NCBI GenBank assembly: GCA_002224055.1
Contig: AZLU01000030.1
Coordinates: 1 to 64,000 of the forward strand
DNA: 64,000 nucleotides
Direction: 5' to 3'
Source: Pezizomycotina sp. ARF18
Taxonomy: Eukaryota > Ascomycota
The position numbers and the translations under genes are program-made. The notes beneath the pieces are model-generated. The model had not been told where the DNA came from, searched no databases, and worked only from the letters and a program-made list of their open reading frames with translations. This document shows positions 1 to 64,000 of this stretch, one piece after another (the stretch's first letter is position 1; each line of letters starts with the position of its first letter).

Positions 1-240
1 GTAGTTCGCCCTTTTTGAGGATTTCGAGGATATGTCTTCCGAGTTTTGGTCGGGGAAGGCTTTGTGGAGGTCGGAGGTGGTGCGACGGCGCCCTTGGAGA
101 CGTTTGTGAAGACTTGGTGGATTTGGAGGACTTCGTCGAGGTCTTTTTCACTGGGATAGAAAAAATATTTAAACGGGTTCAGAATAAGGAACGACGGAGA
201 TTGGAGACTGAAGGGGGCAAAAGGGGATTGCGAAAGGGGT

Positions 241-1530
241 AGAGAGTCGTAGCTTACACTCCGTTCCTCCTCGAGGACTTTATTCTTGTAGCACGCGATC
301 TCGAAGCGTCTGTTTTGCGCATGGCGGACGAGGGAGACGTTCGTCTCAGCCGGATTTTGATTCGAGGTGTACATAAGATGGCCATGTTAGCATTGAGGAT
401 GCTCTCTAACGTACCTCCCCGCTGCGCGGGAGTAGGGGTGCATGTAGAGTAAGTTGTAACGAACCTGATTTATTTGTGCTGACATTATTGCTAAGTATTA
501 TGCACGATAAATGATGGTGATCGTGATGATGATTGAGGGGCGAGGTAGAGGAAGGTGAAGGGAGGAGTAGTAGGATGATCGCTGACGTCTTTATAAAGGA
601 TGAAAGGAAGGAAGGAAGGAACTTTGCTTTGTATTGTCGATAATTTGTAATACAATAGCTTCCTTTTCGAATGGCTGCTCAAAGAAGAAAAAAAATTGCT
701 TTGAGTCGGGTTGGAGTCATTGTGCAGGTTTGCCCAGTCCGATTTATAATTCTTGGTAGGTCATTTGCGGAAGTTTCGGAAGCGAGACTGACTTCAACGC
801 CAAGAACGAATAAGCACAAGCGTTGCTCCTGATGATAATGACAACGACGCCTTGCGCTGTCTATTCTGTAATCTGTTAGACTATTATGTCTGTGGAAGAA
901 GCGATCTCTTTTTTTTCTTTTGTATTTTTTTTTTAAAAAAAAAAGAGAAAGGCTAGGAGTTATAATAAAATGCTATTGTATTACAAGGACTTGGTTATGA
1001 AAATTCACAAGGTGGAAATCTTCTGGACAAAATCTACCCGCCTGTATCTTCTAAAATCTTGTTTACGCCCTTTGTGAAGAGTAATCTAAATTTAAGACAA
1101 TTCCATGCGCAATGTCGGTCTTGGATAGCTTCGTATGGTATTTTTTTTTTTTTTTTTTACATCCAGAATACTCTTGATAGCGCGGGGGGGGGGGAAACTT
1201 TCGATCTGGTGGTTTGTTCACTATTCAGCAATGCATTGGGACGTCGCCCGGACCAGGAAACTAAAACTTATTAAGGTGCTATATATGTTAATACACGAAC
1301 AGAGCATACTTAAGTATTTTGACAATTGAAACGCAGAAGTAGTAAGGATGCAAAAAAGGGTTATAATGTAAAATACTTATCCGAGTACGGTATTAGACTT
1401 AAATAACGCTTAAGAAGAAAAGAAATCTAGAGAGGAGACCATACGCAAAACGGAACGAAACTCAAAAATATCGGGAAATTAAACCCGGACGGAACGCTCA
1501 TCCCATCTTGAGGATGTATAAGTATGAGAA
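241..1530. other. Intergenic, no gene seen
   Basis: I find no supportable coding region here. The stretch is rich in homopolymers: a T10-A10 junction at 925-944, a run of about 19 T near 1,140-1,158 and a G run near 1,183-1,193. It lies downstream of the minus-strand Argonaute and may hold its 3' untranslated region. Confidence 0.5.
925..944. repeat. T10-A10 homopolymer palindrome
   Basis: Ten T directly followed by ten A, a perfect palindrome, bordered by CTCTT..-like sequence on the left and GAGAAAGG on the right. It is one of several such T(n)A(n) junctions in the window (see 32,386, 55,718 and 58,674). Confidence 0.8.
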
Positions 1531-1539
1531 TTATTGGGG

Positions 1540-4500
1540 AAAAAAAAAATGACAGATTTTCACGAGCGAATAAGCGCCTCTCCGAATTTTTTTTGACCAA
1601 ATGTAAGCATCTTTGTTCCACTTATCATAGAACCTGTATCACGAAGGTCTTCCCTTCAGCATCTCCTGCGGTGTTATCGAAGCCGAGTCCGGTTCAAAAA
1701 TACCATGCAGTGCACCTAGCTCTCGTGCACGCGATGTCGGCGTAATATGCCGGCGGCAGACTAACTGCTTTCGTCGCCTTACCCAAAAAGATAGCACAGG
1801 CTATGCGTAGGCCTCGATTACGTCCGCCCTATTCTGAATCCCCGCGCTTTTGTTGGTCTGTTAGATGATACTCACGGAATACTCCGTCATATAGGCAAAG
1901 TAGTGCGCTGGCTTCGCCGTGCCTTGAATCGCTTTGTGAGCCTGCAGGTAAAAATCCCCGGTTCGTCGCGAGCGTCACGCCGCGATCGACGCGGTTCCGT
2001 CGCGCGGGTTAGATTTTGTCGTCGCTTGCGTGAGCACGACGGGTAGAACCGGTGTTGTGCCGTTTCGTTACGATCATGATGGAGATACGTGGTAAACCTG
2101 ACTCTGTCGAGGTTGGTGAGTAGATTTTCTTGCATGCTTGACGGCTGCGGAAGTTCTTTTCCGGAACGTTGTCATATTGTCGGATGATACACCGTCGCGG
2201 TTACAATGACGTTTTCAGGCGGTCTATTTTGGTTCTCCGCTGCCGGAGTCGGAAGCGGGATTCCATCATGCCTTCCAGCTTGTCGAGCATCTCCGGGTCC
2301 TTTCCAGGCTCACGAGCCTTTTGAATACTGATATCTGCCGCAACTGCGCAAGGTGCCCGTCAATAGAAGCAACAACCGCAGCGACGTCGGGGCATTACTC
2401 GATGAACCAGGTTGAGGGTGTGTCACGTCGATACCCACAAACATTTCTTACCTGGGAGACGATGCTGTGTCCAAGGTCGAAAAATTGACAGCGTGGTTGT
2501 GACCGCCGAATTTGAGGTTGACCTTCATGCGACATTAGGTAGTAACCTTTGGCCCACTAGAGTTTATCCGCTCGAACGCAGACATTCGGGATACAGTGTT
2601 TCACGTCGAAGAGATATTTGACGCGGTTGTATACCATAACGAGTCTAGCCTCCGTTGTTTGATATCTGGTAAGACTACCAGAACGAGTAGGTTTTCATGT
2701 CTTTATTGGATTTTCCGACTGCAGTTATCAGGTATTTCATAGCGACTTCAACGTCTCGCCCAGTGTCCTATCGCTGATTCGGTGACTTATAAGGCGCACG
2801 GCTCGTTAGGCATGCTGATACCGTGCGTCATCACTCAGCGGCGAAAGTTTGAAGGCTCTCCAATTTCTGTGCGGTATTCCACGCTGGTAATTATTGATCG
2901 CGAGCGTGGTACGGCGGAGAACAGCCCAGGCCAGTACATCACGGCCTCGGTGAATTTGCGGCCTATCATGTTCCAGCTCCCGTCCCTGAGATCCGAAGCC
3001 GTTTTATTTCCGGAATACGTGACCGACGGTGCTGCGAGAACTCTCCGTCGACTTTGATCAAATTGGGGCGATCTGGAGTTGGAACGCACTCTAAATAGAA
3101 CCAAGTGGACTAGTGTTAGCGAATACAACCTACATCATGCATTGATATATTATGAGAGGAACTAACCAGGTGTCATTTGATTCTCGAAGCCGCGAAGCCT
3201 TCGACCCGTAGTAGTAATGAATTGCATTTCATACGGTTTGCGGATAGCAAATCGAGCCATTTCACTCCATCTGCCCGCTGCTAAGTTTCATCTTAACATC
3301 ACTGTCCGTAGGAACAATGTACGCTTCGGCGGGAATAATAGACAGGCCTTTACCTGCATTCCACCTGGACTTTAATGACTGGTAGCATGGAGTCTTCGGC
3401 GATGGTGATACTCGGGATAGGCTTTTGGATTAGTCATTTGAGATACATTAGCAACGCGTGAAAATAATATAAGAAAATGATGAACGCTCTAGCGAACGAT
3501 CGCTTACTTTCTTTAAAGTAATTGGTGTACTGTAATGTATTCCCCATCAGTTTCCGGCACAAGGCCTGCTCTTGGTTTTTCCTTTCCCTTTTGTCTCCTT
3601 TTTTCTTCTTCTTGACGGGCGGTAGGATCTGAAGCAGCGGTGGAAGGCCCTGCCTCGCAACTTTCGGAAATTCACTCCAGAATTGTACTCTTCAAGGCCC
3701 CCCGTGGTGAGATACCCGCAGCGGATTCGCAAGGCATTGTCTCCTCATCTGATTATCAGCAAAGCCAATTACCGTCTTCATTTTCAGGATCTCCTGGCCG
3801 TTGATTGTTCTCTTGAGGTGAAGGGCCTGCACAGCTCCGTACCGGATTTGAACGTTAACTAAGATTCCGAGCCGTAGCTGCCGGACGCTGAGGTAGAAAG
3901 CCCCTGAGACCGACCAGGTTCTCTCCGGATCTTAGCCTCGCAGAGCGTCCCATGTGCTGGAAGTGCCTGTTACCAGCGAAAGAGATGTTCGCGCTTGGGT
4001 CCGTCTGCGGGTGGTGCCCCAGATGATGTTTAGTGCTGTGATGATCTCTACTTTTTTCCTAGGACCTTTCCACCACTGGTAAGCTTTCAGGTAAGTCAAA
4101 ACCTCCGAGAACGTGAACTCTCGCGTCTTTCTGAAGCTAACTTGATACTGGTGGCATTTGGTAGCGAATGAGTTTCACCAATGTTCCAGTACTTGATTGT
4201 GTGCGAAGCATCTTTGAAATCTTGCGTACTGATGAATGCTAGCCTTGAAAGTCGGTCGCTATTCCTGCTTTGATGTCGAGAATAGTCGTCGATTAGGATC
4301 TGCATGATCTCTTCTGTCTTGACTGAATATCTTTTGCGTCCTCTGCCCTGGCTCCGTTGATCTTGATGTCTACACTGTAGCGATAGATCGGAATGTCTTT
4401 CGCCGGCGCTTTTCACGACGAAGAAATTAGCCCATAGCCTCTACGGGTTACCCATGGTCCCGAAGCCCGGTGGGCCGGGAAACATGGCATCCTGTCGTAA

Positions 4501-5173
4501 TACCAAGCCCGTTTCCTCTCGAATCTTATTTTCTGCCTTCGTGATCTCGACATCGTTTGAATCGAGGAACTAGGACTATATCGCCATGTTAGAACAGAAG
4601 TCCAACCAAAGATGTAGGAGATACACTTCTCTGAATTGAACAAGGACTTCTATGAGATCAGATATGAAGCCAGTACATACTCAAAAAAACTAACGGCCGT
4701 TGCTTCGTTTTGGCAGCCACCGGCGGTCGGGAGCTCCACTTCCTGAAGTAGAGCTTTCCCGGCGGTAGGTGGAATTGACGTGGGATTGTTTGGGTATCGC
4801 TCTGATATCTACTACTGCTGTTGTAGTCACTATTGGTGTAGCCTCCTCGTCTTCCAGAGGAACGCCCATCCTTGGCCTCTCCCGCGACCAACTCTAGGAT
4901 ATCTATCCCTAGAGTTCGGTAACCGTCGCGATCGTTGCCGTGGTAATCACCACGGCCACGCGGCCTCTCTCGCCTCACCTCCACTACCTCTTCCTCTATG
5001 TCCGCCTCCGTCTCCGTACCTCCGCGCCCTCGTAATCGCGACAGACATTTAATCGTGGTAAATATGGACGTAACACTTACCTCTAGATCGTTTTGAAAAG
5101 AAAAAAGAGATTGTTTGAATAAAACCAGAACGATATCTTTGTTATCGAGTGATTCGTGCTTAGATTGAAACAA
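1540..5173 (-). CDS. Argonaute (QDE-2/AGO-like), frame-disrupted
   Basis: Small-RNA-guided effector of RNA silencing, expected in the cytoplasm. Reading down the minus strand: an RGG-rich N-terminus (about 4,750-5,050); an N-domain with PGFGTMGNP and LWANFFVVK (about 4,420-4,480) and GRGRKRYSVK (about 4,330); L1/PAZ-like ALNIIWG and SVRQLRLGILVNVQ (about 3,880-4,040); RDGSWNMIG (about 2,970); then PIWI with LLVLVVLPD (about 2,670), VYNRVKYLFDVKHCIPNVCV (about 2,600), MFVGIDVTHPQPGSSSNAP (about 2,420), a RDGVS-like motif (about 2,190), DFYLQAHKAIQGTAKPAHY (about 1,920) and LFGKATKAVSLPPAYYAD (about 1,740). Three of the four slicer acidic residues (GIDVTHP, RDG, AYYAD) are visible. The length of about 3.6 kb suits a 1,000-residue family. 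The frame changes at least eight times, and one in-frame stop falls after GEPSNFRR at 2,835. It is either a pseudogene or a gene with assembly indels. The start is uncertain; 5,173 is the furthest in-frame ATG. Confidence 0.87.
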
Positions 5174-5179
5174 ACTGAA

Positions 5180-7400
5180 ATTAAACTGTAACTTGAAAAG
5201 GGAAATTAATAAACTGCAAGACAGAAACTCAAAAACATGCGGTTCGGGTGAAAGCGTCGTTAGACTTATATAAATCTCCGTCTTGCTTCAAAACTTGCGA
5301 TCATAAAATTCTAGGTGTAAATTGTTAAGCCCTAGTTTTACCAGTTACAGCTACACCAGCGGGCGGTTTTCTTGATCTTCCAACTAACCATGGAGTTGTA
5401 ACTTATCCCCGATTATTATGTAACAACCTGCGACACTCATGAAAAATGAATCTGCATATTCACCTGATATTCTATTGCCACATCTAATAAACGTCAAGTA
5501 AGGAAAAAGATAAAAGAATGGAGAAACAAAAGGAGTCAAAAAGAGGTTGTTGGTATCTACAAGTGAAGCGCCACCATTTCAATGCTCAATGGAAATGCTA
5601 ACAGTTGCCCTTACAATATTCAAACAATGTAAAACCGAGATTTTTGCTTTGTACCTAAGAATGGTCAAGATGTATATCAACCCTATGCTGCTTTTTAAAC
5701 AAGTAACTGCGATTTATATATAAATTTTATACGAAGTCAAATCCCAGAATATCAAAAGGGCCGAAATGTAATAATACAAGTAAAGCTTAATCATATAGAT
5801 AGGAACTTCGATTGCAAGATTGGATATGTCCTTTTCGCGATGAATAAAGTATATTCAGTATTTAGATGACTATTGGATCCAGATCAACTATTGAATGATC
5901 CGATTTGGTGCTATATCAATGGCTTATGAACGTGAAAATCTACATACAATATCTCCTGAGTATTATCCACCAAACTCACTATCTCTTGAGCGGGAGCCTT
6001 AGATAGGATAGTAGAGGATGCACTGTAGAGTTATTGCCCGTTACGATGGTTATAGATGTTGCCAGGGTGAAGCCGTTGGGGTCCGCTAACGCGAACGAAG
6101 CCATGGTTTGTTGCTGGCCTGGCTGCTCGCGAAATCCACCCTCAGATTCCATAATTTCCACCGGCGAAGCCTATCCCTTGATTGATTTGAATCCTGATAT
6201 AACCTCCCCACCATTGTTGCGGCGACCGCGATGATTACTGGCTGCCGATGGACCGCTGTCCTTCTCAAAAATCTTGCCGCCTTTCTAAGTTATGATCCTC
6301 TCTCCACTGTCAGATTTGTGGGGACGTTGTCCTTATGGTCAGCACGATGGCCTTGCGAATGAAGTTTGATTCTCGCCATTGTGCCCCTCCATAGAATCTT
6401 GTCCGAAATCGAAACAAATTAAAATAGAAAGGATAAAGAAGAAAAGGAGAACTATTTCGGAAAATTTGTATCTGAGGAGATGCCGGCAGTGTGGTGAATT
6501 GTCTAAACTCGAGTGTCTTTTCTCAACTTGGCGATATTCTGCTGCAATGAAATCTGCCGACGACTATAGGTTGCCTGCTGTATCTTATATACCTCTATTT
6601 CACGCGGCTTTTCGCAGTATAGTGTAGTCTTCCTTGAATGTGTGGTGTTGAATTACTCACCGTTGCACTGAGCGAGATCTTACTATTGTTATTTTGTATC
6701 CTAGCACAAGTAGATTTTACATCGTAGGATGGATACTAACTTAATTGTATGTAGCTATCTAGGTATTTAATTATAATTATTGCAGACAACTTGCCCGTTC
6801 TATCTACTCTACAAAGGCGTTATGGTCTGTAGCTAGTCATAAAAGGCGACGTTCCAGTATAGGTAACACGCGAGATACTGCGACCACGATGAAAGCGGAA
6901 ATTGTTTACTCTTTGGTTCTGCAACGGCCGATTCTAAGGGAAAAGCCACAAAAATGTTGGAGGCGCAGGGCTGGTGGCTAGTGGGGAAAGCAATACCGGC
7001 TTTTTTCGGCTGTAACAAAGACTTCAAGCCTAGAGCGTGGGCAGTTCCAGCCCTTGATCGACCGCCGTTGGAGTGTTATACGGCGACTCCTTTTAGCCTA
7101 AGAACAAACTCTCGGCTGTTAGGCTTGCTCCGTTACAAGCAATTCTAACGGAAGGGAAAACCCTCAAAATGTATCTTTTCAATGGGAGAAGTAAAACAAC
7201 AGGATGAGAATCCTTCACTTTTATTGATAACAAATAAATATGCGCATCACAGAGAAAGATTTATAAACAAAGAAACGTCATCGGGAACCAAGCTGTCGCG
7301 CCGCGCGTTCGATCCACAATGTGGTAGCAAATCCAGGAAATAGCGAGAGATTTCCATCGTATAGAAACATAGTATCTTAGAGACTCTATTCCCTTCCAAT
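5180..7400. other. Intergenic, no firm gene
   Basis: Probably the Argonaute promoter side plus spacer. A minus-strand stretch at 5,979-6,380 begins MARIKLHSQGHRADHKDN and later reads glycine/arginine-rich in a shifted frame (AASNHRGRRNNGGE). It could be a small broken gene, but I could not build a convincing model. The rest shows only short unconnected reading frames. Confidence 0.4.
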
Positions 7401-7406
7401 TTTTCA

Positions 7407-9250
7407 ATGTATACTGAAATGAAATTGAAAGGAGGAGCCAAGCATCGAACGCCGATGCTGTCAAAGAATTACACTGACGGAACTAAAGGGATTCTATGGG
7501 TTTACATCACCGAGTTCGCGAGACAAAGCATGGAAGTCAGCCCTAAAGATCTAGAGAGTCTTCGGATGGCGTCAAGAATTATTGCGAATGCGGGGAGCCT
7601 CGGAGAGGGTTACAAATCCCTCGCGACAAGACTTCTACCGGATGATGACTACCAGACGGAAGAAACAAGCTTGCTGAGCTTGATCGGGAGCTCGGTGGCC
7701 GCAATTCTAGTAAAAGGAAGAGTGTTTATGAAGAAATGGAGGAGATTCAGAGGGCGAAAAAGGCAAAGGTAGGGAGTGGCTTTGAGACGCCGCCGAGTCA
7801 CCACCAAAAGTTCGAACGCGATTGGGGCATCAGAACGCGATTGAGATCGAAGAAACGGACTTCTCTAAGAGGGATAACGCAGTCAAGGAAGCGGTCGTGC
7901 TATCGGAGAGAAGCCCCGCCAACAAAATGAATACAACTGTTGGATCCGAGGACCGCATAATTACGAGGGTTCGCCGATACTCGTCCGTCGAAGAGGTTGA
8001 CTTCAGCAGCCTGAATCTCGAGATATTATCTCCAATTCGCGACATGCACTGTCAACAGAAATCCAAAGCGCCAAAATCAATACCAAGGCTGCACATATGA
8101 CGAAAAAATGGGACTTACTACTTCCAGAGAATAAACACGTTACGAACAAGCAGTGGGAGGGATACGATAAGTTCCGAAAGCTTCCTTTTTTGCGACTTCA
8201 CAAACTGGAAAACAAATTGACAGCGAGTAGCTGGCAGATTCCCACGTACGCTAACATTGCGAATCTTAGTATACGCCAGCATCTTACGGAAAATCTCTAT
8301 AATCCATCCAAAACACGTTGTCATCGGTAACACGTCCCTCAATCGTCCCCAGAGAAGTTTGTCGCAAAGACTCGCCGACAAATAGAAGATTGGTGCCAAA
8401 CACTTGCCATAGAATGATTTCAAGGAGGAAAAGACATTGTTCCGGTTGCTTCTATGCTATTGACTCCCTGCGAAAGATCACGAGCCACCCAACCGAAAAA
8501 GGATACGAGTTCTGCAAGAGGATCGTGGCTACGTCGCGTCTGTACTCTCCACTCGTAAATGGAAACTTTGTAGACCTCCAATACGTTTACATCGAAGACA
8601 GCCTATCGCGCGGTTCTCCACACGGACGGGAAACAAAGTGTTTTCTGACGTGGGTCAGCTGCGCAATTGGTATGCGGAGCAAGCCGGCAAGTCAGTTGAC
8701 GGTGAGTTGTTCTGCAGGAAGGATGAAGAGGCAAGCTGGGGGACCTGAAGAACGGAGATAAGAAGGAGACTATGAAGTTGTTTGATTGGGTAAGTCAATT
8801 CCGGCGTGCATATTGTTGACAATCGTGAGCAAGACTGAAATACCGTGGGGGTTTTCGAGGGAGACGCAGCAAACCATGAATGGGAACAACAAGCAGGATT
8901 ACATCGCCGATGAGGAGCTCGAAGGATTGGAGGTATTGTATCTGAATTCTCAGTTCTTTCCATCGTGGTTGCTAAGCCTAACGGACTCACTCGCAGACCC
9001 ACCTTTTCTCGCATGCTGGAGCATATCGCATCTCAAGATAATTAAATTACTGCTAATATGCGGTGGCCTCGGTGCTTTTGAAGATGATAATGCATGGGAG
9101 ACGTGGCAGGACTTGCCGTACTACTACAAGGGATTCCTTGGTGAGACTGACGAGAACCACAACGGAATGACCGAGGAAAGAGAAGGATGCTAAGGATGAG
9201 TTTTGGAGTTGGATTCGGTGATAGTGTTGGAGAGGAATTTTACGAGAGGA
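7407..9250 (+). CDS. Hypothetical protein(s), frame-disrupted
   Basis: I do not recognise this gene. Several consecutive plus-strand frames have coding-like composition: 7,407-7,772 (begins MYTEMKLKGG, charged, helical), 7,822-8,100 (EIEETDFSKRDNAVKEAV, then VRRYSSVEEVDFSSLNLE), 8,097-8,330 (KWDLLLPENKHVTNKQWEGY) and 8,640-9,190 (VGQLRNWYAEQAGKSVDGEL and later tracts). A basic stretch EEIQRAKKAK lies near 7,740. The adjoining frames overlap by a few bases, suggesting one gene of about 1.8 kb with indels or short introns rather than several small genes. No signal peptide, transmembrane helix or catalytic motif stands out. Confidence 0.35.
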
Positions 9251-9259
9251 AGGGGCCGA

Positions 9260-11960
9260 GGGTGGGTACATGGCGGAGAAATTCCTGGCCTGGTTTAAAA
9301 TCATTATCCGGGGCTAGACGGTCTAGATTCAAATACCGTGTCCTGATCGGGATGTCCTCGGGCTCAGCTCGGCTGAGGCGGTCCAGTTTGCAATTGAGTT
9401 CCCAAATCGGGTCTCTCTAACAATCTATCTTTTCGCCCCGACTTCAGTGGCTTGGTAGCTTGTTCTCTTGGTTATCTCGAGCAGTGTAGTTGACATATTG
9501 AATACGCTTGAAAGCATAATAAATATTTTGAGTAGCGATAAAATTGGAGACGACGACCATCCAAAATAATTACAAAGCTTCTTAGTGATATGGCTTTGCC
9601 TACGGCCGTGTACCCTTCAAGTATAGGAGTATCTGTGCATGCACTCTGAAAAAACTACATTGCAAGTACAGTTACCTAGGGAATGCTATCAGGCAGCCGT
9701 GAGCAAAAGTCTGCTTGTTTCCCATTTCTTATTCTTCTCGCATTTTATCTTGCTCTAGCCTTCCCATCAAGGCAATTTAGTCTGTGGCTTTCTGGAGTTA
9801 GGTCCAATAGGCGCATCGATTATGTTGGTCGCCAAATGTAACTATCTGTTTCCCGACAATCCTAGAAAACTACAAATGTGGATGGGTGAATCTCTACCTA
9901 TATCACAAAGGCAATAAAATCGATAGAATGGCTTTAAGAAGGAATACTACGCTCCAAAGTGCAAAGGCTACCACCAAGCTCGCTTTGGTTCTAGTGGAAT
10001 AAAAGCTTATAAGAGCGAAATGGAATTTGCTCCGCAATGTGCTTTTTCTCTTTTCTTTTTCTTTCGGGATTCGTTGGCCCTAGCATGCATTCGATTATTT
10101 TTTAATTGCATGTCCCACCCTCATGCATAACCACCACACTAATTGCGAATTTGCCGGCATGCATATTGCTTCGGGTATGTATTCTCCAATTTTCAAGGCT
10201 AGGTCATTTTGAGGACGACTAAAAAGCCCCTCAATCTTAGCCCATATTCATTGATTGTAATACATCGTTGTTTTTACCAAAACGAGATGCTGCTACCAGG
10301 TCGCCAGTATTGGTGGAACCGTTTCTCTTCCGGAAATGCCTTGCGCCTGCTGATCGGCGATGTCTGCTTTTGTGTGATGCAAACTGATTTTGAAATTAGG
10401 CTCGGTGGGGGTATCCGCGTACTCCTGACTTCTAATGGTTTCGCCTGAAAGAGTATCTAAGAAGCAGTGACTCCACGAGATTTTTCAGGGAATAGTACGG
10501 AGTTTCGACCCGCATAGTCTTATATAAAAAGTATGCAACGGTTGTAAAATAAATGACATGGTTATCTAATGGTGCGCCCTGCGTCAGTATCAAAGTAGAA
10601 AATGAAAACAAAGCTTCAGTAGGTCTCAGTTACCTTTCTTCCATACGCTAGGATAGTGCCTTAGGCCAGCTAAGTTTCACTGTGCAAAATCCATAGGCGG
10701 CATTATTATATCTCTTCGTACGTTCTCGATTGATATCTATATAGGCTAAGTACCCGTGAAAAAATGGCTTCGATAGTTATGTTACTATCCGAGGCGAAGC
10801 CACGAAATAAATTATAGGGTAATGTTAGTTGGGCGGCTATAGTTTTAGGCGTGATGGGAGTACGCAGGGGCTGGCTTACAGGAAGCGCTAAAAACTCACC
10901 AAAAGTGAGCTCTTGTGCGTTTAAAGGCGAAATATTTTCCGCTGATTTTGCCTGACTTCCCTAGCTTTCTTATCATGATGGATCAACAATACACAGCCTT
11001 CATGGCACTCTCTCCCATTGCGTTACTAAAGATACCGTGACGGATAAAACCCAATGCTATCATTTTTGCGCACATGGGAAACATTACTGAGAATACCCTC
11101 CCTAGGATTTGAACTATATTCGATACTTCAGAGCTACGACTATTGTAGTTAACAATAATATAAGCGATGGACATAGATAGGACTGTGATAGGGCCATATC
11201 TAGCAAACTATCATGGATCAAATTGCCGTCCTCACATTGCTTTGATCACGGATGACGTGGTACGCGTACTAGTAGAGCGATTATGTTTACTTAGAAATCC
11301 GAGGGCATCAATGTTAGACACTAAAGCTGCGATTATTTGATCGATAGTAGATATAATTGTACTTAGATACAAATTCACACGGGTCTATATGTGAAGCTAT
11401 ACATTTTGAGGATCACTACCTCGAGTGGCGACGTAGAGAGCCCGCCGAAGAGACTCTCGAGGTTGTCATTAGTATTCTAGTTACAAAGAGATGAATCATA
11501 GACGGAACCTAACCTAAAATAATAGTTATAAATACATAATTCCAAGGGGAAACAAAATTAGGTTAGTTAAAGTCAACTGACGTAGGCAAAATAAAAGCTT
11601 CCAGTTGAGAAATCTTGATATAACTCGGCGGATTCCATGTCTACATAATACTTAACGCTCGTTTTTTCGGGTCGACCACCGAAATTTCAGCCATCCACCT
11701 CTGGTTATCGTCGTTATTTCCCAGAACAATAGCTGGTTGAGAGGGGTATCCTGAGTAGGCTATCGCACGTCACGTCGCTCACAAAGACGTATCCCCCTCC
11801 ATTCCATAAAGAAATTGACGTTGACAGATTCATGATTGCATTTCGGGTACGGGATGTGGCTGGAATACGTCTGATTGCCAACTTGTGAGTCGGGGCAGCC
11901 GTGCTGTCAATTAAGTTTGATTTTGGCGGATGTCAGTGTCTGACTCCCTTTTAATGGCGT
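9260..11960. other. Intergenic, no gene seen
   Basis: 2.7 kb without a supportable coding region on either strand. The single 79-codon frame at 10,209-10,448 has no recognisable motif. No tRNA or rRNA signature was found. Confidence 0.45.
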
Positions 11961-11970
11961 CCAGAGGTCC

Positions 11971-12330
11971 TCACATTCCTGAATATAGCAATATATAGTG
12001 CACTTGATACATGGCCTTCTTTGTTGTGCTTTTCTCTAGAGATGGAGGACAGTCAATGTGAAGCTGGTCTCCATACTTAGACACCAACCCGCGCTTCTTA
12101 AGATAGTTGGCGGGAGAGGCGATCCTGGAGTTACTAAGCGATGCGAACCCGGGAGGGGCATTGTTGAGCAAGTTGCCCTTGGAGTCGACGGAGCCCGAAG
12201 AAAGAGGCCCAGATATTTCTTTGCTGATAAGGAAGGCCTCAAGCAACATGAGATAGATAGGCTTAGGAAGCGTTGCCGACAGATCAGAAGAAATAACGAA
12301 ATTGGGGAAAGGTAATGAGATCGTTGGCGG
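11971..12330 (-). CDS. Hypothetical protein fragment
   Basis: A minus-strand frame stays open from about 12,328 to the stop at 11,971. It reads PNFVISSDLSATLPKPIYLM, then LLEAFLISKEISGPLSSGS, then YLKKRGLVSKYGDQLHIDCP. The first ATG is at 12,249, but the open frame extends upstream of it, so this may be an internal or last exon. Composition looks protein-like (a hydrophobic helix followed by a polar segment), yet I recognise no family. Neighbouring DNA on both sides is non-coding, so it could also be a relic. Confidence 0.25.
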   Translation of the reverse strand, partial: PPTISLPFPNFVISSDLSATLPKPIYLMLLEAFLISKEISGPLSSGSVDSKGNLLNNAPPGFASLSNSRIASPANYLKKRGLVSKYGDQLHIDCPPSLEKSTTKKAMYQVHYILLYSGM

Positions 12331-12339
12331 CGGTGAAAT

Positions 12340-13830
12340 GTATATCTAATTTGAAGGAAACGTGGGCTGGAAAGATAGAAATTGTATACTGAACCAATTA
12401 ACTTACAATCGAAAGAAGGGTCGGCCTTCCAAGTTATATAGAATCAATATATCTCCTTGCGCTTGCTCTCTCTATAGAGGAATATTGACTTTCGCAATCC
12501 TTCATGAGAGCGGCGATTAACCCAAAGAATGCTTCGAACAATGAGGCTAGTCCTGATGATGGCAGTGCTCCAGATCCATGTTTCTTCGGAACACGAGAAT
12601 TTGTATTGAAACGATTAAGCCAAAATGTTTGGAAAACACCAGAATATGTGAACGGGTGAATATTATTAATTACTTTAGAAGCTTGACGTTATTTATTTTC
12701 CCTTTCTCGGTAGACTAGCTACAAATGACATTAGCCGTTTAATGCTTATGTGAATATTCTCGCCTCCTTTGGGGTTAAAGTGGTATGTACGAAAAAGCCT
12801 GGAGGTTGAAAAGCGGCGAAGCGAAACAAACTGCTGCTTAAGTTGCTCACTGGAGCCAACAAATTCAACACGGCTATAAACACCCCCCTTGATTGTATTT
12901 AGGGCCCCTAAGTATACTTTTTTTCTTTTGCTTCTCTTTCCGTATTCCGGCTCTTCTCCGCTCAGGGTGTCAGCGCCAACCGGAAATGATAGAGAAAGGG
13001 TCTTATTGGGGCAATATTTGACCTGTGTCGGAGGGGAATGAGATCTCTGCTCTAACAGTTACAAGAAAACCTATCAATGCGCCTCCCATTGTTGGATTTC
13101 CAAGTATCAGCCGGGCGGTGGTTCAAGGCTGTTTCCGATACTTCCTCTACAAACTGCTAAAAATCATCTTTTTATGTAGAATATCAAGTTTTCTATTTTA
13201 TAGGGCGGGTTTGTAAAATAAAATATTACGGGATGGATGTGGAACCGTAGTAGGCTTCTTTTTTTTTTTAATTCAAACAAAATCCGTATTTATAAAATTT
13301 TGTCAAAATGTGTTATCTGTTTTAGAAAATGAATGCTTTTATTTTATTTTAATTTTTTTTTAAAAAAGAATAGAAATGCAGCATAGAGTATGATGACTCT
13401 CTTATCCAAGAAGGTCTTCACTTTTTTGGTCCATAGGGATCTCAACGTATTAGAATAAATAATTGGAATTTCATGAGGATACGACGATGATACTATAGTT
13501 AATATAGAATACACCGCATTTGAGAAAAAAGGGAGCTGAGCAAATAATTTGAAATAAAGGAAAGAAAAATAGAATGAAAATAAATGGGAGAAAAGGAGAA
13601 CTAAGTCAGGGAGAGATGAAAGAAAAAAGGTAACGAGAGATGAAAATATTAGAATACATATGTAGACAAGGAGGACTCGAATAAAATACATTTCGCAAGA
13701 CAATCTGAAAACCCTGATATACTATTCAATATATAACACGTCAACGGACTAATAGCATCAAGGACTCATATTTATTTTGTAGCATCGGGATCTGCTCCGT
13801 ATACCCTTTTCCTTAGGGTTAATTTTGCTT
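12340..13830. other. Intergenic, AT-rich, no gene seen
   Basis: No supportable gene. The second half (13,250-13,700) is AT-rich with poly-T and poly-A runs, including a T9-A6 junction near 13,353. The minus-strand frame at 13,344-13,703 is low-complexity Phe/Leu/Ser from T-rich DNA and is not taken as coding. Confidence 0.45.
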
Positions 13831-13839
13831 CTAATCCAG

Positions 13840-14280
13840 TAAATGCCTCCTCGAACTATGCTCAAGATTCTTGCTCACATGGCAATGTGATCGAGGAGTC
13901 CTTGAGGCAGGTATGCAGATCTCCTTCTCGCAATCTCGCCGAATCTTCGAACCGCGTAATAGTCGACCTTGGACGCGGCCGCGAAGTAACCTTGGTGACT
14001 TGACCTCCCTGTCATAGTTGTCTTCGTCCTCTGTTTTGAACGCGTAACGAATCCGGCGACTCGCAAGTTCCCGGCGTATTCGGTTCCCTTCTTCGTCTGG
14101 TATAAGTTGTGCCCCTTCTGATTGACCTCCCAAACAAGCTCTGCTATCGGCATCTCGCTGGGCCGGTCTCTTTCACAATCGCTTCGGGCAATCTGTAAAC
14201 GTTGCTTTCTTCTCATATCCTTCGAGCTTCTTCTTGGTTCCGTCGTTGGAGCGTTGAGTGAGAGGAGGTTGCGGAGCCAT
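13840..14280 (-). CDS. Hypothetical basic protein, frame-disrupted
   Basis: A minus-strand reading starts at 14,280 with MAPQPPLTQRSNDGTKKKLE and runs into the overlapping frames at 13,875-14,216 and 13,831-14,133, which carry charged, Arg/Lys-rich sequence (KTEDEDNYDREVKSPRLLRG in one, GRSSHQGYFAAASKVDYYAV in the other). I cannot say which downstream frame is right; at least one frame change follows the start. No known domain was recognised. The 27-base T run lies about 120 bp upstream, in what would be its promoter side. Confidence 0.3.
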
Positions 14281-14404
14281 TGAGCGTAGAAGCGCCTGTA
14301 AGGGAGTTGGCAGGCGCATCGTGGGTGACGACAGGTCCGTCAAGGCGCCGCCAATGGAAGAAACGACCCGATGGCTATAAGATGGACAGGTTTAGGGCAA
14401 CCTG

Positions 14405-14431
14405 TTTTTTTTTTTTTTTTTTTTTTTTTCT
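14405..14431 (+). repeat. Poly(T) run of 27
   Basis: 27 consecutive T. Long A/T homopolymers recur through the window (for example 17,569-17,592 as A and 35,891-35,914 as T) and mark non-coding DNA. Confidence 0.9.
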
Positions 14432-14439
14432 GAATAACT

Positions 14440-15515
14440 AGAATGTAGCTCGTAGTATGAAGGAGTAGGTAAGATGATATAGAGGCTGTATGACTGAAAG
14501 CAAGGGATTAATATCGATGTGAAGATAATCAACCGAAAGAGCCAACTAGGGTCCATCCAGTATGTTATATGAACGTCGTCACTCGTAAATCACTGTTCGT
14601 CCCATATACAGGCAAGTGATAAAGCCCCGCGCTGACAACTCACTTATCAAACCGGGAAGTTTGCAGCAGAATAGGAAACTACGTTACCGCTAACGATATA
14701 AGCCCGGCTTGCATGGTAGGCGGTGCTCTCGATTAAAGATTAAAGCGGCATTACTTTATCCGAGTATTTAGCCATTCATGGCTGGAAAAAGGAACGTAAG
14801 ATGGCTCTACCGGCTTAAATCGGCCGGCTGAAAGCCCATAAAAGATCCAAATTTTCTTTTCTTATTGTGCACTCTTGTGAATCACTATAGTTGTCAATTG
14901 ACGAAGAGGCTCAAAAGTGGTGACGGGCATAAGTCTAAAGTATCAAGGGTACACGACAGCGCCTAAAGGATGGTCCGGTAAAAAACATGGCGAAGCCTTA
15001 AAATCGACTCTTCCCAACTCCCGTTTAGTAATAGTTCAGCTTTGGAGGAAGTACGAACAAACATGTCCTTTGCACTTTTTTTTTTTCCTCCTGCAGTTAT
15101 AAAACATTGAAGGAATGGCATATCTTGTTTGTTATGAGACTTGATTGCCGACTTCTTTACCTGCCCAAAAAATTAACCAATGAATAAAAGAGGGGGTGGA
15201 TTAGTCGATATACTAATGTCAGAGGAAATTTAAAGCAGTGATATACGGTATGATATTAAACTACTCATAGCTTTGGGCCGGTAAAATTGAATTTGGGAAG
15301 TTTTAATGATACATATTGATGTAATAAAAACAATCATTATAATACCTAGGTGCTAACAGTGCGGCAATGATAATACTAATAATAACGTAGAAATGAGGGA
15401 ACCAAAAGTTGAAGAAAAGAAACTAAATGTGTGAGACAACAAGAACCATACATAAAGTGCAATGTCCAGGTCGGAGGAGTCGCAAGGAATGCTGACTTCA
15501 TCACCTAATAAGATG
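14440..15515. other. Intergenic, no gene seen
   Basis: No supportable coding region on either strand. The only start-to-stop frame above 60 codons (14,917-15,102) has no recognisable motif. Confidence 0.45.
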
Positions 15516-15521
15516 AAATTA

Positions 15522-16440
15522 CTATCCATATCCAGCTAGTAACGTCCGATCCGAACTCCGCCACAGTGACCCGTCCTCATTCTCAATGTCCATGTATCGG
15601 CCTCTATTATCATCGTTATCCCGTAACAATGTTTTCGACTTCTTGGAGTAGAGCTTCGCAAGAGTCTTTGTTCGCGAACGATTTCGTTCCTTCTTTGGAA
15701 ACCCGTTTCGCGTAATAAGCGAATTAATAAACTTGTTTAGGTCATGGCAGGGGGTATCGTGGTCTGCTGTTCCAATCGTTCAGAGGGCCAAAATCTCATC
15801 ATACTTGAACTGTGAGTTCTCGCAAATTTCCTTCCTCTTCTTCAAATCTAGGTCAAGCAAAAACTTGGTCCCCGCTCCTGATCCCTGGCGGCTGTACTTG
15901 CACACAGAGCTCCAGCCCGCTCTCGGACTCTCTCTAGCTCGAGGTTCTAGAGATTTTTTCCAAGCATTAGAACGCGGATGAGCTTCATTGACAACTAGAC
16001 GCCTCCTAATTCAGGTTTCAATAATAATAATAATATTGAGGCGGAAAAAAAAAAAAAAACTAAGTTGAAGGGAAGTAACTAGTAGAAAAGGAAAAGGTGT
16101 GAACTAAAGCTCTATCAATCAAGAAGTTCCTGAGCAGGCAGCCTCGATTACCGCCGGCTTGCCATTTCTCTTTTTTGGTCAAAGTTCGTGCCGTATTAGC
16201 TGCTCGAGCCCTATATTTCTCCTGCTCATAAATTCCTTGGTCTTCCAAGTCGCCTTTTACCGCCTTTGTCGTCATCTGGGAGATCCAATTCCAACGCAAC
16301 TTTGTGCGAGCTCATCCCAATCCGCTGGAGAAACAATGAAACTTGCATTCTATCTGTTCTCCCGCTTTATCCAGGACGTCCTGTGGGCAAGCTACCCACT
16401 TGTCGTTATTTTGGAAAATTCAATTTTGTGAGAGTGGCTC
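15522..16440 (-). CDS. Hypothetical protein, at least two exons
   Basis: Not recognised, but the reading is consistently protein-like. From about 16,420 the minus strand gives DKWVACPQDVLDKAGEQIEC, then WISQMTTKAVKGDLEDQGIY, YRARAANTARTLTKKEKWQ and GCLLRNFLIDRA. After a probable intron ending in CGTCTAG (about 16,000) it continues VNEAHPRSNAWKKSLEPRA, FLLDLDLKKRKEICENSQF and KYDEILAL. One TGA follows, then the same frame stays open (FINSLITRNGFPKKERNRSR, RDNDDNRGRYMDIENEDGS) to a stop at 15,522. It is a soluble, basic, mostly helical protein with no signal peptide or obvious catalytic motif. The lone TGA could be an indel pair, a true stop or an unrecognised intron. The start codon is unknown. 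Confidence 0.45.
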
Positions 16441-16449
16441 CAAAAGACC

Positions 16450-19400
16450 CGTCGAGCAGGAAGGCGCCGAGGATTGCGAGCTGGGTAGGTTTGATAAACA
16501 TTTCGTCCTTTCTTTTTCGAATTGCTTTTTGGCTTAAAAAAGGAAGACTCCGTAATTGTAAAAATCAAAAATAGAAGGGAAGGAAAGGAGAGGGAAAAGC
16601 TAAGAGGAGACTGGATGGTAAAGATATGACGGCAACGTGGTTCAGGACTTGCAATATGGCGTTTTGGGAGATTGCTGATCAGCAACAAAGCAGCCCGAAG
16701 AGGTGGATCAACCTAAGGAATTTAAGCTTCTATCCCCTCGGATTTCTGTGAACGTTATCATATAACGACTGAGGCTATAGGCTTTAGCTTTAGGCGGGCC
16801 GCAGAGTCGCAAGAAGCACATAAAATTATCCTAAAATGTATAAAAGATGCTCCAGTTTGTTTGACAGCGGTAGCGTTTATATTTTGGTGATAGTGCACGC
16901 TTAAAACGAGACTTCACAACAGATAAGCCTTTCGTGAAACAAAGATGACTTCGCCGGCTGCATTTTTGTGAAACTGACCGAGGCTAAGTTCCTACAAGTC
17001 AGAACTACGCTCCAAAAAAAACAAAAATGGCGGCATTAAGCTTGGAGGCACCGTGCTTCTAGAATCTAAAACATGTTCCAAAAGAGAATTTATAGTGCAT
17101 GTCAACAACTATGCAGCTATGCTACACTGTGGAGAAGAAGCGCTGGAAGAAATGACAGTGGTGCCAAGCAAATGCCGATTAAGTTGACGATGAACATTGA
17201 AGAGCGCTAAAAAGCCAACATAAATTTCCGGGTGGCGTTGAAGTTTGACCATTGACGTTTCTTGCCGTACGGGGCGTTTAATATTCGCAGTGATCTTTGC
17301 GAGTGCATTAATAAAAATGGAATTCCGCGTATAGGAAAGCAATTAAAGCAAGAGGTTAAATTCCATGAGTGCCTAGGCGGGGTCCTTTCCCTTTCGTTTC
17401 CTATTTTTTTGCGCGGTCATACTGAATTTAATAAAAAAGAGAAAAAAAAAAAATTTTCCTCCTCTTAAACTGAACTATCTCGAAAAACCAGAACGTTGGT
17501 TTATATAATAATATAAGGAACCGCTGAAATGAACTAATAAGAAAATCTGATAAACTGAAGATGCAATTTTAAAAAAAAAAAAAAAAAAAAAAATACTTTT
17601 GATGAACTGGCGTTCAAGTTTCCAAGTAATTCAATTAGTTAAATTCATTCGATTCTGTGCCGCATAAAAATAAATATTTTAACCCCCGCGGCCCTTTATA
17701 GAAATTTCTCGCCTAGCTCCGCCGTTACAGGTATTCCGCTCGGTTTTCTCATTGTGACTGATATGATAGATATCGTACCGACTGTTTACAATGCGTTGTT
17801 TGTAAGAATCAGTAAGTTTCGGACTGAATGTCGGAGCTATCCGCCGGGAAATTGATCGCATAAAGCTATAATAGCTTGGGGGGAGAACCGTGTACAAAAT
17901 GCAGTCGAAACCTCAATGCCTAGCCCCATCGCATAACGAGGCATGGCGGGTGTGGGAAATAATCGCGTAGAATATTTCAAAACATAACGAAAGTTTAGAA
18001 CCTAAAATTTGCTATACCCCGAAGCTTTGTGAAATCGCGGGGGCAAAAAAACTTAAACCCGAAAAAAACGGACCCGAAATCCAAACCCAAAAAAAAGCGT
18101 TAAAACGTTTCTTTTTCCTCCGCCTGGTTGGCTTTGGATTCCTCGCAGGGCTTCAAAAGATATTCATTGCCATCTGCATGCCTAATCGGTTGACTTTTCA
18201 TTTACTTGTGCCGGAGCCTCGTGGATGTTGGGTATAAAATATTTCTAATTAAAGACAGTATAGGGGTGGGTTACTACTTTCAAAAATGTTCATGACCAGG
18301 TTTTTGTTGAGTAAAACCATCGGACATGAAAGAGCTGGAGAGCTGAAGCAAGGGATGTTATTGCGACGTTGATGGACCAGCCAAGCCTCGCTATCCGTAT
18401 ATACCACTCCGACTTCGTCGTGTTAGATACGGGGTTGTGCTATATACCTATATGACCCAGACGGTTGGAACTTGGAATGAGCGACGTCGTTCAAACCGCG
18501 GTAGCGTCATTCCGTATCGTGTAACATAGCCGATCTTTATAAAGCCCAAGCATCCAGTATAAAGGTCCCGAAGAATAACAAAATCACAGGCCTGGGGGAA
18601 CGTGACGAGCGAAGTCCTCGATTCATGCGAGACGACTGTCACGCACTCGATATCATCGGGGGGACTATCGTGAACGGCTAAACGGCTAAAATGCGCCAGC
18701 GCAACTAATTTCCGGGGCATGAGTTACTTTAAACATTTCAAAAATCACAGCCTAGCCTCGAGGACAATGATATCTATCGAGTATCGAAAGCTCGATAGTT
18801 CGACATGAGTTTCGCATAAGCGCTAGCCAGTTGATTTCAAGCCGTGTGTGCTGGAAAGCAGCATTTTGGCTGCAATAATAGTTATCGCTGGAGGCCTTAA
18901 CGCGCCCCAAGGGCATTTTTACCTCCGGACTGGCGACTGCGACAAATCCCAATTTTTTCGGCAAAGAACATAACTAATTAGCTTCACCTTGGTCATAAGT
19001 TCATCACTTTGTTGTCACAGGAAGTAAATGTTAAGGTATGAGCGCTGAATTCGATAAGTAACCAACTATAAAATACACGTATACACTTGAAAGGCAAAAT
19101 ACAAGAAATCAAAGCAAAAGCAAAACTATGCAAAACTATGCAAAACTACCTCATCGGAATTAGAAAACTCGAAAAATGTGCCGCCGGTGAAGCAAGGAAA
19201 GTGACAAATGAAATTGACAGAGATCGTGATAAGAGTTGGACAAAGAGAAAAAGAAAGAAAGGAAACGAACCAACTGCTTGAAAACAAAGAAAATATTGGG
19301 TATCCAAAGCGATAGTGTGGCTGGCGCGCTGCATAACAACAAATAGTACGCAAAGCTCATTTACAAATGCCGGAACTAAATGAAAGCGCGACTAAACTAA

Positions 19401-19680
19401 CGAACCAGAGAGCAATAAAAAAGGAGAACGCGAAAGGGAGATGTAAAGGAAATGAAAAGCGCGAAATGAGGAGACAAAAGAAAGGAGCAATGCGAAAGAA
19501 AACGTCAAAAAGATAATGAGGCTATTTCAAGAACGAGAATTATTGCTGGTTCTGAAACCTCGACATCGGGCGACCGCGAAGTAGGCGCGGCTGAAATTGG
19601 TTTCGGCGCGATCGGGGGTTCCGGTCGGCGGTATAACCGGCCCTCGCATCGGACTAGGCGACCTCCTGCGAAAGCCACCG
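16450..19680. other. Mostly intergenic, no firm gene
   Basis: The stretch holds poly-A (17,569-17,592) and a short repeat of AAACCCGAAAAA-like units near 18,050-18,100. Two adjacent minus-strand frames at 18,448-18,720 (MPRKLVALAHFSRLAVHD..., 90 codons) and 18,752-18,964 (70 codons) look mildly protein-like but match nothing I know. Three near-copies of GCAAAACTAT lie at 19,117-19,147. No RNA gene was seen. Confidence 0.4.
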
Positions 19681-19689
19681 CTTAAATCC

Positions 19690-22198
19690 TGATTCATCGG
19701 TGGGTTTTGATCCCTTGCCGATTCGTGAGGAGGACATGAGCCGGCCGTAGACGGCGTGTAGGGCTGGAGCCGAGGGACGGCGGTCCCGCGTAAGGAAATC
19801 CTCTGGAACCCGGATCTTGAGAGAGACGGGAGAAATTGGCGCCTGCGAAGCGTAAGCCTATATTTAAGGTATTCGTTAGCAACAAGGTCAATTGGAAGCA
19901 GGGTTAAGATTGAAATGCTTACCCTTGGAGCGGTGTCCAGTCTCGGAGAGTGCGGCGAAGGGGATGAGCTCCTGATAGCTCCCCGCTGTTACTGATCGTG
20001 GGCAGAAGCATCGAAACGAGAGGTACGCCTGTATTTCTAAGCTCGGAAGACGAACGACTCTTGTTGAGCGTCAAAGTGAGGTGGTAATTCCGATGAGGGT
20101 TGCAGCATGTTTTGAACTGTGCGACTGAGCCTCTCGTCGAATTGTCTACCAAGACGCTGTGGCCTTTCTATCGAAGGTGTGGTAGTCTTCGGCGTCGAAG
20201 TCGCTATCGGAGTCGCTGTCTAAATCATCGAGAGAAGTCCGAATTCCTAGACCTGTCATCGTTTTCATTAGCCAACTGGTTCTGAGGACTAATACTAAAG
20301 GGCTTTCTTGGTACTTACGTGAAGTTTGGGTGAGCTGCCACCGGATGAATCCGGCAAAGAGATGAAGTAAGTTCCCGGAGGTAAAACTGTACCTCAGGGA
20401 GCAGAACCGAGATCTCTTCTACAGCGAACATATCTTTCGGTCAGTTGACGCGTTTGGGCCCCTAACTTTCTGCAACCTTAGGGTTTGAGTAACCCTGGGG
20501 AAGTAGAGTTTTTGGAGTTCCCGATTGCGTATTGTTGTTTGTAGCCGCGAGCTTTCTGGAGATTGGGCTTCTTGAGGTTTCGCTTGAGGTGAAGCGGGCT
20601 CTTTGGCGCCTGTTCGAGTATAGGCCACCGATGCCGGCGATGCCATTTGCGATAAGGTTCGGAAGGTTAGAAACGTGCGGCATTCGCCATCTCGAAGGGG
20701 CGGCGGGCGATTCTTTTTGAGGATGTGTCCGCGGTGGGTTTTTCGATAGAAGAGTCCTGACGAATTTGTTCCGGCTCGGATGTTTTCTCTCGGCTTCGTC
20801 GCATCCTTTCGGTCAGATGACTTTGGGATCTCGGGGATGCGGAAGCCAAGCACCATTCGCCGCCGAATGACATACTCGGAAGCGGGACCTGCGGGACCTG
20901 CGGCATTCCCCACGGCCAATTCGACCTGCGAGACCCAGGTGATTCTTAGACGGCGATTGGGAAGCCGTAACTCTGGAGGTATTCTCAGGAGTCCTCGTGC
21001 TGAGTATAATTCTTTCTTCGGATCGGGAGACGGGCAGATATCGGTTTTGGGGGAGGCCGGAGGTGAGGCGAACACGCCGGCTCGAGGTGGTGAAAGCCTT
21101 CGTGAGTTCCTTGTTGATCTGTGGTATTATATATAGTCCAAATATCCTTTGTGAAGCCAGGAAAAAGTTAGGAAATGTCTATGATACCTGTTTGTTGGAG
21201 CATCGCTTCTATTTCTTCCTCGTCGGAGTCAAGATCATATAAATAGTTATCCGTCTGGGCAAACAGACGAGTTGGGCTGTCCTCCTTTGGCCGGAAGCGG
21301 CGACAAAGGCAGAGAAGGAACATCGAAGCACCGGCATTCATTCTCCTCGTAGTGTGGGCATATTTCCGGACCGTCATGTAGTCATCGTCGTCGTCTAGTT
21401 CCGTTGAAATACTTCTAAATGTTAGATCACGACCGAAACAAAGATATACTCGAAAGCAGGTAGACCAAATTTACTTACTCAGTTGGCGGCGATACTATGA
21501 CTCTAGGTTGAGACCCTTCTTTTCGAGTCCAAAGAAGGAAGTTGAGAAGTCTGATCCGGTGAAGAGTCCTAAGCCTAGCGGTTTGACTGGCGTAACTATT
21601 GACGAGCGTCGGAGCTCACGGTCGATTCCGGAGGTGAAACGATGGGAATGTCTCCCTTGCCGACACCGTCGGTGTCGCTAGAGGGGACTCTGGGGAGTGG
21701 GCGAAAATACGAAATCGCGATCGAAGACTCCGGCACCTCCTCCATCGAAACATCAGAACCGGATAAATCATCACGATCAGAAACTACGCATCCTCTAGGA
21801 TCGATGGGATGGAAGCCGCCACGTCCTCCGGCAATACTATTGTCCCTTCAGCAATCGTATCTACCTCATGCGATACAATAACTTCTTCATGATCGGATTC
21901 CGTAACGAGTTCTGGGGTCACGGGAGGTTCCGGTACAGTAGGCGTTGGTTCGAGCTCCGGTATATTTCCAACTAGTTCTTCTGCGAGCTGGCTGGCCAGC
22001 TTTTTGGCGTACTGCAGCGCCATGATCTGTAAGTCTGAAGTCGAGAGATCATATTTTATGGTAGACCTCTCGGGAACCCTCGATGCAACGTAACAGGTCA
22101 AGGCATCTAGATCTATGATATGCTCCTTCTGTGACAGTTTTGTCTAAAAGCTGCTCAGTAGCATCTCTAGAGATGTGTAGAATATCGGTGGAGGACAT
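19690..22198 (-). CDS. Hypothetical low-complexity acidic/Ser-Pro protein
   Basis: An unrecognised multi-exon gene. A good start at 22,198 reads MSSTDILHISRDATEQLLDK, followed by helical YDLSTSDLQIMALQYAKKLA, then a Pro/Glu/Val-rich acidic tract (to about 21,790) and Ser-rich DLSGSDVSMEEVPESSIA. Donor GTAAGTAAATTT (about 21,478) leads to an exon with TELDDDDDYMTVRKYAH and NYLYDLDSDEEEIEAMLQQT (21,180-21,410). A further intron precedes the basic region at 20,419-21,090, which includes NLPNLIANGIAGIGGLYSNR, a short glycine-zipper-like segment. Later exons carry NQLANENDD, an Asp/Ser repeat tract (about 20,200) and LSRTVQNMLQPSSELPPHF. The acidic plus Ser/Pro/Arg-rich composition suggests a nuclear or scaffold protein with disordered regions. 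At least three frame changes occur. It may be two genes. Confidence 0.45.
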
Positions 22199-22627
22199 AG
22201 TTACAGCAATCCGTTTCGGATATACTATAAGTGGTGAAAGAGGAGATCAATGAAGTTCAATAGAAGTGGCATGTCTTGGCTTGCTGATTCTAATGAGCGA
22301 TACGAACGGTATTAGGTCGAGCGGGGTGTCGCGCGGATCTTTAAGTAATTTTTCGGATCTCCATCTCGATCCAGAGCATCTTCGGATAAAGATGAACAAT
22401 ACTTCATAATTCCTTTTTCTCCTTTCTAGACAACTTCCATAGAACTGTAGAAAAAAGAAAACGAGAAAAATATAAAACAATATAAAAATTTGATTTATTT
22501 ACATTTCTGCGATGCGATGCCCCTCCGAGAACTTGCCTAACGCTTATCGATATATTCATCACTCATGTACCTTCGTGAAAAAAAGGGTAAAAAAATCGTC
22601 ATAGATTTAGTCCTGATCTACCGATTA

Positions 22628-22972
22628 TCAGGTGGCGTCCCCACGCGAGCTTTGGACGATGGAGCTCCGGGAACATCCTTGACCACGCCGGCTGCTTCTT
22701 GCTCCATGAACGAATCTGGGGGTTTTATTTAAACGCTTCGCCGAAAAACTAGTAAGTAACCAATACAAGTAATAAAAAAAAAAGAATAAGGCTCTCAGGC
22801 ACAAGTGGAAAATTATCACGGATTTACCTCTGGTACAACCACGCAGAGCCTCAAGATATGCCTCACAGTCACTACTGATCATGCTGGCAGCGAAGACTTC
22901 GCCCAATTGCAGGAAGAAAGAAAAAATTTTCACCAGAGTGCCAGTTCGCATAGTCCAGCGCAGATAGATCAT
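22628..22972 (-). CDS. Possible small CX9C-type protein
   Basis: The minus strand begins MIYLRWTMRTGTLVKIFSFF at 22,972 and continues SSDCEAYLEALRGCTRG, which has one exact CX9C pair (C-EAYLEALRG-C) of the kind used by small mitochondrial intermembrane-space proteins. A donor GTAAATCC follows directly after CTRG and an acceptor TTACTAG lies near 22,745; the next segment reads FMEQEAAGVVKDVPGAP to about 22,628. A second CX9C pair is not seen, so a twin-CX9C assignment is unproven. An alternative is a small secreted protein, since the N-terminus is hydrophobic. Confidence 0.25.
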   Translation of the reverse strand: MIYLRWTMRTGTLVKIFSFFLQLGEVFAASMISSDCEAYLEALRGCTRGKSVIIFHLCLRALFFFFYYLYWLLTSFSAKRLNKTPRFVHGARSSRRGQGCSRSSIVQSSRGDAT

Positions 22973-22979
22973 TATAATT

Positions 22980-24370
22980 GAACGAGAGGGAAATTTTCTA
23001 TCCAGTGGACGCTGGGAACCTTATCTCTTTTGGGATCTTGACGAAGAATTTAGTGACACGTCACAGAGGGTAATCAAAGGAATTTTCCGACCTTTTTTTC
23101 CCTTCTTTTTTTTTTCAACCAACATTGCAACGACGATTTCAATTTAACGAAGCGTCATGCTTTTGCATAAGACTATAGTGCGTAAACCGCCTGCATTCAT
23201 GGGGTGCGATCAATCAAAAATTTTCAGCCAACGTACTTACAGCAAATCACGTCTCTACGTAGCTATATCATTTACAATAACCTATAGCTACCATGCGTCA
23301 TATTTCGGCGTCTGAAAGAAGCCTTCTCTTTGCATGGTACTATGATGCGAAGCATTTGAAAGCTAAAAGCTGAAGGGCTCGGCTGGCGAGCTCGAATCCC
23401 TATCAGGGATAGATGTAGCTAGGATATTCTAGGAGTTCGCTAGCGCTTTTCTATACAAGGATTTGCATGTACTGACCCTTTTATTCCTTTTTTTCTTCTC
23501 CTTTTTTGTCTCCTGAACGAAATCAAAGAACAAGGCGCGAGGATCTTCACAGATATCTATTTAGGCTAGTATACAATAAAAATATACAAGCACTAGACCA
23601 CCACGACCTTGGCCACTCAATAGGTTGAGGGAAAATTTTCTCGTGATGATGATGATGATGATCTGTTTTCCGGCGCAGCTATTCACAGCCCAAAGAGTAA
23701 CCACTCATTAACGGCTATTTGCCCCGCCCAAATGGAATTCCTCACCCAATTAAGAAATATTAAGTTCATTCCTAAACTCCACCTTGCAAAGGCTAAATGC
23801 CCGTCTTTTATTATTTTATTTTATTTTATTTTATTTTATTTTATTTTTCAATGGTTTGAAAATTTATTGGTATGTACTCTGGTTGTACACTAAAGAATAA
23901 GTATATAGAATGAGAAGATCAACATAAATCAACGCTTCTATTATAAAGAGATGAGTTGGACAGAGGACAAATGAAATGTTCTGGCGATGAAAGAGTGGCT
24001 GTGTTTGTCGACAAGTGCAACGTGGAAAGAAAACTGTGAGGATTGACACGTTTGAAGAAATGGAATAGAATGGAGAAATTAAAAGGAGATATCTTAAAAT
24101 TTCCGACATTAAAAACAAAGCAAGAGAATATGGAAGAATATTGGAGAACATGAGGAAGGACATAGGGAAGTACAACAAGGGAAAACATAGGAAAGTACAT
24201 AGGAAAGACGTAGGGAAATACAAAGGGAAAATCAAGAGAAGTCAAAGGAGTGTATCAATATGAATTGACTCTAGAAGGACTTTTGAGAAGGCTGCCGTAA
24301 TCGAGTGAGGACTGTCCAGTTGTCTTTATCGTGTACTACGAAGGATGCTGCTGTAATTTATGGGAGACGG
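22980..24370. other. Intergenic with microsatellites
   Basis: No gene seen. It contains (GAT)n at about 23,645-23,663 and a long (TTTTA)n run at about 23,811-23,848. The minus-strand Phe/Leu-rich frames at 23,864-24,245 come from repeated purine-rich units (GGGAAA/GGAAAG) and are not taken as coding. Confidence 0.5.
23811..23848 (+). repeat. (TTTTA)n microsatellite
   Basis: About seven to eight tandem copies of the pentamer TTTTA in non-coding DNA downstream of the 24.4-28.0 kb NLR. Confidence 0.85.
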
Positions 24371-24384
24371 CCCATTCAGACGCT

Positions 24385-35985: not shown

Positions 35986-37336
35986 CTACTCATCGTCCGA
36001 GTTAAACGACTCCGAGTTCTTCCTCGCAGTAACCTTCCTCCTCTCCCTCTCCATCGCATACTTCACCGCATCCAGCACCGTATTTCACCGTTGCCTTCGG
36101 CTTATACTCCGGCTCCGTCCCATCCTCATAAACCCCGTCTTCACGAGGATACTATGCCAGTGCGTCTCGTCCGCGTGCTTATCGTAATCGTTACTACCCC
36201 TAATATCACTCGCCGGCGTATCGCCGACAAAGTAAACCGTCTTCGGCGGTCCCACCTTACTGACATCCTCCGCCTCCCCAAACATCTCCCGCCTCCACTG
36301 CTGTAATACCCGCGTGGCGTAGTCGAATGTTCCCTTTTGCGGCTTCCCGTAGGACGTTACGTCGATTTCCTTTCCTGTTGATTCGCGGTAGAGGGCTTCG
36401 ACCATTATGCGGAGCGCGCCCATGCCGTAGCGTGTCAGGTCGTACGCGGTGGACCAGACGACGTCGTTGTGCGAAAAGAAGATCGGTGGTCCTTCGGTAT
36501 ACGTTTCCGATACAGTACCCATGCGGCCGCTCTTACTCATCAGAAGCTCCAGGACGATCTGCGCGTCGCCGGCCAATCCCTGCTATCCGCAAAGACAAAA
36601 ATCGCTTCTATATCTACCTCCGAAAAATCCCTGGCTCTCGAATTCGCAACTCCGCGTCGGATAGCTTGCGGAACGGAGTAACGGAGGGTCTCCACTTTAT
36701 TATATCTCCCGGAGTAACGACGTCTTTGAAGCCGTAGTTTTCGGCCACGATGCGGCACTTCTCGCCTTCGCCGCCGACGACGAGGACGGTTCTGTATTTA
36801 TCTGCCATTTCCTTCATGGGGGTGTGACCGCAGATGAATTGTCCCGGCGAGACAGGAATTTCGAGCTGCTCCGACAAATCCAGGCAGCGTTCCTCCTCCG
36901 TCTTTCCGCCGCCGTTGGTGACGAAGATGTACGGCACGTGCTCGTTATCCGCGTTCTCTCCGTTGAGGACGCGCATAGCCTCCACGGCGTCGGGGATAAA
37001 CTTTTCCGCCGCGGATCAGAACGCCATCGATATCGAATGCAATAGCATAATCGCGCGCGACGTTCTTCATCTCCCGCTTCGCGATAGACGTCGTCTCGTC
37101 TTCCTCCACCGCGACCGGCGGAATGTGGGCCGACGGCGCATCCAGGTGCTGCCTCGCGACGGCGATTGATTCGGCCATAGCCGAGGAGGACTTGCGGTGC
37201 TGTTTTGTGGCGGGGAGTACTACGGTCGCTTCATTGCCGTGGTTCCGTAGGTCGTTTGGGTAGCGTTCTTGGAGGATAGCCGCTGCGTGCGGAAGGAGGA
37301 GGAGGAGGTAGGTGGCGAGAGGACTTCGACGGACAT
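35986..37336 (-). CDS. HAD-superfamily phosphatase, CECR5/YKR070W type
   Basis: A haloacid-dehalogenase class IIA hydrolase, probably mitochondrial and acting on a phospho-substrate that remains unidentified for this family. It starts at 37,336 with MSVEVLSPPTSSSSFRTQRL, an Arg/Ser-rich, presequence-like N-terminus. Motif I is FDIDGVLIRGGKV (about 37,030) with the Asp pair and motif II is IFVTNGGGKTEEE (about 36,915). Then come ICGHTPMKEMADKYRTVLVV, WSTAYDLTRYGMGALR, motif III YGKPQKGTFDYA (about 36,345) and motif IV VYFVGDTPASDIRGSND (about 36,235). A coherent C-terminal reading, TVLDAVKYAMERERRKVTAR, ends in EDD-like residues at the stop at 35,986. All four catalytic motifs are intact although the frame changes at least five times, which argues against simple decay. 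About 430 residues, normal for the family. Confidence 0.86.
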
Positions 37337-37344
37337 GATTGAGT

Positions 37345-40300
37345 GCGGAGTGTTTTTTTGTTAGGTATAGATTGGAATGGAGATATATGAAGTCAGAAGG
37401 TAGGGATTGTGTGTGGTTGTATGTGTGTGTGTATCAGGCGCTAAATGAATGCTTTATAAACGCCTCTTGTATGATGCTAGGAAAAAGGATCTGCTTTCGA
37501 CTGAGATGGTTTCCGGGAAGAAGAGGAGGGGCGGACGTTCTCTCCGCCTTTATATATTCCAATTCCATCAATTCTCCATCGACAAGACAGTTGAAGCTAT
37601 AGACAAGCTTCGCTTCCTCTGATCTCCAGTCTCAAAGAGCAACATGGTGCAGCGAAAAATTTTCTCAAAGTTTCTTCTAACCACCCTGTATCCAGGAACT
37701 CCAGAAGAGTAACTTTCTGTAGATGCTACCTATGACGCCGTCTTTGGCGGAGAACATTCCAGGAACGAAATGCAAAGTAAGGAAAATCCAAGGATCCGAA
37801 GGAGGTTATCGACGGTTTCCTGTTCAACTGGCTTTAACTGATTTCATTAAAGTTAACCCTGATTCACTTACAATCAGCTACAAAACGCAATGACAAAAGC
37901 AAAAAAAAAGGAACATGGAAAGGAAAATTTTTTCATCTTACTCATATGGACAGAAATGTTCCTCTACCTATGTCAATATGCTTGACATTGATTACCCGCT
38001 AAATGTTTGATAGTCGCCCATAATATATCGATTCAGCATCTGAGGTAGCAGCGACAAAAAAAAAAGCCTCGATACCTCCTCAGAAGGTTTTTTTCCTGCG
38101 ACTGTGGAGGTCATCCCACTTTTTTCGAACTCGTCCAGGGTTCCTATATGCAAAGCCTGTAGGTCTCGCAATCGCTAGACGTTATCAGGCAACATCCAAT
38201 ACACCGGATTGTGGTAACTGGTGGGGAAACAGCAGAAAAGTCGACGGATGTGGAGCTGGCTAGCCGGAAAGTTATGACATCACATGAGGGAAAAGTGCTC
38301 ATGGTTCGTCATATTTGGTCCGGTCTGTTTATTCCATTTGAGCATAAGGATGAAGCTATAAGAAGCTCAAGGTCCTGATAAGGCTACATCTATCGAGAGG
38401 AGAGCTTAAAAATTTCCCCCTTATCTTTCTCGAAGGACCTGGTGTTTCAAACAATATCTTTTGTCAATTGGTCTGCAGTAACGGTTTTGCTGGAGAAATC
38501 TCAGAATGTGAAGAACTTTTTTTTTTTTCGCTTGGAATAATTTGTTGGCAGGGTCCGGAATATCCCGAGGCACACAAGGAAAAATAAATATTGGAAAAAG
38601 TGACGTACCACCGGCCATGGATGGGCAAAACCCAAACCCACCACCCGAAAAAAAAAAGGAAGAAAAAAAAATACTGGCACAGACTTTTTTACCCAGAGGT
38701 TAGAGAATAACTCCGCTGAGTATATTCCCTGCCGAAACCCAGCCCGGTTTGTAGGAGGGCCGAGGATCCCGAAGGAGGATAGATAGGACGACACGGACGA
38801 CCGATATTTCCGTACTTGGTTATCTCGCTAGATTTGGATAGGAAGTATAAGCTGGATTAGTTGATTAGTTACGAAAATCAGCGTTAATTATTGACAAGGC
38901 CAGATCAAACCTTGACTTGCTAGATCTCTGAAAAGATAAAAGACGCACCGGAAAAAGAGCCAAAAGAGCCTCAGAAAAATTGCGAATCTGCGGATGCTTC
39001 ATGCATGATCGGCGGAGCGGGAAAGGCTGAGCTAAGGGGCTCGTCCACCCTAAAGGGCTACGATGATGGAATATTCTCACATGGGTTCCTGCCAGGGAAA
39101 ATCGAAGCAGAAGTTCTCCATGGGAATTGAAACCTCTTCCTTGCCTTCTCCCTTTTGTTCAAGGCAAAAGAACACGAGGAGAAACGTGCGTGGAATAGCT
39201 GACAAAGATTCGCACGCCGGGAAAAGATAACTTTTGGCTATATTCCTGAGAAGCCTTGATTGCCAATCCCCTCGTATTCTGTGTGTGTTGTCTCCTTGCT
39301 TTTTCCGGATATCAGCAACGCCTTTTTCCTCCCTTATCTCTGCAGGAATAAAACGCGAAAATTAGCAGGAAGGGAAGGGAAGTCTTTTCTTCCGAGGAGA
39401 TATTGTCGATAGCTGTCAGGCTATTAAAAAAAATTATGTTTTTTTAAGCCCCGTGTTTTTTTTTTTTTTTTTGAAGACTACTTAAGTCCTTTAGGAAATC
39501 GTAATTTTAATTTTTTTTTATTTAAAAAATAATTAAAAATAAAGAATTTATATTTTATTTAAAAAGATTAAACGATATTTATTTAGACAAAAACAAAATA
39601 ACTTGTTTACTGATTAATAAAGAAAAATATTAGCCTTATTTAATAAAAGATTTATAATTGAATAAATAGATAATATCTATAGGTAAAAAGTTAGTATTAT
39701 TTAATAAAAAATTTTTAATCTCATTACCTAATAATACTTTATAATAAGTAAAAAGATTGCGATTGTTGATGTCAAGATGTATGTAGGTGCTAGCCATTGG
39801 AGTATAAGTAAGGGATGTGGTGAGCTACCCCGCTTTGGGGAACCACCGGCATATATACAATATATACTATAGTAATGCTAGTGTCTAGATATGCTACAGG
39901 TCTGCGTACACGGGGGGCCTTAACCTCCATGCAACTACAACGAAAGCAGCAAGTCTATATTCCATATTCCATACCCCGACAAAGATTAATATTAAATATA
40001 AAATTATACTGTCCAACACACCTCTTTTGTAAATGCTAGTCGATATTCGAACTTCCCTCATTTATTCCGTAAATCTACTTAGGTAATAAAAGTTGAAGCC
40101 TTTTTTTTTTTTTTTTTGTTCTACGAAGCTTAGCTGCGGTGCTTAGTGAGAAAGCTGGGCTGGATGTATACACGGAATCGTTATTGATTTTGCAGAGAGA
40201 TTGCTTGTTTATTATTTGGTGGTTGTTGGTTGGTAATAACTAAAAGTAATAACGGTCTAAACCAATATAAAAACGTTTAAAACTCATCTCCCCTTTATTT

Positions 40301-41060
40301 GTATATATATTTCTATACTTCGATATAACGATCAGCGACTTAAAATACTGCTACAGAAATCTCTCAGTCGCACGAGTATTACCAGGTTTGAAAATTGACT
40401 ATTTAAACTTGCCAAGGGAGCCGTACGAACTCATTCCCAGTTTCAAACTTTTTTTTCTGGGTCTCTTGTTCTTCCGTCTGGTGTCAACAAAGGCGGCAAA
40501 AATAATCCCCGGCGGTTTGACAACCTATCTAAATTATTTATACACCCTCATCATTTTAGTTATTATCTGTAATACAATATCGCATGTAAAAAAAATGAGG
40601 TAGAAAGGAAATAAAAAAAAAAAAATAAATGAAAAGAAAAGACTGGACTCTTTAGTGATACGTTAACCGTCGTTGTATAGCGGCTGTTAACTTTATTATA
40701 AGACTCTTGACATGAGGCTTCGCGCCTTTTCGGATTTTGCCCGGTATGTACTTCTTATGTCTCCATGATTGTGAGAAGTCTGGTTTTCCCTTAAATATCC
40801 GGATATATTAATATATATAACACCATCCATAGGCATATTTAATCGTCAACAGATGGCAGCGGTTGGTTTTGAGCAAAAAACCGAAGTAATACTTTCTATA
40901 TTTTGGGATCGTTGCTTTAAATATTATAAAAATGAAAGCATTAAAAACCAAGACCCATTCACTTTTTTGTTTCCCTCCTTAAGCGCTACCGCACTTCATC
41001 TTCACGAATAAATTCAGTCCTTGAACCACGCTTTCGCTTTTAAATAGTTCACAGCTCAAA
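37345..41060. other. Intergenic, partly AT-rich; no gene seen
   Basis: 3.7 kb with no supportable gene. The block 39,420-39,780 is very AT-rich with T and A homopolymers and only a few G/C, suggesting an old decayed repeat. Poly-T runs lie at about 39,457-39,472 and 40,101-40,117. The frame at 40,388-40,603 (MKIDYLNLPREPYELIPSFK...) has a hydrophobic stretch but no family I know. Confidence 0.45.
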
Positions 41061-41070
41061 CGAAAGAAGC

Positions 41071-42269
41071 ATGGATTGTACTATGACTCTAAAGCCAGTG
41101 ACGAGTTGCAGCATCTGCTCGTTACCCATGTACAGGAAGGGGGAGCTAAAAAAAGCACAAAAAAATCCGCAATGTATATAGCGGCATGCAAAGCCATAAA
41201 TGCCTACTGCCCTGCTTGTCAGAAATGCTTCACGTCCTCGAAAACACTTAGGTCGCACATAGCTCGAGAACACGACCCCGGCAGACCAACGAGTTTTTAT
41301 TGCTGCGACTGCGATAAAATCTTTCCCGACGAATACACGGTTGATAGCCCACCTTTACATACATAGCACCCGGAGGGGCAACGAAAAGGTCGCGTGCGCA
41401 TCGTGTGGGAAAGTGTTCCTCAAAAAAGGAGCAGCGCGAGCGCCACATCCGGGAATCTCATGAATTGAAAACGACCGGTTCGAAACGATGGGCACGAACA
41501 TGATGAGCATAAAAAAAGAAATTAAAAAGGAAAGAGCTAATTAGCTTTCTCGGAGGTGGGAAATATATACCGACGCACCCTTGCAACGCCTTCGGCCATG
41601 ATCATACACCTCGAGAGCGGCAGGTACGGATCCAAGCTTAACCGCAAGAGGATCAATGAAATCGTCCAAACGCACGATACCCGCGGCAGTATTACGATAC
41701 CGACTGTGGCGACGCTCCAAAGCACGTCACTGCCACTTCAGCGACACCACTGTCCACTATAACCGCACAGACGAGGTCAGAAACACTCTACCGACGTCCT
41801 CGACGTGGAGATTATTACCGAGTGAGATTCCGATTCCGATTCCGATTCCGGAGGCATCCGTATTTACTTACACACCTTCGTCCTCGAGTCCCGAGGCTTC
41901 GCGGGCCACCTCATCGACTAGATTCTTGTCGACTAGCTACAGGCCACCGCATCAAAACCTCATTGATTAGGACCCTAAATGGCAACGTGCTATTTGCCTT
42001 AAGGAATTCCGGTCCCTGTGCGCAATGGAGATGCATATTCGATTACCTATACACGATCCTCTCTTATATCATCGCCTGCTCAGTTTCATGAGGTTAGGTG
42101 TTGCGGAAGAAGAAAGGTCTTTTCGAACATTGAGTGGCTTTGTTACAGCACCTTGAGCATGGGGGCCTGCAAAGGCGGCAAAGAAACCTTTCAGAAAGCT
42201 ATGCTTCTGTTCAAGCAAATAGCACGAGCATTAGGATTGAAAGAATTAAAGTTGCTGGCCGCATGGTAG
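41071..42269 (+). CDS. C2H2 zinc-finger protein, frame-disrupted
   Basis: A C2H2 protein of the type common in ascomycetes with a conserved non-finger C-terminus; probably nuclear and nucleic-acid binding. From the ATG at 41,071: MDCTMTLKPVTSCSICSLPM; then YCPACQKCFTSSKTLRSHIA (about 41,205), a clear C-X2-C...H-X4-H finger; FYCCDCDKIFPDEYT (about 41,297); a third finger CASCGKVFLKK with RHIRESHE (about 41,395-41,460). A middle motif SAMIIHLESGRYGSKLNRKR (about 41,600) and the C-terminal ACKGGKETFQKAMLLFKQIA then LGLKELKLLAAW (42,160-42,269) match the style in which such proteins end, after a finger-like FRTLSGFV (about 42,115). At least four frame changes. Flanked by AT-rich DNA on both sides. 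Confidence 0.68.
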
Positions 42270-42274
42270 AATAG

Positions 42275-42998
42275 GGGTACTTTTATTTATCAAATGTGTT
42301 AAAGTCGGCCGATTAACTTAGTTATTCAAGTTGCTTTTATTATTCTTATGCTAAGATAAACGGCCAGCCCGGCGAGAACGTCACTGCTATTTCTACTAAA
42401 TTTTCTGTTGAACATGTTCTCAAGTATCACCTGTCTCAAACCTAACTTAAAAAGCTACCAATTACAAGCTCATCTAAAGTCGTGTATCCTACAAATCTAG
42501 GTATACCCACATTATTAGCGTTCTTAACTCAAATATATAATAGGATATCTTATTATATTTTGTTTTATATTTCTTTCAATATCCCTACGCGCTCGGCAAT
42601 GTCAATAACGCCGGATTCCAGCTCTTATATGTGAAGGAACCATCAAATGTACTAAGTGATTCCTGCGCATATCCGAGTCAAAAAATTATCATCGGTTAGG
42701 AGAGGTGGTTTTATTTGTAAGTGATTTGTAATCAAAATACTCAAGCAATTTTGCAGAATATTCTCGAAACTAATATGCAACAGTGTATTATTTAAACACC
42801 AGCTATCCCCAACCCTTCTTTTAAATAGTTATTGAAAAAATAATTAATATAAATTGAACTATTTTTGAGTTTAATATAATGGTTTCCAGTATGAGTGCTG
42901 CTATATAGTATATCAAACAATTATTTTTCTACTTAAAATACGAAGCATTACTAATTGATTTTAAAAGTAATAGAACATTTAAATCTGGAACAAATGTA
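42275..42998. other. AT-rich spacer, no gene
   Basis: AT-rich DNA between the C2H2 gene and the end of the ankyrin NLR. CA and TG dinucleotides are still present, so this is not the saturated RIP pattern seen at the right end of the window. Confidence 0.5.
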
Positions 42999-43001
42999 AT
43001 T

Positions 43002-46000
43002 ATATATTGTGAGAATGGTTTGAAATAGGATATAAAGGGATTTTTTTAGGTTGTAAGAGCTTGATCACGGCCTCGTGTCCGTACTGAGCTGCCCAGGACA
43101 GCGGTGTTCGGCCGCACGAATCTTTAGAGTCTGCGTCGACGCCCGCATCGAGGAGGAGCTTAACCACGGCCTCGTGTCCGCTCCGGGCTACCAGGACAGC
43201 GGTGTTCGGCCGGACGAATCTTTAGAGTCCGCGTCGACGCCCGCATCGAGGAGAAGCTTAACCACGGCCTCGTGTCCGCTCCGGGCTACCCAGGACAGCG
43301 GTGTTCGGCCGGACGAATCTTTAGAGTCCGCGTCGACGCCCGCATCGAGGAGGAGCTTAACCGCGGCCTCGTGTCCGTTCCCGGCTGCCCAGAACAGCGG
43401 TGTTCGGCCGGACGAATCTTTAGAGTCCGCGTCGACGCCCGTGCTGAGGAGGAGCTTAACCGCGGCCTCGTGTCCGTTCCCGGCTGCCCAGAACAGCGGT
43501 GTTCGGCCGGACGAATCTTTAGAGTCCGCGTCGACGCCCGCATCGAGGAGGAGCTTAACTGCGGCCTCGTGTCCGCTATCGGCTGCCCAGAACAGCGGTG
43601 TTTGGCCGTTCGAATCTTTAGAGTCTGCGTCGACGCCCGCATCGAGGAGGAGCTTAACCGCGGCCTCGTGTCCGTTCCGGCTGCCCAGGACAGCGGTGTT
43701 CGGCCGTACTTATTCTTAGAGTCCGCGTCGACGCCCGCATCGAGGAGGAGCTTAACTGCGGCCTCGTGTCCGTTCCCGGCTGCCCAGGACAGCGGTGTTC
43801 GGCCGTACGAATCTTTAGAGTCTGCGTCGACGCCCGCATCGAGGAGGAGCTTAACCGCGGCCTCGTGTCCGTTCCCGGCTGCCCAGGACAGCGGTGTTCG
43901 GCCGTTCGAATCTTTAGAGTCCGCGTCGACGCCCGCATCGAGGAGGAGCTTAACTGCGGCCTCGTGTCCGTTCCCGGCTGCCCAGGACAGCGGTGTTCGG
44001 CCGTACGAATCTTTAGAGTCCGCGTCGACGCCCGCATCGAGGAGGAGCTTAACTGCGGCCTCGTGTCCGCTATCGGCTGCCCAGGACAGCGGTGATTGGC
44101 CGTTCGAATCTTTAGAGTCCGCGTCGACGCCCGCATTGAGGAGGAGCTTGATCACGGCCTCGTGTCCGTTTAGGACCGCCCAGGATAGCGGTGTTCGGCC
44201 GAACGGATCTTTAGAGTCCGCGTCGACGCCCGCATCGAGGAGGAGCTTGACCGCGCCTCGTGTCCGCTATCGGCTGCCCAGGACAGCGGTGTTCGGCTGC
44301 ACGAATCTTTAGAGTCCGCGTCGACGCCGCATCGAGGAGGAGCTTGACCACGGCCTCGTGTCCGTTCAGGACTGCCCAGGACAGTATATTTCGGTCCTTT
44401 CGGGAAGTAATGTCACGCGAATTTTTAAGAATGGTTCCAATTGCTTCCTGAAACTCCGAAACCGCAGAACAGGAATAATCATTAGGAAATCTGAGGTTAC
44501 CCGGCAGTAGAAGTGCCTTTATAGCATCTTCATTTGCATGAGCTATTGCGCTATTCAACGGAAAGCCGTAGCGTTCCCCGAGATACATATATGTGGAAGG
44601 CGTCTGCGTTCAACCTGGATCAAATTTGGTAAGTTGTGTTCGGCGAGAATATATAAGAGACTTGCACTGGCATAGTACCGCCGTATCTGAAATTTTTCAA
44701 TAAGATTATTTAGTTTGATCCAATTCCCTAGCGGGAAATTTCGGACAAAAGTTTCTTGCGTGATCCCGTAGCCTTCTGCTTTATCTGCATGATATAGCAC
44801 ATTCTGAATCGCGTATTTTAGGAAAGGGAACCTCTCGGATGCAAGTTTGCGGAGACTCGCGCCTCATTGGTATTTGCGGCCGGTAGTGGTTCAGTACCGA
44901 GCGGCAAGGATTTTGAAATATCGATCTCTATGTAGTTTTGACAACACTGTTTCAACTGGGCGTGACCAACGCCCGGAAAATTGTCGTTAAGATCTGACCG
45001 AAGCTTGTGAAGTCCTTTCCCCCCGCGCAGGTAATCCGCTACTGACTCGTGGATGAACTGAACGACTTGGTTCTTGGATTTGGTCATCTCCGCGAGCCCT
45101 TTCGAAGAGCTTAGGATAAACATCTTCATGTAGCCCTCGTTGACCCCTTCCCGATCCCATTCGGACAAAGCCTCTGGGTCACATCCGGATATAATAGCAA
45201 AATACAACTCTTCACACTTCAATGGTCGTTTCGCGTATAATATCCACTGAAGACAAAGTACCAACTCGCCCATGTTCTGACCGTCCCTTGTTAAAATATC
45301 TTCGAATAGCTTGTCTAACCCATTTGGTATCTCATCGAGCCGCTTTCGAAGCACGTGTATGCGACCATGATCGATCTCTTTGTTAAGTATCGCCACTACG
45401 AGGACGACCACAGGAAGATCCCGGAAGCCCTTTGGAGGATATTTTCTTTGATTTCATTGATTAGCTTACTAGGCTTTGCTTTTAGCGCGCTGTGCAAGTA
45501 GTCAGCCATATCCTGGTAGTGACCTTCTTGGCCTTCCAGGACCAGCTGGATCCCCTTGTCGAAGGTGATATTTGGGTAGTGGCGGCTGGAGAAGCAGACG
45601 TGTAATTGACACCGCGAGATAGCTCCTTGTCCTAGATGTTCAAAAAAGGCCACCATTTGTCGCACTTGGTCCTCATCGCATTCATCAAGAGCGTCGATAA
45701 AGCATATTAGGTTGCGTCCGCTGAGCCTCTCGACCGCATGGCCCAAAAGCTCCTTTAGCGTCTCGATGTTCCACGTATAATAATCGTCGTTTCTCATAGG
45801 CGTGAATGTATCGAATAGAGACTGGAGCTCCGGCACCTTCTGTAAAAGTTGAAATAACAATGACCGATACATCCCAAATGTCGACTTTTCCAGTATCTCT
45901 CCTCTCGCGTTAAAGAAGAAAAAGATAGTAATACTATCGGTCTTTCTCTTCTTTGTTTCCTTAAGGGCGAACTTCATAATGGTCGACTTTCCTGTCGCAG

Positions 46001-47330
46001 GCTTGCCTTTGATCCACAGGAAACCGTAATGCTCTGGGAGCTTGCTAACATCTAGCCAGTTTTGATACTCGGGTTTGTGTAGAAGCCACCTACATGTCTT
46101 CGCATGGGCGTTCTTGATAGTGGCGTGGTGGGCATCGATTTGGTCGAACCTCAAGGAATCTAGGAAATGTTGCCTTTCGTCATCGCCGAGGACCCGGGTT
46201 GCAATCGGCGTGGCAATGAGCGGTCCTGGTTTAGGGATAGCTGCTATAATCCGGTTCAACGCGTTGGTGACTTTCCCAAACTCGACATCGTCCGCTCTGC
46301 TGAACCGACACATTTCCATATGATTTCGGGCGATGTGCTGAGTAACCTCTATGTCACGGTCATTCAGACATGAAGCCGTATCTTCTACAACCTACTCGCA
46401 TGTAAATAGTTAGCATATACATATATATATTTTTCCAGCGTTCAAATTCCCCTTTTACCTTCTTGTTATTGAGAAGTTTCACTCCATATTGCTCCTGAAA
46501 AGAATGAATAACCCATCCGCGCCTGCGGGCAATGGGGCCAAACTCGTCGCGCAGCTGCTTGAGCAACTGCGACTCGGGCAACAGCGAACTCATCACTTGT
46601 TCATTGATTGAATACCCGACGGACTCGATGACCTTTCCCACAACACGGTGAGCGAAACTCCTCGGGTCAGCACCACCATGTGGCGTCCCGAAGAATATGA
46701 TACCAATTGTGCCTTCGTACACGCTGTGAAGTTGACTCTGTTCCCCAACGAAGCCATGAGATTGCCGAAGCGCTTCTTTCACAACAATGCCCCCGAGGCT
46801 GTGTGCGATAAACACTAGCGGCCTCGATGGTTCGGAGCGACGCGTAGCTTCCAATTCGACCAGGAAATTCCGCGCGATATCGAAAACCGTGCTCTGGTTT
46901 ACCGGGCGGCCAAGCATGTGGCGGACGTGCGTGTCATATCCATACGTGAGAACGCGTGCGTCCGGCGTGATGTCCGGCAGGAGGTCCTGCGGCCAGTACG
47001 TGCCGTTCCAGACGCCTCTTCTCTCCTTGCGTGACATAAGGATAAGGATTGGGAGGTTCTGGAAAACTTGTTCGGGCGCTCGCCGAATGCATCGTCGCCA
47101 TTCGAACTCTCGTTTTCGCAAGCCCATGTGTCTCTTGGGTCGCCGGTGAAGCCGTGGATGAGACGATGCTACTCCCTTATTAGCCGTGGAGCAATATATC
47201 GGGGATTGCACGACCATGACTCGACTTACTCTAGAGTTGGTTTCTCTGGGTTTACAAGGACTGAAAGGCCATCGGGATGAGGCACAGCCGGTACATATAC
47301 CTGTGTGGCCCGCTCGTTCGCGCCTTGCAT
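43002..47330 (-). CDS. NLR: SesB-like hydrolase, NACHT, 14 ankyrin repeats
   Basis: STAND receptor of the fungal NLR type. The best start is 47,330 (MQGANERATQVYVPAVPHPD), running to GLSVLVNPEKPTL before an intron with donor GTAAGTCG. The hydrolase domain follows: IHGFTGDPRDTWACE, WPQDLLPDITPDARVLTYGY and nucleophile elbow FIAHSLGGIVVKEAL (about 46,780), then IGIIFFGTPHGGADPRSF. After a second intron (about 46,395-46,460) come NHMEMCRFSRADDVEFGKV and NACHT: Walker A IKGKPATGKSTIMKFAL (about 45,995), Walker B NLICFIDALDECDED (about 45,690), RASGIFLW. A winged-helix-like region with QVVQFIHESVADYLRGG (about 45,045) leads to ankyrin repeats from about 44,400 to the end. The 307-codon NACHT frame at 45,396-46,319 is unbroken; elsewhere there are about eight single frame changes. 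The last codons read YGHEAVIKLLQPKKIPLYPI and stop at 43,002. Family role (known): hydrolase as effector, NACHT as switch, repeats as sensor. Confidence 0.92.
43055..44400 (-). repeat. 14 near-identical 99-bp ankyrin units
   Basis: Tandem 99-bp units encoding the 33-residue ankyrin unit with consensus TPLSWAAGNGHEAAVKLLL followed by DAGVDADSKDS. Units differ at only a few codons (for example the residue after DSKDS and the loop GNG/DSG/QYG). Some copies are one base short in a C or G run (about 43,190, 43,676, 44,252 and 44,324). Such high internal identity means recent or ongoing unit exchange. Confidence 0.95.
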
Positions 47331-47334
47331 AACG

Positions 47335-48460
47335 AATAGCTGAAAGAAATGGTCGGCTTCACTAATTCTCAGGTTGTAAATGATGATATATCGTGGCACA
47401 ACGCACCATTCAGAAGATGCTGGTGTTTGTGATCATTTACGTATATCTCCGTGGATAGAAAATGAGAGTTGAGGTTTACGATGATAGAGATAAATCCTGG
47501 AAGAAAATGAACAATTGTAAACCCACGATTATCACAGCCTCGTCCGTGAATCCGCCTCGCCGATTGAAAGGCTCCACGTGTCTGCAGCTCAACTCTTTTC
47601 TTGGCAGCGGGTGACATTAATTGAAGGGAAAAAAAAAAAAAAAAGAGTCTTTTCCATTTATTTAAGTAAGTATGGAGATTGTTGGAACTGGGTTCTCTTA
47701 TTTCCAGTCTTCGTGCTGTTACTCGGATCCTTTTCTCTTTTTCTGGTTCTTTAGGTTTCGTGTTTCCTTTTCTCTTAGTCCTTGTCACTACCTGTTTTTG
47801 CCAATAGGTGTATAGAAAGAGAAATTCTGTCTCTTTTCTCTTCCTTATACTCCTTCCTCTCTTCCTCTACTCTTTTCTTTACTTATATCAGAATAATAAA
47901 TAAAATCAATTAATTACTTATATAAAGCATTCCCCTTTGTAATAATATTGCCTTTGACTGTTTTTTTCTTCTTCAAGGCAAAATTGGAACTTTTAGGCTT
48001 GACAAAGATATCTAATGGCGAGGAACGAGCAATGCTATTAGGTCTCCGGCTGCGTATGTTCTTTTAGCTGGTGTTTTTTAAGTGGGCAGCCATTTGCCTA
48101 TTGCGATTTGTGCTATAAAAAATAGGCCAAAGTACCTTCTCTTATATTTTACCAGAGTGTACATCACCAAGAAAAGAAAGCGCCAAGGCGTTACCGCGCC
48201 TGGCTACAGTAGCGGAATCTGCGCTATAAATATGTATATGTATATTTTTTTTATAGCTTGGTCGCACAGGAGCGGAACGACGGGCGGAAATCGCGGAAAA
48301 GGCTCCTGTACTCTCGATCCTCTACAAGAGCTTCAGCATTAAACGTCCGCCAAACCGAACGTGTAAACCATCTTCGCCACTCTACAGTACATCGCGATTT
48401 GCGAATTAGACGCCGCCCCCCCCCTTCACTCCCTCCTGCTCACACTATCAACCGCCGATA
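47335..48460. other. Intergenic, no gene seen
   Basis: The upstream regions of the minus-strand NLR and of the plus-strand NAT gene, back to back. The minus frame at 47,369-47,788 is Lys/Arg- and Phe-rich with no motif. A C run lies at about 48,417-48,427, just before the NAT start. Confidence 0.45.
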
Positions 48461-48465
48461 TCGCA

Positions 48466-49523
48466 ATGGAGATCGACTCCCTAGACCCCATCCACCAACC
48501 ACCAACCTACACGCCCTCGCAGCTCCTCTCCGCCCTGCGCCGCATATCCTTCCCCACACCTCTCTACACAACCACAACCGACCCCACAACATCCCTCGAA
48601 CTCCTCGACATCCACTCCATACCCCCTACCCTACAAACACTAACAAACCTAATCCAACATGCTCAATCTTCTATACCCTTCGAGAACCTCTCCCTGCACT
48701 ACTCCGCCGAAAGCACGTCTCGCTCGACGCGACCGACCTCTTCGGTAAAATAGTAAACGACGGCGGGGTGGGTATTGCATGGAAAACAACCACTTCTTCG
48801 GAACTGTTTTGCGTAGTCTGGGTATACTGTAATGAGTGCCGGCGGAAGGGTTAGCGGCGCTATTTCGGGTGCGGAGACGTATACCGGTTTAACGCACATG
48901 GTTAATATAGTCACTGTGGAAAACCAGCGGTATTTAGTCGATATAGGATTCGGCAACGACGAAGCTGTGGGACCGTTGCCGTTGGTAGATGGGTTTGTTG
49001 GGGTTGGTATAGGTCCCAGACGGCAGAAGTTGGAGTATAAAGCGCTGGCGCAGCACACGGATAAAGCCAGAGGTCTGGGTGTACTCCTTCGAAGACGTCA
49101 ACGATACTAGTAGCGAAGAAGGGGGAAGGAACACGCGAAGTGGATACCAGCGTACTCGTTCGTCGATTTTGAATTTTTCCCGGCAGATTACGAGATTATG
49201 AATTACGGGACTAGTACGAAGAAGACTAGTTTCTTTACGTATAATGTTATGTGTACGGTTATGTTACTTGGGGAAGGGGAGGAGGATGTTTCGAAACCTA
49301 GGGGGCTGGTAGGGTATATTGTGCTGTTTGGGGATAGGGTTAAGAAAAGGATCGGTGGGAAGGTTGAGGTTATTGAGGAGTTGAATAGTGAGGAGGAGAG
49401 AGTGGCGGCGCTGGAGAAGTATTTTGGGATTGTGTTGAGCGAGAGGGAGAGGAAAGGTATTAGGGGACGATGACGCAGATAAGGACGAAACCTGGGGAGA
49501 TGAGGACGCCGTCGAGGAGGTAG
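48466..49523 (+). CDS. Arylamine N-acetyltransferase family
   Basis: The NAT family transfers acetyl (or, in some fungi, malonyl) from CoA to arylamines; Fusarium homologues detoxify plant benzoxazolinone products. It starts at 48,466 with MEIDSLDPIHQPPTYTPSQL. SSIPFENLSLHY (about 48,670) is the family signature and is followed in another frame by KHVSLDATDLFGKIVNDG. The catalytic Cys appears in YCMENNHFFGTVLRSLG (about 48,775), the catalytic His in LTHMVNIVTVENQRYL (about 48,893) and the catalytic Asp in VDIGFGNDEAVGPLPL (about 48,940). The C-terminal half includes YSFVDFEFFPADYEIMNYGT (about 49,155) and LEKYFGIVLSERE; the likely stop is at 49,523. The length of about 350 codons fits. The triad is complete although the frame changes about five times. 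It stands alone, with no obvious operon-like partner. Confidence 0.87.
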
Positions 49524-49720
49524 AGCGTGTTTTTGATAGAATCGAGCATCACGATTGTTTTTTGTTTTGTGGTTTTTTAGGATATCATAGACATAGACGT
49601 TGACTTGAGAGAATTGATACCATGCCATTTAGTTTTTTAGCTTAGGGGCACTACTACTTAGCTTGGTGTTTTTCCATGAAATTTAGCTGACAAAATAAGC
49701 ACGGGGCGTAAGAAACGTTA

Positions 49721-49956
49721 ATGGCTTGTGTTCTACCGAAAGCCCGCCGTCGCCACGTCACGATACTCATAAACAAGGTGTTTGCTGCAATCTGCGTGAT
49801 TAATTGTCGTTCTTGGGCAATTGGTGCCGTTCACCTCGAAGGCTAAGTATCGAAGGGGATTCAGAAGCGCTTATAGCTTGTGTCCTCTTGAAACACTCCC
49901 GTCGCCCGCGCCACGATATTCATAAACAAGGCTGTTTGGTGCGAGCTCTCTCAATA
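49721..49956 (+). repeat. Diverged direct duplication (~85 bp units)
   Basis: Two copies of the same sequence lie about 150 bp apart: GGCTTGTGTTCT...CCACGTCACGATACTCATAA near 49,723-49,780 and AGCTTGTGTCCT...CGCCACGATATTCATAA near 49,875-49,935. Both continue into ACAAGG(C)TGTTTG. They lie between the NAT gene and the secreted-protein array, outside any coding region I support. Confidence 0.65.
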
Positions 49957-49959
49957 ATT

Positions 49960-50700
49960 TTTATCTTCAGTAAGAATCGATCGTTCAACTTAAATACTAA
50001 TTCTCAAGGGTCAGTTAGAAAGGTCGCTACTGTTTCATATCTTAAAATCCAGACTCTTAAATCAGGCTGGCTTTTGATCAAATCCTTTCGATGGTGAGCG
50101 TTTCGGCAAATTCAAATGTTTCGGATTTGTATCACGCTTAGCTTCCACGAAAACCGCCCTTGTAACCAAACATTCCAGAAACATAAGAGACAGCGGATAA
50201 ATTCCCCGGCGGTGGTGGCTCGGACCCCCACGACCGCAATAGTTGAAATTTGGTCGGAACCTAATCAAACGGTGGTTTAGAAGCTAAGAAGCGCCGCCTG
50301 AGGCTTTTAGAGATTGCACCTTAATGGAATACCAGAAGGAAAAGTGATTTTCGGCGAAGCGCCGTGTTTATTACGCGATCGCGCGATGCTAGCTCTAGGG
50401 ATCATATAAGCGCGTATGGTGACAAGAGATCCTATTCAAATAGTAAACATATTCAATGTTTCCTTTCTCGATCCTTCGAGGTCTCACAAACAATGTACTT
50501 AGTAGTGTCGACTGCAGAGAAATCTTATCGATAAATCTGCGAAGAAGAAATATTTAAATACACAAAGAAGATGGCTGTCGATGGGGTTAAGATAAACAGA
50601 GAAACGTTTCTTCCAGTTTTTTGATTGTGCGCCCGGCCTATCCTTTTCTTGTACAATTCTCGATATTTTCATTGAGGCGTTTTTGCTTCTTGTTTTTCGG
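49960..50700. other. Intergenic; upstream of the secreted family
   Basis: No gene seen. It presumably holds the promoter of the first family member at 50,703; no specific element was recognised. Confidence 0.45.
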
Positions 50701-50702
50701 CC

Positions 50703-52557
50703 ATGAAGCGACTCTTTTGTAGTGTCCTTTTGATATTGGGCCTTCTCACCCTTGGCTTGGCCTCTACGGAGAAAAAGGATCCCGACATCCAGATCAAATA
50801 CCATGGACCTGTTCAGAAGGGGAGAACCGAATGTTACAATTAGAGGAACCGTGCACGTAAGTTCTAAACATCATTTTCCACTCTCTTTAGAGCTAGCCTA
50901 GGAACTCATGACTAAACTTATATATGTGTTAATAGGAAGTTTGGGCCGAACTCTTGAAAAAGAACTCAAACTACAAGACGGACTTTCCAATCCACACTGT
51001 AGATATATATAACCTGGAGAATAGCCGACGGCTGGACCGTCGCGTCGCCAGAGGTGGCAATCATGGAAAGGATGATGGAAATGGCGATGGAATAAATCTG
51101 AGGGCAACCAAAACCAACATGGCGGTGGAGATGGAGGCCAAAGCGGTAATAGCGGAGGACAGCAAGATCACGATGGTGGTGGCTCAACCCAAGACCATAC
51201 CGGCGGTAACGACGGTGGGCAAGGCACCGGCAATACAAGTCAAAGTTCCGACGGCGGAAGTGGCGGTGAACCACTTTCCACGGAAACTCCAACTGGTTCG
51301 GTTGGTTCCGGTGAATCCGAAGAACAGTCAGTTACGGCCGTTCCAACAGAGACAAAGGAATTGCAGCCGACCGATACATCGGAAGCAACTTCAACCGAGC
51401 CGTCAGACGAATCAGAGACGACGGCAACCGCAACGTTGTCTATGGCCACAACTGTTGAAATTCCTCCAGAGACTGTCTCCGATATAGAGACTGAAGCGCC
51501 TAGGTTAACCGACTCTGAGGTGCATAAGAAGTCCAAACACGCGCATGCGACTGCGACCTTGAGTTCTCACGTCCATAGAAACGCGTCGATGACGGCGACG
51601 TCAGCAACGATGGGAAATAATACTTGGAGCCTATCCACTCCTAGACCAACATGGGCCGTTGAACTTGATGTACGTATATACGGCTTCGCTCCGAATCCAT
51701 CGATATAACTCGTGGAAAATTCGCCTACAATCTCTTGTCTAGCGGCAGCCTTCTATCGCTCTTTATTTCAGAGTCCCTTGCTAACATGAGGAAATTATGT
51801 TACACAACTGGGTATTTCGTGTGGCGATAATACAACGTCGCCCGATCTCGTAGGGTTCAATCTTAAGCTTTCACAGCTTCAGTATGCCGTCAAGGACGCC
51901 ATACACCCGCAGATCTACCCATTTTTAAAGCTGGGAGGTTACAGCTCCGGATGTTTTCTCAAGATTAATCCGCCGGCTGAGGGCAGACCCAACGGGACAG
52001 AGTACTGGGGGTGGCCGTTCAATTGCCACCAGGTCAGTCGCTTCGAAAATTCCGCGATTAACCTCTGCAGCTTTTCCGAAACGGTTTTTGTAAGGAATTG
52101 CGACGAAATAGGTGGGTTCATAAGGCACCAATAACTTCATCCACTCATCTCACTCACATTTTACTAACTTCTTTACCTTTACTTAGGGAGAATGGCGCTG
52201 GCTATGTACAATAACCAAACCTGCGAAGGCGCGCAGCAGGTAAACTTCATGGAGCCGTCGTACGCTAACGATCTGAAGGACTACAGAGGTGCTCGCACGG
52301 GTATCAGGGGCTCCTACGTTAACAAGGCGTTCAAGTTTTGGGTGCAGATCGACTGGGTCCACGACTGCAGTACTAATTTCATAAACTCTGTCATCGCTAC
52401 GTGGACTGTTAGTGATGTGATGACGGCTTCTGCACCGCCGCTGGCTTCTACGCCCTCAGTTAGCTCACTGGCTTTTGCACTGGCAGCTTCTACACCGGTG
52501 GCTTCTGTGCCGGTAGTTTCTGTGCCAGTACCGATACCGTCACTACAGTTACCATGA
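50703..52557 (+). CDS. Secreted family copy A (four exons, mucin-like linker)
   Basis: Unknown function; first of four tandem paralogues. Exon 1 (50,703-50,856) has a clear signal peptide, MKRLFCSVLLILGLLTLGLA, then IQIKYHGPVQKG. Intron GTAAGT..TAG at 50,857-50,935. Exon 2 (50,936-51,669) begins EVWAELLKKNSNYKTDFP and continues, uniquely among the copies, as a Gly/Gln/Asn/Asp-rich tract and then a long Thr/Ser/Glu-rich, probably O-glycosylated linker. Exon 3 (about 51,791-52,111) reads ISCGDNTTSPDLVGF, LQYAVKDAIHPQIYPFL, with cysteines in SSGCFLKINPP, PFNCHQ and VRNCDEIG. Exon 4 (52,187-52,557) reads RMALAMYNNQTCEGAQQV, GIRGSYVNKAFKFWVQID and ends with a Pro/Ser/Val/Ala-rich tail. About two frame changes overall. 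Likely extracellular or wall-associated; an effector or mating/recognition role is inference only. Confidence 0.75.
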
Positions 52558-52559
52558 AA

Positions 52560-53440
52560 GCTTCTTCACCTTGTAAAATATTTCGGAGAATCAAGTTACG
52601 GCCATATTTTCTTTGCAGGGTTGATTTTTCCTTTCCCATAACGCTTTAGCCACCGTTTACTGGATAAACAAATAAAAAATTTTTTTTTTTCTCTTGTAAT
52701 TACATATCCACCAGAACTGGTTTTCGATACCGCCTGTCTAGCATTCTCCCCCTATAAAAAGCCTTTTTCGATTTACGTGTCTGTCCGTGATTATACTTAC
52801 CTGCAATTATTGACGTGCCAAATATGCATTTGTCTCAGCAGGTTTGGTTTGGGTGATCAAATTCTAATATTATTGCTTTTTGTATACATGTAATCCTGCG
52901 ACGGCGAGCAGTAACTCACAATAACATTGAGGCAATGAAAGTGCCGACGGCAGCAGGATAAAAGTAACATCGTGAACATCTTGATAGTAGTCCACCCCCG
53001 TCACAGCTCGGGATTGTTTCTAGCTAGGTTCTAGCGGAGATCCTAGGTCAAGAGGGCCTGGAGACATACTACGAAGGATTTCTGAGATGTCCTTTACGAA
53101 TATCCTTCGAAACTCGATCTTGATACCACGTATAGAGATCAGTGCTTTAATTCACTAGTCCTCGGCATATAAAGCAATGACCGGTTGCAATTACAATGAA
53201 ATCTCCGATATCGAATCAAGCAAAGTGAAAATCATTCAATACGCTACTTTAATATACAAAACTTCGTATAGTTCCGAGTTCCTTGAGCAAATTATTTAGA
53301 AGCATGCCCAATACCGCCACTGCTGCATTTTGATATCAGTTATCACGATTGCGATCGCTGATACTGTTCCTCCCAATAAAGCCACTACAGTCGCGACTCG
53401 TCGCTTATGAGGGCCAGAAGCCTCAGTTTCAATGCTAGCA
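52560..53440. other. Intergenic between copies A and B
   Basis: No separate gene. The hydrophobic minus frame at 53,296-53,526 is the antisense of copy B exon 1 and is not supported as coding. Confidence 0.45.
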
Positions 53441-53449
53441 AACAACAAA

Positions 53450-54378
53450 CAAAGGCCAAGCACGCTCAAATCACCTAATACGGCATTGTGAAAAGAGGGG
53501 AAAGCAATGTTACTTTGACGGAACAATCTATGTATAGTCTACTTCTTTACCTTATTGCTTAGGGCGTGATTTAATAGTGGAAGTTCTGGCCTAATTGTCC
53601 CTCTTACAGGAAGTGCGGCAGGAGATACTAAAGCGAAACCCTAATTACGAAAGCGACTTCCCGGTGGATGGTGTTCTAGCACCAATGGTGGCCCTTACGA
53701 CTCGTTCCTATAGCTGGTCAAGTATCACGGAGGACGCAAGAGCCCTCGTGTCCCCAGACCTAGGACTTATCTCACTCCATCCTTTTCTTTTCTTTTCTTT
53801 TTTTTTTTGGCACTGCCATTTGGGCAGTGCTTAATACTTAAGCATTAAAATGCTAATATCTAGTAATAAATAGACAATAGAGTGTGGTTACGCCTCCGAG
53901 AAGGGAACCCACTGGTTGGGCTGTCAAAGACGCGATCTACTGGAAAATATATCCCCTATTAGCAGTGAAATGGGCAGAAAACTGCACTGCCGATGTTTAG
54001 CTCTGGCCAGAGTCCGGAAAAACTCAGTGTACACCAATTTCTTGCCTCGAAAATTCTGGGATTAATTTTTGTCTTACGGATGGCATTGGTGTGACGTCTG
54101 TTGCACGGAATTGTGAAGAACTAGGTTCGTAACCAATAATCTCCGCGTCCTCGGAGCTGGAGAAGCACGGAACTGGAATTTTTCGGCTTGTTAAATCGGT
54201 TACGATGCTAACCAGAAATCCGGGTCAAATGGCGCCGACAATATTCGATCGGCCGGATTGTTCAACGATGGCTAACTTTAGCGATCCGGGGTGTCGTGTG
54301 ACTTCTGCCCAGCAGAGAGGAACTACCCAAGGTATTAAAGGGAGGTATTATAATAAGGGATTTCAACTTTTATGTTGA
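53450..54378 (+). CDS. Secreted family copy B (most degraded)
   Basis: Aligns exon by exon with its neighbours. Exon 1 keeps only its end, reading YGIVKRGESNVTL before a donor at 53,532; no convincing signal peptide or start is left, so the 5' limit is a guess. Exon 2 (from 53,610, after CTCTTACAG) reads EVRQEILKRNPNYESDFP and VDGVLAPMVALTT. The next intron carries a T run and a perfect 8-bp hairpin. Exon 3 (53,874-54,124) reads TIECGYASEKGTHW, WAVKDAIYWKIYPLLAVKW, cysteines in AENCTADV, and VARNCEELG. Exon 4 (54,216-54,378) reads QMAPTIFDRPDCSTMANF and QGIKGRYYNKGFQLLC. About three breaks. It has lost a recognisable secretion signal and is probably a relic. Confidence 0.58.
53810..53830 (+). 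other. Perfect hairpin in copy B intron
   Basis: GCACTGCC, loop of five, GGCAGTGC: an 8-bp perfect stem directly after a pyrimidine/T-rich run inside the intron between exons 2 and 3 of copy B. A second short stem (AGCATT..AATGCT) follows at about 53,841-53,854. Confidence 0.6.
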
Positions 54379-54384
54379 GATAGG

Positions 54385-55210
54385 CTGGGAGCGCGTTTGC
54401 AACGGGGCCGATCGGCTTCGTGGATCGTCCGCAAATTATTGAACCCCAATAACCGAAGGGTAATTATTATTGACGAGTATACGATAGGGGGATGGTGAAG
54501 ATAATTCAAGTCGCGACATTTGTACCTTCCGGCATTTACTTGTTATGTAATTCGATACCCGTTTGGAAATTGAAATAGCCTATCTATGTTCAGAGAAAGA
54601 AAAAGAGGAGACAGGAACGAGTGATTTCTCCCTTGAAAGAAAGCGCAAATATTTCACTTCAGTAGATCAGAGTTTCAATTCTCTCATTTTTTTTTTCTCT
54701 CCCCTTTCTTACCTTTCTTTGATATTTTTCGTCCTCAATCAAAAGAGCAAGGCCAGTCTTGGAACATTTTCAGGCTATTCTCATTCTTATTTCGAGCAAC
54801 TTGGATTATCTTAGCAATTTGGGGCAAACAATGTAGACCCAACCTGAGCGAAAACCACGGTGATTTGAAATCCTTCAATTGACCAAGCACCATGGTATCG
54901 CGATATCCATTTGTTCCATTCTGGGGCAGGGTAATCACAGCAGCATGTCCATCCTGATATTACTTAAATATATTTACATATATCTATATATTTGGACAGG
55001 ACCCTATCTTCATATCTTCTCTGCGCCTGCTTGCTCTATAGACATCACATTCTTATCAGATTCATTACCACCATTAAGCTTTTGATTCCCGAAAATTTGA
55101 TAATCGTCCTGGAGGCATTTTACATCTTGGGACTTTCATTTGTATCACCAAACAATTCCAATCAGAACACAATAACCAAAATTAAAATATAATAAGTCCC
55201 CTGCCAGTTT
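54385..55210. other. Intergenic between copies B and C
   Basis: No supportable gene; short frames only. It presumably contains the promoter of copy C. No defined element was recognised. Confidence 0.45.
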
Positions 55211-55216
55211 AAAATC

Positions 55217-56391
55217 ATGAAATTGCTGCTCTGTAGCGCCCTCATTATCTTCAGTGCTGTAGCGACATACGCTAGCACGCTCCCTAAAGTACGCCGAGAT
55301 GGAGGCAGCGGGTCGCAAGTCCAGATTAGATACCACGGCCCGGTGAAGAAAGGCGAAGAAAATGCTACTATCACCGGAGGGCTTCATATGAGTCAACGCT
55401 GTTGAACCAACCTAGTCTATTTCCCGTCTTTATCTTCGTGCTCCTGTTGCACACGGGCTAGGCCTGCTAGCGGTTGAAATTATTGAGGTAGCGCAGACTA
55501 CGAAACCGACTTTCCCACTCCAGGAGTAGCGAGGTCGTGGAGGAAACCCGCAAGAAATTGCGGCATCGGCGTGCAAATAAATACAATTGGGGTTTTTCGT
55601 GACCACAACCTGGTCCAAGTACGGGTAAAGGTGTAATTCCCAGTTATTTAGCAGAGATATATCTTAACTTGAATAGGCCGAACACAGCTTCGACGATAAA
55701 CATTGTTCTTTTCTTTCTTTTTTTTTTAAAAAAAAAAAAAAAAAACAAAAAAAAAACCGCTCTCTTACGTTATTTTAGAGATTATCGAAGTCCTGCAGTC
55801 GAACTATACCATTCTTGGTATTTAAACTAACTTTTATCGATTTATTTAGAGCTACTCTTGCGGAGAAAGTATAGCCCAGGCCATAAAGCCTACTATGGCG
55901 TGAGAGACGTTGTGTCGGCTTTAGTTTACCCACTGCTCAAATGGGGTGCCGATCAGTGCACTGTCACGTTAAATCAGCGTGGTGGTTCCGCTATTCAGTC
56001 CATCGCATGCTTGGTGAACACGAACATCCTTTTCAGTATCAAAGACGATTCGCATTCTGAGCTTACCAGAAACTGTCAGGAGCTAGGTATGATTGATTAG
56101 TCTTCCAGTATGCTCTCCTACCTAATTAGCTAAACAAGTACTGACTGGGAGTTGTGAACTCAGGTACCATGGCGCTCTTCCTGTACGACCATGAGAAAGA
56201 TTGCTCTTCTCCCTACCCCATAGACTTCGGTGATAGCCAATATTATAAATCCGATTACGCTTCTTTAGTCGAGGTAAGACGACGGGTATCAAGGGGCTTA
56301 CCATAATTACGACTGGGACTTCTTTCTAGCAATTGGTGGAATGATTCTTGTTAAAGTAACTGGGTTTGTGAAAGGGGGTTTCTGTTCTTGA
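55217..56391 (+). CDS. Secreted family copy C
   Basis: Unknown function. Starts at 55,217 with signal peptide MKLLLCSALIIFSAVATYAS, then VQIRYHGPVKKGEENATITG (exon 1, to about 55,390). Exon 2 (about 55,471-55,618) is the weakest match, reading DYETDFPTPGVA. The intron 55,619-55,849 (GTACGG..TTTAG) carries a T10-A18 junction. Exon 3 (55,850-56,086) reads SYSCGESIAQAIKP, YYGVRDVVSALVYPLLKWG, cysteines in ADQCTVTLNQR and IACLVN, and TRNCQELG. Intron 56,087-56,163. Exon 4 (56,164-56,391) reads GTMALFLYDHEKDCSSPY and GYQGAYHNYDWDFFLAIGG, matching the final motif of copy A. About three breaks. The core is compact (about 240 residues), without the mucin-like linker of copy A. Confidence 0.7.
55718..55745. 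repeat. T10-A18 junction in copy C intron
   Basis: Homopolymer palindrome inside the exon 2-exon 3 intron of copy C. The matching intron of copy D holds a longer T19-A17 junction. Confidence 0.85.
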
Positions 56392-56399
56392 TAGTGGTT

Positions 56400-57251
56400 T
56401 ATACTTAAAAATTGAATCAAACAATTGCAAACGCTATCGATGGAACCGTCGCCAAATGAGTCGCTCTGCGTAGCCAGCTTGGATTGCCAAGAAAGAGGGG
56501 GGGTGTCGTGTTTCTTCCACCTTTAATTTCACTCTTAATTTAAGGGCGATCGATTCACTAGGTATAATGATAAATTCGCACATAGGATTGTATCGATGCT
56601 TATTCAAGCAAAAACATCTTTGCCCTGATTATTGATTCTGTGACCTCACCTCTTTCAGATTTTAGTCTCGAAAGCTCTTCGTTTAGCCCTTTATGATGGT
56701 AGTAACTTCATGGATTCCCTTTTAATTTATAGATCAGTAGCTTAAATGGCTTGTTGCCCGGATATTTCCCTACGCCCCGAAAAAGATATCTACAAGATAG
56801 AAGAAAAAAGAAAGAAATAAGTAGCGTCCGCTAGGTCTTGTCTGGTGGAATTTGAATTTCCAGAGTATTAAAGTCCTAGAACGTAACACTTAAGTCTCAA
56901 TTAACAGGCTATCTTTCCTTTATAGCGAAAGAAACCTTTAATGTGACATATAATGATTAGTATTTGGGGATAATTAGTAATATTTGGGGATAATTAACAT
57001 GATTAAGTTAATAATAATACTTTTATCATTGAATACTTAGCTAGCTAAATACAGTCGCTATAATAACTACCACCATGCCTACAGCGGACTGCCGTCATCG
57101 TCGTTAACTTTTCATCGACTGTCGATGTCGCCTTTGCTATTATTAGCTAATATTACTCCCGCCGTTGTTGGCTGCTAGCTTGCTATTGTAGCTGCTACTA
57201 TCTTGCTCTAATTAGTAGGCGTTTATCGCCTTAAATAAAATTATCTATATA

Positions 57252-57282
<31 letters not shown>

Positions 57283-58160
57283 GTGTATGTATGTATATAT
57301 TTGCTAGCAGTTCTCAAAAAGAATAGGATAGACAATGTAAACCTCATAGAGAACGTTCTAGTTGAAGAATATTTGAATCCTTGTTTTATTGTGAGCATAT
57401 ACAGCTTCATCTTCCTTTTTCTTCTTTCTCATTTCTCTGCTTGAAGTTTCTGCAAGGTTTTTCTTTCATCTTCCAAAATAATGTGCATTAGCGCAGCGTC
57501 AAAGTTAGGAAGGATTGACGTGCACTGGCTCGAGTTCTTTGAAAACAAGTTGGTGTTAAATGCCTTTTGCGGCGGGTATCTGGGTTAGAATTATTCCAGC
57601 AACAAACAGTTACCCGTCGTTTATTGCTCCAATCCTTATCGTCGCGATCATCGAAAATAAAGGCTGGGAAAGGTACTTGAAGTTAAACTTGAAATATTGA
57701 AATACCTGCGCTAAGTGTAAAGGGCTTTTAGCTACTGTGATTTTTTAAGTCCTTTCGTTAAACATGTATCGTGATATCGCGATATCGGATCGCGCGATAT
57801 CAGTTCGCTCTATTCTCTGAAAATGATACTCGGAGTAATTCCGCTGCGCCCCTACTACAAAATATATGCAGAAGTCGACATTAACTCAAGCCTTAATTTG
57901 ATTGCTCACTCTGAAGTTAATGATATGTTCTTATCGAGATACCGGGGCCCTAATAATGAAAACTATGAATGATATATCTTGTGATATCTATCAAGTAGAA
58001 GCCCAGATGTTCCAGCTGTCTAGGTATAAAAGAAGCGAAGATCCTGTCCCTGTCTCTTCTGCAAGTAACATATATCGCTTAAGTCTGCTTCAAAGATTCG
58101 CATCCACAAATTCAATACCTAAACATCCATCTTCACCAAAAATAAACACTTCACCACTTT
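56400..58160. other. Intergenic between copies C and D; microsatellite
   Basis: No gene seen. It holds a compound (TA)n(TGTA)n microsatellite at 57,245-57,300 and a palindrome GATATCGCGATATC at 57,773-57,786 followed by a second CGCGATATC. Confidence 0.5.
57245..57300 (+). repeat. (TA)n(TGTA)n microsatellite
   Basis: TA repeats followed by about ten TGTA/TATG tetramers, then TATATAT. Non-coding, despite a short frame with repeated Met-Tyr-Val-Cys. Confidence 0.85.
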
Positions 58161-58169
58161 ATATACACC

Positions 58170-58673
58170 ATGGGAAATTTCTTTATAATATTCTCCTAGT
58201 TCTTTTCACCACCGTAATCCCTCTCTCCCGGCTCTGGGATGGATGCTCTCTCGACGGTCGCGATATTGGCCTTGAAAGCGCTACCGTGATGTATAACGGT
58301 CCTGTGGTCCCCGGAGAGGGCCATGTTAAGCTTCACGGCCCGCTTCAGGTATGTTTTTCACCGTTAAATCAAGTGGCTTTCTCAGTTTCAGAAAATAGCA
58401 CAATGATGTAACTACCTCCTTACCAATACCACGGCCTAAATAGGATGTCTGGAATGAGATAAAGAAAAGAAATCCGCAATATGAGGCCGACTTTGCTCCC
58501 AACTCAACCTTTTCACAACCAACAAATTCGAGGGAGGTTCGCCGTCGCTCTGGTCTCCACAAGCGAAATACAGCCATTGGAGCTGGGATGCCCTGACGGC
58601 CAACTCCCCGCGCCACCAAATAAGGACAAGGGCGACGTAAGTTCTCTTTCCTTCTGTTTCCGTCCTGTTAGTG

Positions 58674-58709
<36 letters not shown>

Positions 58710-59359
58710 TAAGCGATTTGCTAATCTCTTTGTTTCGTGAAATATCTAGTATATAAAATGCGGGGAAGAAATTGCAGGTGGACCTGGTAGCGATTGGGAA
58801 TACGGTTTCCGTGAAGCGATATATGGTCTCTTTCACATGAGCCAACGAGATGATATCGACTGTCATGTTTCTGTGGATCCGAAAAAACACGGTCGGTGCA
58901 ATCGCGTCTCTTGCGTATCATCCACCGAAATTTCGGTATGCAATCAAGGCAACTCGATCATCAAAGTAGGCTGCGGTGAAGTCGGTACGTCTCAGCGAAC
59001 CCCCCCACCCCACCACCCCTTTCTCTTTCATCTAGGTATTTATGGCTTCTCTCTATCTTTTTGTTCTTTTATCCGCCGGAGCCAACAAGGAGCTAGCCCC
59101 CGCTAGAGCCATCGTTAATAATTTATGTAACCTCATTTCCTGCGGCTTCGAAAAATAAACAGCGCAAATGGTTTTGGGCATATTAGCGGAAGACCGGTGT
59201 TCAAATACCGAAGATAAATGTCTCGCGAATCTCGGCACTAAGCCATCAGATTGCAGCTATCCGGGACCAAAAAAAGGTCAGGGCGTTATAGGAGAGTTCT
59301 ATAAGCCGCGATCCAAATCTTTCAGCTTTAGGGTCGGAGTCTGGTTTAGCATGTGTTGA
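58170..59359 (+). CDS. Secreted family copy D
   Basis: Unknown function; the clearest exon structure of the array. Exon 1 (58,170-58,348): ATG, then in the long frame GKFLYNILLVLFTTVIPLS, a hydrophobic signal segment, and VMYNGPVVPGEGHVKLHG. Intron 58,349-58,443. Exon 2 (58,444-58,636): DVWNEIKKRNPQYEADF, then a basic region. The intron 58,637-58,749 (GTAAGT..CTAG) holds the T19-A17 junction. Exon 3 (58,750-58,984): YIKCGEEIAGGPGSDWEYG, FREAIYGLF, then cysteine-rich DIDCHVSVDPKKHGRCNRVS and VGCGEVG. Intron 58,985-59,162. Exon 4 (59,163-59,359): QMVLGILAEDRCSNTEDKCL, SDCSYPGP, GVIGEFYKPRSKSFSFRVGV and a terminal Cys. About 260 residues and 12 or more cysteines, suggesting a disulphide-stabilised secreted protein. 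About two breaks. Confidence 0.75.
58674..58709. repeat. T19-A17 junction in copy D intron
   Basis: Nineteen T directly followed by 17 A inside the 113-bp exon 2-exon 3 intron, leaving about 40 bp between it and the acceptor. Confidence 0.9.
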
Positions 59360-59364
59360 AACCC

Positions 59365-60385
59365 TCCCAAGGAGATCTTTATGCTCGGTTTGATGTGAAT
59401 CCTTCACATATCCTCCTCCTTCGTCCATGCCGTTCTTAGTCTTAAGCGCTTCTGATTTTTCTCATATCTTCTATCATTTCTTCTTCAAGTTTCTTTTTGT
59501 TTTTTGTTTTGTGTTTTTTTTATTTTATTTTATTGATACTAATGCTCTATCTAACACAAGAGGCCCCTATGGAGCAGTGGTTGTAAACACCGTTGTTTTA
59601 TTATTTTACAAGATTGTCCCCTTCGTATATTGCTATACCTGTCTCATCATGTACATTAGTCGTATATTATCCTTTTGATAGTTCCTATACCTTTTTAGAT
59701 TTCTTTCTTTCGTAGGAGTACTTTAGCATCTAGGTAGCCATGCCATATTTACAGACAACCACCATCGGATATCCTGCTCCAATACCACCTAAGAAATAGT
59801 ATAGAAGCGTAGCGAGAAACAACGGAATTTAGCATCGAAATAAGAGTGCCCGAAACTAGCGCCTTCGGCGCTAATATTACCTAACTCCTATTGCCGAAGC
59901 TCAGTCGAGGATTTGAAGGCTTCAGCATATCGTCGACATCAAGACTACTACAAGACTCGCCGGAATGCCTATAGCGGCCATCGAAGATCCTGGTTCTTGG
60001 TTAAAATTTCCATGTATCCACCCTTGCGCAGGAAAAATCGCTAATTGTATCTGTTTAGAGCCAGATCGAGTTGGGCTCACTTCTACCTGTTGATTGGACT
60101 ATTTCCAAAAATACCAAGGAAATCTTTTAATCAGGGCAGACATGGAAAGTCCGAGGTGTGCCTCATTGATTTCCTCATTAAACCTCTAGGGCCCCCCGCT
60201 TCTTTCGAATTTTTCGCCTGGCATCAGCGATCGAGAGCAATAGTCAGGCGTCACGTCCTCATTCATCTTTGCTCTAGAAGTTTGGGTTTACCTAGTGCTA
60301 CTAGCGAATTTTTCATCTATTTTACAACTTCCTTATCTTCAAGAAGGTCTAGTCTGGAAAATTGTTTTTATATCTAAGAGAACTT
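59365..60385. other. Intergenic, no firm gene
   Basis: No supportable gene. The frames at 59,427-59,678 and 60,045-60,377 are hydrophobic or mixed, without motifs; the second may be 5' leader of the next gene. Confidence 0.45.
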
Positions 60386-60391
60386 ACAAAC

Positions 60392-60926
60392 ATGGCGTCG
60401 GGAGGTGCTAATCAAAAGAATAAGATATCCATTTGGAGTCCAGAATGGCTTCCCGAGGTGCGCAAGTACGTGGACTTCGAGGAAGTCCTCCATTTCGAAA
60501 ATGGGACCCTTTCGAAAAGTTCGATATCGTTTCTAGACTCGAACTTCTCCACAAGTCCTATAGACGTTCCAAAACTCCATCTTATCGTAGCCCAACCGTA
60601 GAAAGCGATATTTTTCGAAGCTGGTCGCCGTCTGAGGTTCCATTCAACTATTCCGGTGAATCAGCGAACGGAATGTTGGAAGCGAGAAGAAGAGCCCATT
60701 ATGAAGTTGAGCGGAGAAGAGCTGCCTCGGCAAGAATAAAAGCGATCCTCGGCTACCATGATATGCAAGATTTGGCTTAGGGTTTTCTGAAATGGCAAAA
60801 GCATTTCAGGTACTTGGGAGAACGAATACTGAACTTGAGATAGCATGGGAACGGCAGCTTAAGACGTTTGCTAGAATGCTTTCCCCAGCTCTAAGCGATG
60901 GAAATCTACATTATCTACAAGTTTAA
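60392..60926 (+). CDS. Hypothetical protein, helical, frame-disrupted
   Basis: Not recognised. It starts at 60,392 with MASGGANQKNKISIWSPEWL and PEVRKYVDFEEV, shifts to the frame that reads FEKFDIVSRLELLHKSYRRS, then GESANGMLEARRRAHYEVER and RRAASARIKAILGYHDMQDL. A second shift gives FSEMAKAFQVLGRTNTELEI and AWERQLKTFARMLSPALSDG, stopping at 60,926. About 175 residues, soluble, charged and mostly helical, with no signal peptide, so it is not a member of the secreted array on its left. Two frame changes. It has the look of a real small cytosolic protein. Confidence 0.45.
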
Positions 60927-61046
60927 TCCGGTCACAGCCCGCATCCCCCCCCCCGGGCGCCGACCCGGGATCTCAAAATATGGTTCTCTAAACTTTCTAA
61001 CTCTCCAGAACCGAGGCGCAGTTATTAAAATCAGTTTTATTACTCA

Positions 61047-61577
61047 ATGCCTCTGCCTGAGGTTGGAGAACACCTTCGAGGTGGCCAGTCAAGATTCAAG
61101 CCCGACGGGCAATGGGGTTTCAGAGAATCCGTGTTTGACGTCTTGTCTGATCAATCATTCAAAGCAGAGGTTCTAAAAGGTTTCCTTCTTCCGAAAACCA
61201 TGGTCTATGGTTCCCGGCGTTCTTGCGGAGGTAAAATTGGCAAGCGTGGCAGACATGAGGTCGTGAATCAAACCCTACGCGGCTTGCACTATCTGCTAGG
61301 TATCTTACACACGTTAAAACGTGGTTACGAGGAAGCTATCGCGCCCCGTAGCTCTGGAAGTATCGGAAAATTTGATCGAACAATTGGCCCAGTTTTCGGC
61401 ATCCAGACTTATGGGATGGAATGGTCAGCAGTATGCATGATTGCTGTGCCGCGAAATATCAATTACCCGGGCCATCACAGGCCTTGTGGATTAAGAAGCA
61501 GAGGCGTGAGGACATGGTTTAAATACGTAAGATGTGCTAGCTATTGGGCATGCCAAAGAGGTATGACAAATCTATAG
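61047..61577 (+). CDS. Possible fifth, diverged family relative
   Basis: A 176-codon open frame. MPLPEVGEHLRGGQSRFK then DGQWGFRESVFDVLSDQS lines up with copy D exon 3 (CGEEIAGG and WEYGFREAIYGLF), and YGSRRSCGGKIGKRG could match the cysteine stretch after it. The end reads RPCGLRSRGVRTWFKYVRC and then two more cysteines. No signal peptide and none of the exon 1/exon 2 motifs were found upstream, so it is either a 5'-truncated copy or an unrelated protein with chance similarity. It stops only about 20 bp before the RIP-affected retroelement block, so its 3' end may have been cut by that insertion. Confidence 0.35.
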   Translation: MPLPEVGEHLRGGQSRFKPDGQWGFRESVFDVLSDQSFKAEVLKGFLLPKTMVYGSRRSCGGKIGKRGRHEVVNQTLRGLHYLLGILHTLKRGYEEAIAPRSSGSIGKFDRTIGPVFGIQTYGMEWSAVCMIAVPRNINYPGHHRPCGLRSRGVRTWFKYVRCASYWACQRGMTNL

Positions 61578-61599
61578 GCATCGAGATGATGCTTGTATA

Positions 61600-64000
61600 G
61601 CTAAGGAACAAGGAACTTCAGCTAAAGATATTAAGATCTCAGCTATAGATGTTAAGGAGATTACGACGATAAGGCTCTACGAGCCGTCGAGGTAGACTAT
61701 ATATATTATATTAAGATTATAGTATTATTAGTTATTATATATAGTATCGTATATTCCTTAGTTAGTCTAGTTAGTTCTATAGTTAAATCTATAAGTTTAA
61801 TCCTATCCTATATTATTAAATATTATACTATATATCTACGCTAGTAGGTTATAAGCCGGTTAGTAATATATCTTAATAAACGTATAGACTTACTTCTTAA
61901 TCTCTTCTAAACGATATATCTTATAATATTTCTCTTACTAAAGTTTAACGAGGTAAAGTTAAAGGCTAATCTTATAAACTACCTCGATTAGAGTATATAT
62001 ATAACTACGTTTCTTAAATATAATAAAGTTTAGAATATTACTAGTAAACCGCTTAAGGCTATAGTAGCTAACGTAAAGCTAAGTACTAAAGATTAAAATA
62101 ATAACTTAAAGACGTATATTATTATTAAAGCTTACTATAAGGTAAAGACTTAATATACTTATCTATAATCTACTAATAGTAGCGTAAATAAGGTATAAAA
62201 TACCTTAAGTTTAGCGTATATCGCTATTACCGCTATTAGTAAGCCTTATATTAAAAATAATTAAGGTAAATTTAACTTAAGAATAAAGTTAATATTTAAA
62301 AATTTATATAGAAGTATCAAGATCTTATTAAATATATAATAAGATATTAGGCTCGATCTTAATAGAGAAGACTAAGGTAGAAATAATAAAGAAAATAGAG
62401 CTAGGTATAGGCTTAAAGAATAATATAGCTATAATAAAGGCTATTAATCTTATCTATAGTAACCTTAATAGCGACTAAAAGACGTTTATTATAAACTTTT
62501 AGTAGATAATAAATTTAATAGTAAAAAAACTAACCTTTAATATACTTAAAAAGATACTACTTATTAAAGAGGTAAAGCGTAAAATATAATATACTAAAGA
62601 CGTTAGCTTTAAGAATAATAAGACGCTATTTAGAAAGAATAGTTAAGGTAAAACCTAAAGAAACGATAAAAAAGGCTTATAAGTTTAAGGGTAAATACTA
62701 TTATTATAATAAGGTTAAATATAAGAGAGCTAACTATAGGAAACGTATAAAGAATAAAAAAATAGCGGTAATAATAGGGTATTAGATCTTATAGTATAAA
62801 TCTTAATATAAGATACCGGCTCTTAAAGAATAATCTAGTAATTCCTTAACTTAGGCGTATCTTTTTATATAATAATAATAAGAAAAGTATTTTTATCTAT
62901 AAACCTCTTTTAAAGCTATAGAATATTATAATTAATAATAAAAAAGTATTATAAGCTATCGATATTAGCTTAATATTTATAAGGCTTAATAGAGAGTATA
63001 GTAATAGTCTTATTAAATTTAAAATACGTTATACGTTCTAAAGATAAAGTATAGCCTATTCTTAATCTCTCGCGTAAATAAAATAGAATATATAATAACG
63101 ATTTAATAAGATAAATATATAATAATTAGATTAGGACTAAGAATTAAAGCTATTATAAAAATAAAATTATAAAAAATTTTAGGTAAGATTATAATATTTA
63201 TAAAGAAAGTTTAGCTTTTACTACTATATAAAAAGTATATAAATAGCTTAAATATATCGGTAAGAATTATATTAAGTAAATAATTAAGTATAAAAATATT
63301 ATTAGTATTACTAAAAATAATAAATTTTAAAGCTATATTAATTATAAGGTCTATAAACTTACTAAATTAAAGGTAATATTAAACCGCGAAAAATCTTAAT
63401 TAGATAAATATAAGCTAATAAAATAATTTTTTTAAATTTTTATTAATAGGCGTATATAAAGAGCCTTAAAGATTATATAGAATTATTACCTTTTTTAAAG
63501 AAAATAGTTAGAAGTTCTAGATCTACTTTATAAAAGATAAAAAGGTAGAAATAATATTCTTATACTTTAATAGTACTCTTAAGATAGCTAAACGTTAATT
63601 AAATCTTAAGCTTATTAAAATATAATATAATAAAAATAAAAATATATCTTAATCGATAGATACTATAATAAAATAAAGATTATAGTCTATATCTTAGTTA
63701 TATATATATCTTAATAAAATAGTATACCTAAGAAGCTTAATTAGATTTTTATCGATAGATTAAAGATAATATTAGCTATATTAAAATTATCGCTATAGCT
63801 ATAGATAGAGGCGGTAAATTATTATAATCTAATTTATAACTATACGTTATTAAGACCGCTTAAAATACTAAAGATAATAAATAAATATATATAAGAAAGA
63901 TAGAAAGATAGAACTTCTAATATTTTAAACTTTAGAATATTAGTAAACTATATTATATATATATCGATAGTAAACTTTAGAAAAAGCTAAATAATATTAT
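61600..64000 (+). mobile_element. RIP-saturated LTR retrotransposon fossil (probably Copia)
   Basis: An old element running off the right end of the window. The DNA is extremely AT-rich, and CA/TG dinucleotides become almost absent from about 61,690 onward while CG, GC and GG remain, as expected of RIP rather than simple AT drift. Traces of the family's plan can be seen in order: a likely LTR/leader zone (about 61,680-61,950), a gag-like part whose codon spacing near 62,695-62,760 fits a zinc knuckle, then a protease/integrase-like part. I favour Ty1/Copia, but Gypsy is not excluded. It is dead, with disruptive changes throughout, far too many to count; age is best judged as after insertion but long enough for full RIP (which can act in few generations). 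Confidence 0.72.

What the first reader, a model, noticed from the sequence alone, without database searches (positions are those of the whole stretch)
50703..59359. Tandem array of an unrecognised secreted four-exon protein family
Four head-to-tail copies share order, exon plan and motifs. Exon 1: signal peptide then YHGPVxKGE-like (IKYHGPVQKG, IRYHGPVKKG, MYNGPVVPGE, YGIVKRGE). Exon 2 start: EVWAELLKKNSNYKTDFP, EVRQEILKRNPNYESDFP, DVWNEIKKRNPQYEADF, DYETDFP. Exon 3: (I/Y)xCG(D/E/Y), then (V/F)(K/R)(D/E)AI-like and NC(D/Q/E)E(I/L)G. Exon 4: MAL-type start, a Cys, then G(I/Y/V)xGxY-like near the end. Sequence between these blocks is strongly diverged, as in host-interaction effectors or self/non-self factors. 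I know no family with this signature.
Basis: partly seen in the sequence, partly recalled or inferred. Interest (0 to 1): 0.9.

Follow-up and report, generated by a model that had tools for sequence, protein, structure and literature searches.

The report
Tandem array of diverged secreted proteins
In an unnamed fungus, four related genes in a row appear to encode small secreted, cysteine-rich proteins that matched no named family in the databases searched; they resemble proteins a fungus releases to act on other organisms or cells, but their function is untested and the genome assembly contains many small errors.

Summary
Window 50703-59359 carries four head-to-tail homologous genes (A-D) with one four-exon plan and shared motifs. 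Profiles from three copies recovered the left-out one in 13 of 16 exon tests (12 if a weak E=0.11 case is dropped). Of seven whole-genome protein searches, three linked two copies and none matched outside the array. No Pfam family passed its cut-off; PDB and protein-database searches found nothing, but how well these cover fungi was not tested.

As assembled, every copy has frame breaks or stops. Assembly error is the likelier cause: HSP70 genes of this genome break frame in 5 of 7 loci (about 1.9 per kb) and CCT chaperonin genes in 7 of 8 (about 1.0 per kb).

Best reading: a strongly diverged family of secreted precursors with signal peptide, conserved pro-region, a Kex2-like site in 3 of 4 copies (statistically weak) and a cysteine-rich mature domain. 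Copy A also has a Ser/Thr-rich stalk and a long tail. An effector-like or antagonistic role is inference, as is any link to the nearby NLR gene. A killer-toxin-like fold could not be tested (pLDDT 46 and 41). New family, known kind.

The parts
50703..50856 (+). Copy A exon 1: signal peptide and YHGPV..GE..VTI.G.VH block (frame changes inside as assembled)
   Evidence: leave-one-out E=0.0046; hit by C exon 1, E=0.06
50936..51669 (+). Copy A exon 2: EVWAELLKKNSNYKTDFP block, dibasic/LDRR site, then Ser/Thr/Gly-rich stalk in another frame
   Evidence: leave-one-out E=8e-6; hit by B exon 2, E=0.32
51772..52111 (+). Copy A exon 3 (start uncertain; open frame from 51790): cysteine-rich domain, first part
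   Evidence: leave-one-out E=8e-9
52187..52557 (+). Copy A exon 4: MAL start, GIRGSY...DC end of domain, then about 62-aa Ala/Pro/Val/Ser tail
   Evidence: leave-one-out E=3e-7
53303..53531 (+). Copy B exon 1 (start uncertain): hydrophobic stretch and GIVKRGESNVTLT block
   Evidence: leave-one-out E=0.022
53610..53759 (+). Copy B exon 2 (end uncertain): EVRQEILKRNPNYESDFP block and LTTR site
   Evidence: leave-one-out E=6e-9
53881..54124 (+). Copy B exon 3 (start uncertain; one in-frame TAG)
   Evidence: leave-one-out E=6e-5 and 2e-3; hit by C exon 3, E=3.8e-4 with one TAG inside
54225..54440 (+). Copy B exon 4 (limits approximate; one frame change)
   Evidence: leave-one-out E=5e-6
55217..55387 (+). 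Copy C exon 1: signal peptide and YHGPVKKGEENATITGGLH block; expected donor is not GT
   Evidence: leave-one-out E=1.7e-4
55487..55600 (+). Copy C exon 2 remnant: DYETDFP only (end uncertain)
   Evidence: leave-one-out E=0.11, not first among unrelated ORFs
55854..56086 (+). Copy C exon 3 (one frame change near its start)
   Evidence: leave-one-out E=3e-8
56164..56388 (+). Copy C exon 4 (end uncertain; frame changes; no terminal Cys seen)
   Evidence: not recovered by leave-one-out
58170..58348 (+). Copy D exon 1: hydrophobic stretch and MYNGPVVPGEGHVKLHGPLQ block (start codon in another frame)
   Evidence: not among the nine leave-one-out rows shown
58444..58636 (+). Copy D exon 2: DVWNEIKKRNPQYEADF block, RRR/LHKR site (one frame change)
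   Evidence: leave-one-out E=8e-7
58750..58984 (+). Copy D exon 3: cysteine-rich domain, first part
   Evidence: leave-one-out E=3e-3
59163..59359 (+). Copy D exon 4, ending at the terminal Cys
   Evidence: not recovered by leave-one-out (rank 156)
43057..47358 (-). Neighbour, not part of the array: alpha/beta-hydrolase-like, NACHT-type (NPHP3_N) and ankyrin-repeat gene of NLR type

Best explanation
Four diverged tandem paralogues encode secreted precursor proteins. Each has a signal peptide, a conserved pro-region (G-P/I-V-x-x-G-E-x-x-V-T-x-x-G, then E/D-V-x-x-E-I/L-x-K-x-N-P-x-Y-x-x-D-F), a linker that in three of four copies carries a Kex2-type site, and a cysteine-rich mature domain encoded by exons 3 and 4. 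Shown: homology, order, shared intron positions, hydrophobic N-termini, cysteine framework. Inferred: Kex2 removes the pro-region in the late Golgi; the disulfide-bonded domain is released; it acts outside the cell on a neighbour (host, partner or competing microbe). Copy A, with its stalk and tail, is probably held at the wall or surface while D is released (inference). The copies diverged by duplication and relaxed or diversifying evolution.
For: Leave-one-out profiles and cross-copy genome hits show homology. Hydrophobic N-terminal windows of mean 2.6-3.0 in four copies. Strict Kex2 motif within 30 residues of the DF(P) block in 3 of 4 copies: LDRR, LTTR, VRRR/LHKR. Conserved Cys positions and E(I/V/L)G. 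Copy A stalk 29% Ser+Thr over 198 residues. Kex2-processed pro-domain effectors are a described class (PMC8528282, passages; PMC10942635, passages), and tandem expansion after divergence is described for fungal effectors (PMC9816061, passages).
Against: The strict Kex2 motif occurs in 27% of random 30-residue stretches, and the looser motif in 44%, so 3 of 4 is weak (about 0.06 by hand). Copy C lacks it. B and D also have an (I/L)xKR inside the conserved block, so the cut could lie elsewhere. No relatives, expression, host or structure support an extracellular target. Both structure models were below usable confidence. The frame breaks could partly be real.
Confidence: 0.45

Rival explanations
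1. A decaying array: B and C, perhaps all four, are pseudogenes of an old secreted-protein family.
For: Every copy has frame breaks or stops as assembled. C has a truncated exon 2, a non-GT first donor and no terminal Cys seen; B lacks a clear start and has an in-frame TAG.
Against: Comparable breaks occur in HSP70 (5 of 7 loci, 20 in 10.5 kb of span) and CCT genes (7 of 8 loci, 12 in 12.0 kb), which a living fungus needs. A and D keep long open exons 3 and 4 though the copies are only about 24-27% identical there.
Confidence: 0.3
2. A member of an existing but unnamed, widespread fungal secreted-protein family that these tools could not reach.
For: I recall, from no call, uncharacterised secreted proteins of filamentous ascomycetes with a similar pro-region followed by a cysteine-rich domain. 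The databases used were not shown to hold many fungal proteins.
Against: No hit at E up to 1 for A or D and up to 10 for the three-copy profile (9, 1 and 148 candidates); no Pfam match above cut-off.
Confidence: 0.4
3. A killer-toxin-like (KP4/KP6-type alpha/beta sandwich) family used against other fungi.
For: Cys-rich secreted precursor with possible Kex2 site. In both low-confidence models a strand is followed by a helix and then strands. KP6-like effectors are described in PMC10942635 (passages).
Against: No Pfam match above cut-off and no PDB match at E up to 10. Models have mean pLDDT 45.8 and 40.8, too low to use.
Confidence: 0.15
4. Self/non-self or reproductive recognition factors linked to the neighbouring NLR gene.
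For: A hydrolase-NACHT-ankyrin gene lies about 3.3 kb upstream. In Neurospora, lineage-specific genes cluster with HET-domain genes (PMC10684091, abstract and outline).
Against: Proximity only; no second locus, allele or relative was compared. Secreted proteins are an unusual partner for a cytosolic NLR (own knowledge).
Confidence: 0.07

Closest known systems
Kex2-processed pro-domain (K2PP) effectors, e.g. SnTox3, ToxA, SIX1/4/6 (PMC8528282, passages)
   Same: Signal peptide, N-terminal pro-region, KR/RR/LxxR site in the first half (3 of 4 copies), cysteine-rich mature part
   Different: No sequence match to any PDB chain; processing unproven; here the pro-region is the better conserved part and the copies form one tandem array
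FOLD effectors of Fusarium oxysporum (PMC10942635, passages)
   Same: Pro-domain plus cysteine-rich mature protein with very low identity between members
   Different: FOLD proteins have two domains with an eight-stranded C-domain described for SIX6; here one domain of about 140-170 residues and no confident model
KP4/KP6-type killer proteins (name and fold recalled; KP6 passages in PMC10942635)
   Same: Small, secreted, disulfide-rich; possible strand-helix-strand order
   Different: No Pfam or PDB match; fold untested
Sequence-unrelated structurally similar effector clusters (PMC9816061, passages)
   Same: Tandem paralogues whose sequences have diverged almost beyond recognition
   Different: No structure here, and host unknown

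Membership tests
Any named Pfam family | Match above the curated cut-off | tested here: not met
   10 exon pieces and 3 joined exon 3-4 or exon-3 rows: only weak hits far below cut-off (CdhC E=0.071, PycTM 0.096, Imm31 3.9)
K2PP effectors | Secretory signal peptide | tested here: inconclusive
   Hydrophobic N-terminal stretch in four copies, start codon in frame only in A and C; no signal-peptide predictor available
K2PP effectors | KR, RR or LxxR site in the first half of the protein | tested here: inconclusive
   Present after the DF(P) block in A, B and D, absent in C; background 44% loose, 27% strict
K2PP effectors | Pro-domain removed from the secreted protein | not testable with these tools
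   Needs secretome data or an in vitro Kex2 digest
K2PP effectors | Acts as an effector on a host | not testable with these tools
   Species and host unknown
KP4/KP6-type killer proteins | Sequence match to the family | tested here: not met
   No Pfam match above cut-off; no PDB match at E up to 10. That Pfam and PDB hold KP4/KP6 entries is partly recalled
KP4/KP6-type killer proteins | Alpha/beta sandwich fold | tested here: inconclusive
   Exon-3 models of D and A at mean pLDDT 45.8 and 40.8; no fold search was run on them
FOLD effectors | Dual-domain fold with an N- and a C-domain | not tested
   No model of the whole mature protein could be made: a spliced sequence is not accepted by the structure tool

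The most novel reading that the evidence does not exclude
An unnamed, possibly lineage-restricted family of secreted, Kex2-matured toxin-like proteins forms a fast-diverging recognition or antagonism locus beside an NLR gene: one copy has become surface-tethered by a mucin-like stalk while the others are released, and the NLR monitors the family or its targets.
Probability: 0.06. Interest if true: 0.75.

Novelty: new member of a known kind. Interest (0 to 1): 0.4.

Why it matters
If the genes are expressed, this is an undescribed family of secreted fungal proteins whose pro-region is conserved while the mature domain diverges, a clean test case for how tandem arrays generate new extracellular functions. 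It also warns that frame breaks in error-rich assemblies hide such short multi-exon genes from gene finders: here essential chaperone genes are broken as well, so the family would probably be missed by automatic annotation.

Tried and rejected
Pseudogene reading from frame breaks alone: rejected as unsafe after the HSP70 and CCT controls. Their break counts are approximate: abutting or overlapping matches in different frames, span includes introns, and one HSP70 row on C3 overlaps another by 325 bases.

More copies nearby: profiles over the window and C30:64001-264000 gave no convincing extra copy. C30:264001-286541 was not read. Weak outside hits: L032:4598-4804 (E 0.028-0.27) and L028:664-804 (E 0.018-0.57) showed no neighbouring blocks by eye; L039:84-149 (E 0.09) was not looked at.

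Paralogues elsewhere in the genome: seven protein searches, no match outside the array (at E<=0.001; 13, 21, 28, 33, 61, 62 at E<=10). Sensitivity is limited: four of the seven did not even find another copy.

Database relatives: none (PDB 14, 15, 38; Pfam 9, 39). Literature: the string YHGPV occurs in one unrelated paper. Descriptive searches listed general effector papers; their listings showed no description of this family, which is not proof of absence in print.

Species: ITS/LSU was read, but no named rRNA collection was available; not identified.

Fold: two predictions below usable confidence, so no fold search was run.

Rfam on the window: no match. tRNA scan: none.
Full report
What is there. 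The window is C30:1-64000 of an unnamed 46.36-Mb, 408-contig genome. The spliceosomal-type gene structure, the rDNA read and the NACHT-ankyrin gene fit a filamentous ascomycete; this placement is my judgement, and the species was not identified. At 50703-59359 on the + strand lie four copies, A-D, each with four homologous blocks in the same order.

Is it more than chance? I built profiles from three copies per block and searched 11,157 six-frame ORFs from the window and the next 200 kb. The left-out copy came back in 13 of 16 tests, counting C exon 2 at E=0.11, which ranked behind an unrelated ORF; without it 12 of 16. The failures are D exon 1, C exon 4 and D exon 4. I chose the block limits by eye beforehand, which favours recovery somewhat. 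Independent of those limits, C exon 3 found B exon 3 as the only other match reported genome-wide (E=3.8e-4, 39% identity); C exon 1 found A exon 1 (E=0.06) and B exon 2 found A exon 2 (E=0.32). The four-fold order and the shared intron-3 phase add to this. Homology is secure for A, B and C; for D it rests on exons 2 and 3.

Anatomy. Exon 1 encodes a hydrophobic N-terminus (best 11-residue hydropathy 2.6-3.0 in the four copies) and a G(P/I)V..GE..VT block. Exon 2 begins with (E/D)V..E(I/L).K.NP.Y..DF. Within 30 residues follow LDRR (A), LTTR (B) or VRRR/LHKR (D); C has none. This motif is common by chance: 27% strict, 44% loose. Exons 3 and 4 encode a cysteine-rich domain, 24-27% identical between A and the other rows. 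Its landmarks are (I)xCG, a YxxxxA block, further cysteines, NC(D/E/Q)E(I/L)G in A, B and C (GCGEVG in D), M(A/V)L, a Cys, and G(I/V)xGxY near the end (A, B, D). Copy A differs: its exon 2 adds a 198-residue frame with 29% Ser+Thr and 23% Gly+Asn+Gln, and its exon 4 runs about 62 residues past the last cysteine; D stops at that cysteine.

Broken frames. All copies break frame or hit stops as assembled. Before calling them pseudogenes I checked essential genes. HSP70 matches switch frame without an intron 20 times over 10.5 kb of span, in 5 of 7 loci; CCT chaperonin matches 12 times over 12.0 kb, in 7 of 8 loci. A fungus without working HSP70 and CCT is not credible, so this assembly carries frequent indels, and breaks in the array are expected. 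Neighbouring genes look interrupted too: an arylamine N-acetyltransferase at 48.4-49.5 kb matches PF00797 in three in-order pieces separated by stops. Those three pieces lie in one frame, however, so introns could explain it; this is not a control. Real decay of C (truncated exon 2, no GT donor) and of B is still possible.

Relatives. No Pfam family passed its cut-off. No PDB chain matched at E up to 10. The large protein database gave 9, 1 and 148 candidates and no acceptable score; I did not test how many fungal proteins it holds. Seven protein searches of the own genome found nothing outside the array, but four of them failed to find another copy, so distant paralogues may exist. From memory only, I think similar pro-regions occur in uncharacterised secreted proteins of other ascomycetes; this lowers my estimate of novelty.

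Structure. AlphaFold models of exon 3 of D and of A, each with five aligned pieces, had mean pLDDT 45.8 and 40.8 and pTM 0.28. Both show strand-helix-strands, compatible with many folds. No fold search was run on them.

Mechanism. The most economical reading is a secreted precursor with a pro-region that helps folding or keeps the protein inactive, removed by a Kex2-like protease, releasing a disulfide-rich domain. The class of Kex2-processed pro-domain effectors is described in PMC8528282 (passages): sites KR, RR or LxxR in the first half, about 30% of 120 effectors examined. PMC10942635 (passages) describes dual-domain and KP6-like effectors; PMC9816061 (passages) describes tandem expansion after rapid divergence. 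Secretion is well supported by sequence; processing is weakly supported; the extracellular target is inference.

Setting. An NLR-type gene (hydrolase-like, NPHP3_N and ankyrin parts) lies about 3.3 kb upstream on the other strand. About 2.3 kb downstream begins a block of about 4.5 kb with 16-23% GC, TpA/ApT 1.29-1.67 and (CpA+TpG)/(ApC+GpT) of 0.00-0.03 (500-base bins 62001-66000): an extreme repeat-induced point mutation (RIP) pattern. The array shows no such bias (2-kb bins 50-60 kb: 1.04-1.15). In a genome with RIP, recent long duplications tend to be mutated, so the array is probably old or escaped it; this is inference. In Neurospora, lineage-specific genes cluster with HET-domain genes (PMC10684091, abstract and outline), a loose parallel to the NLR neighbour.

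Verdict. The interpretation goes no further than 'secreted, cysteine-rich, strongly diverged, unnamed here'. I rate it a new member of a known kind, interest 0.4.

Noticed in passing
window 61700-64000 and C30 to about 66200 (L021): About 4.5 kb of 16-23% GC with (CpA+TpG)/(ApC+GpT) near zero and TpA/ApT up to 1.67: saturated RIP signature, probably a dead repeat.
   Followed up: partly
window 43057-44384: Ankyrin-coding 99-bp tandem repeat, 13.5 copies at 91% match, in an NLR-type gene; shows no RIP bias (0.91 in the 42-44 kb bin) although it is a repeat in a genome with RIP.
   Followed up: partly
window 45399-47358 (-): NACHT-type (NPHP3_N, E=1e-32) and weak alpha/beta-hydrolase pieces of the same gene.
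   Followed up: partly
window 48367-49470 (+): Arylamine N-acetyltransferase (PF00797) in three in-order pieces separated by stops; only one piece passes the Pfam cut-off.
   Followed up: partly
window 36088-37433 (-): HAD-type hydrolase gene (PF13242, E=5e-8); by eye its frame also looks interrupted.
   Followed up: no
window 53783-53808, 55708-55758, 58674-58709: T-rich or T/A homopolymer tracts lie between the exon-2 and exon-3 blocks of copies B, C and D but not A.
   Followed up: no
G000 whole genome: HSP70 and CCT genes are widely frame-broken, so any automatic gene set from this assembly will be unreliable.
   Followed up: yes
window 34599-35174 (+): A second ankyrin-repeat ORF (Ank_2, E=8.5e-36).
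   Followed up: no
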